From the NCBI GenBank assembly GCA_037892935.1, contig JAYXKI010000006.1:1426001-1490000 (forward strand): a stretch of DNA of 64,000 bases, read 5' to 3'. Source of the stretch: Phlebopus portentosus. Lineage: Eukaryota; Basidiomycota; Agaricomycetes; Boletales; Boletinellaceae. Within the stretch, counting starts at the first letter, position 1, and each line of letters starts with the position of its first letter. The position numbers were made by a program, and so were the translations under genes. The notes under the pieces were generated by a model. That model did no database searches and was not told where the DNA came from. It saw only the letters and a program-made list of their open reading frames with translations. Shown here piece by piece: positions 1-64,000 of this stretch.

Positions 1-1151
1 GTGAGTATGAAATCGTGTCCATTGTTCGTCTTGTTTGGTGACGTACTTGAACAATTCTCTCTTAGCGAACATCCCGAACGGAGGATTGGGTAGTTGTGAG
101 TTGCTCCATGAGGCGTCTCGTAATTCGAATCGAATACTAATTGCAGTCTACAGTTGGCTCTATAATCGTAAAGGTATATCAGCATTTTGGAGCATAGTAC
201 ATCATGAAGTGAATTTATGTTGATTCTATGGGAACAGAACTTCGGCTATACGTGCGAAAACACAGATGAATCCTTTCGAAAATAACGCTCACGTTTGATA
301 TAGCTCCAAGCAAGCTTTGATTTTGGGCACTCCCGGGGGTCTTGTTGGTGCAATTGCGACGCTTGTCTTAGGTTGGTACGCCGATAAAAGGGTAAGATGA
401 ATTATCTTATTTCATTGTTCCTCAAGTCTTTGACGACTATTTCTGCAGAATGAGCGAATGTTCCCCATTGTCCTGTCGTTAATCCCCACGATCGTCGGAG
501 CAGCTATGTTGGTTGGTCTGAATGAATCTGGAAAGAAGGGAGCTCTCCTTTTCGGCAAGTCGTTTCTTCAGTCGTGCCGGTACTGGGAGCCTGAACGATC
601 GACATCCATTGTTCTTTAGCATCCTGGATCGTAAATTTCGATGGCTGTGCCCTTGCACTTCTCTATGCCTACAATGCAAGCAACACTAGCGGACACACGA
701 AGAAAGTCACGGTGAATGCGATGACACTTGTCTCATTCAGCTTAGGAAATGCGATTGGTACAGAGACTTTCTTGCCCAAAGATGCGCCAGGTACGTATTC
801 CCTCAAGAGTAACTAAAGCTGTGAGGAAGTACTAACGAGGGACTTGTGATTAGATTACCTGTCGGGGAAGATATCGATGCTTGTCCTACTTGCTTCTCAG
901 TTATTCACCTGCTACATTCTCCGTTCCATCAATCTTCGTCTGAATGCGAAGAAACGAGCTCATATTGCAGCATTGAAAGCGAGAAATGGGTGGACAGACG
1001 AAGACATCGAAAGGGAGCGAGAGAAGCATGCTTTCCTTGATCTAACGGATATTCAGTGAGTTAGGAATTACTTTTTCATGACATGAAGAAACTGATTCTT
1101 TGCCTTCCGTCTAGGAACCCCGTATACAGCTTGATCGCGATTATGTACTAA
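1..1151 (+). CDS. MFS transporter, Dal5/allantoate-permease type, 3' half (arm 1 copy)
   Basis: C-terminal half of a major facilitator superfamily symporter that would import an organic anion across the plasma membrane. The first bases of the window are a GTGAGT donor, so the 5' half lies outside. Visible pieces are NIPNGG near 70, then SKQALILGTPGG, GWYADKR, NERMFPIV, FDGCALALLYAYN, VTVNAMTL, and a cytoplasmic tail rich in Arg, Lys and Glu ending near DLTDIQ. A last short intron (GTGAGT to CTAG, about 1052-1114) gives a terminal exon with stop at 1149-1151. The Gly codon 745-747 in SFSLGNAIG is intact here but is a stop in the sister copy at 3220-5725. It lies tail to tail with the SDR gene. 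I see no disabling change in the portion present, so this may be the working copy. The substrate is unknown. Confidence 0.7.
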
Positions 1152-1197
1152 TAACACCGACGGGATGTAAGAAAGGGGTGAAATGCATGACGCGAAA

Positions 1198-2265
1198 TTA
1201 GGTACAACATATCAATCTACGTAAACTCCTCTCCCTCATCGGGCACCTTATGCACCCATCCAAGTACCCTTTGAGCCTTGTCGCTACAAACAAGACTCGC
1301 GCGCCCTCAAGCTTCTTGCCTTCTTTCAAAGGAACGTTCGGGAAGAATCGCTCAAGGAGCTCAGCGCTGGAGTGCTCGTCAGCAAGGTCGGGTGCAGCAA
1401 TGAAGAATGCTTCATGCCCTTTCCATCGTCCTTCTTCTGCTGTCAATGCGAGGAGGAACGCATTGGCTACAGCATCCACGTGAACCCATCCCCAAAGATC
1501 TGCTCGACGTGTTTCTGGGTTTTCACGTACGGCGTGTAATCGTGACGGTAGAGCCCAGTGAAGACGGAGACTCGCAATGCGCACGTCTGGCCAGCGACGT
1601 ACGATACACTCTGCCTGCATTTCTGCAATTCTGAATGCCAATATTAGATAAATTGGATTTTTATTCAAGAGGCTATTTACAGTTTAGAAAGGCCATATGG
1701 CTCATCGGGCTCGCATGGATGGTCCTCATCAATGGGGAAGTATTTTGGATTTGGACCGTTCTTGCTGTAGACACCCTGCACGACGTTGCACGTCGAAGCT
1801 TGGGCTATACGATTTATTCCGAGCTGTTGAAGTAGGAAGGTCACTTCCTAGTAATAAGCAGAAGTAGAAATGGGAAGTTAACCTCCATTGCCCCGCGGAG
1901 CACATTCCACGAAATGACAACATTGCTATTTATTCGTATGACGTATATCAACGTTAGAACAAGAATGTAACAAAATGTAACAGGCACCTGTTGTGCGTCC
2001 GCCAAACATAGTCTCCTGGATTCGGATACGCAGCCAAATGTACGATAGCATCGCATCCTTTGAGTACTCTAACAACTTCGTCATAGTCACGCAGATCGAC
2101 CTTGACAAAACTATAGGCTTCGTGTTCTTCAGCTCTCCGAACAGCAATTTCATCCAAAATCGGGTCCGAGTGGTCAATACCGACAACAGCATGTCCCTCG
2201 TTTAGACAGTGGACGACGACGTGCCGCCCGACGAGACCGTTGCATCCGGTAACAGCAATCTTCAT
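1198..2265 (-). CDS. NAD(P)-dependent extended SDR / epimerase-like protein, C-terminal frameshift
   Basis: Extended short-chain dehydrogenase/epimerase with an N-terminal Rossmann fold. It starts at the ATG at 2265 (MKIAVTGCNGLVGRH, a GxxGxxG nucleotide-binding loop). It continues with an acidic residue closing the second strand (VVGIDHSD), DLRDYDEV, the NAG-like DAIVHLAAYPNPGDY segment, NVLRGAME, a catalytic YGLSK (Tyr-x-x-x-Lys) near 1685, and RLHWALPSR. About four exons can be joined by GT-AG introns. Near 1298-1303 a CGCGCG tract shifts the frame. Two bases fewer there would give a conserved-looking tail (SDKAQRVLGWVHK) ending at 1217, whereas the actual frame runs to 1198. The relic at 2926-3030 keeps the other frame, which supports a two-base expansion here. 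Catalysis may survive because the change affects only the last 25-30 residues. The substrate cannot be told. Confidence 0.72.
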
Positions 2266-2925
2266 TCCAGCAAACACCTCGAACGCTGTCTGGTCAGAAG
2301 CTGAGGCTGAGGGCCTCAAGTCGGGGAGCAAGGCACCCAGAGCACCTTATCTCTTTTCAATAGAATCTCAAGAACTTCAGAATTGATAATGCCACGATGC
2401 CGTAATGTGAGAGCGAAACATATTCGGCGCGTTATCTGAAAGTGACGCATGTCAGGCACAGCGGGCAAGTAAAGCTGGGCATGCATGGGTGTGATACATA
2501 TATATAACAATTACAGCCGTTTGTGCAAAAGTAATGGCAAAAGCCGAAATTCACGTGTTTTTTGATACACTTCATTCCAAAAACAAGTTAAACAGTATAT
2601 TTCTCAAGAAATACTGTACATAAGATTATGATATAACTACATAGAGAAAGAGTCAGAAAATGTGCTTCCAACAATGTAATTATGTCCCAAAGACGTTGTG
2701 TGTACGTGGCGAAACAAAAAAGATATCCTCATCAAGTCCATACCTTATGATCTCCCTCAGGCAATGCAAAAATCGTAGCTTATGAATTATTCTATGTAAT
2801 GATCTGATTTGAGTGGCATAAATCATATTACACCTGAGGCTATCCATGGCTGAGTTTTTGTGGCATGTCTTGTGCCCTTTATGGTAGAGCAGGACAACAT
2901 GCTAGCATGGCAGAGTGAAAAAGAT
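2266..2925. other. Spacer between the inverted arms, no gene seen
   Basis: AT-rich stretch of about 650 bases between the SDR start codon and the SDR relic. It must contain the promoter of the SDR gene reading leftward. I see no open frame with family resemblance and no terminal repeats. It is the central spacer of the inverted duplication. Confidence 0.5.
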
Positions 2926-3030
2926 GAGAAGAAGCTTGAGATGCACTCTTTTTTTGTTAGCAGCAACAAAGCTCAAAGACTATTTGGACGGGTGCATAAG
3001 GTGCCTAATGAGGAAGAGAGGCTTGCTTAA
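2926..3030 (+). pseudogene. Relic of SDR gene 3' end (arm 2)
   Basis: About 35 codons matching the C-terminus of the neighbouring SDR, in the opposite orientation: EKKLE, then SSNKAQRL, then VHKVPNEEERLA and a TAA stop at 3028-3030. Upstream sequence (2820-2925) only weakly resembles the rest of the SDR, so this is a truncated copy and cannot encode an enzyme. Its value is diagnostic: it fixes the ancestral reading frame of the SDR tail, and it shows that the tail-to-tail MFS/SDR pair was duplicated as a unit in inverted orientation. Confidence 0.65.
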
Positions 3031-3219
3031 ATTTATATGTTTAATCCAATCTCAGCTTGGGCTATTCACACTTCATCACGTCTTGCATTTCTGTCTCGTC
3101 AAGGCATCATGAGTAAATGCATTGCGCTCCGACCGTCGTCAAGCAGTGTACATGAAATAAGGGTTTTTGTACGCAAGGAAAGAATCAGTCTCTTCATTAT
3201 GCACAAAGTAATTCTTAGC

Positions 3220-5725
3220 TCACTGAATATTCGTTAGGTCAAGGAAAGCGTGCTTCTCTCGCTCCCTTTCAATATCTTCGTCTGTCCACCCGTTTCTCGC
3301 TTTCAGTTCTGCGATATGAGCCCGTTTCTTCGCATTTAGGCGGAGATTGATGAAACGGAGAATATAGCAGATGAACAACTGAGACGCAAGTGGGACGAGC
3401 ATTGATATCTTTCCCGGCAGATAATCTAACACAGGTCGGTCGTGAGCACCTTCTTCGAAGTTCAGTGAGTCCTGAAAGGGGTCCGAACCTGGTGCATCTC
3501 TGGGCAAGAAAATCTCTGTTCCAATAGCATTTCATAAGCTAAAAGAGATAAGGGTCATTGCATTCACCGTGACTTTTTTCGTGTGGCCGCTGATATTGCT
3601 CGCGTTGTATGCATAAAGTGCAAGTGCACAACCATCGAAATTCACGATCCAGGATGCTAAAGAGCAATGAATGTCAATCGTTAAGTTTCTGGAATAGTAA
3701 CGGCTGAGTAATCGACGTGCCAAAAGGGAGAGCTCCTTTCTTTCCTGAGTTGTTCAGACCGACCAACATGGCGGCTCCGATAATCGCAGGAATCAACGAT
3801 GGGACAATAGGGATCATTCTCTCATTCTACGGAGACACTCATCATCGACGCGAGGAAGTTTGGAATAAAGTAATTTGATTTACTCATTTATCAGCGTACC
3901 AACCTAAGACCAGCGTTGCGACTGCTCCAATGAGACCTCCGGGAGTCCCCAGAATCAGAGCTTGCTTGGACCTATGTCAAATGTCAAACCATTTTGGGGA
4001 AGATCAAATGGTGCTTTCGTAACATAGAATCAGTATAAACCTTTCTTCATGATATTCTGTACGCTGATACCTTTATGATAATAAAGCCGACTTAGAGGCA
4101 ACGGTTAGTAGTCCGATTAGAATCAGCAAGGATTTCTTGATGGACAACCCGCAGTTCGCCAATCCTCCATTCGGGATGTTTGCTGGAAGAGGCAAAATGA
4201 TGTGGGTGTGTATATACGCATTGACAAGAGTTGAAAGTACAACCAGCCATGTCCGGATATCCGTCAATGCTTCGATAATCTGTGCCTTCTTGATGGTCTT
4301 GTTTTCCGTCCCGCATTGGTCATCCCGGACACGTTCAAGAGCAGTGATACGCTCCTCGCGCGTCAACATATTCGCAAGCCCCGGAGAATCAGGCATCCAA
4401 ATGAGGACGGCTATACCGACCACTATAGCAAGATCCCCGAGCATAAGGAACAGAATGCGGTAAGATGCAAAGTCCTTGTCTGAATCGAAGGATATCCCCT
4501 GAAAGCATTTCATTAACAATATCAGGATATCTAAGACGAGACCAGCTCACATAGGCAACGAAACCTCCGAAGACGGGGGCCAAACCAATCTTGATCATGT
4601 TTGATAACTTTCATGCAAGTAGAGAAGAACATACCATCACATAGAATCATGCAATTCTTTGGGACTTCGGAAAAGTGATCTATGCAAAGCTTTCCTGATA
4701 TACACGTATGTAAACATACCATACCTGCTCATTCTTCTCGTAAAACATAGAAACGATGAGAACCAAGGTCGGAGCGACAGAACTCTCAAGCAATCCTGAC
4801 CACGCGCATCATGTAAGGGAAGTGAGCATTGTCATACTTTTTGAAGGGAAGTAATTGAGATACCTAGAAGAAGGTGCAACACAAAGAAGGGTACAAACGT
4901 GGTGGGAACAGCCTGGAGCATCAAGACGACTCCCCAGAGAACGACGTTGACGCCTTGAAAGACGTGGATATTCGATGTTCCTGATGCTGATTCCATATAC
5001 TAGTACTCACCAAGATATTTACCAAGCCTAAGCTTCTGCGCGATAAATTGGGTTGGAAGTTCCTAAATGAAATATCCTTAGATTGAAACCACAGTAAGAG
5101 AGCTACCTCAAGACAATCATCACATGTACTGGCCTACATAGACGGCTAATGCGACGAGATTGTAATTATAGGGCGAATCCATTCGTCAGCTAGGGGAACG
5201 ATTAGGGAAAGCCTGTTTTCTGACCTGTCCGGTAATGGAAAATCCCATGATGCAATTGCACGCAATTAGAGCTTGTAAGCCACTGAGAAGAGTTCGTGTA
5301 CTTTGCGTAATTTAGGGACGTCTTATCACTAGAAAGCAAGTATCGAGTTTCTCATACAGTCCAGACGGGCTAAAGGAATCTTTGCTTACAGGTACTGGGT
5401 GAAATACACCGCGCGCTCAGAGGAGCAATCACCCAGTCCTGAGCGGCCAATAGACATGAGCGAGATCTCATGGAAAAGGACGGAAAAGGATACGTGCAAG
5501 CTTCTTACGCAGCTTCAAATTGTACTCCTCGCTGAATTGCGTTTTCCGACGCACACCAACAAGTTCTAGTGCTTCGTCGCCATCCCTCGCATCGATAGAG
5601 GCTTCATCAGACGCGAATTCAATTGTCGGAGTCTTTTCATCAAGGGGCATATTCGAGTCCATTTTCTCCTTTGAATGGCGTCTGTGCTCAAGACCTGTCA
5701 ACTTTCGTTGATGAATCGAAGCCAT
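3220..5725 (-). pseudogene. MFS transporter, Dal5/allantoate-permease type, broken full-length copy (arm 2)
   Basis: Second copy of the transporter at 1-1151, here with its N-terminus. The ATG at 5725 (MASIHQRK) leads into an acidic hydrophilic N-terminus, then KLRKKLA, DWVIAPL, DKTSLNYA and the TM segments typical of Dal5-like anion:cation symporters. These are spread over many short exons down to DLTNIQ at 3223. Two breaks are visible. An in-frame TGA at 3532-3534 replaces the Gly codon of SFSLGNAIG. A GCGCGC tract at 5411-5416 puts the TM1 exon out of frame; two bases fewer would restore the family pattern YFTQYLDKTS. The terminal exon found in arm 1 has also lost its acceptor AG. I read it as a pseudogene whose sister copy is at the window's left edge. 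Confidence 0.75.
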
Positions 5726-6088
5726 TTTTCTACTGTAGCCGCAGACAGAGCCAAGCAAGCAAGCTGCAGAGCGCAGAATTCAAGAAGATCTCTGGCTTCG
5801 GATAGCATGGACAGCATTTTTAGGTTATAGGATACCTTCAAGTTCCATGCCATCTTGGTGGGAACAAAAACCATTCGGAGTCTTATAAAATGGAAGACAT
5901 GAAGTCGAAAGTAAAATTATATCCATCGCGATCTGTCAGGAATCAAAGTCGTGGGTGTCCTTTCTAGCGAGTGCGCAGCGCCCAAAGATGTTGCGATGCA
6001 CGTGACCCACGGCATCATCACAGGGAGGTCCGGTTCAGGCGGCTTCAGGTTACGGCGTCTGCTTCAAGTTCATTCTTCAACGACCGCC
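5726..6088. promoter_or_regulatory. Divergent promoter region, MFS pseudogene (-) and ABC transporter (+)
   Basis: 363 bases between two divergent start codons. Promoter elements of both genes must lie here or in the 5' leaders. I do not see a clear TATA box or a recognisable operator. Confidence 0.4.
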
Positions 6089-9000
6089 ATGGCCTCAAGG
6101 CAGACCGTGGATTCTGTATGGAAGCTAAGGAATGGCCTCATTCTATTCGCTCTTTCGTCTTCGGTGCTGGCGCGATCCAGGGAAGATCGGAACCTTACGA
6201 GCTGGACGCGGGCGGACGAAAGCTATAGGTTATCGGTGAGTTGTCCTTTATCGCTCGTCGTACACCGAACATTATTGCTAAACAAATCGCGTATTGGAAT
6301 GAAGGCGTTAGCCATTGCTCCCTCTTTAGGTGCGTCTTCATTGCTTCCGGTTATCTTCGTGTAGTCTAACCAAATCTTTCTTCCGCTTCTCCGTTTATTC
6401 CAGCTGATGATCGTCCAAAGGACTGCCCGCCCTGTTTTAACTGTCTTCTACCTGCGTTCACCTGCGGACAGTATGGAGATTGTGACACTTATAATGGTCA
6501 ATGCAATTGTCCTGCAGGCTGGGGCGGCATTGACTGCCTTACACCACGTAAGTCCCTCATATTCGGCTCAGGTTGTCTGGACAAGGCTAATGAATGATGC
6601 GAAGAATGTGATTCGCTTGCGGATGGTGAACACCGTCGGATGTGGAATGGTGATGAAGAATGTCCGTGTAAGGAAGGGTGGGGCGGAATAAATTGCAACG
6701 GTTCGTGCTATCGTATTTAACCTCACTTCACCGAAGCAATATGAACTGTTTTTAGTGTGCGAAACCGACGACGCATGCGCGAATTTTCCTCTTCCCGGAG
6801 GAGACTCGCCACTACCGAGCGGAAATGGTGATGAGCCTCTAAACATGACATGTTACAAAGGCGGCGACGTAGTGTTCACAAATCATCAAATGTGTGATGT
6901 TACTAGTATGTTGCGGTCTTCCTCTATTCTTTCGCTCAATACTCAACGCCTAGAATGTAATTAGATACTGGAATAATTGCAATGCTTCCTGATCGTCCGC
7001 CACAGGTCACGTTCAGCTGTGATCAAGACAAAGCTACTTGCCTCTTCCAATTCTGGGTGGACAGAGTTGAATCATTCTATTGCGGACTTGATACGTGCAC
7101 GTCCAAAGTTGACCGGACGTCCGGCACGAGAACAACAAGTTATGATTGCGAGAACATCAGTTGCAGCTGTATACCTGGTCGTTTCATCTGTGGTGAGGAC
7201 GGAAGTCTCGGTGAGTAATCTCTGACCATAGAACAGCTGCATTGGCATTGATCATGTTCAGACATTACGGAGTTCCTTGCCACCGAGATAAAAGGACCTG
7301 CAAAATACACATGTAAAGCAGGTACTGGCTGCAGGTTTGAGGAACCAGGAATGAACGACCTCATCGACATGTTCTTCGGCGATAACTTCATTGCGTTGAC
7401 ATGTAATAGTGGCGAGTGCCTGCATTATTCTCAAGTTCCTGGATATAAAGTATGGTTCTTAGTCCTTATTTCAAACCATGTCTAATCTCTTTGCTCTCAG
7501 AGTCCACAGACCCCACCTCCACCGAATGGTACTCGCTTCGTAGCCCTTAGTGTAGCAGGGGCTATGCTGTTCGTATTATCCGCGTTCCTCCGTACGCGTC
7601 ATTCTGTTTGATCCATTTCAAAGTTGTGCTAATGTTGTTTTTAGTGTTCTGGTACCTTGGTCGGGACCGCAAGCATCTAGGAGAGATCAATCTGCCAGAG
7701 AATGAGGCTTACAAGCTCATGAACGAGCACGTTCCCGCGTCGCTTCACTTCTCCGACATCTCGTACACTTTGGGTTCGCGGACGATCCTTTCCGATATAA
7801 CTGGATGTGTGAAACCAGGACAGGTGATGGCAATTATGGGCGCGTCTGGGGCTGGCAAGACAACATTCCTGGATATACTCGCACGAAGATCTAAGAGGGG
7901 TATTGTTGGAGGCAACATCAAAGTGAATGGACGGGAAGTTACCGACAGCGAGTTCAACCGTTTTGTGGGCTTCGTCGACCAAGAGGATACTCTTATGAGC
8001 ACGTTGACCGTTTATGAGACCGTCCTGTACTCTGCTTTGCTTCGACTTCCGCGCGACATGAGTTTAGCGGCGAAGAAGTATCGCACACTCGAGACTATGA
8101 ACGAGCTGGGGATCCTCGGCATCCGGGACATGCGAATTGGCGACTCTAGCCATCGCTCAATTTCTGGCGGGGAGAAGCGTCGCGTTTCTATCGCCTGCGA
8201 GCTCGTGACTAGTCCGTCTATTTTATTCCTTGACGAACCTACGAGTGGTAAGTTGGTTCTGTGCTTCTTGTACGGGAACATGCGGAGACGGAACGTTCAC
8301 TAATATCCGCCGCAGGTCTGGATGCGTACAATGCCTTCAACGTCATAGATAGCTTGGATTCTCTGGCGCGCAATTACAACAGAACGGTCATCTTTACGAT
8401 TCATCAACCGAGGAGCAATATTGTCGCGCTGTTTGATCAGCTTCTTTTGCTTGCTCATGGAAGAATGGTCTATTCTGGTGACGTATCTAGATGCCACGAA
8501 TTCCTGGCAGACGCTGGTCGCGCATGCCCTCCAGGGTTCAACCTAGCCGATTACTTGAGTAAGTACAAATTAGAACAGGCTCGTAGAAACCTGCAGTGAC
8601 GCATTTACTTCTTTCCCCCAGTCGACTTGACGAGCGACGTCAACGTAGAGTCACGTTCACGAGATGAAGCTTCCCTTGATGTAGATGGGCCTTCACAAGA
8701 AGGTTCTTCAAGTCTAGCCGATGAAGAGCGTGGCTTTTTGCGGTCAGGAAATGGGAGGTCTTCACACTCCCATTTCTCAAGTGGGAACGGCACGGAGTCA
8801 ACACAAGCTGATGAGACTGAGCTGCAGTCCCGCCGCGGTTCTATTGTGTCTGATTCCTCTGGCTTCGTCAAACGAAAGACTTCGCAGTTCATCGATGTGA
8901 TCAGGGGTAATCAGCATAAGGGGAATGCACCGCTTTCCCCGCAGGTCGCGGCCCTCGTCGAAGCATACATCGCGAGTGACATTGCCGCCGGTATCCGAGC

Positions 9001-10587
9001 CGAGATAGAGTCCATTTCGAATCGCGACCTCACTGATGAGCTTCCCAATGTCGTTGAGGAACACCGCTTAATGAGAGGTCGACGAGGTGCCAGCTGGCTA
9101 ACACAGTTCCGCATCTTGAGCGGCCGGGCGTTCAAGAATTTGTATCGCGATCCCATGCTGCTTGCGGCACATTATTTGTCTTCCATCGCGCTTGCTTGTG
9201 AGTTATTATTATCTATTTCAGGTTGCGTGCTGACTGAGGTGGTCTCAATCGGCAGTAATTTGCGGGTTCTTCTTCCAAGCTGTCGGGTAAATGATCCCTC
9301 ACTTGTATGCTCGAGACCCTTTAAGAACACTCTAACTTTCTTTATCCCACAGCAATGACATTAGGGGCTTCCAGAACAGATTAGGTACTGCTTTCATCGC
9401 GGACTCGCGCTTCCGTTGCACTCATCATGACCTTTCCTATGATTTTAAGGTGTCTTCTTCTTCTCTCTGGCCCTATTTGGATTCTCGTGCCTATCTGTTA
9501 TCAGTCTGTTCGCTAGCGAGCGACTTCTGTACATGCGCGAAAGGTGTGATCGTCGCTATTCGTCATAGTATTTGTCCATTCTGAACCCATGCGTTCTGCA
9601 ATCTGTCGACAGAGCAAACCGTTATTACTCATCATTTACATACTTCTCGTCTAAGGCAAGTTCCGAAGTAACGTGTTATCCGTGCATCTAAACATGCTAT
9701 TCTAGGTTCTGTTCGATATTATACCTTTGCGAGTCGTACCTCCACTTGTTTTCGGGGCAATTATATATCGGCTTGTCGGTCTTGTGCCGGAAGTTGCTAC
9801 ATTCTGGAAGTTTTTGCTCGTACTTGTCTTATTCAATTTGGCTACTGCAAGCGCAGTTCTTTGCATCTCCGTCGCCTTCGCGAGTACAGGCGTGGCTAGC
9901 CTCGTGGGCACGCTCGTGATGCTATTCAAGTACGTAGCAGTGCCATCCCTATTCTTTCCTTGTACCACGAGGCTTATGTTCCGTCCACCCTATTGTATTT
10001 CAGTCTACTCTTTGCCGGTCTGCTCATTAATCGCGAGTCGCTCGGGCGAGCGGAATGGCTCAGCACCATCTCATTCTTCCACGCCGCGTTCGAGGCCCTC
10101 GCTATCAACGAGCTACGGTACCTGCAACTGAGAGAGCGACGGGTAAGTATTTAAATCCGTTGCTTCTCCCCCGAACTCTATGTTTCCTTCTTCGCTTCTT
10201 CGGCTTGCTTCTTTCTTCCCCCCTGACACTCTTACACACCCCAACTTTGTTCTTTTTGTTTTATTTCCACAGTTACTGACTTCGGTTGCTTCTTTTTTTT
10301 TTATCAGTATGGTGTGGAAATTGACGTTCCGGCCGCGACCATTCTTAACATATTTGGTCTCCGTGCCCAGGTGCGTGTCCTTCCTTATTTACACCGACTA
10401 CGTAGCCCCTATCTTTCCCTGCTGCCTCGTTTATTGATTCGATTCGTCCTCTTTTTCTAACTCTTTTGTTTATCTCTTGCCGCAGTCATTCTGGTGGCCG
10501 AACGTTGCCTTACTCGGAATTTTCTTCGGGTCGTTCATCATGCTGACCTGGCTACTTTTGCACTTCTACGTTCGCGAGAAGCGGTGA
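6089..10587 (+). CDS. ABCG-family transporter with EGF-like luminal domain (ADP1-like)
   Basis: ATP-binding cassette transporter of the G subfamily in reverse order (NBD then TMD). The start is the ATG at 6089 in a good context (CCGCCATGG), opening a signal peptide. About 15 exons follow. A cysteine-rich EGF-like ectodomain ([23 protein letters not shown]) comes first, then SCDQDK and CENISCSC modules and one TM segment near 7545-7650. The nucleotide-binding domain has Walker [10 protein letters not shown] (about 7843), signature [11 protein letters not shown] (about 8158), Walker [11 protein letters not shown] (about 8222) and a switch-His in [11 protein letters not shown] Ser/Glu-rich linker (8630-8900) precedes an ABC2-type membrane domain with about six helices, ending FYVREKR at 10587. 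The order matches yeast Adp1, a vacuolar or ER half-transporter with EGF repeats; substrate unknown. All splice joins I tried kept frame, so the gene looks intact. Confidence 0.88.
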
Positions 10588-11495
10588 AAAGTCTACGAGC
10601 GAGCTCGCGGAAACCTCATGCTTGGATGGATGGCATGTCCTGCTCCAAACTACCTAGATTCTCGACATACGTTGCTCGATTTCTGCTCTCATATGCCCTC
10701 ATCACATGTATATTCCCTCGACGTGTGTAGACTAGGCAGGACTACAATACACGGCTTCGTGACGCGGTCTCATTGTGACGCGATAAAAATTTCCGTCTGC
10801 GCTTTTTATGTATGGTAAAGTAAAGACGTGGCATCCACGGTCCATGGTATACATGGTTACGCGCTATAGTACATGTATTACTTCGAGTTGGGCGTGCAGA
10901 GACCGGAATGCGATGGTCAAAAGGGTGATCAAGCAGACAGCGTGTATACACAATGCACATGTTGCAAAGATGTTGCACTGCAACACAATAAAAATCGACA
11001 AAAGAGGCGAAGGCGACAAGACGAGCGAGAAAAACGGGAATACAAAGACAATGGCGAAGGTGATCTGTGAGCGTACGGCTGGAACAAGACAACAGAAGTG
11101 AAGACATGGATGTGGATACGGATATGGATATGAGGAACAAGAAACACTGACGAGATGGATACGACAAAAGACAAAAGTGATGCCGAGAGTAAGAGTAATG
11201 TAGTGCTACAGAAAAACATGCAGTCTCGCAAGTAGTGCAGATGGACCGAAGAGGCCAAAGAGTCGAGGTGGCTGATGAAAGTGCATGAAAGATAAAACAG
11301 TAGGCGGAGTATTAACTCAGAAATCCGTCGAAATAAGCTCGCTAGACCCCTTTTTGAGTTAATGAGAAGGAAGCAAAGGAGGTACTAGTCGGAACTAATA
11401 AGCGTATGTATGGATATCGGAAGTGGGAAGGTATTTTCGGATAAAAGGTACGTCTATGTGGGTGTCGGGCCTTGGGTCCCAACAGAAGGGTGCAC
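10588..11495. other. Convergent 3' region between the ABC transporter and PPS1-like genes
   Basis: About 900 bases between two converging stop codons. It should hold both 3' untranslated regions and poly(A) sites. The open frames here are short, unrelated to anything I know and overlap on both strands, so I call no gene. Confidence 0.5.
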
Positions 11496-14400
11496 TCAAT
11501 GCAAGTACTTTTCGTTCAGTCTATGGACCTCGCGCGCAAGGTATGGCCAGTTGAGGCTTCGTGCCAGTTCGCATCGGAGTTTGTTGGTATCGCCCTTGGC
11601 GCGTTCGCGAGCAAGGTCGACTTCCCAACCGCAGAGATTGTAAAGCAGCCGCATATTCGGCTGAATAAGAACGTTCAGTCGGCGAGACCGTACGATAAGG
11701 TAAGCATCCACAAGCGGGATTTGAAGATGTTTCATGACATAGGCGATCTGGTCAAAAAAATTAATGAATCGGTAAGAATATCCCGTCTGTGAAACTTGAA
11801 AACGTACGGTTACTGTTGCACTTCGAGACACACCAACCCGACAATGGACTAGAATCGTTCCGCCCTCTTCACGAGCACGTTCCATCCATTCACAGATAGG
11901 TGCCAACTGGTGCTGCAGACTGTCAATGCCGTCATCACAGACGCCTTTTATGTCCAAGACTTTTATGCGTCCTTCTCGCTCTTCCATCCATAACGAACCG
12001 TGTCCACCAGTAGAGACCAAATGGTAGCCACTCGAAGAACCATCCGTCGCAATGTTGGACGGAGGTACCAAAGCACATTCTCCAACAGATACAACATGGG
12101 TGATACCTAACGCATGAAGCATGTATGCGTTCTGAGCATGAGCACTAGACGTTCAGACGAATTTCAGCAAATATACCAGAGCAATTAGACAAATTGACGT
12201 ACAGGTTGCCAAGATATAAAAACGGTAAGACGCGACTAGGGAAACTTCCGTCAAATCGAGGATCATTAAACCAAGTTTGATGGTCAACATGAGGTGACAA
12301 GAAAGGACTCGTCTGTGCTCGCGGGCGCCTCGGTAAGGGTGAAGAGAATTCACCGTGTCCTTGGCTTGGGACGATAACAGGTGGTGCGCTTGACGCAAAC
12401 TCATGCACCCCGGAAGTGGGATAGCTTACCGAGTTACTTGGAGAACGAGCGTAGGGATGGGAAAGACCAGTTTCTCGCGCGCAACTCCAGGTACGAGACC
12501 AACTGTGCCGTTCCACGCGACTCGGAACTGGTGATGACACAACGCTCCGGGGTGGGAGGATTGACGATGACGCGGCCAAACTGACGCGCTCCTTTTTCAG
12601 TTGAGTCTCGACACGTTTGAGGATCGTGAGGTCCGATTGGTAGACAAAGAACGAACGTCCTTTATTAACCTGTCGGAGGATGAGAAGAGGGTCAGCATCA
12701 TTCAACGGGTAACAGGCCACCAAAGTAAAACGAAGATCGAAGCAAACACATAAAGCGCGGATCAAACAAGACTTCGCACACTCCAAATACGTGGGATATA
12801 TAGCTCACCTGAAGCTCTAAATACGCCTCCGGTAGGTTCAACCCGCGAACCTTCATCAGCAAGAACAAAGCAAGGACACTACTCTCCGTATAGCCATCTA
12901 CACTGTAGATCAAGATACGCTTCGGTCGCGTCGAAGGTGAGTTCTGATGGGGCGATACGAGACCAGCAAGGAAATTAAGGAACGGCATCACATGCCAGTG
13001 CGTATACGTTAAGCAGGGTGGAGAAGCAGGGAATATCATGTGTAGAACAGCCGATGCGGAAGGAGCAGGGCGCGGTGGACAAGAGGAGGATGATGTTTCA
13101 CTAGCGGAGGCACTGGCATGATGTCTAGCCGCCCACAGTCTATCGAGAGTTGCGAAGTGCGATTCCGCGGCACGAATTTGATCGTCCATTATCAATAAAG
13201 CGGGATCACGACACTCGATACAAAGATCGTATCCCATAGGATTATCGGAGCTGTCGAACGGATCACCCAATTTCTCCTGGTAGGTCAAATCCTTGACGAT
13301 CTCTCCTTCCCGGAGCCATTTATGTCGCGCATAATCTGATTCGATATCAACGCGTGAATGGTACGGGGGTACGCAATCCTTGACGTTTCCCAAATAGACG
13401 CAGTCATCAATGATCTCTGTCGCCTTTGTTAGCTCACGCATCTCGTCACGCTCACGCTGACCAAAATCGATAGCTGGGAGGACCGCAGCTCGTGACGGGT
13501 GTTCCGTAGCGAAATCGTTTGAAGTTCCATCAGATTTGGTTGGAGCGATCGCATGATCTTTACCTTCGCCTTTCACGACTGCCGCTCGAGGACGAGAAGT
13601 AGAGAACTCTTCATCGTCCTGAACCTCTGCCTTGGGATCCGGAAGACGATTAACAAGCCAGGGTGCCTTTTGAGCGAGGACGTGAAGAGGGTCAGTCAAA
13701 ACGAAGACGTTATATGCAACGAGATATGCGCGAGGGTGAGCCATGTTGATGGACCCCTGTGAACTTGCGCATGATCCACCATCTTCCACATCCATTGGAT
13801 CCTCTTTACTAAAAGATCCATGACTCGATGCCTTACCCAACTCTTCAGATGGCTTCACTTGGCCATACTGTCCGTTATGGAGCCACTCGACTTTCACACC
13901 CGCCTCCTCATATTTCCTCTTGCGTTCCGCCGCTTTCCTCTCAATCGCAAGCTTGAACTTCTCAGCCAGTGCAAATGCTGCTCGAGTCGCCGCGGGAGTC
14001 GCCTTCCGGCTATAAACGACGATATCGGAAAGTGTCGCAAATATTGGCTAAAGTAAGACAATTATAAGCGTAAGCATATGTCCTAAGCTAATTGCCGAGA
14101 AAGCCGGGGTAGACAAATATGCATATATGCAACTCGTAAATCAAACCATCCACCCTTTCTTTGTCAACAAAGGGTTTGATGAATCGTTCATGTATCAAGG
14201 GCCGGCGGACAAGAGATAGAATACGTTATTCAATCAAGAAACTTACCACTTGGATGCCAAAATTTCGCAAGCTGATCCCGCTCGGCACTTGCGGAGACAC
14301 GAAGACGCACTCGCCGCTTCTGCCATCAGTCGTCAGAAGGTCATTCGCACGGAATGAAGACGCAATGGTGAGTCTTGCCGCCTCTTCTTCGAACGGACTT

Positions 14401-15707
14401 ATGTCCGACTCCTTAGCTTTCCGCAAATCCGGCGGAGGAACGGCAGTTGAATCAGAAGCAATATCGGCTGAGGACTTGACCGTTGCGACAGTCGTTGTGC
14501 TCGTATCACTCTTGGTGTGGAGGGGCCCAGAAGGCAGGACGTGATTGACAGATTCCATCTCAGAATCCACTGTTGGAATACAATCATCAATGGCGACATC
14601 AGTCGCAGGACTGGTACAAGGCGTCGTCAAGGCAGTCGCGTCCGAGTCTACAGGAGATTCCGTAGACGGGGAATCAGTAGTGGGAGAGTCGGGATCGATT
14701 TCAGTGTCCAGATCTTTAAGCTGCGCAACACTGGATGCAGTGGTCGAGTAACTCGCACTGGTGCTAAAGCCATAGTGCGACTTAGTGGAATCGCTAGCCG
14801 ACGTTGAGACGGACGAAGTGGAATCAGAACTTGTGACGGAAGACGTGGAAAGACGGCGGTCGTACGATTCGGAGCCTTGTTGCTCAGAACCGGGAAGCGG
14901 ATCGAGGATTGCAGGTGAAGACTCGGAAGTGGGAAACTTAATTGTATGCCCAGGTTGCGCACCATGAACATGGGTATTCGTGTGATGTGAAGGAGACGAG
15001 GAGGTGAAGTACGAGGTGTGGTTGTGGGTAGCGTGTATGGCTATCGGAGCCGTAGGGGATGGTTTGCGGAGCAATTGTGGGTGCATATGTTCACCCTGTG
15101 TCGAAGTATCAAGCTGCGTCTCTGTTGCAGGAGCATCATCAGCGGTCACGACGTCTACTTGCACATCAACGTCGTCCACCTGCATGAGCTCGCCATGCTC
15201 GACTACTTCTTCATCGTCCTCGCTCGAACCCTGGTAGTAATCATCGTCAGAGTCAAGCTCGAGATCCTCGTCAGAGTCCAAGACGTCGCGTTCTCGAGTA
15301 CGCGAATTCAGCTGGTGCTCATCATCATCGCACGCGACCCACATAAGTCCGCGATATTCTGGCACCTTGACGACGCTCGGGGCATGCATATGGGACGCAT
15401 ATGTACATCCACTATCTTTACCGGCAGCGTCTCCACTGCGACGAGGTCCGAAGTCAAGACCACTCGAAGCAGCGAAGAACGAGTTCTGCTGATAATTGTC
15501 ACCCTCGAGACCATGAAGGAAAGGAAAGAGAACTGAGTCCGGAACGTCGCTGGTGAGATGAGCGAGGTGGAGGTCTGCAAAGGCTTCGGCATCTATTGCA
15601 CGAATGGGCTGATGAGGATGTGGTCGAGGAAGCAGAACGGGCAGGCGGTGGACGTTCGGCGTAGGAACGGTTGTACGTTTGGAAGCATTGTCTACGACGT
15701 CTGTCAT
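11496..15707 (-). CDS. PPS1: PPS1-like dual-specificity protein phosphatase
   Basis: Large fungal phosphatase of the Pps1 type. The N-terminal exon (15707 to about 14250) has DSVLFPFLHGLEGDN and YRGLMWVACDD, followed by a long acidic and Ser/Thr-rich region, as in fungal homologues. The middle exon (about 14050-12830) includes KVEWLHNGQYGQ, IDDCVYLGNVKD, and a degenerate phosphatase-like segment ending ILIYSVDGYTESSVLALF, where the active-site Cys is missing. The C-terminal exons form the catalytic DSP domain: RVLPFLYLGNL, the aspartate-containing LDIKGVCDD, and the signature HCRVGVSRSAT near 11815-11850 (Cys nucleophile and Arg present). It ends EKYLH* at 11496. In yeast Pps1 acts on cell-cycle/DNA-synthesis control. 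The frame stays open upstream of the ATG at 15707, so an additional 5' exon is possible. Confidence 0.85.
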
Positions 15708-18700
15708 GACCAGGTCGCGGAGTGCGTCGGGATCGTTGTCGATGTCGTTGCCGGCGGGGTGGGATGAACGAAAGCAAAGGTACGGTACGAGTCCAGTGTA
15801 CTTAACACTAACAATGAGGGGAGCGACTTAGTACACACATAACGCGGTGGTCAATTAGATAGTGTATCTAGAATCGTGGGACATTAACGACTATTTCAGT
15901 ACCGTGAGAAGCTTCGGGTCTTCTGCAGGACCCCGGAGACTGTGATCTAGACCTTCTGTGTCCATTATCTTTTAATGGCAACAACGGCTTGCTTCCCTCG
16001 GCTTCCCTGCTTCAGGGCCTACTTGCCTACATCTCTCCCTTGTACAATAAATACCCTCTTTCGGAAACCACCTTATTTCTCACTGACAACAAGCATGATT
16101 CTGTTGTCAGCGACCAAGACGAAGGTCATGAGCACGCACGACACGACGGAGCCGTGCGCCCGATGTGATCTCGCATACCAAAGGGACCATCATCCGGGGG
16201 CGATGCGATAATGGACCATGAATGAATTCGGGACATTGATCGAGATCCGCGCTTGCATCGCATACAATCAAAGTCAAAACGACCGAGATGGTGGTTGCTC
16301 TGCTCGAACGCCCTCTCAGCGCGAACAAAGATGCAAGGAACAACGACGGGCGTCGCGAGATAACGAGAGTCCATGGACGCATTGAACCCAACAGCAGCTC
16401 ACCTTGGCTTCTCTCTGCGCTCTCACACTCGCTCGTTGTATCAGCCCCTTTGTTCATCATCAAGCTTCTCGTCCCTCAATCACCACCAAAGAACCAGACA
16501 AGTGTCCGAGCAAGTCCGTCCGCTCTTCGCATTCCTATCCCAAAAGGGCCTCACAAGAGATAATTTACTTGTGTCCGGAGAACAACCGAGCCGTTCTGTA
16601 CTGAACGACAACCACCTTATCATCTTCGCGCAAATGGGGGAAGAAACGCAGGTCTAGCCTCTAAGAACGTACATCGTGCCTGCCTCCAAGCATCCTCGCT
16701 TAGCAGCAACAAATGTGCTCAATCCCCTCCTCTCGCGCAATTCACCTGCCAATGAGGTGTATTTGCATGAATGTGACGAGAGCACGCAAGCCGTTCCACA
16801 CACTCAATGCCCACAGGCATACCATTTTCGTCATCTATTCACCTTGGTCAGGTCACCTGGTCGCATGTCTAATTCACTTCTCATCACGGCTGATATCACT
16901 CCGAACCTGAGCGCAACCTTCCGTTTGAACGCGCAAAGCTTGTCCAGCTCGATCACAAGCGCGGCCGGACGACTTCATGCGGCTTAGCGCATAGCCTCAT
17001 CGCGACTTCGACAGTACGTACAGTATGACAGATGTATGATGAACAGTCCTATGAGCAGTCTATAGCCAGGGAAATCTAAGAAGACGAGCAAGCTTTGACG
17101 GGATCATGGATAACCAGTTTGAACTCTAATCAGCGAAGACTATTCAGAATGTAGAGTGCAGAGCAGTTTCTATGGCTTTATCCGGGCGTCATCCGGATGT
17201 CGGCAGCACATCGCGTCAGCCATGCACGGCCAAGCAAGCTGGACGAACTCCTTCACAACCATCCGAGCCGACGTTCCTCCAACATTTCCATCTTCATCTC
17301 CATAGCTATATTCTTTTGTCCCTGTCGTAGCGGCCAGTTTTCTCGATACACACAACGACGACGGACTCAGATCCCGATAGACTTTTGTCCGAGCGCGACT
17401 TGAAACGGAATATCAAAATCCGCGTAAAGCCAGGGCGCTCCATATCATAATCCATGACGGGCAAATGAATTCGTCATGTACAGTATTCAGTCACGCGACT
17501 CCCCTTTCTGACGTCCTTCTCCGCCCCTCAACTGCCCAAATCTTTATCTCCTTTCAAGCACAAGGCAAGGAAACACCCGAACTCCATCGTAACTCGAGAT
17601 CATTTCTCGAGATCAACTGTCTGCCTCCAGACCCAGGTCTTTCACGGGCCTCATCACCACTCGCGTCCCCGTCCCTACCATCCTGATACGCGCATTGCAT
17701 TGCCTAGACCACAAAACGTTATTAATTTTCCTGAGCCCAGGTCCTGATAAACCACAATTGTCCTAATGTCCGTGATCTGCCATCACAATTCAAATGCACA
17801 CAATCGCCTTGCGGTGACCCCACAATCAAGCAGCGCAGCACAGGTGTATATACCACTTTAGGGCTTTCGCCTGCGTACCTCGCTTGATATTTCGTCATTT
17901 TCTTCTGAACAAGGCGTGTCTCCTGATCCACACTTTTCACACCACGCCTAAATTCGCGGGAAAAAAATTTGCTTCCGCGTGTTCTCTCTCAGAGATCTGT
18001 GGAGGTGCGTGGATACGAAAACAAGCTACATGGATCACATGCACTTACTCAGGTGAAATAACCCTATAATTTGGCGGATCTGACTTTCTTGTCAGCTCGC
18101 TTTGACTGGAAAATGAAGGGGAAGGAGGAAGGACCGAATTCCGCCGTCTACCAGCCCGTCGGCGGAGCCAATTTTTCACTTCGAGATGTTTCCGCTCCGA
18201 GTATCCAAAAACTCTCTCGTTTTCCGACTTTGTTGCTAGCTGCTCAGCTTCTATGCGCGATAATCTCCATTTCCTTGGAACGGATCTTGGCTCCCGAGAA
18301 GTCGGACTTCTTCAATGGAACCACCATCTCCGGTTCGCAACATACGGAGAAAAAGACAGGCGAAGGTTTGGATAACTTCTCCTAACTTGGGATAGGACTT
18401 TCGACGATGATGAGAAACTCGATGATTTACTTATCATTCCATTCAGTTTCTCTACAATGTTCTCCCGCGTTGGAGTAGCTCTCCGCTTTCAAGTGAAGGT
18501 TATCATATGGTATGGATTGCCAGGAGCTCCTTCCTTCTATACATTCCTTCCGCTTCTCCGCTTCTCCGCAAGTCTCCCTCGAGCACCGAGTGGCGGTGGT
18601 TCTGTGGCTTTCTATATTCTTACGACGCTCTCATGCTCACCCTGCGTCCCCATACTTATGGCTCTTGGGACGGCGTTCACAACCGCGCTGGTTCCATGCT

Positions 18701-21700
18701 GATCGACTCCACATTTACACCTCATAGGTTACGACAATGTGAATAGAGGCTTTTTCAGCTCCACGAAGCGGAAGTAGTTAAAGCTGCCGTTCGCTCCCTT
18801 CCCATATCCAAGGGTTCCTTCACCCTTCAAAGCTCTTTACTTCCAACGGGGAACTGACACATCTCGTTCTTTTCAGACCAGGAAAGCTTTCTCCGCGCTA
18901 GAACCTCCCTCTATTCTTACTTGGGTACGAGCTTACTGTTCCCCTCTAGCCACAGCCTTGAACTCAGCCTCAGAGACAGCAGAGCGATAGAAGGGATGCG
19001 TTCAGAATGCCATTTCTTTCCCACTGCATATTTGACATTGCAGGCTGATGAGGCGGAAGAACCCAGAAAGAAGATCGATTTCTTCTACCATCTTTCGATA
19101 TCGATATGATGGAGGGGATGTTCATCGCCATGAATGGCGCGGATTGTTATGAATTGAGTGCTCTGGATCCAAGGATTCGAGCGTCTTTCTAGTTTTGGCA
19201 ATACTCAGATTAGTGACGAAGGCTCAAATAGGTGGCGGAATGTTGATGAAGACTGGGGGAGAGAGTGGGAGCGGTTCAGTTCCACTCTATGTAATATGAA
19301 GTCGGTGTCATTTCGAGCTCTTCATTAATATCAATAATATTAATGTGTGCGGGACCAGTGTCATTACTAGTACACAGACACTAGTACTACTAATGTACTC
19401 GCGAGACGAGAATAAAAATGTGGTCCGCGGGCGATATGTACGACGGTTTGTCAAATAATGTCGTAGCATTTGAAAAACCATACTGTGGCGTCACCGAGCG
19501 ATTTAAGCTTCGTCATGTGGGGCGTTCACGAGGTCCCCCCGACCCCTCGAATCCTCAAATCCCTCTCGATCACTGATCGTTGCGACGTCTGTCATTCGTC
19601 ACAGCCTTATATTGGATATTGAATATCGAAGTTTATGGGTAGTTCCGAGAGGAAGCACAGCCATGTATGTCGTGTTCTCTAGCCAATAATATCGCAATAA
19701 TTATAACCGCATTGTCTGCGGGGATCAATGGCGTTGAATATAGCCAAGGACCCCATGGCACTATAAGATTCTCCAAGCCGCCTGTAAGAAAGTGCGGGAA
19801 GCATGATGAAAAGACGAAGGTTATAGACTAAGGAAAGAAGTGTAGTGGTCGTTATAGTGGCTGCGGAGGAGGACTAGTGGTTTGGTTTGCTGGCTGTAAA
19901 CTCAAAGTGTTGTTTGCTGTTAATGTGTGTATGTTTTCGTAAGGAACAGATCGGAATGAACGAACAATTCGAAACGCATCTCATGTCTCAGATCCAGATA
20001 AGTGCTTATCGCTGCACAACCCTGCTACTTGTCAAATCATTTCGATCGGCCTCTCAGAAAGTGCAGATAAGAATTGAAGATCCGAGACATTTGTGTAGAC
20101 ATCTCCTACGCATCTCCTTCGGTTCCGTGAATTTGCTGGGGTCGCCGAGACATGCTAGTGCCCACCGCGGGCATGCAACGGAAATGTGATCGGAACTGTA
20201 GAGAAAACGCCGCAGTCGCTTTGGTCCACTCAAAACCCTCCCTCCCTAGTTGGTCCTGGTAACACGGAGCCGAGAGGCGGCGTCTGAGTTTCAATGCTCA
20301 CGTGAGGGGAACGCGTGCGCTTTTTGCATCATGTGATGCACAATTTCACGCACAGCCACTGACGGATTGATTCATTTTCTACACTTTTTCTCACTCAACA
20401 ATATCCTGCGTGTAACCCCACTTGCTTGCAGCATTTCTCGCTTTGCAACATGCGCTCTTCATCATCTCAATGCACGTTTCTACCTCTGTGGTTTATCTCT
20501 GAGCATCTGACTCTGCTGTGCCAGAACTTATGGGTTTTGACCTGCGGTACTATCTGGCCACTTGGTTTTCCTCGGACACCCTCGCTGGGACTAGGGTCTA
20601 GAGAAAGCGAACGCTAGTCACAACTTTCTTTCTTTATTAGATAACTCGCAGCTGACTTCAACGTCACCCGGTAAACCCGCGATACCGCAAATTTCCGCTG
20701 GATAATGAACGTCTCAACGACCTTCTACTTCGTATCCCAAGTGTACCAGTTAATATCATGTCAACGGCGACTCTATCTACCTTCTATGGCCGTCTATCAT
20801 GAATTAATAACAGGTCTATGGGGTCCCGACGTCAAGCGTATCATTATTCTCACCATCTCGTCATTTCAGCCTTATGTATGATCTTCTAGCCTGACATGTT
20901 ACACAACTGACTTGCATTCCGAGCTTTGGCTTTTCTTCTTCGCCTTCCCCCTTTTCTTCCTTTTTTCAAAGGACTGCTTCTCGTGCTTGCTCTTGGTCTT
21001 CTCGTTCTTCTCGTCTTGCGACATATGGAAGACAAGCTATTGCCAACGAGAGTGGAATCACATGGACAAACTTATTATTTATCGGATTGAATCAGCTCCC
21101 GGGGGTGATTGCAAGGGCACCTGCATACATATATTATACAGCTTCGAAGGTATATGCGGTACGATGTATGCCCAAATACTTGGATTACAGCGGCATTTAC
21201 AAACACATTACAGCATCCTCCACAAGCCTGGCCCACAGTACTAGTCCCAACGGATCCTATAGATTTTATATACACTTTATACCTCGGTGCGCTTCCCAGC
21301 CACCCATTCACATTGGACTCCTGCAAGTCTCTTCCATACTCCACCCGCAGCACGTTGCGTATGTGTGGATTGTCTCCTCATAATGGTTGATCTCCACATG
21401 CAAGTACATGTTTGAATGTATGTAAGCGTGCCTCCTTCACTATCATGCCTCCTTCACTATCATGCCTCTAATGTTATCACTGGTCCTTACGAGTGCGTCT
21501 TCGTCCCGTCGTCCCATAAACGGGATACTGCTCATATGGTCTATGATATGAGATTATGTATGGAACGATTCAGCTTCGAGTTATTATAAGCATGTCCGAG
21601 GATATCAATTTGAGCCAAACATCTTTGAGGCTCGGTACTCCCTTCCGTCTTCCAAGGCAAAATAAGACACATCAATATATACAGTAGCATCGACTCTACG

Positions 21701-21769
21701 AAATAAATAGCCCAGACCTCGGGACAACCCCGACCGTGGCAAGTGATTTATGAGCAACTGAAATAGATA
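15708..21769. other. Gene-poor stretch, no supported gene
   Basis: About 6 kb with only short open frames, none with a recognisable domain or a convincing exon chain. The best candidate is 18114-18385 (+), 90 codons with one hydrophobic segment (FPTLLLAAQLLCAIIS). It has no splice continuation I could establish, so I do not call it. Small features seen: a tandem pair of an approximately 17-base unit TGCCTCCTTCACTATCA near 21430-21467, and an AT-rich imperfect palindrome near 19322-19345. The PPS1-like promoter must lie at the left end. Confidence 0.5.
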
Positions 21770-23440
21770 CCATGGGCAAAACCTGCGGCGGGCGCTATCG
21801 AGGTGCAGAAGAGCTGAAGACAGATAGTAACCTATGTAGTCGGTCGGTATTGCTCAGCATTCGGATCCAGATGGATTGCCTATCATAATAACTGTTCACT
21901 CAATGTGTGTGTGTACCGATTTCGTGTACTCGATTCGCAATCATCCGGTCATCTGGCTCTGGCCACCAAAGTCAAAATCCCAACCCTGCAAACAGTAACA
22001 TCATTATAAACGAACATAATTATACGACATTTAGCTTGCCCCCCCCCGGCCTCCTCGCGCTCTTCCAGCTTTCGTTCTTGCATTCCAAGCAAAAAAGAGC
22101 GAGCACTGGGTAGGGTGGGGTGAGCTCAGAAGCTGCATGACAACGAAGGCAGACGAGAACTGAGGCGGTAAGAGGTGGACTTGGTTTAACGGTAATGATG
22201 AACTTTCTGGTCACAATCTGGATCGAATAGAACGGGAACCTTCAATTGCCCAGTGTCATCTCAGCGGACAAATCAAATCAAAACCAGGAAAAATGACGAA
22301 TGGACAAATAGTTATCAATAGTCCCGGCGGCCTCAGATAAGTAACGATAACATACAAGAACTAAGTTAAAGTATAGTATATGTGAACAGAACTGCGACGG
22401 ACGCCGTCAAGGTACGCAAGGGCACAGACTAAACTAGGCTTAAGCCAAGTCGGTCTGCCGGTCGGTCGGTCGGTATCGTCAGGACCCCTCTCAATCCCTA
22501 TATAGGCCTGGGCTGAGAAGGGTCCAAATTATCTGGATTTTTTTGGGTAATTTCGGCCCAATTTATCCGGATTAGTAAGGACCTTCAGAAAATTTCGTAA
22601 ACTTGTCTGGATTTTGGCCTCAGGCCTCCAGGACCCTCTATTTTATCCGGATTTTACAAAAAATGTAGAAAAATGTAGAATGTACATCCTAGAAGGTAAT
22701 TAAGTGAATCTAAGTATTTGTAGCACCAAAGGGCGAAGGGAGGGGTGAAATTACAACAAAGTGAATTTTAAAAAAATCGGCATGTCACGGACTAAGGTTA
22801 TGAAAAGAAATACAACAAGAAAATAAAGCAAGAGTCAAAAATCATCCTCTGCATCTGGTAAGAGATGTTAGTATGTCGCTTGCCCGTTGTAGCATTTACA
22901 TGACTAATATGGATTTTCCAATACTTTACATAAGTAGACTACTCTAAAATACAATGGGTATGCTCTCCATTTCTGTATATAGTTTCCGAGATATACTAGA
23001 TATACTAATTTTCATGCTATCTTGGACAGCAGAAACGCACCACCTGACCGTCTTGCCCAACCTTACGCGTAGCATCACGTGCTTCACATTATCCTATCCG
23101 GATTGCCTCAGGCCTTTGTTTCTGTCCCCTGTTTTATCCGGAAATTTTCTCAGCCCTCCATGCCCCTTTTGGGGTGTGTTATCTGGATTTGTTCGAGCCT
23201 ACCACCCAAAATCGTTCAAAAATTATCCGGATCGGCCCAGGCCAGTATAGGGATTAAGAGGGGTCCTGTATCGTCCAGCATCTGAATCTAATTGGAGGGA
23301 ATCACGGTGAGTGAGTAGATTCTCCAATCAGGCCACAAAAATCGAGTAGAGTAGGATGGAATGAAGATCTTCAATTGTCCCAGTGTCGTCCCAACGAACG
23401 AACAAATCAAATCAAAAAACGTTAAACGGTCTGAACAACA
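21770..23440. repeat. Imperfect tandem duplication, two units
   Basis: Unit A (about 21770-22330) and unit B (about 22370-23440) share diverged blocks in the same order. The blocks are: a GTCGGTCGGTAT run followed by CAGCAT and a GGATC/GAATC stretch (about 21838 versus 22461 plus 23269); and CTTCAATTG..CCAGTGTC followed by GACAAATCAAATCAAAA (about 22241-22285 versus 23370-23420). Unit B is longer because the element at 22481-23267 is inserted in it. Unit A therefore shows the uninterrupted version of the site. Confidence 0.55.
22481..23267. mobile_element. Non-autonomous DNA transposon (MITE) with about 36-bp TIRs and 8-bp TSD
   Basis: About 787 bases bounded by inverted repeats: AGGACCCCTCTCAATCCC at the left and the complement of GGGATTAAGAGGGGTCCT at the right. 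The match extends about 36 bases with four mismatches, ending in GGCCTGGGC. Flanking bases 22473-22480 and 23268-23275 are both GTATCGTC. If the element is taken to start CAGG and end CCTG, the duplication is 6 bases (TATCGT). An 8-base duplication and CAGG..CCTG ends would fit a hAT-like origin. Inside, the word TTATCCGGAT or close variants recurs at least six times (near 22569, 22632, 23092, 23130, 23177, 23222), as expected of subterminal transposase-binding repeats. There is no coding capacity. Confidence 0.8.
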
Positions 23441-23779
23441 TGATCAGAATCCGCGTACGTAAAGCCGAAAGAAGCGTAGTAGATAAAACCGCATAAAGAT
23501 CTACATGAATGATGAATGTGTCCTTGTGTTGATAACAGCAGGGGGTAAGCAGTAGTAATAGTGATAGTAGCAGTAGTAAGAGGAGCGTCCACTGGTTGTG
23601 TGTTTGTTTTGTACGTAGAAAGAATGTTTGGCAGAAGGAGTGGCGTAGGTAAACGAAAGGACGATGCGTATTGCCCAGATATTCAACGCATCAAAAGTAT
23701 CGGAGCGGTAGTGCCTTTATACGAAGAAAGGGGGAGGACGAAGGAGGGGGACGAGAGGGAAGAAGGGTTTTTACTCATT
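23276..23779. other. 3' flank of the GH17 gene, no gene seen
   Basis: About 500 bases containing the end of duplication unit B and the presumed 3' untranslated region of the leftward GH17 gene. No open frame with family resemblance was found. Confidence 0.45.
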
Positions 23780-26242
23780 TTACGACGAACAATCCGGAAT
23801 CGTCAAATCCTTCAACGTACGATCCGAGTTGAAAACCCCCCACCAGCCCTCCACACCACCATATTGCTCATCCTTCCACGGCTCATCCGCAAACTCAAAG
23901 TAGAAATAGCCCGTCCCGTTCGCGTTGGCCTGGCATACGAACGTGTCGAGGAAGGTTTGCAAGTTCGCCAGGGACGCGGTAGAGGCACCATTGGACTCGT
24001 TCCCAGCGTCGGATGATTCCTGAGAAGGGGTGATGGAATGTGAGATGAGGATGCATGATAATTGGGATAGAGGAGAAAGATACGCACGCTCGGCCAGCCA
24101 GTCTCGGCGATGTACATCTGCGGATTGTTGGACACCGACTCCGCCTGGGCGAGATTCGTCTCTTCGAAGAACGATGCAGTCCACGAAGCGGCGTCGTCAA
24201 TCGTCGTGTTGGCAAACCATGGATGTACATTCGCCATCTGTTCAATCAGAAACGACAAGACCGCGACCGCATAACCGGGAAAGTACGCGGGTAAACGTGG
24301 GGCACGTCATTTTCAGGTTATTTTCGTCAATAAATCCAAGAATAAACCCCGGGTGAAAGGAAAAGAGTTATTTCCGGAAGCCGGTGCGCAGCAGCAGCGG
24401 AAAAACAACGAAAATCATCGAAACACGCCGATGAGAAGGATCGCCAAACGGAGCCGCAGAACAATCCGTCTATCAGAACACTCCTTGATTCCATGATGCG
24501 AGGAAAAAAAAACGCACCCCATAATCCACAGCGGCGAGAACCTCATCATTGAAGTAGGAACCGGCGTCCGACGTCCCTACGGGGATGCTCAAGCCCAAGT
24601 CACTCAGCATATCGCGGGTATCAGTGATGTTTTGAATAAGCAGCTGAGCACCCTCGTTACCGACGGCCGTGTTCACTGCGGTCGCGTCGACGCCTTGCGA
24701 GTTAATCCAACTGGAATCATTGAGTATAGTATGAGGGCGTCTTCAATTTCATATAGGATAATCAACGCACTTGAGCATGAACTCATTTCCGACGGTAATA
24801 CCAGCGACGTGATCTGTTCCGTAGGTCTCAAGTGCCTCCTTGATAGTGTCTCTTTGGCGTTCGTATGCTTCGCCAGCATCGGTTGGGATGTTGTAATTAG
24901 CAAGATAAACAGACATGTTAACCTTCGTTTGCTCAATCGCCTCAAGCTGTGCAAAGAAAACCCATCAGTTCACGTCAGGTGGACTTTCATGAGAAGTCTT
25001 TACGTACAACGAGCGCAGACTGGTTGCAGTCGGCTCCATAGAGACGAATGCGAGTTGTCAGCTGCGAGATCAGCTGAAAGATGGAACACGCATCAGTACA
25101 CCTGTCCATATATCAAATAGACTGGAGTGAGAAACTCACCTGAATATCCGTAATGACGTCGTCTGTCCACACGAAAAAAAAGTCGGCACATCAGCAAAAA
25201 AACAAACAAACAAAAAAAAAACACCCCGGTGATGCCACCGGAGGAAACAACAACGCACCAAGGCTATTCCCACAGTCGGGGAGCTGCGAGCCGTCAGGGG
25301 TATACGCAATGCCGTAGAAGCTCTGCTTCAACGAGCTGTCCTTCGTGAAATCACTTGGGTCGCCCGAGCTGCTCGAGCCGGAGCTGTTGCTGCTGCTGCT
25401 GCTACTATCATTATTCTTGCTCTTCGTTACGCCCACGCCTACGCCAACACCGACGCCGATGATCGCGAGGATGCCCACAATGGAGCCAATGACGATCCAC
25501 TTCGCGCGGCTGTTCGAGCGTTCCTGCTTCTCGAGCCACGCGCTGCCCGAGTCCATCGGGTTGTACTCGCCCTGATTGGACGCGAATTGTGAGGACGGCA
25601 TGAATGGGTTATCAGAGTATGTGTCTACTTCTTGTTCGTGTGTCGGCACGGGTTGGAAGCCTGACTGTAAATGCGAACGCGGTGTTGCTGTCGCGGCAGT
25701 GGTGGCGGTTGCAGCACCTAAACCTAAACCTAAACCTGCTGCTGCTGGTGCTGCACCTGCGGGGAGAGAAGGGGAAGGAGCGGGCGAATAGGCGCGTGGA
25801 GAGTCCGAATACGAGTTTGTGTACGAGTAAGAGTGGGAGTTGGAAGGGGAGGGGGGAGTATTGTATAGATGGGATAGACGGTGCGGCGGCTGCGCAGCAG
25901 CGGGAGAGTATCACCGTACGTACGTACAGTATGTAGTATGAGTCCAAAATGGGATGGGATGGACGGACGGCGGTGATGTGTTAATGTAATGTCAACCGAG
26001 TAGGCGATATAAGCCCGGATCCAAATCCAATTGGGGGTATGTGTAACGAACGACGAGGTGCACGAGCGAGTGCAGCGAGGAGGGGTGGTAGTAGTGGTGA
26101 GAGGTAAAAAGAAAGCAAGCGGAAAAAAGGAAAAAAGGAAAAGAAAAAAGAAATCAGTTGCCCTGTCGTCAAGCGAAATACAGAAACTCACCGGAATGTC
26201 TCCATCGAACCCGAGGTACTCTGGCTCACTCCTCCGACTCAT
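23780..26242 (-). CDS. GH17 glucan beta-1,3-glucosidase, type II membrane anchored
   Basis: Cell-wall beta-1,3-glucanase of glycoside hydrolase family 17, similar in layout to fungal BtgC/Scw-type enzymes. ATG at 26242 gives MSRRSEPEYLGFDGDIP. A second exon encodes a cytosolic Ala/Gly-rich and acidic tail, a membrane anchor (KWIVIGSIVGILAIIGVGVG near 25505-25450), a Ser/Asn/Gly-rich stalk and the start of the catalytic barrel (SFYGIAYTPDGSQLPDCGNS). Later exons have RIRLYGADCNQ, VGNEFML (acid/base Glu) and MYIAETGWPS (nucleophile Glu, near 24110), then FEFADEPWK and GWWGVFNSDRTLK. The stop codon is at 23780-23782. Both catalytic glutamates are present. It would remodel glucan outside the plasma membrane. 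About nine short exons; no breaks seen. Confidence 0.88.
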
Positions 26243-27391
26243 CACGATAACTTAGCCCCCCGCGTATGTTAGTCGGTACAGTCACAAATTACAATCGTGT
26301 CGTTTGGTTCGTCAGTCGTCAGTCGTCAGTCGTCGAGTAATGCACACCGAGAGAGAGTGAACGGCGAGAGCAGTCGTGAGAAGTCCGAACAGCGAACAAG
26401 TTCGAGTTCAAGTTCAAGTTGAACCCACAGGGGCCAAGCCAAGCTCAGGACTGCCATATTTATTCATTCATTTCCTCTTCCGTCACCTCCCTTCCTTGGC
26501 ACGCACATCAAAACATCAATCAGGACATAAAATATAAAAAAAAATAACGGTATCCTACTAAGTATGACAATCGATCCCATAAGTTATTTAGAAGACAGAA
26601 AATCTGATAAGCAACCGCCCGACAAAGACAAAGAGAGAATCGACGGCTGGGGGGCAAGTATTCCAGGAGTCCGTAACATTAACATTAATGAACATCCACG
26701 AAGCAAATACACAAACAAAACACACAAAAAGCAAACGCACACACAAGAAAAGCAAGAGAAAAAAAAAAAGATAAAGGAAGACACAAAATAAAAGGGACCT
26801 AGGCAAACACCAAAAAAAAGGGCGAGAAATACTACAGATATCACTATCAGATTCTAAACACTAGAAAGAAGAATAGAAAATGGCAAGAAGACATGACATG
26901 AAGACGTGAGAGGCATAGCGTCCGGATACATCATGAATGATGATGAATGGGTGAAGGCGTACATATGTACAAATGGGAGATTGCGGATAGCGGGTGCGGG
27001 TGCGGGTGCGGGTGCCAAATAACCGACGTCAGGATTGGAAGACGTGCGGCGACGGTGATGGCGGAAATGATCATCAGTTAAAGTAGGCCTAGAACGTAGA
27101 AAGGTCATGCATACGATTAACAAACAAGTAATGTTCAACAGCAAGAAGAGGGAGGCGGAACGAGAAGCCAGAAACGTGAACCTGAACAGTAGAGGGGACC
27201 GGTATGGGTATAGTAAGGAAACAACCAACAAAAGGCGAGAACGAAAAGAACGGCACGAAAGAGGAAACAGTTAGCAGATTCAGGCAGACATACGGGTTGA
27301 AAGAAAGTCAAAGGCAAGGACTACGACGTCCCGCCACCCGTTCCGGAGGTAGGACTACTATGCTTCTGCACGTTCCCCGCAAACGGGACCG
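26243..27391. other. GH17 promoter region and RhoGAP 3' region
   Basis: About 1.15 kb. The left part must carry the promoter of the leftward GH17 gene, the right part the RhoGAP 3' end. Simple repeats are visible: CAGTCGT units near 26311-26332, CAAGTT units near 26408, and GCGGGT units near 26990-27015. Several long A-rich runs occur (26540, 26760). No gene is supported. Confidence 0.5.
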
Positions 27392-29625
27392 TCACAAGCT
27401 GCTGCTGGGCCCCAGCACCCTCTGGCTCTGGTTCTGCATGCTCGCCCGCTTCTGCTTCTTCAGCACGTTCCTCGAGGCAGCCGTAGCACCCGCCGACGTC
27501 GGTGGTGCGTTACCCGCCTCCCTTTCACGATCTCGATCTCGCACCTCCCGATGTCGTTGCTCCCGCTCCCGCTCCCTCTCCTTCATCGTCCCATCCCTTG
27601 AAAGGTCCTTATCCTTCCGACTCCGCTCCGTCCGCGGAGGCAGCGTCCGGCTCCTTGCCACAGTAACAACACCACTTCCCACCGTTCCCGAGGCCGAGCC
27701 CGCACCAGTATGATGAGAAGACGAAGTGAGCAGCGGAGCGTCCGCACTCGCAAGTCGTACGTGCGTCGAACCGCCTCCGCCAACGGCATGTTCACCCGAG
27801 GACGCGGCGCTGGACGAACGTCTCCTCCCCCCTCCTCCTCCACTCCTACTCCCTCGCCTCGGCGTACTACCAGGCCCTGTCTGCCCGGCCCCAGCCCCAG
27901 ATCCAGAGGTAGTATAATCAGCAGGCTTCTCAACAAGTCGCCAACCAGACGCAATCGATACCATCGTCGGATGGGGCGACCCGCTCCTCTGCCTTTCCCG
28001 CTCCCGCTCTTCGTCCGGTATCGAAGGCAGCGCATTCCGCGATCCGGGATTAGTCTGATACGAATGCGACCTCGGTGGTGGGGGCGGCACGTCAAGCATG
28101 AACCAATCCTGATGCTCGATGAGGAACTCAAGCACCTCCTGGCTGAGGTTGTGTTCTTTCGGCGAGAGCTCGTGTTGAGGATGATTTATCAGTCCCGGTC
28201 GGAAGATCACAGCAAGATCTGTTCACAAAGACAGTCAATGGATGTGTTTTTGATAACGGAGTCGCAGGATACGTACTGGTAGCAGTCATAAGGTTCTTAT
28301 CCGCCTTGCGGGCGAACACCGATAACAAGTCAAGCACATACAGTAACAAATACTGGTTCTGTGACGGCATGCTTCGTATAAGTTGTTTATAAATTTTGAT
28401 CACATCGTCCGTCGACATCCTCTTTGCTAGTTATCAGAACAAAGCAAGCATTAAACTCCGCTGTGCTAGAAATAGATGCTTAAACACCGTACCTAGAGGT
28501 TCTCGGAACTACAAGCAATAGGTCATCCGTCAAAGGAAACTCCAAATACAAAACAAACAGGAAGCTTACACACCTTGCTATATAAATTATGTGGAATTAC
28601 AGGTTCAGGCATCTGCGTGAGATATCGTCGGAACACGCTGGCGACATCATGAGGCGTGTAGTTCTCCTTCTTCCAATCTAGATTCTTTCCATACTATAAA
28701 AACCGCCGCGTCGACAATAAGACGGAGAAAAGGCAAAAACGGAAAGGAAATAAAAATTTCAGTTAAAATAACTCATGCTTCGGAAGCCGAGAGATAACGA
28801 TGAGGAACGCACCTTGGGTGGCGTTTCAAAAATTGCTTGCAGGTCGCGCATGCGTTTGTTGGACCCGCTCACTCGGAACGTACCCTCAACCTCCGTCGCT
28901 GCAGGCAACGAGTATGAGATCCAAAGCACTTGTGCATGCAGGCATGAAACAAACGCACCATTCTCTTTGAGATATAGTCCACTGCAGCATCCAGAGTATT
29001 CATCCCATTCCGTACTCAGCTGAATGATTTTGATTTAAATGTGAGAGGACCCACTCACCATTTTGCGACTACGACAGGTATGTCGCCCCAGACATACAGC
29101 TCTCCGTTTGAGTTTGCCGTGGAGATTTGGACGGCTGCGTATTTAAGACTCTCGTTCAGAGGTGCACCGAAGACAGGGTGCGGACCGTCATCTAACTCCC
29201 AGCAAGATATAGTCAGTCTCTCATCTCATTGAGAACAAAGTCAGACAAAGTCAACACAATGAGACAGAGTAAGACGATGAACAGACGGCGAGATGGAAGG
29301 GAATTCGAAACATAGAAAACGAGAACGACAGAACAATTCGCACACCATCACACAGAAACGCGGAACGCACCTTTGCGAGCCCATAATTATAGCTATACCC
29401 CGGCGGAAGCGCCTTCGTCTGGTCTCCACCAGCACCAGCACCAACACCAGCACCCACCTTCATCCGCTGCATGAACTTGAACTGGTTCCACCACGCCTTG
29501 AGGCTCGCCTTGGTCGGCGGCGGGGGCGACGGGCTGTCACTCTGCTCTCGTTCTCGTTCTCGGAGTGGGAGCTCGGTGTCGGTGTCCGGCGGGTGGTGCG
29601 CGGCTGCGCGCGTGGTGTGTAGCAT
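27392..29625 (-). CDS. RhoGAP-domain protein
   Basis: Rho-family GTPase-activating protein. From the ATG at 29625 the N-terminal exon is disordered (REREREQSDSPSPPPP, then WWNQFKFMQRM). Next come DDGPHPVFGAPL, ELYVWGDIPVVVAKW, and the RhoGAP domain with arginine finger in GTFRVSGSNKRMRDL (near 28870), ENYTPHDVASVFRRYL, PEPVIPHNLY, NQYLLLYVLDLLSVFA and TNLAVIFRPGLI. A 250-residue low-complexity tail rich in Ser, Gly, Arg and Glu follows. The domain order resembles fungal Rga-type proteins that switch off Rho or Cdc42 in polarised growth. Two uncertainties: the same frame is open for about 205 codons upstream of this ATG, and near the C-terminus a second frame stays open to a stop at 27322-27324, so the last residues could differ. 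Confidence 0.82.
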
Positions 29626-30505
29626 CGTTTTTTCCGTCGAAGCGGGTACGGGTACGGGTACGGGTCCGGCGTTCGTGCTTGTAATTGTTGATGTGTTCGT
29701 GTTGTCGGTAAAATGAGGATGAGATGTCGAATGAGGATGTGGGGGAGCGGAAATGGAAGTGGGAAGAAGGACAGGCGCGAGTTCAGCCTTCTGACTCTCC
29801 TGCGGTGCTCGTCGACGCGAAGTAGAGATCTGCTGGGAAAACCGGCGGCGATGTCGCTCGTTATTCGTCTCCCTATCCTTATCCCTATCCCTCGGTATGT
29901 CTTCTGAAAAACGGGTATCTCTGTCTTGGAGGAATTCCTGTTGATTACTGAATACGACTGCAGCGACTGCGTCTGGCGAAGCAGGGCACGCGAAGCTTGT
30001 CGCTCGTGGGCGCGTGCCGCGGAAAGCGACTGCGGCTAAACGGATGAGTGGGTGGCGGCGAGGCGCAGATGTAGTATTAGTCTGAGTCGTTGCAGTTGTT
30101 GCAGAGATCGGCCCCGGATTGTGATTTTGAGCAGGGGAGAGAGCCAGGATGAGAACTGATATGGAAGGTAGAGTATAATAGGTGTTGCTACGGGAAAGCG
30201 AGGTCTCGGTTAGAGTGAGTCGTGATGATTGATCGAGATATTTTTATTTGTTTGCAGTAGTCGTCCTCCGTCGTTATCGTCGTGTGTGGGCGCTTGAAGA
30301 CAGAGACGGTGATGAGAAATAGGCGTTAAGAGGGAGTCAATGGCGCAGCTTGGCGCCGTGGGGGGAGTGACTTCAAGGCACGGGCGGGGCTGAGCTGAGG
30401 CGGTACAAACTAAACTTACACTAGGCTCACTCCGGTATTCACTGCAGCCAACACGTAGAACTGTCACCGCACTCAGCGACGACGACGACGACGACACTCT
30501 CAATG
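29626..30505 (-). promoter_or_regulatory. ATG-free leader or N-terminal extension upstream of the RhoGAP gene
   Basis: Reading leftward, no ATG occurs in any frame for about 880 bases upstream of the RhoGAP ATG. The opposite strand of the same stretch has more than a dozen ATGs. The frame of the RhoGAP start codon is open back to a TAA near 30248 (about 205 codons), coding for Ser/Thr/Pro-rich sequence with RDRDKDRETNNERHRRR. Just beyond, at about 30514-30500, sits a tiny uORF (ATG CCG ATG CAT TGA). This may be a long scanned leader, a non-AUG-started N-terminus, or an exon whose start lies further upstream. Confidence 0.5.
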
Positions 30506-30577
30506 CATCGGCATCGGGTATATAAAACACTCTATCCAATAACATCACAGCATACGATAAAATAAAATAATCATCAT

Positions 30578-31569
30578 TTATGCCTCAGTCAGCACTTCAT
30601 ACAGCCCTCCATCCTGTACACTCCTCCTCACAAGCCTCTCACTCCAGAACTCCATCACAGGCTGCCACTCCTCCCGACTCGCAGGCATGCTCTCCCCGCT
30701 TCCGAGCTTCACCTCGCGGAACTTCCCAAACAGCTTCCGCAGCGATGCGAGTGGCGTGCCCGACCCGTCCAGCGCGAGCGCGCTAGGAGGTGCACGGTGT
30801 AAGAATAGTAAAGGCGTCGCACACGGTGTTGAGATGGCATGATGCAGCAGTAAAGGCCCGCCGACGCTAATCACGCTTCCCAGCGTCGCGTTCGCCTCTG
30901 CCTCTTCATCAGATTGGGTCCCTCCTGGCAGGAGACGGGGGCGCGACTTCCAGATCGATATACACGTCTCGAGCGCGACCGACCCGCCCTGTGCGAAGCC
31001 GAACAGATGGATCTGCTGCGTCTTCCAGGAGCAGGCGGATGTGAGGTGTGAGATCACGTTGCGTAGAAGGGAGACGCCTGCTTCCGGGTTTGGGTGCACG
31101 ATTGTCTCGCCGAGGTCGTCGAACGAGGGATACCATTGGTATGCGCCTTCTTCTAGATACGGAATCCTGCCACATCGCCAGGTTAGATCTGGAATAGAGG
31201 TTGTGACGAGAGACACACTGTTGAGGAGCACGTAAAGCAAGCGTTGCAGTCTGTGGAAGATGCAGCTGTCTACCAAGCTTGCCGAAGGGTATATGGGTAT
31301 CGCCTGAAGCAAACACAGTTCATAAATTCACACAACAACCTAATCTTTTGCACGAGCTGCTCACCTAGACCGTGCAAGAGAATGAGCAAATTCTCATCCG
31401 TCCCATCATCGCTCGCCGCATAATCAAACGGAACAGGTATCGCATCCTTCGAAGGAGCGGGTTTGACTCGTGGCGAAGAAGTCACCGAAACCGACGACGA
31501 AGATGAGGATGTGGACGCCTCTTTAACATGAAGCTCCCTCACTTCTGAGGAATTACTAGCAGAAGACAT
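30578..31569 (-). CDS. Acyl-protein thioesterase/carboxylesterase-like protein, probable pseudoenzyme
   Basis: Alpha/beta-hydrolase of the phospholipase/carboxylesterase (APT1) family. ATG at 31569 (MSSASNSSEVREL); exon 1 carries a Ser-rich stretch and NLLILLHGLG (oxyanion region). Next come THIPFGKLGRQL, ALRAPQQ, YLEEGAYQWYPSFDD, and the nucleophile elbow at about 30995. The elbow reads HLFGFAQGGSVA: the usual GxSxG serine is Ala (codon GCA). The expected Asp-containing LLxxHGxxD segment is LLFLHRAPPSA, and no His follows in the usual GxxH place (KLGSGESMPASREEW). The C-terminus WSERLVRR..YEVLTEA* is present and the frame is open, so the gene looks expressed but non-catalytic. It might bind acylated partners or lipids; this is inference. 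Confidence 0.8.
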
Positions 31570-32143
31570 TGGCACATACATACAATATATGCACAATAAC
31601 ATAAGATAGTGGTGAGTGGCAAATCCTATGGTCCGGGCGTGTCCGAAACTTTTCTTCGGAGCTTGAATACCTACCATATGCAGTAATCCGAGTCCGTCAT
31701 CTCTTTCCACTTTCTTGAATGTTGAATTCGTCGTACTTCACGTTGTAACAATAAGACAAAATGCTGAATATGGATTAAACAACCCTTCTACTGGTGTCAT
31801 GCAATGTTCTGAGGCTATTCTACGCAAAATTTTGATGAACGGACTGGTCCAACTCCGGAACAACATGCTGTATGCGGTTTAACTGCTACAGCATACATTG
31901 CTGCGCATCGAGGAGAGCTCGGTATGCTCGAATCCATGTCCCTTCGTGACAGTGGAGCTACCAGGCATCCGCTAGGCTCGAATCCGTGTCCCTTCGTGAT
32001 AGCGGTTGTAAGTAATGGTCTGCTCGAATACAGTGTCGATAGAGACTGATCTGGATGGAAGTGCTGAACTCAGCTGCGCAGCATGTGAATTGAACGCGGT
32101 ACGCACCTGAAGTAAAAATTTACTGACGATATAGTGCTGTATA
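31570..32143. repeat. Intergenic stretch with a diverged direct repeat
   Basis: No gene seen. A 26-base unit GCTCGAATCC(A/G)TGTCCCTTCG... occurs at about 31926 and again at about 31977, with a partial third GCTCGAATAC near 32023. These lie between the thioesterase-like gene's 5' end and the 3' end of the coiled-coil gene, and might be part of a transposon end. I could not find a matching inverted copy on the other side of that gene. Confidence 0.4.
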
Positions 32144-35100
32144 TCAGCAATTTGGGATCTGGATTTGCCCGAGCGGCAGACGACTCCTTGAACTTCCCTC
32201 CGAAAAACTCTCCGTGACTCCCGATTCAGCCGCCTCGCAAACTAGCTCGTACTTCTTGTCCAAAGCGTCGAGCATGGCATGGAGCCTTGCTGTCTTGTTC
32301 TTCAGCTCGCTGTCTCGCGGTATGTTCAATCTGTTATTTTTGTATTTCCTCAGCTTATCGAGTTGATTTTTCAGGTCGGTACTTTTCATCAATTTTATCG
32401 CTTCTCGGTCCAGCTCGACGGCAAGTCCTCGGAGTTCCTCATCTCGTTCCTGTCGTCTTTGGTCCCTCGCATTGCGCTTCTGCCGTTTGTCATTCGATTC
32501 TCTCACGTTCTCGTCGATAACTTCTCGGCGCCGTTTCCTATCTGGTTTCATCGCGTCCACCCTACGCGCTTCTTGTCTCAAAAAGCGACTATGTTCCTTG
32601 GCCGTGAGTTTTGTCTCGATAAAATTTTCCGTATTGTTTCTTCTGTATCTGAAAAGCGCATTGAATAGCTTCAAAGAACCATTAGGATTCTTTTTCGCGA
32701 AGACGCGATAGGAGCCAAGGGCTCCTTCATTCGCATCATTTGTAGCAGGCATCCAGACCTGCTGACGCTCTCCTTCAGTAAGTGCCGCAATGGCTCCGTC
32801 GTCGTTAAATTCCGCTGAGAATCTCTCCCAGGTATCCAAAGCACCTCGCAGGAAGGCCTTAAACAGGTCCTCCAGCATTGGGAGCTTGGATTCGGCAATG
32901 AGGTTTTGTATCGACCTGATTGTATCAGGGCGGTCCCAGGCCTCATTTCCACTTAGAGTGGCTTCTTGAGGGCTGGAATCTGGTGATATGATGATCGTAG
33001 GATCGTCTATCAGCTTGTTTATGTGCGACTTGACCTTTTGCGATCAAGGTAAGCACATGTATGGTTGACTTGTTGAACGTAGACTTACTTTCTGCAATAA
33101 AGGACCTAGTTCCAGGGCATTCACGTCCTCCAAGCCGGTACCGCGCACAGAAGCTATATAGGGGACAGAAACGGCTTCCCTGTATAATGCAAAACAGGCC
33201 AGCTCTGTCAAAGTCGGTGGGTCATTGAGCGCCTTCAATACGTTAGATTCCATATGATTCAACCCCGGGTTTTTTTTAGAAAACTCGATATACTTCATAA
33301 ATCCGATATAAAACGAAAGGTGGGCCAGCGTTTCTGCCGCAGCATCGAGATATGATGAGTATCGAGTGTTCGAGGTTTGAGGATAATTGCCCCCGTATCC
33401 GAGATGGACAATGGAATAGTCTCGAAAGATATGGTGATAGCCTGTCACAATTCCAGACTCGAGTAAGCACCTATACAATAGATCCTAGCTGAGTATAGAC
33501 TGACCGATTTTTTCATTAGTATTGTTCAGAAGGAGACCCATCAGAAGACCGGTCTTCATCCCACCGCCCCTCGACAGTTCACGGGCTCGCTTCTCAGCAG
33601 CTGTTTCTTTTCGTGTGCCGCTTGTATCCTCGTTCTCCACATCCTCCGATTCCTCCAATTCTGCAAGCTCCAGAACGGCATCATTGTCCTTATTCGCTAG
33701 TAAGGTAGGTGAACAATCGTGTTTCATCCATTCTAATCGCATCGCCTCATCTCCTCCTTTCACAGCGTTCAGGTCTTTATGCATTCCGCACCCAGCCCAG
33801 ACAAACATGCGGGCTTGTCTCCGTTCCTCCTCGGTAAGTTCATCAAGCGCCCGGTCCGCAAGCGACTCGCAAAGCTCATTCATCATCTTCATGTCCTTTT
33901 CCTTCTTCGCTTCCTCAGTCAGTTCCTCCCAGGCCGTTTCGCCACCGAGTCCATAAATGACCTTTCTCCTAGCTTCAAGAACAAGCGCGTACCTCTCGTC
34001 CACAGGCTGGGAGTGCAGGTACTTCGCTCCAAGGCCCCGGAGCGTCATTTCTTGCTTCCAAGACTCCAGAAGGCGATGTTTTGCCTTCTGGTCTTCCGCA
34101 TGGTCTCCGTGAGTACCGTGATACTTGATAGCAAGAAATGAGCTGCTGAGTGGGAGCTCAGGACCACCGGGCTGGGATGCCAGTGGACTCCGATTGAACT
34201 GGTCGACGATTTCCTCCATATAGGTAAGTTCTTCTTGTACTTGCGTTTCTGATCGATGATTCGGGGCCAGTTGTAGGTTTGCAAAACGAACGTGTCGAGT
34301 TGATGGTGGGGAACCATCAGTTGAGGGAAGTAATATGTTGTAGTGAAAGGCATCAAAATTTTGCGCCTTGTCTGTCGTTCCATCTCCCCCTGTCGTAAAT
34401 CCTGGGCTCTATAGGTAAGTTGTTCTTTGTTATACATTCCAATCGCTAACTTACCTTTGCTTTCCATCAATTCTACAGCATTTTGCAAGTTGGATGCCAC
34501 ATACGCTTCTCCAACAATACGTCGAACGGTTCGAAGACTCGGTATGCGAATTTTTGCTTTTGATTCTCCAAAGTTGACACCCAAAATCTCACAGTAAGCC
34601 TGAATGAATATCCCAAGCGCAGAGCCGCATTTCGACAAGGCTATCCCAAGGGATGCTAGCTTTCGAATGATGGCTCGAATTTCATCCCTGAAGATGCCAT
34701 CCTGGGTAAGTCGAATTGCCTTGAATGCCTTCGTTTTGAACTCCTTGAGCTGATGAATTTGCTCTTTGGACCGCGAAACCTGAGTCTGAAGGCCACGGCA
34801 CTTCTCTCTCAACATCAGAATGTCGTCTTGCAGTTCTGTAAGCTTCTTGTAATGTTCCTCCTCTATTTGCTGATTTTCGGCCATTAGGATGCATATCTGC
34901 TCCCTTAGGGCATGTACCTGGCCTTCTACAAGAGCGGAGGGTCCGTTTGCAAGCCAGGTAACTTGACTCTTGTACAGGGAGGCTTCTGCGCGCAGTGCAC
35001 CAGCCTTCCTTTCGAGTTCGGTAAGTTTTTCGTTGTTGTCTGCAACTACTTCCTCTAAGCGTCGATTCTCCTCCTTCATGCTTAAAACTCGCCCCTCCAG

Positions 35101-35415
35101 GTATTTTATCTTTCGTCTGGCACCTCTGAGTCCCTGAAATGAATCGGACTTCCGACCTTGGGCCTTTATGAGACGATTTGAGGTAGAACAAAGTAAGTTC
35201 CTTGCTTTTTTGAGTTGTTGTCTGAGTGACTCATTCTTGTCCGACAGGCTCCCGACTTGGGCCTGTAGACTATCCAAATGGCCCCCAGAAGTAGAATGTG
35301 AGTGTTTAGGCTGATTGCTGCGCTTTTCTTTTCTCAAACGTATTCTGGCCAGTCGATCGTTACGAACTTCCGCAAGTGCCGAGTTCTGCAAGTCTGTCCG
35401 AGGCTCCTTTACCAT
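32144..35415 (-). CDS. Agaricomycete multi-copy gene, coiled-coil N-terminus, possible transposase-like
   Basis: ATG at 35415 (MVKEPRTDLQ). The first exon encodes a basic segment (RLARIRLRKEKR) and about 250 residues of coiled coil (QLKKARNLLCSTSNRL, then heptads). A typical GT-AG intron (donor GTAAGT near 34457, acceptor ending CCCAG near 34410) joins to GFTTGGDGTTDKAQNF. Further blocks are THGDHAEDQK, MFVWAGCGMHKDLNAVKGG, LANKDNDAVLEL, NYPQTSNTRYSSY, NHMESNVLKALNDPPTLTEL, VWMPATNDANEGALGSYR, and a highly charged C-terminus with stop at 32144. I recognise this block order as a family present in many near-identical copies in mushroom genomes. Its DGT, NTR and ATNDxNEG motifs suggest a nuclease-like core, but I know of no tested function. 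All joins keep frame, so this copy looks complete. Confidence 0.6.
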
Positions 35416-36139
35416 CTGCAAGCCAATATATATATATAAGCATGTAAAATACTACTATATATCCAATAGAAGCTCTTACAGATGAGATATGACTGCAGAA
35501 ATTGAATTGTGTAGCGTTTTTGCATGTTCGAAGCACCTGGTTGGAAATTCAACATTGACTTCTATCAATCACGTGCTCAATTATTGCCTTTTTTTGTCCT
35601 TACTTCTTGATCGGCGCTGGCTTGCATCTGAGAGCAAACAAATGTTGCCTTCCTCCATCCACAAAAGAAAAAATTACTTTCAATGCATAATTAAGCCTTT
35701 TCCATGATAATAAATCGAATCCTTCAAAAATTCCTCAAAAATTCCACCTAGTTTTCGAGGAGATGTATGTAAACAGTTTATATCTTGCTGAATTTTCGAT
35801 GTTTCAAGATTTCCTTCAAAAAATCTGAATCTATGATATCAAAAACCCCCATCCATGAAAATACCATAATATTTATCTTATTGTGCAGTACAGAACATGC
35901 AGGCAAAAGTCGACTTCAAGAACTGGAGAATTCACACGGCTCGGCTTCCACGCGGCATCTCTAAGCGAGGTCGTGGGAATGCGCAGATTTTTATTGACCG
36001 TTGCTCGTCACCAAAGATAGATAGATAGAAAGTGATGGTTGATCAGTTGATCGGCGCGACGATGACCGATCGGCGTATCCCAAATCAGGCAGAAAGAAAT
36101 TGCGCCAAAAACTTTCTTCAGCACAACTCAGGAGTTGCC
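35416..36139. promoter_or_regulatory. Divergent intergenic region, coiled-coil gene (-) and PWP1 (+)
   Basis: About 720 bases, AT-rich in the left two thirds, with TATATATATAA at about 35428 just upstream of the coiled-coil gene's ATG (minus strand). The right end must contain the PWP1 promoter. No gene seen. Confidence 0.4.
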
Positions 36140-38304
36140 ATGAGTAGCCTCATATCCTCCGTCTCCTGGTACGTCTCATATACATACGAGAATCAAAGTA
36201 TATATTTCCAATAAACATCAACACACCAGGGTAAAACGCGCTATAGCCGCCCAACATCCCGCAAAATACAACCTCGACGAGCGAGAGCTCGAGCGCGTCA
36301 GCGCCCTCGCTCGTATTGAGATCGAGGATGCGAGGGTGGAGCTTGAGAAGGCGCAAGAAGCTGCAAAGGAGATGGGCCGTGGTGCTGAAGACGATGATGA
36401 TGAAGATGTAGATGTAGATGAGGATAAGGAGAATGAAGACGAATGGGTTGAGTGCGTCGGTTTTCGTTATATCCTTCGAAGGTGAAGAGAAGCAGATTGA
36501 TTTTTTTTTTTTGCGATCGAAGTGAAGAGGATGTCGAGATGGACGACAGCCCCGATGATGGTGCTAAACCTAAAAACGACGAGGACGAACTGGCGAAGTA
36601 TAACCTGGACGACTACGACAAGGCGTCCAAGACCATCGCTGCAGGCCCGTTCAGCAATATCAAAGGACTGACATACTACAAAGATAATGACGAGGATCCA
36701 TACATCACATTAAAAGAGGTAGGTTATACCAATTTTTTTTTGTCCCGCATGTTTGGTATCTTAATCTTTATACGATTTGCAGGACGAAGAAGAGCTCGAG
36801 AGAAAAGAACTCGAAGTCCTCCCAACAGATAACATGCTCGTCACGGCGAAGACGGAAGACCAGATCTCGCTGCTCGAAGTATACGTCTACGACGAGTCGC
36901 AAGAGAACCTCTTCGTGCACCACGACATCATGCTCCCCGCCTTCCCCCTCTGTCTCGAATGGCTCGACTTCCCGCCTTGTCCTCCTTCCTCCTCTTCCTC
37001 TTCCTCGTCCCTCACAAACAATAATGACAACAACATATCAAGCAGAAAAAGAGAATCCGACATGGCGATAGACTCCGACTCCGACTCCCCAGCGAAAAAA
37101 TCAGAATTCGGGAACTACATCGCAGTGGGTACGTTCGAGCCCGAGATCGAGATCTGGTCGCTCGACGTCGTCGACGCGCTCTATCCGCACACCATCCTCG
37201 GCCGGCCGGACGTCTCAGCCGCGCACGTCCCAACACCCCTTGGCACGGGGAAGAAGAAGCGCAGGAAGCAGAAACACCGCGCTGCGAACCCTGCGCACCA
37301 TGTCGACGCGGTGCTGGCGCTCTCGTGGAACCGCGCGCATAGGAACTTGCTTGCGAGCGCGAGTGCGGATCGGACGGTGAAGCTGTGGGATTTGTCCAGG
37401 GATCCCATCGGGGTTGGGAATGGGGATGGGGATGGAGAGGGAGGGGGAGCGATTAGGAGCTTCGACCTCCACAAGGATAAAGTCCAAGCTGTACAATGGA
37501 ACGAGAAAGAGCCGACTGTGTTGTTAACGGGGAGCTACGACCGCACAGTCCGAACGTTCGACTCGCGCTCGCCGACGGCAGGCGTCGGAGCCGTCGTCGG
37601 CGCAGACGTCGAAGCTGTTCGATGGGATCCTTGGGAAAGCACAGGGTTCTACGTGAGTTCTTCTCTCCTATTTCCTCTCTCGACATTCCTCGATAACATA
37701 TGCCTCTCATAAACAAAAACAAAAAAATGTATGTACAGGTCTCGCTAGAGAACGGCATAATCCTCAACTTCGACGCGCGCGCTCTCCATTCCAACCTCAA
37801 CCAGCCCTCGCCCTCCCGATTCATGCTCGCAGCGCACGACGGCGCCGCCTCCGCGCTCGACGTCAACCCGCACATCCGCGGGTGCCTCGTAACGGGCGGC
37901 ACAGACAAAATGGTCAAAATCTGGAACGTCAACGATAAGAACAACGGGAAGAAGGAAGTCAGCCTCGTCACGTCGCGGGATTTGGGCGTTGTAAGCATGA
38001 GTTCCCGTTTTTCTCATCATTAACGCATCGCTAACGCATCTACTGTACTGATTTTTCTCTGCTCACCGGGACGCAGGGCAAAGTCTTCTCAGCCTCATTC
38101 TCTCCAGACGACCCACTCACACTCGCCGCAGCCGGCTCAAAGGCCAAGCTCCAGATCTGGGACGTCGGCGCAAACGTTGGCGTGCGTAAAGCATTTGCTC
38201 AAAAGCTCAAAGAGGCCGGACGAGAAGTACGACAGAAGGAAGGCGGCGGTATTATTGGCGTTGTTAGTGACGATGAAGGGGATAGCGGCGACGAGGGCGA
38301 CTAA
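36140..38304 (+). CDS. PWP1: PWP1-like WD40 ribosome-biogenesis protein
   Basis: Periodic tryptophan protein 1 homologue, a nucleolar WD-repeat factor needed for large-subunit ribosome assembly. ATG at 36140 (MSSLISSVSW, then VKRAIAAQHPAKYNLDERE after the first intron). An acidic stretch (DDDDEDVDVDEDKENEDEW) is followed by KYNLDDYDK, GLTYYKDNDEDPYITL, NMLVTAKTEDQISLLEVY, GTFEPEIEIWSLD, and WD repeats: VLALSWNRAHRNLLASASAD with VKLWDLS, VQAVQWNEKEPTVLLTGSYD, ALDVNPHIRGCLVTGGTD with VKIWNV, and VFSASFSPDD with LQIWDVG. It ends in an acidic tail (DDEGDSGDEGD*). About six exons, no break seen. It is convergent with HCR1. Confidence 0.92.
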
Positions 38305-38479
38305 AGCGTTAGCGCAAAATGTATTGAAAGGGTAGACTGATCTTTGTAGATTCTCTGCATTTGGTTTTACAATGTTTTCTTGCTGTTGCTCTTGTTTTCA
38401 ATCGATGTAGCCGAGTAGGTTAGATATCACAAATGTTTATAAAATCCACAGCGGCAGCGACAGTACGAAGCATGGAGAA

Positions 38480-39546
38480 CTACATGAAATCGTTCGGATC
38501 GTTCCCAAAGTCGTCCAGCACCTCGTCATATGCATTGGTATCAAGTCTTCAACACTCAAGTCAACAAAGTCACCCAGGAACGAATATAAAAGCGAAGTTA
38601 AAACGCACTTGCCAAGAGCTTTAGTCGACCCAAGCACCGGCTTCGCAGCCGCCTTCGTCTTCTTCTTCCCCCCAGTCTTGTCCCGCTGCTCCTTCTGCTT
38701 CTCATTCGCCAGCGTCGTCAGCGCGCTCGCGGCCTTGCGCACCTCGACGTCCTTCAGCGGCAGCGCGAGCTCGCGCACGTGGTGCTCGACGAACGAGGCG
38801 TATAGCGGCTTGTTCTGGTGTCGCTTGATGATGTAGTCGACGATCCGCTTCGAGAACGCTTGGAAGTCCTCTTTCGTACGCGGGTCGAAGGAGATGAGTT
38901 TGTCGAGCTCCTTGTCGGAGGTACCTATCAAATAAAATTTTACAAGTTGAGGTCTCCGCGGTAAAGTAAGAAAGGGTCGAGAATGATAATCCGCACCTCC
39001 CAAGGCAGCAGCACCTAACAGATCCGCAGCGTTTCTCAAGTCCGATTGTAACTGCCTCTCTCGATCCCGCCGCGCCTTCTCTCGGGGATCGAGCACATCG
39101 TCCTCATCGTACAGATCATCTTCCTGCTCTACAGCTGCCCGCGCAGCCTTTTGAGCCTCCTTCTCCGCGATCTTCTGCTTGATCGAGCCCTTCTTCTTCG
39201 CCGGTGGAGGCGCAGCAGCAGCAGCAGCAGCAGCAGTTTTGGGTTTCCGTTCTTCCTCTTCTTCAGATTCCTCCCAATCCGACTGGATGTATGCATGCAT
39301 AGAGTGTCAGAGGTCAGCGATTGGGGTGTGATCTACGTAATGTAGGAGCGACGCACGGCAACATCATTATCATCCTCGTCTTCGCCCTCCCATTTTGTCT
39401 TCTTTACAGGTAGCTTTACGGCGGGAACGGCTTTGCTCGGGGCAGAGGGTGCAGCGTTAGTGTCACTGTCGGAGGCGTCTGCAAATTTATTCGTAAACGC
39501 AGTTTCCACAAAGGCTGCAACGAGTATTCGTACCCCAGTCAGACAT
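38480..39546 (-). CDS. HCR1: eIF3 subunit J (HCR1)
   Basis: Translation initiation factor eIF3j, a loosely bound eIF3 subunit that acts at the 40S decoding centre and in 20S pre-rRNA processing. The start is ATG 39546; the first exon is only MSDW plus one base before a GTACGA intron, joining to DASDSDTNAAPSAPSKAVPA. Further exons give KTKWEGEDEDDNDVA, SDWEESEEEEE, an Ala run, KKKGSIKQKIAEKE, LGGTSDKELDKLISFDP, FVEHHVRELALPLKDVEVRK, LANEKQKEQRDK, and a final exon YDEVLDDFGNDPNDFM*. The acidic start, Lys-rich middle and acidic DDFGxDxxDFM end are diagnostic. Divergent from COQ9 with only 214 bases between. Confidence 0.9.
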
Positions 39547-39760
39547 TCTTTCGTATTAATTACAGAGACGTTATGAAGCCAGGATTTGAGGACGGCAGGC
39601 AACGAGCATAGGGTGAAGTGAAGTGAAGTGAAGAGTTGATTGTGGCGAAGCGAACGAACGCGAAAATTACAAACTGAATTGGTATTTTCTCAATTCGGAA
39701 GTGCGATGTCGTCACGGTCACCGTGACCTCCGAGTCTTCAACTCACTCTTCATCTTGAAC
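39547..39760. promoter_or_regulatory. Short bidirectional promoter, HCR1/COQ9
   Basis: 214 bases separate the two divergent start codons, so the regulatory sequence is almost certainly shared. A GAAGT run (GTGAAGTGAAGTGAAGTGAAG near 39613) and an inverted GTCACGGTCACCGTGAC near 39711 stand out. I see no TATA box. Confidence 0.5.
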
Positions 39761-40548
39761 ATGAGCTCTCAGCAACTTTTGAAATGCGCGTTCCCGTTGA
39801 TAAGATATCACGGATTCACGCGTCAGGCTCTCTCTGTAGCTGCGCTCTCCCTTCCAAAACCTCCCGAAAACCACTTTCGGACACCGCCATTGACGCGCTC
39901 TTCGGTGAAGGCGAAGAGGCGCGTCGGACGCTTCTGAATGCATGGCTTGCAGAGGGGAGGAAGAACATGGAACAGAGCCAGGATAGGACTATCAGTGGCC
40001 TCTTGAAGCACAGGCTTCGCTGGAACGAGCCGGTCCTTCAATACCTTCCTGAGGTGTGTTGATTAAGCTCGGAGTCTGCGGAAGGTGTTGTTGAAAGTGC
40101 AAGTCTTGAGGCGTTCGCTATGATGATGACTTCGTCCACTATCTTGCCTCTTGACGTAATGCATGCGATTCAGCACGCTGGATCTATCGCCAACCAAGCT
40201 TGTTACCTTTCCGGAGACAAAAGCGTCGCGGTATGCTCGTCTTTACGTGCACGAGCCGCGCTCTAATCTGCTTTTTTGGCAAGAATGCATGGTATGCAAA
40301 GCGAGCAGCGCTTTCTGCCGTGTATACTGCTGCAGGTGCGTGTAGCTTGGGAGCTCGGGCTTTCAGTTTCCTGACGTTCCCCCACAGAACTTCATCAACT
40401 CAGCTCCCCAAGCACCGCAGACGGATTTCTTGACGATCTTCTCGAGACTTCTCAGAATGTGGAGTCCGTCGTCTCTGACACAGCAGAATTTGGGAAATAC
40501 GTGACGAGGAGCTGGGCGGGGATATATCGTAGTCTTGGGCTTAACTGA
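39761..40548 (+). CDS. COQ9: COQ9, ubiquinone biosynthesis protein, with an apparent frame break
   Basis: Mitochondrial matrix lipid-binding protein required for coenzyme Q assembly. The frame from ATG 39761 gives MSSQQLLKCAFPLIRYHGFTRQALSVAALSLPKPPE. The rest of the family pattern, KPLSDTAIDALFGEGEEARRT, LNAWLAEGRKNM, HRLRWNEPVLQYLPE, then AFAMM, HAGSIANQACYLSGDKSVA, AWYAKRAALSAVYTAA, ELHQL and YVTRSWAGIYRSLGLN*, is one base out of phase after the GAAAACC run near 39862-39869. No intron can bridge this. A different ATG at 39784 is in the downstream frame and would replace the N-terminus with a basic, Ser-rich leader that could itself target mitochondria. The frame break is therefore either a one-base deletion, an assembly error, or avoided by the second ATG. 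Later introns are normal. Confidence 0.82.
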
Positions 40549-40967
40549 TTTAATACATGGTAAGTTCACTGTCGACGACCGTTGATTGCAAGTTCTCTAA
40601 CCTCAGCAATTGGCTGACAGGTATAGAATTTATTCCCAATTCGAAACTGGGTTTTCGAACATAAGGACCGGAATAGACGTAATTGTCGTAACTGAAATTG
40701 TGCGTTAGTGTCTTTCTTTGGATTCATATCCAGGCCGTCTGTTGTACGCAAGATAATCGAGGAACGCGATGACCAACTGTTCTGATCCAGACTGCTTGAT
40801 ATCAATATTAATGTCTTCGAGCACAACAAAATTTCGTCCTAGACTGTCCTCATTCCAGCCTCTTCTCTCTCAACAGTGCGTTGGTATAAGATGTCTGAGC
40901 GAACCTCACTTCCTCAAACTCCTTCGCTACTTCTCTTGCCAGCCATTCGTTCTACCCAACCTTCAAG
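40549..40967. promoter_or_regulatory. Region between COQ9 and the membrane-protein gene
   Basis: About 420 bases holding the COQ9 3' end and the promoter of the next rightward gene. A pyrimidine-rich run precedes ATG 40968. No gene seen. Confidence 0.4.
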
Positions 40968-42978
40968 ATGTCTCCATCTTTCTACGAACCATCCTCTTCC
41001 TCTGCACACACTCTTTTCATCAACGGCACTCTCCATCACCCATCCCAAGTTGCGTCCGACAACAGCTTGCCAACACTCGCCGTCGTTCTCGGTCTCATTG
41101 GAGTCCTCGTCGCTCTGGCTCTCATCGCTTGCATATTCATCTACATCTTCCGCGCTCGCCTCTTTCCTCCTCCCGCTGAATTCGCCGATGACGAAGAGAA
41201 GTTACATTCCGGGTCCGAACCCAAGGTCTTCTATGAGCATACCAACCGCTTTAGTACTTTGAACGATGCCACGATAGCATCTCACGCCGAAGTCGAAGCG
41301 TCCATAGCAAATAGACCTCCACTTCAACCATTCTTATTCAGTCCAGCTAAACCCGCCAAGTCCCATTACAAAGAACTCCTTCTGCCCCGTCTGCAGCAGA
41401 TCCAATCGAATCTGATGGGCAATGATGATGCAATGAACCCGAAGATGTTCCATAATGACGCGCCTTATGAATATGAAGGGAACAAATTCAAGTATAGCAC
41501 GCAGCGTATCCGAGCTGAAGTTAGTTCAAGCTCAATCAATGTCTCGCAAAGCTGTCCAGCGAGCATCGGACAATCTCTAGTGTGTTTCTAGCCTTCGCTC
41601 TAGCTCGTCTATCTAACATGAATTCCAGGATGCTCTAATGAAAATGCATTGCCTTCCCAAGCTACGCAGATCGCCCCGAAGGCAAGCTGAAGCGGCTAGA
41701 GCTCGTACGCAAGCTCCCGCCAACACCTCCACCTTTGATGTATTCTTTCGATGTACGTCTGCTTCAGAGGGATTATATGTACGCTAATTTTGCGTACTGA
41801 TACTATCGGTTTCTTTCATGGGCACCCACAGTCGATGAGCAGTGTCTATAGTGAAGACAGTGTCTATTCATCCACTTCCTCGGACGATGAGTCCATAGAC
41901 TGGGATTACTATATCAATGATCGTCATGAGGGGCTTTTCTACGAACCGGAGTCGTCATCTTCCTCCCTACCTCCAGTATCTATTACTACTCAGGAAGCGC
42001 GACAGTCGGAGGCTACCACAGGGGCCACTATAGACGACATGGAAGCAAAGAGCGAGAAGGCGAATCTCGACTTTTCCGTTTCCGAGATCAGAAGGCCAAT
42101 TCGGCGAATGTGCTACGCCATACCGTTATCAAAGCGAGCCGCTTCCGCCATCGCAAGCAACCACAGGCTGAATTCGAGGCTCGTCAAACGTTATGAAACC
42201 AGAGTACGGAATGCGTCCTGCGCTTGGAAACTTTTTAAACTGCGGTCCGGAGCATCCAAAAGGTATATCAGTTTACTAGGAGATTCTTTTAATTTTTAAT
42301 TTACTAAGCAACGGCGGGTTCCGCAGCTGTACCTGTCGACTACGAAACTTTACATCAAGTATGATTCACAAACAATTCCAAGACCAAGAACAACAATTTC
42401 GGATATCGGCTCGATGCCTTCCTATCTGACCAGGACGCCTCGACGCGTATCTTCAAGGCAACCAATCAACATCCTCTTTGACTCTCCTTTATCAGGCATG
42501 ACGAAGCAGTCTGCGGTGAAGCGGAGAACCAATGTCGAGTCCCCCGCTCGCTCGGCCCTCGCTGTTGATTAACGGCATCCCAGCAAACGACTTTACAACA
42601 ATGTCACCTCCGCAATTCAACCGGCTCCTGAGCCCACCGCGAAACCCAGAGCTGCTCAACACGCGATGGGCACCCCGTCCCGCGACACCTCCGTTAAACA
42701 TTACAGTCTTCGCGAAGAATCGCTCTGCTGCTCCCTCGAGTTTGATGTACCCTGGTCGCAGAGTGACAATCACCCCGCCTGCGGGGACGTCCCTCGCGGA
42801 ACTCCGGGGCCTCGTTGAGCGTGTGCTGGGACACGACGTGCAGACGCTGCGCGGGATGGTGTTCATCGTGAGTCGATCAATGTTCCTACCGCTAGTATCT
42901 GAGCGGTTCTTTGCTCAATGGGTAAAGGAGCGCGTACGGGACGGCGGATCCGGGATTGTTGAAGCGTGGTATAACTGA
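40968..42978 (+). CDS. Single-pass membrane protein of unknown function, frame uncertain
   Basis: Not recognised. ATG 40968 opens a short extracellular-type Ser-rich segment with a possible N-glycosylation site (NGTLHHP), one membrane helix (LAVVLGLIGVLVALALIACI) and a basic stop-transfer (FRARL). A long cytosolic region follows: KPAKSHYKELLLPRLQQIQ, LKRLELVRKLPPTPPPLMY, SMSSVYSEDSVYSS, ESIDWDYYIND, NILFDSPLSGM, then SLLINGIPANDF and VTITPPAGTSLAELRGLVER. Two places need a one-base change to keep frame: near 41655-41670 (a CCCAAGC context) and at the C-run 42539-42545. The last 440 bases stay open in the frame of an internal ATG (42532) to the stop at 42976-42978. This is either one gene with small indels, or two overlapping genes, the second 42532-42978. 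Confidence 0.5.
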
Positions 42979-43746
42979 TTCTCATTTGCCTTTTTCCATT
43001 TGATTAATACTTCCTCTACTTCATATTTGCTGCTTTTCAACTAGTAATAGCAATTCTTTGTAAGTTGCATCTCTAGATTCTTTCGTTACTCTCTTGCTGT
43101 CTCTCTTTCTTCTGCGTCGGTCCCTCTCTCTCTTCACCCCTGGTAGCTTCCGTCTGTCTCTATCTCTTTTCTGTCCTTTCTGTGTTACATTTAATGATCT
43201 CCTGTTCTCTTCCATCTGTCTATCTTCGTCTCGTAAGTTATCTGTAATGTATCATCCTTTCCATATTCAGGCCCTTGCGGCATGCATCACATCCTCTCCC
43301 TCGGCACGCACCGTATCAATATTCAGTTTTCATGATTTGTGGGTGTCAGCGGGCTCGCCCATTCATTAATATTTACTGTACCTGCGGAACCCAATCTATC
43401 ATTTCATCTAAAAAACAAGGGATCTGATGCTGCTCCGCCGGGAAGCCCATCTTATCGCCTGGCCAGAATGGTAGTATAATACCGAACTATAACCACACAA
43501 TGCAGTTGACCATTTAAAAAAAAGCGTGTCAGAGCTAATGATAGGACCATCGCCTACCATCGCCTGCTAAGCATGCGGGAGCTTTCCACTTCAAAAAGCA
43601 GAGCATCATGATTGAAGTGGATCAGTTGCCGTCATTTTGCGCTTACACCTTAGGCTTGAAACTCAGTCGCTTACCATCCGGACTACTAGATTTGAGCGAC
43701 ATCACATCACGGTTAAATTAAGACGCGACAACACAACGAGCTTTCA
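42979..43746. other. Convergent 3' region, membrane-protein gene and ERG28
   Basis: About 770 bases between converging stop codons. There is a strongly pyrimidine-rich tract (TCTCTTT/CCCTCTCTCTC) near 43085-43200. No gene is supported. Confidence 0.45.
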
Positions 43747-44398
43747 TTAGTTACTGAATTTCACGTAATAGTCATATTGCAACAACATCCAGACCAGAGA
43801 CGTAGCTAAAGTAACGTCAGGATCCCAAAAGCCAATCGAGTACAAAAGAGGAAGAGAACTTACACGCAACGAGGAAGGTGCTCAAGACGGGAGAGAAGAA
43901 TTTTGCGGTGCGGTAGATGAACACTTCCGACGAGAAATGTCCGAAAGCGAGCAAATACGTGAACAAAGTGATGTCGTATACACTATACGAAGAGATTGAA
44001 CGGGTTGCATACAGGTAAAGTGAAAAGGCGAAGATTAATAAACGTACGCTTTATCAGTGATGTTATACGCCGCGTAGAATCGTACGATCGCCGAGGCCAG
44101 CGTCCAAATAGCAAAGGTACGCGCCTGCAGGTCCGTCACTAACAAAGCGAACAGCTGGTCCAGCTCAAGTCCTCAAAGCGCAAAAAACGCGTCAACTGAC
44201 CGATAGGCGCTTGAGCATAAAGCCTCCTCGTGAGCTTCGTCGTGGCAAAGCACTGCGCAGTGTTGAACAAAGCCATTGTTGAGACGAGGAGCTGCCATTT
44301 CGGCAGCAGCCCTGGCGTTTGAGGTAGCACTGTTTATACGCTTCAATTAAATGGCTACGACAGTAACAAGACTTGAGCTTACAGTGCAACAGAGACAT
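43747..44398 (-). CDS. ERG28: ERG28, sterol C-4 demethylation scaffold
   Basis: ER membrane protein that tethers the C-4 demethylase enzymes (Erg25, Erg26, Erg27) and Erg6 in ergosterol synthesis. ATG at 44398 begins a mini-exon (MSLLH plus one base) spliced to LLPQTPGLLPKWQLLVSTMA. Next come LFNTAQCFATTKLTRRLYAQ, then VTDLQARTFAIWTLASAIVR, FYAAYNITDK, YDITLFTYLLAFGHFSSEVF, IYRTAKFFSPVLSTFLVA and a last exon TSLVWMLLQYDYYVKFSN* ending at 43747. The four predicted membrane helices and the AxTFxxWTLxSAxVRxYAAY block are typical of the family. Frame is intact through all joins. Confidence 0.88.
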
Positions 44399-45015
44399 CG
44401 TGGATGGATGTCTCGAGTAAAAAGCTTTCAAGCCAAGAATATTATGTTTTCTACTACATACATTGCGTCACGTGTTCGTGATCCGGGGAACGGAACGGTA
44501 AAAAGTATTTCTTGGATTCGGGAAAATAGCGAGGGTAAAATACAGGAAAACCTCAATATTAAACTACCCTACATCCCGTCCTCCACCGGGAACAGCGGGA
44601 AGCTATTTTTCTTGTGTACGCATGTACATTTTACATTCTGTTCTTCGCTTCCCTAGCAATAGATATTGCTGGATTTAATGAGCCTAGTCAACGTGAAGTC
44701 AATTTGAGACTTTGTGAATGTGTTTCCTAAGGTATATACGCCGAATACACGTCAATCCCTCTTGGAACTCCATCCATCCATATTCGAACCAGTATGAGGG
44801 ATAGCAATACGAGATGCCCAATAAACCGATGCTGTCCAGACTCCGATATGCAATTGGAAGAGCACAAACGCGGTTCGACGCGTCGCTTGATCCAAGGAGA
44901 TGATATTCAGGTGTCACGCCGAGCCAGTCCGAAGATCATAGTGAGCAAAGAGCAATACTTGTCTACATGAGCCTGAGCTTCACTCATAAGAAACAGAGGG
45001 TTAGCGGCGTACGAA
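44399..45015. promoter_or_regulatory. ERG28 promoter and CTF8 3' region
   Basis: About 620 bases. The left part is upstream of the leftward ERG28 gene, the right part is the 3' flank of the leftward CTF8 gene. CGTCACGTGTTCGTGATC near 44465 contains a CACGTG-type core. No gene seen. Confidence 0.35.
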
Positions 45016-45541
45016 TTATTCTGTCTTCGTACTTCCGTTCGTCGCGACAGATACTGTATTCACCACCGGCATGGGTCGCTTGGAGAACAGTACTTTGCGT
45101 TTCACGACAGCTACCATATCATATTCGCATGCCCTCCCCGTATCCTCCTGCGACGATTCACCGTCGACCTGCATAGGATCGTCATGGAGAGCCTTCTTGC
45201 GTAGCACGGCAAGTGGCTTCGACAAATTGACAATTTTTCCCTCGAGAAGATTATGGCCGATGAGCATAGTCGGTTTGGTCTCCTACAAGATTGTAAGCAT
45301 CAGTGCTCGTGCTCGAGATACTATGGCTTACGTTGTCGAGACTAAGCTGGGCGGCTAGCTGACCAGACGGGTCACCTTCAACGTGAAAAGAACCTTGTAG
45401 CTCTATGAGAATAAGTTCATCACTTCCAAGTTTCGCGAGCTGTGGAGAAAACTTTGTTAATGGCTTGACAGATCTCTCTGGTGTGTTAATGGTGATGATC
45501 ATTGAGACAGTAGTGAGTTGGACGCGGTAAGAAAGACGCAT
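45016..45541 (-). CDS. CTF8: CTF8, subunit of the Ctf18-RFC clamp loader
   Basis: Small subunit of the alternative clamp loader Ctf18-Dcc1-Ctf8-RFC, which loads PCNA and supports sister-chromatid cohesion. The longest start is ATG 45541 (MRLSYRVQ). The family usually begins near MIITINTP (ATG 45502), which is in the same frame. Blocks are LAKLGSDELILIELQGSFHV, GQLAAQLSLDN, one intron, then ETKPTMLIGHNLLEGKIVNL, KPLAVLRKK, EYDMVAVVKRKVLFSKRP and a short tail to 45016. The LIGHxLLEG and KxKxLFSKRPxP motifs are characteristic. Intact. Confidence 0.85.
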
Positions 45542-45577
45542 TCAGAGAGAGAAGTAGTGTAGGAGGGGAAACTCGGG

Positions 45578-45624
45578 AGTTCGCCACATGTGGCGAACTT
45601 GAGTGGTTAACCACGTGGTCAACC
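45578..45624. repeat. Two adjacent palindromes upstream of the hAT-like gene
   Basis: 45578-45599 is a perfect 22-base palindrome centred on CCACATGTGG. 45605-45624 is a 20-base palindrome with one mismatched pair, centred on CCACGTGG. They lie about 150 bases before the ATG of the hAT-like transposase gene and immediately upstream of CTF8. They could be subterminal repeats of the hAT element or binding sites for a dimeric (bHLH-like) regulator. Confidence 0.6.
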
Positions 45625-45751
45625 TGTTGCTAACTCGGATGGGTCAAAAAAGGCATGTGGTAAACTCAAATTCAGTAGATTGATTTGTAATGTACCAAGC
45701 ATACAATGAGTTTTTTTTTTTGCTTCCGTGAAAATTTTCGCTCGAGTACCG

Positions 45752-46111
45752 ATGTCTGTTACATTGCTAAGTCCAGAAGAAGTCGAAGAGAAGCTGTACG
45801 AGCTTACCTGGCGACTTTCGAGCCTTCCCCCGAGTATATCGGCCGGGAACAACTTTTATAATTTTCAGTTCTTTGGCCCAGATCCTGAGCAAGTGGAGTG
45901 GATGGGACTTGATGGTGCTGTGAACGACGCACTTGAGAAAATATTCGCCCCGAACGGTCGAATGATAGAAATTAGGTTTTTGGAACAAGGTCCGGGTCTC
46001 ACGGCAGTTGCAGACGTGCTTCGCAAATACAATCAGCAATTTCAGCGGCATGCAGTACTCCAGAAATGGATACACGACTTACTGGAGTCGGCCATCAGAG
46101 CCGGGAGCTTG
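45752..46111 (+). pseudogene. hAT-like transposase gene, exon 1 (separated by LTR element 1)
   Basis: ATG 45752 (MSVTLLSPEEVEEKLYELTW) and 120 codons to AGC TTG followed by a GTGAGT donor at 46112. I do not recognise a domain in this exon. It belongs to the gene continued at 52820. If LTR element 1 and one copy of its 5-base target duplication are removed, the intron is 59 bases, with a CTGAT branch-like site at about 46149 and acceptor TATAG. The phase (0/0) matches the downstream exon. With the element in place the intron is about 6.7 kb and the branch site is far from its acceptor. Confidence 0.6.
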
Positions 46112-46161
46112 GTGAGTTTCAGTATTTCATATTTCTTAGAGAGAGAGCTGATATGAGGAAC

Positions 46162-46619
46162 TGTAAGGACTCGAACATTTTCCTTTTCTTTTCTGACATC
46201 ATCATTTATTTTAATATTCTTTTTCTTTTCTTTTATTTTTCTTATGCGCTTATTCATCCTTTTGCCGGAACATTCCACAATGTTCTATCACGCTCACTAA
46301 TCACCCCATTCCTTGTCATGTGACTTCCCTTTAGGGTAGACCTTTCCCGCACCCAAAGTCTATATAAGTAGATAGTCTGACTCTTTCGTTCCTTGTCTTT
46401 CTATTCTACTTACCTTCACTGCGACCTAGGTATCTACTCTTGTATTATTAGTTTGCTGAATTCTACTTACCTTCACTGCGACCTAGCGTTCGACGGTCTG
46501 GACTTAAGCCTCGTCTTAGCTGTCTTGACCTGAGCGACGTGTTTGGGATTATCTCATTCACACTTGTTTGTTGTTGTGTTGGCCTGCCTCGACTCAGTCC
46601 TTGAGCCGTCCGCCTAACA
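46162..46619 (+). repeat. 5' LTR of element 1
   Basis: 458 bases, TGTAAGGAC...CGCCTAACA. TATATAAG at 46361-46368 places the start of the RNA near 46395. A 26-base unit TTCTACTTACCTTCACTGCG.. occurs twice in R/U5 (46404-46429 and 46461-46486). Confidence 0.92.
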
Positions 46620-46632
46620 TAATAGAAAGACC
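46620..46632 (+). other. Primer-binding site, self-priming type
   Basis: There is no TGG tRNA-type site after the LTR. Instead 46621-46631 (AATAGAAAGAC) is the exact reverse complement of GTCTTTCTATT at 46395-46405, the predicted first 11 bases of the transcript. This is the arrangement of Tf1, whose own RNA 5' end primes minus-strand synthesis. Confidence 0.72.
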
Positions 46633-47035
46633 TACCTCTGGCTCACGCCCGATTCCGTTGTCGTCGAGCGCTCGCCTGTGATGTGTCCCCTGAAGTATAT
46701 CTTCGAAGGACGACATCGAACGAAACCCGGTTCCTACCGTGCAGACAACAAACCCCTATCTTGCCCGTCGAAGTCCAATTGACTCCGACGTGACCCGATA
46801 GTACCCGAAGTATCAACCAATCATATCACCGTGGCGCTCCGAATCACCCTTCTCTGGAACTCCCATCAAACCTTCTCGTGGGTAACGCATAGAGTCCAGT
46901 CATCGACAAGTATCTCCTTCATTATCTACCTCGGAGCCTTTCGTTTAGTCATCAATTTCAAAGACAAGCCGATTATCCGAAGCCGGGCCCGCCCGAATAG
47001 CATCCCAATCCCCGTTCCACCCCCAGCCTATCAAG

Positions 47036-48481
47036 GTGGAGCTAACTGATGAGCAACGAGCGGCCCTCCCTGCGAACTCTAGGTGGAGCGCCTCGCGAGG
47101 ACATTACATCGTCAAAGCAGGAAATCAAGTCTTCGGCGCCTGGTGGGACGAGACTGCCAAGAGGTGGTACTCCCAGAGGGAAGGAAGGTCCATCCACTGG
47201 AGAGTGAAACAAGAAGGCGACATAGACGAGCCCTCACCTCCTACTCCGACGCAACCAACGGCCCCCTTACCAGAACCATCGGGTTCGACCACTCAAGCGT
47301 TGGCTCCCACTGTTGAGCCTTCTCTGGCGTTTGGAAAGTTCCGAGAACCAGCGCCGCTCATACCAAGTGAAGAAGACGAAGAAGAAGAAGAAGAACACGA
47401 GATGTCATTGTCAAAGGAAGCGATGACTGATCTCGCAACGGCGGTCGCACTAGCGCTCCAAGCTGCAGGCGAAGGTGCGAACCAAGGATCAAAGGTGTCG
47501 AAGAAGGTCCACGTCGCCAAACCAAGAGACTTTGATGGCGAACATAATTACGTGGATTTCAAGCGAGAGCTGCGCCTCTACATCTACGCATCTGAGTCAG
47601 AGTTCAGGACGAACAAGAGTAAGATTATGTTCGCCCTGTCGTACATGAAGAGTGGTGCCGCGGCTCGCTGGGCGGAGAGTTACACCAGTGGAGCAGTCGA
47701 TGCAGATGGCAACTTGACATTCACGGACGCCTGGGACGCCTTCTTAAAGAAGCTGGACACTTCGTTCGATGACCCTGCCAGATCCCAAAAGGCCTTCGAA
47801 CGACTAGATGCGATGTACCAAGGAGACCTCAACGCCGATGAGTTCTTCAACAAGTTCGACATCTGTCGAGTGGACGCTGGTCTAGCGACGGAAGCACATG
47901 ACGAATGGTTGATGAGTCACCTGAAGAGGGCACTAAACCCCAAGGTTGTCGAAGGCGTCATGAGATTGCCTAATGAACCAACGTCGTACGAAGAATTCAA
48001 GAAGGCTGCCGTCAAAGTCGACAGGGTCGAACGTCAAATCAGGGATCTGATGGCCGAACGTCGGCGGAAGGCGACAAGCTCGACTATGACGAAGCCGGCT
48101 CCAGTACCACCACTGCGACGCCCAGTGCCGCCTCAACAAGCGGCTCGTCCCTTTGTACCCCCCGCCCAAGATCGTCGTGATGCAACGGGAGTAACGTATG
48201 GAGGCTTAGGACAGCCAATGGACGTGATGATGAACCAGGCGCATCGTACACGTACTTGTTACAAGTGTGGTCAGGTGGGCCACTACATCAGGGAATGCCC
48301 ACGAGGCCGTGAAGCGATACGTGCCATCATCGCAGCCTTTGTTCCAGAAGACAGAGAAGCGCTCCTCGAAGAACTCGGTCAAGCGAAGGAATCCTCCTTC
48401 GAAGAGGTTGAGGTCCGAGCAGTGCCCACTGAGCTGGAAGAGTTAGTGGACGGTGAGGGTTTTCCAGCAGACCAGGCGTAG
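47036..48481 (+). CDS. gag: Gag of LTR element 1
   Basis: Capsid/nucleocapsid polyprotein of about 480 residues: an N-terminal [20 protein letters not shown] segment, an acidic Glu run, the gypsy capsid region ([42 protein letters not shown]), and one CCHC zinc knuckle [14 protein letters not shown] near 48256-48297. It ends at TAG 48479. No in-frame ATG precedes the capsid region: the frame is open from a TAG near 46950 but offers only GTG at 47036, and the first in-frame ATG is near 47402. The true start is therefore unresolved (non-AUG, spliced or mutated). Confidence 0.85.
48457..48463 (+). other. -1 ribosomal frameshift heptamer, element 1
   Basis: GGGTTTT in the phase G GGT TTT relative to gag, placed immediately after a pol-frame stop (48454-48456) and seven codons before the gag stop. 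Slipping back one base enters the pol frame, which is then open through 48523 and beyond. It fits the X XXY YYZ rule for -1 frameshifting. Confidence 0.72.
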
Positions 48482-51400
48482 ATGTCGGAACGACTGGTCG
48501 GTCTCCTAAAGGACTCTTTTCGTTGGACTCGTTAAAATATAATCGTCCTGTTGTACAAAATCAAAAGGCAAATATCAGCGATGGTTTTACCCTTCGAAAG
48601 ATCCTTACCGACGTACTGCCAGATGAATCTGAAGATGACAACAATGACTTCGAAGTCTATGAAGATCTATTTGTCAGAAGAACAGATGCGCAAGCAGGCG
48701 AATTGAGAGAGGAAGAGCGGAATCAAACTGCTATAAAAAATGAGGTTGTGGCAGAAGCACCTTACCGCGAGAACGTTGTTGCTCAGGCGAACGTCACTGA
48801 AGCAGTGTGGGATGTAGTAGGCAGACGCACAGCTGAGGTATGGCGCGAGGGCATTGTGGACGCAGATCAGTTTGTGCGACGGGCGGGAGGAAAGGAGTTG
48901 GACGCCTTCGTTAGCATCGTACACCCAAAGGTAGCAGGCGATGACGAAGTAGACTTGTCAAACCCCCTACTCGAGGAGGAAAACTTCATTGATGCTCATG
49001 CACTGATCGACTCAGGATGCACGGGCTCATGCATCGATGAAGGTTTTGTCAAACGGTATGGTTTCCCCACCCAAAGGTACATTCGACCTAGACCAGTCTT
49101 CAATGCTGACGGAACAAGCAACGAGGCTGGATTGATTAAAGAATACGTAGTCGTACGAATGTTCTTTGGGAAACACGAGGAAGAGATTCGACTGGCAGTG
49201 ACATCCTTAGCGTCAAGCAACATCTTCCTCGGACATGACTGGTTGACGAAGCATAATCCTGAAATTGATTGGAGATTAGGAACAGTTAAGTTCACCCGTT
49301 GCCCTGATGAATGTGAGTCGCCACTGTCGAGTGAAGAGATAGATGAAGAGTTTGTGAGGAATGTGTGGATGAAGGAAGTGGCAAAATGGCCACCTTACCT
49401 GGAGGAATATGCTGACGTCTTTAGTGAGGAATCGTTTGAACGCTTACCAAACCACCGAATGTGGGATCACGCTATTGACCTGAAGCCGGATTTCAAACCC
49501 AGCGACTGCAAGGTTTACCCGTTATCGCCAAAAGAACAAGAAGCGATGAGGGAGTTCATTGAGGAAAACCTAGCGTCAGGACGTATCCGACAGTCGAAAT
49601 CTCCAATGGCGTCACCATTCTTCTTTATCAAGAAAGAGGATGGGAGCTTACGAGCAATCCAAGACTATCGAAAGCTCAACGAAGGGACGGTCAAGAACAA
49701 ATACCCGTTACCGCTGATAAATGAGCTCATCGACAAGGTTAAGGATGCAAGGTACATCACGAAGCTCGACGTTCGTTGGGGATACTACAACATCCAGATT
49801 CGCGAAGGAGATGAGTGGAAGGCAGCGTTCCGGACAAATCTAGGCTTATTCAAACCCACAGTCATGTTCTTCGGCTTGTGTAATGCGCCAGCGACATTCC
49901 AAGGCTTCATGAACGACATCTTTCGGGAACTAATCCATGAGGGTATTGTCATCATTTACCTCGATGACATTCTCATCTTCTCGAACGATCTAGAGGAACA
50001 TCGCAGATGCACCAAACGAGTCTTTGAGATCCTTCGCCAAAACGGACTTTTCCTAAAGCCGCAGAAGTGCGAGTTCGAAGTCGACACAGTCAAGTACCTC
50101 GGGCACATCATTGGCAATGGCGAAGTTTGAATGGATCCCAAGAAGACAGCAGTGGTACAGGACTGGCCAATTCCAAGGAACGTCCACGAACTGCAACAAT
50201 TCCTGGGACTAGGAAATTGGTTGCGACGTTTTGTTAAGGATTACAGTTCGGTCGTCAAACCCTTGACTACACTGACGGGTAAGGTGGAATGGAAGTGGGG
50301 CGAAGACAAGAAGGCAGCGTTCGAGGAATTGAAGCGTCGTCTGAGTAGTCCTCCCGTGTTAGCGATACCCAACAATGAGGACCCTTTCCGGGTAGAAGCA
50401 GATGCATCGGACTTTGCGACTGGTGGAGTCCTTCTCCAGAAACAAGATGGCAAATGGAAGGTGATCGCTTATCGGTCGTCAACATTCCTAGAGGCAGAGC
50501 GAAATTATGAAATTTACGACAAGGAAATGCTCGCCATCGTTCAAGCCCTAAAGGAATGGCGACAATATCTCCAGGGAGCTAACCAACCTTTTGAGGTGTG
50601 GACAGACCATGCAAATCTAACGTACTTCCAATCGCCGCAGAAGCTAAATCGTCGACAAGCTCATTGGCGACTCGATTTAGCTGAGTTCGACTTCATGCTA
50701 GTCCATAAGCCTGGAAAGACGTTGGGAAAAGCCGATCTGTTGTCACGCCGGGCGGATTATGACAAGGGCGAGCGCGATAATGAGAACGTGACTTTCGTCA
50801 AGAAGGAATGGCTGGTTAGAGGAATGGTTCAGACGTCAAGAGAGGTACTCGTTGAAAAGGTCGTGGAAGCGCAGAGACAAGAAGATGAGGGAGTGAGGCC
50901 GAAGGACGTCGAGAAGAGAGGGGACATGTGGAGAAAGGGCCGCCGGCTATATGTACCAGCGAGCATCAGAGAGGACGTCATGAAGGAACACCATGACTCG
51001 ACCCTGGCAGGACATCCAGGAGCAACCAAGACGATCCAGCTGATAGCATGCAGGTACTGGTGGCCAAGGATGAGTGCAGACGTGCGGGTGTATGTGCGGG
51101 GGTGTGATCGTTATCAGCGGACGAAGGCTCTAAGGACAATGAGAGCAAAGGTTTTGCACCCTAACGAGGTGCCGGAGGCGCCATGGCAGATTGTCACGGT
51201 CGACCTAATCGGAGAGTTGCCAGAATCGAATGGGTTCAATGCGATTTGCGTAGTGGTCGATCGCTTTAGCAAACAAATCCATGCGATTCCAACAACGACA
51301 AAGTTAACGGCGGAAGGCATGGCTAGGATCTACAGAGACCACGTCTTCCGATTACACGGACTACCATGGAAGATCATCCATGACCGAGGGGTGCAATTCG

Positions 51401-52347
51401 ACGCGAAGATGATGAAGGAGTTGTACAAGCTCCTCCACATTGAAGGCAACCCGTCGACAGCGTATCACCCACAAACTGATGGACAGACAGAGCGGGTTAA
51501 TCAGGAACTGGAACAATACTTGCGACTATACGTCAACCATCGGCAGTCGGACTGGGCGGACTGGCTGGCTCTCGCAGAATTCGCATACAACAACCGTGAA
51601 CATTCAGCGACGAAGCTATCTCCCTTCTTCGTCAATACAGGAATGCACCCCTTAGACTTTACGGGGGTTGGAACGGCATCATCGAACCTGTCAGCAGAAG
51701 AATTTGCCAAGCATGTCAAGGAGGTGCACGAACTTGCTCAAGGTAACCTAACCCAAGCAAATGAAGACATGAAGCGCTTCTACGACCGCCATGCTGGGAA
51801 GTCCATTACCTATGAGGCAGGGCAGAAAGTCTTCTTAGACGGACGAAATATCAAGACGATCCGACCGACGAAGAAGATGGATGATAAATGGTTCGGTCCC
51901 TTCGAGGTAGTGGAAAAGGTTGGTGCAAGTGCATACAGACTCAAACTACCGAAGACCTGGAAGAAGGTCCATCCAGTCTTCAATGAGATCTTGCTCAAAC
52001 CAGCCGTTCAACTGTCCTTTGAATCGCAGAAGAAACCACCTCCACCACCACCAGTGATCATTGATGAGCAGGAAGAGTACGAGGTTGAAGAAATACTCGA
52101 CTCGCGTCTGCATCGAGGCAAGCTCCAATTCTTGGTCAAATGGGTTGGATATGAGGAAGCGACTTGGCAGCCAGAATCCGACGTCAAGGATAATGCGCAG
52201 GAATCAATTCAAGAATTCTATCGCAAACATCCTGGAGCTCCGAGGAAGTTAACGATACCTCGACAAAGCCTGCGAGCGCTGTACAAGTTCACGTCCTCAG
52301 AAGGCTTATGTGGTTGGTCGGGACGCCCAACCTTGAAGGGGGGGTGA
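48457..52347 (+). pseudogene. pol: Pol of LTR element 1 (PR-RT-RH-IN-chromodomain), one nonsense codon
   Basis: Ty3/gypsy polyprotein in the -1 frame to gag. Protease: [12 protein letters not shown] (about 48998). RT: KCEFE.., core motif YLDDILIFS (about 49958). RNase H: EADASDFATGG and WTDHANLTYF. Integrase: HHCC region HHDSTLAGHPG..RYWWPRM..GCDRYQRTK, then VDLIGEL, HDRGVQFD and QTERVNQELEQY (the D, D, E core is present), and a GPF-type module. A chromodomain follows (YEVEEILDSR..LVKWVGYEEATWQPES). The frame is broken by TGA at 50128-50130 between RT and RNase H (GNGEV, stop, MDPKK), and the fourth HHCC ligand is Tyr (TAT) rather than Cys at about 51111. The terminal stop TGA (52345-52347) abuts the purine-rich tract just before the 3' LTR. 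Confidence 0.9.
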
Positions 52348-52805
52348 TGTAAGGACTCGAACATTTTCCTTTTCTTTTCTGACATCATCATTTATTTTAA
52401 TATTCTTTTTCTTTTCTTTTATTTTTCTTATGTGCTTATTCATCCTTTTGCCGGAACATTCCACAATGTTCTATCACGCTCACTAATCACCCCATTCCTT
52501 GTCATGTGACTTCCCTTTAGGGTAGACCTTTCCCGCACCCAAAGTCTATATAAGTAGATAGTCTGACTCTTTCGTTCCTTGTCTTTCTATTCTACTTACC
52601 TTCACTGCGACCTAGGTATCTACTCTTGTATTATTAGTTTGCTGAATTCTACTTACCTTCACTGCGACCTAGCATTCGACGGTCTGGACTTAAGCCTCGT
52701 CTTAGCTGTCTTGACCTGAGCGATGTGTTTGGGATTATCTCATTCACGCTTGTTTGTTGTTGTGTTGGCCTGCCTCGACTCAGTCCTTGAGCCGTCCGCC
52801 TAACA
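52348..52805 (+). repeat. 3' LTR of element 1
   Basis: 458 bases, matching the 5' LTR except for four single-base transitions by eye. Preceded by the polypurine tract GAAGGGGGGG (about 52335-52344) and followed by the target duplication GGAAC. Confidence 0.92.
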
Positions 52806-52819
52806 GGAACTTACTATAG

Positions 52820-53828
52820 AATAATTGGAATGAAGACGTACCGATCGATCCAGTCATCAACGAGCCAGAAGAGAGTGGTCCAAAACGAAAGCCGAGCATA
52901 CAAGCAGCAAAAAAGGACAACAAGAAAATGAAGCTCGCACCGAAATCCGTGGCCGATTGGTACGTGGATGTGGATCCGTCGACAATCAAAAAGGGAAAGG
53001 GAGGGAGGGCCATTGATCTGTTGCTCAAGAAGCTTCGGGTACTTTGCCGCAAAGTGGGAGAAGAAAAAACTTTATCTTACCATTGTATCGGAGCCAAGCA
53101 CAGATGCGAAAGTTTGTGGGGCCTGAAGTCCGGATACCGTGATCGTGTATTCAAGCACGTCGCATTATGCCGCTTTGTTCCAGACCGGCTGAAGGACGAA
53201 GTCAACCAAAGACTTAAAGACGAGTCTCTTGGGAGGCATTTCGAGGAGAAGAGTGAGGAAATACAAGGTCCACCAGCACAAGAAGGACATCCAGAAGAAG
53301 ATTCTCAGCAGACGTCATCAAAAGTCGAGACTGGACTTCTGCCGATCGTGACCAAAAATGGTCGTGAGGAACTAAACAAAAAGGTGAACTTTGCTGTCCT
53401 GAAGCTTATTTGTAATTGCGGCATACCTCCTACCATCGTCGATCGCGCGGAGTGGAAAGCACTCCTCCAGACCGCAAATGCAAAATACGACGCACCCAGC
53501 TCCAAGACCTTTGTCAACTCTCTCGTCCCTCATGAATATGCCTACGTGAAGGATCAGCAACTCGAGCATTTGAAAAAATGCGAAAATCTTACCATTTCAT
53601 TTGATGGAGGAACAACTGCCGGCCTCCAGTCCGTTTATACGGTACACGTAATCACACCACAGCGATGTACGTTTTTGGTGGAGGGCAGTGAGGCATCCAC
53701 TGAGTCCCACACGGGACAGCATTTGTTTGAGCTTTTGGAGGCAGTGAGCAACTATTTGACTTGCACGAAATCAATCACTGACCTTCCCTTGTTTTTGAAT
53801 TTGCTGCGCAGGTCATCAAGAAGATCGG
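52820..53828 (+). pseudogene. hAT-like transposase gene, exons 2-3 (DUF659), cut by LTR element 2
   Basis: Continuation of the gene starting at 45752. Exon 2 (52820-53743, 308 codons) starts NNWNEDVPIDPVINEPEE. It has a basic, possibly nuclear segment (GPKRKPSIQAAKKDNKKMK), a BED-like Cys/His region (CIGAKHRCESLWG..VFKHVALC), ICNCGIPPTIVDRAEWKALL, LTISFDGGTTAGLQS (the first catalytic Asp of the DUF659/hAT core) and TESHTGQHLFELLEA. A 68-base intron leads to exon 3 at 53812 (VIKKIG). After 17 bases the 3' LTR of element 2 begins. The rest of the transposase, with the dimerisation region, would lie beyond the window's right edge. Confidence 0.72.
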
Positions 53829-55171
53829 TGAAACTCCTGTGCACTGTCTGATAGCTGAGGAGTGTCACAGTTCTTGGGGGCTGTTCGGTAAGATTAAAAC
53901 GAGTGGAAAGAGAAGGGTGACTCTTGGAGGGGAAAACTGGAGAAGCGCTGATGCGTCGATCTGGGTTCCGGAGCGGTTCCGGAAGGGATGGAGGAGAAAT
54001 GGGATTGAAGGCTGCTGGATGTATGCGAGGGGGGGGGATTGGATTAAAGGAGATAGGCGAAGAAGCAAGGCGGGAGAAGTCGAAGCAAGGGGGATTGGCG
54101 GTGGCGGTGCGAAGGTAATCGATGTCCTCACAGGTAATCCCTCGATGGATTCGAACCCTGGAGGCGGAAGACGATGGGACGAAGCTTAGAGAAGGACTTC
54201 CCCTAAGCGCTGACGATTCGAAGGTGATCCCTTCGAGGATCCAACACGATATAACGGGTTACGACGAGTTACGACGAGTTTCGGTGGGTTACGAAGCGAA
54301 ACGGAGCTATACGACGCGGAACGAAGCGATACGCAAGGGACTCAAGTGAGACCTTGCGTAGAGGCGTAGGGAGGAGAGATGAGGGTCTCTGACTTCAACA
54401 CGGGTTGAACTGATCACACTGGGCTCGGGTACGACTGCAGAGCAGGAGACTCGAGGCGTATGAGACAGAACTATCGTGTATTTGTGGGAGATAGAGTCGA
54501 GGAGAGTACAGGAAGAGTCGAATTGGTCTCGACTGTAGCTGAAGTGGGTTCAAGCCCGAGCTAAACTGTTTTCTGCTAAAACTCTCCGGGCTAAAACTGG
54601 GCTCCTACTACAAGTTGCTCGCCTATTTATAACTTTGTCTGAACCTGAGCCATCGGAGCGTCAGGGAGCATAACGAAAGGAAATCGGAAGTGAAAATCAT
54701 AAGGGAACGCACGGGAACAAGGTACGAGGTGAGCATATCTGGAAGGTGGCGAGATAATGACCATAGAGCATAATACGACATGTGAGCGCACACGGAATAA
54801 TGAGCATAAGAATCATAAGGAACAAAACAAAATATGAACGCATATGGGACTCAAAAGGGGAAAAGCCGGAGCGCGTCGCGTCGGGTCGAAACTTGGGAGG
54901 TGTCGGGGGCCGATTGCGGATCCTTCAATTTACCTCTCGTGCCTGGGTTTAGTAAGACGAGCTAGCTAAGTCAGCCTTTGTAAGTTTTCGACTGGGTGGC
55001 TCGAGCGTCCGAAGGTTCTTCCTACGCAGCGGTCGAGTGCGAGAGGCTACAGTAGTCCGTTCCACTTCGAATCGAATCGATCCGCACTGAGTTCCACTGT
55101 TACGATGCTGATCACCGCGGAACACGTGTCACGTGCGCGATCTCGGACCTAGCGTGTCGATGCTTCTTACA
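53829..55171 (-). repeat. 3' LTR of element 2 (about 1.34 kb)
   Basis: Read on the minus strand it starts TGTAAGAAGCATCGACACG at 55171, directly after a purine tract (AAGAAACCGGGAGA), and ends AGTTTCA at 53829. Left edge: matches the 5' LTR fragment at 63963 base for base for 38 bases, while the flanks differ. The U3 start contains two CACGTG boxes (55123-55135). Short ACGACGAGTT-like repeats occur near 54255-54320. Confidence 0.8.
55123..55135. promoter_or_regulatory. Twin E-box in U3 of element 2
   Basis: CACGTG at 55123-55128 and 55130-55135, one base apart. This is 36-48 bases inside U3 and about 170 bases upstream of the antisense gene's ATG. The position would let one factor act on both the LTR promoter and the antisense gene; this is inference. 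Confidence 0.45.
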
Positions 55172-55305
55172 TCTCCCGGTTTCTTGAAATCGTGACTGTC
55201 CGCAGTCACACTCCCAATAGGGTTAGACTCGGCGTCTCTAGATTCTTGACGCGTAAAACGCGGTTCGCGACGCGTTCCGTTCATCTATCCTCTCTTCTCT
55301 CCGTC

Positions 55306-57226
55306 ATGTCCCATCAACAGCAACAACAACAGCGACAACAGCAACAACAGCAACAGCAGCAACAACAGCCGCTGTTCGACGAGATTCCTGTCTCAGCGGA
55401 GGGCTTCGTGTTCAGCGACACGTGGCTTTACGGTGTCGGAAACCAGGTCCAGGTCATCGAGCGTTTGCACGAGGACGTGGATCAGAGACGGTTCGTGAGG
55501 ATGACCGTTGCGCAGTCCGTTGAGAGGGCGGAGGAAATGCGTGAGATCCAGGTGTGCTTTCTTTTCTGTCTTCATCTATTCTCTTCGTTCCGTTCCGACT
55601 TCCTGAATTTCATAGACCGCGAGAAGGAGACTCGAGGACCTTCGGCCCGAGTGGGTGCCCATCGATTTGATGTGGCCGCCGTATGCCGCGCGTTTCTGGG
55701 CGGAAAGCGTGGTTGCGCTTGCGGATCGTTGCGCAACCCTCAACATCAACTGCGACCAGCTCGATGCGCTCAAGGCTTCGTACCTCGAGGATGAAAAGCG
55801 TTCGAAGCCGGACACCGAAGTCTACGTTCAGCAATGGCGCGCGGGTTTGACCGGTCTAGAAGGGGCGATCGGTCGTCACCGCGATCTGCTACGGCCACTG
55901 GTTGGCCATTTTGACGAAAGGAAGGACGAGCTGGAGAATACGGTCATGAAAATCGATCTGGACCAGGTGAGTGCTCATTCTCGCTTCTTCTTCTAATCTT
56001 GCTAACTGTTGAACTTCTAGCTATGGCGGATGTTTTGGGTCGGTCGTCGTCCTCCCGGCACGGAGATTGACGACGTCTGGACCGAATTCGGGTGGCTCGC
56101 TTGGGCGGAGATCCGGGGAATCCTCCTCTCAGCGCCGCTGAAGAGTCACGTCCACGAGGCCCTGTGGTGCTGGACTGCGTATGAGGAGAAGTGCTGCCCG
56201 TGCTCGGTCAAAGCCGCAGACGCACTCGTTGCGCTGCGTTCCGATGCGCATCTCGGCGGATCGGGCCCCTTTTCGTCGGGTATATCCAAATTGACCGAGT
56301 CTGCCCTCAGGACGCTGCTGGGTCGTCAAGACTTGAGTCAGGTGGAGCGGGAGTCCGTCATCAGCGAGCTGGAAGATCGTGCGGACCGAGTTTCGTACTT
56401 GAGCGAGCTGGAGAAGATGGCAAGCGCGGTCAGGGTTCCGTCGCCATCTTCGGATCGCAAGAGAGATGAGAGGCCCACGAAGCGGCCTCGGATTGTCGAT
56501 TATTCGAGCGACGAGGAGTCGGTAGAGGGGAACTGCAACAACAGCAGCAGCAACATTCCTTCTGCTGCCAACGGTTTCTCTTCTGGGGGTCCGGCTGGAG
56601 ATGACGACTTTGGGGCTTTTGACGAAGCGCCCCTCTTTCTTCCGGACGGTGCTGTCAGCGAGAGCAACAGCAGCAACAGCAATCCTCTGGCTGCGAGCGA
56701 GTCTCCGAGTGCAGAACGAATGGAAGAGGATGAGGGAAGCCAAGGCGATGGCAGGGACGGTAGCAGCAGTAGCAGCAGCAGCAGCAATTCGTCTGCTGGT
56801 GGCTGGGTCGTGCATGATGAGGGGTGTGAGAGGTGCGCGAGGGCAGGCCGGGTCTGTGAGGGTTTCCCTGGGCAGGCCTGTGATTACTGCCGCACGAAGG
56901 CCAGGCGGCGATGCGAGCTGGCTACGCACGGGAGGGCTGCGCGTCGCCTGCGGAACGAGCGGGTGGAACGCAAGACGCGCGAAGCTCGTCAGCGCGTAAC
57001 GGCGCAGGTGCTGAGGATGCCGGTTGCGCCTGTCCTCGGGGTGAGTGACATCGAGGAGTTGGTCGCCGGGACGGACGAGAGCGCCGTCCATTTTCGGATG
57101 GCGGCCTTGGAGAGGCGCGTGCGCGTGTTGTTCCGCGCTGCGGATCAACTGCGCAACCTAGCGGAGGAGATGCTGGCCGAGACCAGTGCGCTAGGAAGGG
57201 TGGTAAGGGGTGAGGAGGAAGAGTAA
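55306..57226 (+). CDS. Retrotransposon-borne antisense gene: polyQ, Zn(II)2Cys6-like protein
   Basis: Lies wholly inside element 2 on the strand opposite to gag-pol, converging on pol. Three exons, 55306-55551, 55616-55966 and 56021-57226, all phase 0, give 600 residues. ATG 55306 opens MSHQQ and a glutamine run. Next comes a conserved-looking region: FSDTWLYGVGNQVQVIERLH, DLRPEWVPIDLMWPPYA, LWRMFWVGRRPPGTEIDDVW, HEALWCWTAYEEKCCPCSVK. A basic nuclear-type signal (RKRDERPTKRPRIV) and long Asn/Ser/Asp-rich linkers follow. Six cysteines at residues 468, 471, 478, 486, 489 and 497 (CERC..C..C DYC..C) have the C-x2-C-x6-C-x7-C-x2-C-x7-C spacing of fungal zinc clusters, followed by an Arg-rich segment and a helical tail. 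It probably binds DNA. Antisense introns survive retrotransposition, since they are not spliced from the element's own RNA. Function is unknown; it might regulate the LTR. Confidence 0.75.
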
Positions 57227-57791
57227 GGAGTAAGAGGCATGAGGAGAGGGGGTAGAGTGCGTCAAAACGACGCTTTTTCGTCTAGTGTCCCCTCATGGGA
57301 CGAATAAAAAAAACAAAGAAAAAGAAGAAAAAGAAAAAAAATAATTTGAACTTTTGTATATATATAGTTTTTGTGCGTTTTTGAATGTTATGAATTTTTG
57401 TTTGCGGTTTTGACGTTTGGGGTGAAGGTAAATAATAATGGAAGAATGAGGATTGAGATATGAGAAAATGAGAGATTAGAGAAAATAAGCGGTGATTATT
57501 GAGTCGAAAGGACTGAGAGAAAAATAAGCTAGTTGCGCTGTTTTGCGCAGCGCTACGCCGGGTTGCGATTCGCAACTGAGCGCATGAAGGTGAACACGCG
57601 GTTGAACGCGTATCTCGGTTTGCGCGAACACTTTTCCGAGGGTCTAAATGCGGTTGAGCACGAATAATTCGAAGGAAGGAAAAATCGAGAGGAAAATCGG
57701 GAGAGGAATGAAATGAAACGAATAATCGAAAGGATCTAATAGAAGAAGAATGTCAGTGGTTTGCATGGAGGGTATCAGAACTGAATGGTGT
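57227..57791. other. Convergent spacer between the antisense gene and pol of element 2
   Basis: 565 bases between two converging stops. It contains an AT-rich tract (57300-57370, A-runs then TATATATAG), which could carry poly(A) signals for the antisense gene, and a near-palindromic GCGCTGTTTTGCGCAGCGC at about 57535. No coding frame is supported. Confidence 0.5.
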
Positions 57792-60700
57792 TTATAAGTT
57801 GAGGTTTTGAGATTCCGACTGGGCATCGGAAACATCGTCTTCTTCTGGTTCGATTGGGGGGTTGGCGTCGTCCTCGAGTTCGTCATCTGCTGCGTTTACG
57901 AGTTTAGTAACGGGTACAGAGAGATTCGAACGAGGAAAGTAAGGAATCAGGCGAAACGCAGCTACTCGGATCTTCGAGACTGATCCGTCAAGTTCCGCAA
58001 TGACATATGAGCCGGCCTTTGTTTTGCGTACTACCACGTAGGGTCCTAGGTATCGGGGCTTTGTCTTGCAATTAAGTTCCATTTTGATGCGCGTATTTCG
58101 CAACAATACGAGTCGTCCTGGCTGGAAATCGTAGTCTTTGATTTTGGCCTTGTTGATCTCTTCGAATTGTCGCGCGTATGCATGCCGGGCATCGGAAACT
58201 AGTCTAGCGATTCGATCCAGTTCCTCAGGGCGCTTCTGGAGCTGCTTCGCACGAGTTGCGATAAGTTCCGCAGTCGGAACAGGCGTATCGACCGGGGGGG
58301 CTAAGTACGTGGCTTCGGCGAGGTCGAAAGGTAGAATAGGCTCTACTCCGTGTACCATGTAATACGGGGACATTCCGGTCGCCTTCTGGATGGTGATTCT
58401 TTCTGCCCAAAATACTGAGTAAGCTTGGTCGCTCCATCGTTTGTCATTACCGTCTACAGCCTTTATCAGGGCTTCCTGCACATCGTAGTGGCGTCTTTCT
58501 ACAATTCCATTGGCGCGAGAGTTGTATGCTGAGATGCGTATGTGATTGATGTGATATCGATCCTTGAGGTAATCGAGTGCTGTGATGAACGGTTTCCCAT
58601 TATCTGTTACGAGCTCGGGACAAGCGCCGTATCGGCAAAGGAGGTCTTGGAAAATGAACTGGGCTATCGCTTTGCCGGTTTCTTCGCGCAAGAGTCGAAA
58701 TTCGGGGTAACCAGATAAAGCGCATCGGGCTTGTACGATGTACCGGTATCCTCCAGACTTCGGCATTACCTTGGTGTCGATGTGTATGTGCTGGAAAATC
58801 GATGGTATTGTTGGTACGACCGGGGGAATTAGAATGTTCTTCGTCTGGCGAACTTGGCACTCATGACAGGTGCGCACGTAGTATTTGACGTCTGGACCGA
58901 GGGTAGGCCACCAAAATCGTTCCAGGAGTCGAATTCGAACAGAGTATACTCCCTTGTGGCCTAGATCGTCATGCGCTTGCTTTACGAGGTTCCATCTGCG
59001 TTCCGGTTCGATTACGACCTGGTGTCGTCCGTTCCGCACTTTCTTCCACAAACGTCCGTCTCTAGCGAAGAAATTTGCCGCGTACCTGATCAGTGCTGCA
59101 TAGCCACGATCGTCTAACTGATCCGGTCGCTTCTGGCTGATCAAGAAGCTCTTGACGTCATCCAAGCGAGCGTCTTTCGGGTTAGCTTTCTCGGAGCTGG
59201 GAAACAAGGTCAAAGCGATGTCAGTCATCTTCGGGAAGTCAGAGTCGCCGTTTCTCTCCCGGCGTTTCCTATTCGATTTCTCGAGGTATCCTATTGATCC
59301 GAGAGTTGCTTGCGCATTTCCAGGGCTCGATGGGAGTCGTTTCGCTTGGTTGCGCACACGTAAGTCTGTGCAATACGTCGTAACCGGGTTTTCGATGTAG
59401 AATCCATACGTGTCGTCTATCCACTCTTCGTATCCTTCGTCCGGAGGTGGATCTTCGGGTGCCGGGGGTCGTCGAGAAAGTCCGTCGGTGCATTTGAAGT
59501 CCGCCGCCGGGATGTGGCGAATCTCGAAGTCGAATAGAAGTATCCCGGCGATCCAGCGGTTGATCGTAGCGTTTGGTTGTAAGTCCGGGTTGTTAATCAT
59601 GCCTTTGATGTATGCTGCGTCCATTTCTACGACAAGCTTGCGCACTCCGATGAGATATAGTCGCATGGCGTGTAACGTACGAAATAGTCCGTAAAGTTCG
59701 ATTTTCGGTTGGGAGTATGTTGCTTGCGTAGCATTCCAGTTTATGGAACCGAAGCGATTAATCCTTCTTCGTCCATCTACGTGTTCTTGACCCAAATACC
59801 ATCCTACTCCGATAATCGATGAATCCACCGCTAGTACGACTTCGAGTTCCGATTGATAGTCTATTGCGCATAGAGCTGGGCACCTAATGACCGCTTCCTT
59901 CAACTCGTCCATTGATTCCTGTTCTTCGTCTGTCCAATCGAAAATGTTGTTCTTCCGAGTGAGTCGATTGAGGGGGCGTGCCATCTTGGCGAAATCCTTA
60001 ATGAAAATTCGCAGGACTCCCACTGTTCCGAGGAATCCTTTGACTTCAGTTACCGATCGGCATGGCGGCCAGTCACTGACCTTCTGGACTTTCGATTCGT
60101 CTGGCTCTCGTCCATAATATGTCAGTTTGTGTCCGAGAAATACGATTGACTCAACGCCGATCTCCATTTTCTTTCCTGAGTACGTCCCTCCCACTGCCTT
60201 GACTCGCTGCAAAATTCGATTTACGTCGCATATATGCTCGTAAATAAATCGCCTAATCCCTGGATTCTCTGGCAGGGTTTCGTAAGAGCCATCCGGGAGT
60301 TCGTAGCGCGTTTTGGGACCTAATCCGGGCGAATCGTCTGCATACGGATCGGTACAGTGCGGAATCTCGTCTTGTAGGATGAAAGCGACGTCATTGTGCA
60401 TAATCTGAAGGGAATTCGTGTATCCCATCGGGAGAACCGTCATTCTGAACGTTCCCAAGGGAGTCTGAAATGTCGTGAGATCTCGAGAGCGTTCATCTAG
60501 AACTCGCTGGTCAAAAGCCACATAGAAATCGAGGCTCGAATAACAACTTCGTCCGCCGCAACGCTCCGCAATGGTCTCTATATTCGGCGGAACGGCTGAG
60601 TCTCGGACGGAAACGCCATTCATGTCTTGCAGGTCGAGTATAAATCGAAGGGAGACTCCATCTTTCTTGACTAGGCAAAACCATCGTGATCGGTACGAGG

Positions 60701-61385
60701 AGTTAGACGGTTCAATGGCTCCATTCTTGATTTTCTCGCGAATCAGGTTGATGGTACGCTCGAGAATACCCGGAGGAATAGGTATGTTCTTGTGTACCCA
60801 CGGTACATGCGGTACCGTCGGGATGCGAATCGGATCGAAGTATTGCGCATCGAAACTACCCTGTTCCGCTTCCGTCCACGCTAGTGCTCCTTCCTGCAGC
60901 ATAAGTAGGTTAGCAACTAGCAGCCTTTCTTCGGGCCATAAGAACTGATTCTCGTCAATCCTGAGGGCTTCAAACCGCTCCTTCGTTAGTCTGCCTATGG
61001 GCGTAAACGGTTTCAGTTTCTTTGGTATTTCGGGCAGTCCTTCGAGCAGGTTCGGATGCCTCCTTCGGACGATCCGAAATTCTTCTGGTAGTACCCCGGG
61101 GACGGGCCGTACTTTCTGAGCGACGTGTTTGTACATGAGTACCGCCGGGTCGTCGTCGTCCGGGGTCTCTAGAATACATGATCTATAAGGTCGATTTGAA
61201 TAGTCAGTAGCGAAACGCATTGGGTCTTTCATCAGCTTCCGAAGCTGGTTACTAAATAGTGAGGTGAAAGTGTCGGAAACATCGATAGAATAGATAGAAA
61301 ACGTATTGTTGAGGCTTGAACACGAATAATCGCCTACGTCTCGCTGACGTCTTAGTATCAGTTCCTCGACGTCTGCTGAAAACCC
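57792..61385 (-). CDS. pol: Pol of LTR element 2 (RT-RH-IN)
   Basis: Intact polyprotein. The first ATG is 61232, but the frame is open back to the frameshift site at 61385, which I take as its entry. RT: PFTPIGRLTKERFEAL, EPSNSSYRSRWFCLVKKDG, LPMGYTNSLQIMHNDV, core PYADDSPGLGPKT. RNase H: LAVDSSIIGVGWYL, YSQPKIELYGLFRTLHAMRL, DAAYIKGMINNPDLQPNATI, TDGLSRRPPAP. Integrase: HHCC (HDDLGHKG..CHECQVRQTK, all four ligands), HIDTKV, LVTDNGKPF, NGIVERRHYDVQEAL (the D, D, E core). A GPY/F-type module (LGPYVVVRKTKAGSYVI) follows, then an acidic tail; no chromodomain. The motifs match an Agaricomycete gypsy lineage I know from memory. Confidence 0.92.
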   Translation of the reverse strand, partial: GFSADVEELILRRQRDVGDYSCSSLNNTFSIYSIDVSDTFTSLFSNQLRKLMKDPMRFATDYSNRPYRSCILETPDDDDPAVLMYKHVAQKVRPVPGVLPEEFRIVRRRHPNLLEGLPEIPKKLKPFTPIGRLTKERFEALRIDENQFLWPEERLLVANLLMLQEGALAWTEAEQGSFDAQYFDPIRIPTVPHVPWVHKNIPIPPGILERTINLIREKIKNGAIEPSNSSYRSRWFCLVKKDGVSLRFILDLQDMNGVSVRDSAVPPNIETIAERCGGRSCYSSLDFYVAFDQRVLDERSRDLTTFQTPLGTFRMTVLPMGYTNSLQIMHNDVAFILQDEIPHCTDPYADDSPGLGPKTRYELPDGSYETLPENPGIRRFIYEHICDVNRILQRVKAVGGTYSGKKMEIGVESIVFLGHKLTYYGREPDESKVQKVSDWPPCRSVTEVKGFLGTVGVLRIFIKDFAKMARPLNRLTRKNNIFDWTDEEQESMDELKEAVIRCPALCAIDYQSELEVVLAVDSSIIGVGWYLGQEHVDGRRRINRFGSINWNATQATYSQPKIELYGLFRTLHAMRLYLIGVRKLVVEMDAAYIKGMINNPDLQPNATINRWIAGILLFDFEIRHIPAADFKCTDGLSRRPPAPEDPPPDEGYEEWIDDTYGFYIENPVTTYCTDLRVRNQAKRLPSSPGNAQATLGSIGYLEKSNRKRRERNGDSDFPKMTDIALTLFPSSEKANPKDARLDDVKSFLISQKRPDQLDDRGYAALIRYAANFFARDGRLWKKVRNGRHQVVIEPERRWNLVKQAHDDLGHKGVYSVRIRLLERFWWPTLGPDVKYYVRTCHECQVRQTKNILIPPVVPTIPSIFQHIHIDTKVMPKSGGYRYIVQARCALSGYPEFRLLREETGKAIAQFIFQDLLCRYGACPELVTDNGKPFITALDYLKDRYHINHIRISAYNSRANGIVERRHYDVQEALIKAVDGNDKRWSDQAYSVFWAERITIQKATGMSPYYMVHGVEPILPFDLAEATYLAPPVDTPVPTAELIATRAKQLQKRPEELDRIARLVSDARHAYARQFEEINKAKIKDYDFQPGRLVLLRNTRIKMELNCKTKPRYLGPYVVVRKTKAGSYVIAELDGSVSKIRVAAFRLIPYFPRSNLSVPVTKLVNAADDELEDDANPPIEPEEDDVSDAQSESQNLNL

Positions 61386-61969
61386 TGTTGCGCAACGTTG
61401 CGCAACACGTTCCGAATTCCAGTCGCGACCTTACTATGTCGATTCCTGTCGTTGGGGTCTGATAGCGTTATATGCTGGTCTCCCGAGGTATAATCCTTGG
61501 TTTCGCATTCGGTTACTGCGAAGAAGGGTCGTCCGAGTAGCGCCTGGAACAGTGCCTGACGAACGACATGCACTTGCAGGGAAAGATCAATTCCGGCTAT
61601 CGTAAACTTGGCGTTCGGGATTAATCCTACGGTGGCCGACTTCGCTATGTCCGCCATCTCGATGGTCGTGCTCTGGTCCGGTGATAGGGGCACTTGAAGT
61701 TTTTCCCAAATGTCTTCCCTAATCAGACACACTGCTGCGCCTTGATCGAGTATGCACTCCACTTCCATCGCGTCCTCCACTACGGCTGTAATCGTACGAA
61801 GGGGGAGAGTTGCTTCCGTGGTCACTCCCGACGTTCCGATGGACAGAATCGAGTCCTCAGGTTGTTGCGATGCGGTTCCGCACAGTTGCGTGGCGTAACT
61901 CGGCGATTCGACGAGATTCACATCGGCAGCGTTATATCTCTTTGCGGTAGTGAGTTCCTTTAGTTGCTT
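61358..61969 (-). CDS. pro: Protease region of LTR element 2
   Basis: Retropepsin-like domain in the same frame as gag, beyond the gag TGA: AMEVECILDQGAAVCLIRED (active-site Asp in DQGA), VHVVRQALFQALLGRPFFA. It ends at TGA 61358-61360. There is no ATG at the start of the domain; the first in-frame one is MNLVESP-like GTG/ATG sequence near 61921. It is therefore most simply produced as Gag-Pro by reading through the stop at 61970-61972. Confidence 0.75.
   Translation of the reverse strand, partial: KQLKELTTAKRYNAADVNLVESPSYATQLCGTASQQPEDSILSIGTSGVTTEATLPLRTITAVVEDAMEVECILDQGAAVCLIREDIWEKLQVPLSPDQSTTIEMADIAKSATVGLIPNAKFTIAGIDLSLQVHVVRQALFQALLGRPFFAVTECETKDYTSGDQHITLSDPNDRNRHSKVATGIRNVLRNVAQQGFQQTSRN
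61379..61385 (-). other. -1 ribosomal frameshift heptamer, element 2
   Basis: On the minus strand GGGTTTT in the phase G GGT TTT relative to pro, seven codons before the pro stop. A one-base slip enters the pol frame, open from here to ATG 61232 and onward. It is the same heptamer and spacing as in element 1. Confidence 0.72.
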
Positions 61970-63640
61970 TCATAGTTTGGGGGCGATCGATAACAGTTCC
62001 CTTTGGCTAAGCGTAATGCTCGTGTCGAGCGTCCGAGTGAGCACGTTAGAGACAGCGTTAGAATCTTCAACGGGGACTACGTAGCGGTATTGGGGTTGGG
62101 GGTTCGAGGGTTTTCTAATATCATCCCGCTGCGGTGACGAACGTGAAACCGCCGGGGACTTAGGAATAGGGGGTGGCGACTGCTGCGCCTTCGAAGCCCC
62201 TCTTCCCGGCGGTCCCACCTTAGTCGGAATGACTACTCCGTCGAACTTCTGCCTTTTACCAGTCGCCGCTTTCTTCTTTGCCTCATTGAGCAAGATTTCT
62301 AAACGTTCCACTTCGTAATCGGTCTCTTCTGTCTGATCCTCGCCGATTTCCTGGAGCATAGCTGATGCTATCGGCTCGGCCGGGGTTTCCGGGTGCTCGG
62401 CGACTTCAATGATGTTGACTGGATGTGACGGGTTCGGCTTTAGCAAGTTGTCAATTCGCTCCATCAGGTTCCGGCCCGAAACCCTACTTGATACGAAGGC
62501 TCCGTTTGGCATGACTACTCGTCCGTTTGAGTCACGTAGACACTTTCCGGCCTGGATATACTCGAGTACCATCGGGCACGACCTTATAAAGTGGCCGGGA
62601 TCGCTGCAGAACGCACATCCGGGCGTGCGAGCCAATGGGGCCGGTTGCGGACCTGTTGCGATTTGAGGGCCCTGGCCTCTAGTGAGCGATTCCAGTGTTA
62701 CCTGAAAACCCTTCAGCGTTTCCCAAACTTTACTCAAGTCCGTTTCTTCCTTCTTGACGGTCATTCCATGTCCTCCCGACGATGCGCTCATCGTTGCGCT
62801 CGTTCCGCCGCTCATCGGGTCGGATCCGATCTGATCGACTGCAGATCCCGAAAGAATGTACATGGCTGCGTTTGCTACTTTCTCGGTGTCGTAGGGGTCG
62901 CCCCTCTCGTGGTCCGGGTCCTTGATTTCGAGCCTTTGCAGGATATCCTTCCTAGTCTGGCCCGAAATGCCTCGAAGAAACGCGAATTTCGAGTCGTTCT
63001 CGGTAAGTTTGTTGCTGGCAACTAGATACCTGGCTCTGCGTAGGAACTCGCGATGATAAGTGCCGAATTCATCTCTGGTGTGAATACCTTTCTCGGCCCA
63101 TTCGGCGATGAACTGCTCCAATTCGCCCCTAGAGTATCTCTTGCCGTCTGCCAAACTTGGATAAAGCTTCTTGACGGCCGTTTTGAAATTCCCGACGCTC
63201 GCAGGGGCGGCAGAAACTTCGGGTAGGGTCTCCCATACTTCTGCAACGTCAGTCTTCGCATAGTACAGGTACCCACGTCTGATGGTAGTCGACGCATCCC
63301 AGTTGGAATCTATTGCGATCGCATCCACGTCGTCGAAGAAGCGGAACAGTTCCTTCGGATCGGAACCGTCGAATACTGGTGCTCTCTTGTCACCTCGAAG
63401 AGGTGGTCTAACTGCAGCCATCTGGTTCGATATACGCTGCAACTGCTGATAATTGGTCTGAAGTTGGTTAAGGATCTGCAGGTTGCTTCCCAGTCCTTGG
63501 AGGTGGTGAGCGAGAGTCAATCCGCTTGGTTGCGACTGTTGCGCAAGCGGATCGACTTGGATCGCTTGATCGGAGGTTTGAGGCTGTCTGAGCCTAGCGG
63601 GGTCTGGGTAATTGAGTCGAACAGTGATATCCTCTGGCAA
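61970..63640 (-). CDS. gag: Gag of LTR element 2
   Basis: Nucleocapsid polyprotein: Gln-rich N-terminus, GDKRAPVFDGSDPKELFRFF, RRGYLYYAKTDVAEVWETLP, YSRGELEQFIAEW, EFLRRARYLV, FLRGISGQTRKDILQRLE, one CCHC knuckle (CAFCSDPGHFIRSC near 62610-62570), then a Pro/Ser-rich C-terminus. It ends ..APKL at TGA 61970-61972. The frame is open another 80 codons upstream of the TTG at 63640 (Ser/Thr/Pro-rich) to a TGA near 63880, but no ATG occurs in it, so the start is unresolved, as in element 1. Confidence 0.85.
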   Translation of the reverse strand: MPEDITVRLNYPDPARLRQPQTSDQAIQVDPLAQQSQPSGLTLAHHLQGLGSNLQILNQLQTNYQQLQRISNQMAAVRPPLRGDKRAPVFDGSDPKELFRFFDDVDAIAIDSNWDASTTIRRGYLYYAKTDVAEVWETLPEVSAAPASVGNFKTAVKKLYPSLADGKRYSRGELEQFIAEWAEKGIHTRDEFGTYHREFLRRARYLVASNKLTENDSKFAFLRGISGQTRKDILQRLEIKDPDHERGDPYDTEKVANAAMYILSGSAVDQIGSDPMSGGTSATMSASSGGHGMTVKKEETDLSKVWETLKGFQVTLESLTRGQGPQIATGPQPAPLARTPGCAFCSDPGHFIRSCPMVLEYIQAGKCLRDSNGRVVMPNGAFVSSRVSGRNLMERIDNLLKPNPSHPVNIIEVAEHPETPAEPIASAMLQEIGEDQTEETDYEVERLEILLNEAKKKAATGKRQKFDGVVIPTKVGPPGRGASKAQQSPPPIPKSPAVSRSSPQRDDIRKPSNPQPQYRYVVPVEDSNAVSNVLTRTLDTSITLSQRELLSIAPKL

Positions 63641-63942
63641 CGAGGATTCTTGCTCGGAGAATTCGGTAGGTAGATCGGTTTCTTGGAAACTAAAAGGAGA
63701 CGATTCGGCCGACGGCTCGAACGATGGTAGGGTACTGGACTCGGTTAGAGGTGAAGGTTGAATTACTGAAGAACTTAGCGACGATGCTGTGGTGCTTCTA
63801 GCGCTTGCCCTCTGCCTAGGTGTCCGAGGTGTGACTTGGGGTAAGGCTTGGTGAACTACGGGGATACGGGCTGATTGGCTTCAGGTAGTCTGAGTACTAC
63901 CTGGAGTTTGGTTACTCGTTTTGGACAAACAGTGAATTTCCC

Positions 63943-63960
63943 CCCTCGCCGTGGGCTCCA
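63943..63960 (-). other. Primer-binding site of element 2 (tRNA type)
   Basis: On the minus strand, two bases after the 5' LTR end, TGGAGCCCACGGCGAGGG begins with TGG, the complement of a tRNA CCA end. I cannot say which tRNA it matches. This differs from element 1, which has a self-priming site. Confidence 0.6.
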
Positions 63961-63962
63961 CT

Positions 63963-64000
63963 TGAAACTCCTGTGCACTGTCTGATAGCTGAGGAGTGTC
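63963..64000 (-). repeat. 5' LTR of element 2, 38-base fragment at the window edge
   Basis: TGAAACTCCTGTGCACTGTC.. through GAGTGTC is identical to 53829-53866. The left flanks differ (CTCCAC here, AGATCGG there), which sets the LTR border. The rest is beyond the window. Confidence 0.85.

Follow-up and report, generated by a model that had tools for sequence, protein, structure and literature searches.

Antisense open reading frames between pol and the 3' LTR are known from several plant retrotransposons, and gene23 of Grande, RIRE2, PvRetro13 and the TRP28 frame of Retand are examples (PMC7264820, PMC11963269). In plant Retand, 97% of clusters were found to carry antisense ORFs with a TRP28 domain, which is predicted to be DNA-binding; a regulatory role has been proposed and HBZ is cited as a parallel (PMC11963269). 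From fungi, brtn has been mentioned in short descriptions as an antisense additional gene of Boty (BcGypsy1) in Botrytis cinerea and Sclerotinia (PMC8365987, PMC4227169, PMC5987419). Because the antisense ORFs of plant Retand, with their predicted DNA-binding domains, and brtn of Boty had already been described, the initial annotation went too far, as regards the concept, in calling the Phlebopus portentosus gene studied here a candidate for an undescribed system. The fungal system is multi-copy with near-identical recent copies, encodes a domain of a normally DNA-binding type, contains introns that would report strand-specific splicing and offers a defined 18-bp candidate site, so that the old question of whether an antisense gene regulates its element becomes directly testable. 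The system further illustrates the persistence of introns in a retrotransposon and draws attention to a six-Cys domain missed by Pfam.

The window, a stretch of 64,000 nucleotides (C6:1426001-1490000), was analysed together with the genome to which it belongs (38.37 Mb, 23 contigs). Splicing and translation of the window DNA gave an antisense gene at 55306-57226 on the plus strand with three exons and 600 amino acids, lying between pol and the 3' LTR of a Ty3/gypsy element, hereafter element 2. The gene model of the initial annotation (600 residues, three exons, two introns, phase-0 joins) proved exact, its antisense placement holds, and the Gln run, the NLS-like motif and the six cysteines are all there. 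The features are as follows, in window numbering.

53829..55171, minus strand: 3' LTR of element 2, the sense strand of which is the minus strand
55172..55183, minus strand: putative polypurine tract of element 2; it adjoins the 3' LTR and is part of a block that families A and B have in common
55192..55209, either strand: 18-bp palindrome GTGACTG-TCCG-CAGTCAC, which adjoins the putative polypurine tract and precedes the antisense gene
55306..55551, plus strand: exon 1, 82 codons, with the start codon and a Gln-rich run at 55315-55368
55552..55615, plus strand: intron 1, 64 nt, GT..AG, phase 0
55616..55966, plus strand: exon 2, 117 codons
55967..56020, plus strand: intron 2, 54 nt, GT..AG, phase 0
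56021..57226, plus strand: exon 3, 401 codons and the stop codon, with an acidic and Ser/Asn-rich linker, the six-Cys domain and predicted C-terminal helices
56456..56497, plus strand: NLS-like RKRDERPTKRPRIV, predicted from sequence only
56825..56914, plus strand: six-Cys cluster, codons 468, 471, 478, 486, 489 and 497
57792..61430, minus strand: pol (RT, RNase H, integrase), from Pfam
61358..61969, minus strand: open frame between gag and pol, presumably an aspartic protease, judging by position and motif
61970..63880, minus strand: gag-like frame with a CCHC knuckle and DUF4100, both below the Pfam cut-off
63963-65305, minus strand: 5' LTR of element 2, mostly past the window end

Element 2 has the make-up of a Ty3/gypsy retrotransposon, namely a pair of LTRs (1343 bp, 99.78% identical), a gag-like frame whose domains score below cut-off (zf-CCHC_2, 17.1 bits against 27; DUF4100, 25.3 bits against 27.9) and a pol in which RT-RNase H precedes the integrase. 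RT_RNaseH, RT_RNaseH_2 and Integrase_H2C2 exceeded the Pfam cut-off, RVT_1 fell below it (26.8 bits against 29.6), and a chromodomain was not matched by Pfam in this pol. When the flanks of this one copy (53829 and 65305) were read by eye, no matching 4-6 bp repeat was seen as a target-site duplication; despite the 99.8% identity of its LTRs, element 2 is possibly a recombinant or has an altered flank. The window also holds element 1 (46162-52647), a Ty3 element that has a chromodomain, 100% identical terminal repeats of 300 bp and a pol split by one in-frame TGA at 50128-50130. An antisense accessory gene is absent between pol and the 3' LTR of element 1, where the pol frame ends at 52347 and the LTR begins at 52348.

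The gene resembles the plant antisense ORFs in being antisense, in occupying the interval between pol and the 3' LTR, in occurring in most copies and in having a proposed regulatory role; the plant products are nuclear or predicted to bind DNA, and DNA binding is likewise predicted for the fungal protein. The plant ORFs, by contrast, encode TRP28/PF04195 or other domains and belong to plant hosts, and the word 'intron' occurs 0 times in the main texts of the two plant papers (PMC7264820, PMC11963269), whereas the fungal gene has two introns. With brtn the gene shares the status of an antisense extra gene in a fungal Ty3/gypsy element; unlike element 2, Boty is described as an ascomycete element with a chromodomain. 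The brtn gene of Boty (BcGypsy1) is said to go back to Zhao et al. (2011). HBZ of HTLV-1 differs from the fungal gene in being a bZIP-type protein of a retrovirus; it has a spliced form and is driven by the 3' LTR, and the likeness is drawn without a claim of homology. That likeness consists in HBZ being an antisense retroelement gene whose product is nuclear and has a role in the life cycle (cited in PMC11963269). Literature searches at the level of titles and beginnings of abstracts showed no basidiomycete element with an antisense gene of zinc-cluster type, and the terms antisense and zinc are absent from PMC9674265. As far as these searches show, the basidiomycete lineage, the intron-bearing antisense gene, the zinc-cluster-type domain with its apparently swapped halves and the conserved palindrome travelling with the gene are new.

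A search of the genome with the gene DNA gave at least 51 pieces (best 40 of 60 candidates scored), of which the 20 best (L009-L028) were studied further; without L028, which is partial, they make up 19 near-complete copies of family A. Both GT..AG introns are present in all 19, a complete spliced frame is found in 13, and the gene is broken in the other 6. Continuity at 93-100% identity was observed in 18/19 copies into the C-terminal kilobase of pol and in 18/19 into the inner 500 bp of the LTR, the exceptions being L023 and L026. The proposal of the initial annotation that the introns persist through retrotransposition agrees with this retention, which is as expected from copying of the sense RNA: the introns would survive because they read backwards in the genomic RNA.

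The pol search, in which the best 38 of 896 candidates were scored, yielded 19 pols of family A (85-100% identity) and 19 of a second family, B (73-75%). Among these scored pols an antisense gene or gene piece lies at most 2.5 kb downstream of 17/19 in family A, two of the 17 being shortened derivatives (C8:1634609 and C7:2050562), and of 19/19 in family B. The distance from pol to gene is 562-633 bp in 14 family A cases, 1080-1450 bp in three in which the pol match ends early, and 459-474 bp in family B. The two A pols that lack a gene of their own are at C8:1544310, with a piece of a B gene downstream in the same orientation, and at C16:454028, a decayed copy with 19 stops. The gene has two properties of the antisense additional ORFs of LTR retrotransposons (aORF-3R): its frame is antisense to gag-pol between pol and the 3' LTR, and it is present in most scored copies.

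Read from L050 and L051, the B gene is likewise split into three exons, joined in phase 0 across introns of 52 and 47 nt (736 and 731 aa); the stretch fetched for L052 begins within exon 1 and therefore lies outside the B splicing comparison. The proteins of A and B gave a convincing BLASTP match only over A residues 462-586 (34% identity, E 1.7e-9), a stretch that comprises the six Cys, LATxGRA, a basic stretch and a C-terminal helical stretch, and their N-terminal parts are different or have diverged past recognition. The gene has thus diverged more between the families (34% in one domain) than pol (73-75%). When the genome was searched with the B C-terminal domain, 94 rows were obtained; we assign 67 of them to family B (identity of at least 67%), 25 to family A (26-36%) and the remaining 2, C3:2959521 and C18:558776 (E 0.84), to neither. 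The reading as a single capture, which had been named as a possible objection to an accessory gene, was rejected because family B carries the gene as well; in this genome the gene is found in two families and at 85 palindrome-marked loci, and the data support the antisense gene as a regular part of this element lineage.

For selective constraint, the variants among the 19 family A copies were divided into inherited ones (in at least two copies) and private ones, and synonymous counts were compared with the expectation per mutation class, with CpG transitions kept apart. Inherited variants showed a synonymous excess in the gene (32/63 vs 22.9 expected, p 0.013), in its N-terminal part (21/35 vs 13.3, p 0.007) and in the pol C-terminus (23/46 vs 16.3, p 0.03), these counts being small and CpG changes recurrent, and the private gene variants were close to expectation (57/155 vs 55.9, p 0.46). 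Omega-like values were 0.55 for inherited variants of the gene, 0.55 for those of the pol C-terminus and 0.97 for private gene variants; private pol variants are inflated by L023, the pol flank of which is not homologous. A dN/dS near 1, the other objection anticipated, is therefore not what the inherited variants display, and the private value looks neutral. Conservation of the gene is comparable to that of another element protein in the family, a further property of an aORF-3R. Most private gene changes in L009-L027 are CpG transitions (114/155), as would be expected of methylated repeats. All exon indels are multiples of three except for four frameshifts, each private to one A copy. A stop at codon 322 (CGA to TGA) is shared by L019 and L024 only, which are 45 differences apart and not nearest neighbours, and it was therefore read as a recurrent CpG change. 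The gene thus appears to have been constrained while the elements moved and to have decayed afterwards, like pol.

The six-Cys part alone has 11 inherited variants, 3 of them synonymous (omega-like value 1.34), which are too few to show constraint in family A. Naive pairwise dN/dS ranged from 0.35 to 0.53 for the whole gene, from 0.09 to 0.46 for the N-terminal part and from 0.33 to 3.49 for the six-Cys part, and the last range was set aside because private CpG changes dominate it. Coding of the six-Cys stretch in another frame was also considered, and all five other frames were checked; the omega-like value was 0.45 in two of them (one minus, one plus) against that of the gene's own frame, a difference for which 11 variants are too few to separate the frames. 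The frame was settled in favour of the gene's own by the A-B protein homology and the six Cys.

The cysteines of the A protein are spaced C-x2-C-x6-C-x7-C-x2-C-x7-C, a pattern found in 0/200000 shuffles of the exon-3 protein. All six aligned Cys are common to A and B, and they are retained in 19/19 A copies at five positions and in 18/19 at codon 478. The Zn(II)2Cys6 pattern is C-x2-C-x6-C-x5-12-C-x2-C-x6-8-C, and in the canonical order the triplet with the basic loop comes first. The assignment to Zn(II)2Cys6 clusters in the initial annotation therefore stands only in part: the spacing satisfies the pattern, but the Pfam result is negative and the halves are apparently in swapped order. Like the fungal factors of PF00172, the protein has six Cys in two triplets with compatible spacing; unlike them, its full domain is not recognised by Pfam, its triplets are apparently swapped, and its cluster is near the C-terminus and is followed by a basic helix.

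Zn_clus was not matched by Pfam in A or in five related proteins from other fungi (P0001-P0005, see below) at E<=10, and none of the 58 hits obtained when the genome was searched with PF00172 at E<=1 lay within an A or B gene. Searched alone, the first triplet of B met positions 16-35 of PF00172, its second half (E 0.0052, 17.3 bits, below the cut-off of 21); the first triplet of A and both second triplets, searched alone, had no Pfam match. The domain profile weakly met residues 28-47 of the solved chains of Pho7 and C27B12.11c (E 1.7 and 2.2). AlphaFold modelling of exon 3 was poor (pLDDT 47); for the last 140 aa the mean pLDDT was 73, with weak cluster blocks (about 51-71), and two long helices are predicted, one that begins within the second triplet and one at the C-terminus. 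Foldseek with this C-terminal model gave 0 matches at E<=0.001 and 4 weak ones at E 5.8-9.2, one of which is a Pho7-DNA complex.

A six-Cys cluster of this kind is also encoded at two loci that belong to neither family, a host-like gene at C3:2958952-2960132 (L053) and a locus on C19 near 108138 (L054; locus 1258-2052). The C3 gene is readable as three exons with phase-0 joins, has no element frames in the 4-kb stretch that was read, and its first triplet weakly meets PF00172 positions 15-31 (E 0.55). L053 and L054 possibly represent an unrecognised zinc-cluster class of this fungus, and a half-swapped class would apparently be common to host-like genes and elements, to judge from the sequences. 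Two 451-aa frames at C6:61048 and C15:1187773 have an equal weak Zn_clus score (19.9 bits each) and may be a duplicated or mobile gene.

Relatives are encoded in three Sanghuangporus species, where the NCBI gene models are labelled hypothetical proteins and the nearest named matches are those of S. sanghuang: P0001 (A type, 93%), P0002 and P0003 (B type) in S. sanghuang, P0004 in S. weigelae and P0005 in S. baumii. Both splice joins are visible in P0001, P0003 and P0004, and only the second in P0002, which has a later start; P0005 has both splice positions with one extra residue at the first, and P0001 and P0003 skip part of exon 1. The identity of the B protein to its relatives in S. weigelae and S. 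baumii is 90% and 98% in the Cys cluster, 90% and 89% in the part after the cluster, 85% and 77% in exon 1, 82% and 66% in exon 2, and 76% and 76% in the linker. Protein searches, the sensitivity of which is word-limited, found no relatives outside Sanghuangporus; the first search with the A protein gave 7991 candidates dominated by Gln-run words, and a search with the A C-terminal part alone returned only P0001 again. TFIIA matches in P0003 and P0005 (31.1 and 16.4 bits, cut-off 36.2) over the Gln/acidic stretch were rejected and read as composition.

The palindrome upstream of the gene recurs with it. The pattern GTGACNGTCCGCNGTCAC with at most one mismatch had 87 hits in the genome and its reversed control 0, and 85/87 hits are followed within 4 kb, in the same orientation, by a gene piece, which is of family A in 26 cases and of family B in 59; the remaining hits are C14:423064 and C6:330820. 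The family B form is mostly GTGACCG-TCCG-CGGTCAC, in which both arms are altered and the palindrome is retained; both arm differences between A and B are CpG-type transitions, and mixed forms occur. The palindrome and the putative polypurine tract are situated inside a 52-bp block that is 85% identical between A and B, and no comparable match between A and B was found in the remaining spacer. This conservation argues for a function as an operator, a promoter element or a reverse-transcription hairpin. As the palindrome adjoins the putative polypurine tract, it could serve reverse transcription instead; that it is not an operator but forms a hairpin, in genomic RNA or DNA, to aid plus-strand priming at the tract is a reading that we hold only tentatively. 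The distance from the LTR edge to the start of the palindrome is 20 nt in A and about as much in B (where the edge is set by alignment only), it belongs to the conserved 52-bp block, and folding of the A RNA of either strand is predicted to give a hairpin, all of which would suit priming; the position would, however, be just as well accounted for by a promoter of the antisense gene in this region.

On balance, we lean towards the reading that the gene is an accessory gene conserved in a Ty3/gypsy lineage and that its spliced antisense product is a DNA-binding regulator of the element's own transcription. The antisense transcript would arise from a promoter located where the 3' LTR borders the internal region, or close by, and would then be spliced. 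The protein would enter the nucleus and bind DNA through the six-Cys zinc cluster followed by the basic helix, the C-terminal coiled-coil-like helices would allow pairing, probably as a dimer, and the variable Gln-rich/acidic N-terminal part may contact the transcription machinery. The strongest candidate for its binding site is the palindrome that lies between gene and 3' LTR, through which the protein could regulate its own gene and control the neighbouring U3. The 6/19 broken A copies and the shortened derivatives, two of them beside A pols, count against a strict requirement for the gene. It is conceivable, if doubtful, that this regulator with its half-swapped domain binds its own palindrome and that protein and site differ together, so that each family controls its own copies; if true, the system would parallel in a fungus the HBZ-type antisense regulation of retroviruses, and its domain would be one that host-like genes have as well.

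It is unlikely that the protein acts after transcription, by binding element nucleic acid or host chromatin as a nuclear import or integration-site tethering factor. The NLS-like motif, the DNA-binding-type cluster and the coiled-coil-like helices would fit such a role, and as the pol of element 1 has a chromodomain and none was found by Pfam in that of element 2, a separate chromatin-binding protein could replace it; a separately transcribed antisense gene is, however, an unusual place for an integration factor. We consider it improbable that the antisense RNA itself is the functional product, pairing with the sense RNA and limiting copy number by RNA silencing while the protein matters little: the unit and pol are convergent, and a double-stranded RNA idea is discussed for plant antisense ORFs (PMC7264820), but the synonymous excess among inherited variants, the exon indels in multiples of three save the four private frameshifts, the six Cys common to both families and the conservation of the cluster between species all speak for the protein. 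That the gene is a captured host gene and a passenger without function for the element is very improbable, for even with the C3 and C19 loci encoding the same cluster type outside A and B, and the C3 gene readable as three phase-0 exons, capture is possible as an origin but does not explain retention in two families with pols about 26% different, beside 36/38 scored pols and under constraint like that of pol.

Shortened copies of the gene (L032, L035-L038) were considered as a second working form, which was rejected because the Gln-run frame and the zinc-domain frame differ in L035; most were read as deletions between CAG-type repeats. In L032, L035, L036 and L037 the Gln-run repeat is joined to a later repeat-rich stretch, and the matches of L035-L037 all begin at query position 1494. 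Large inverted repeats, with arms of up to 285 nt that are 77-90% complementary, were observed in the leftmost part of the window (1-4000).
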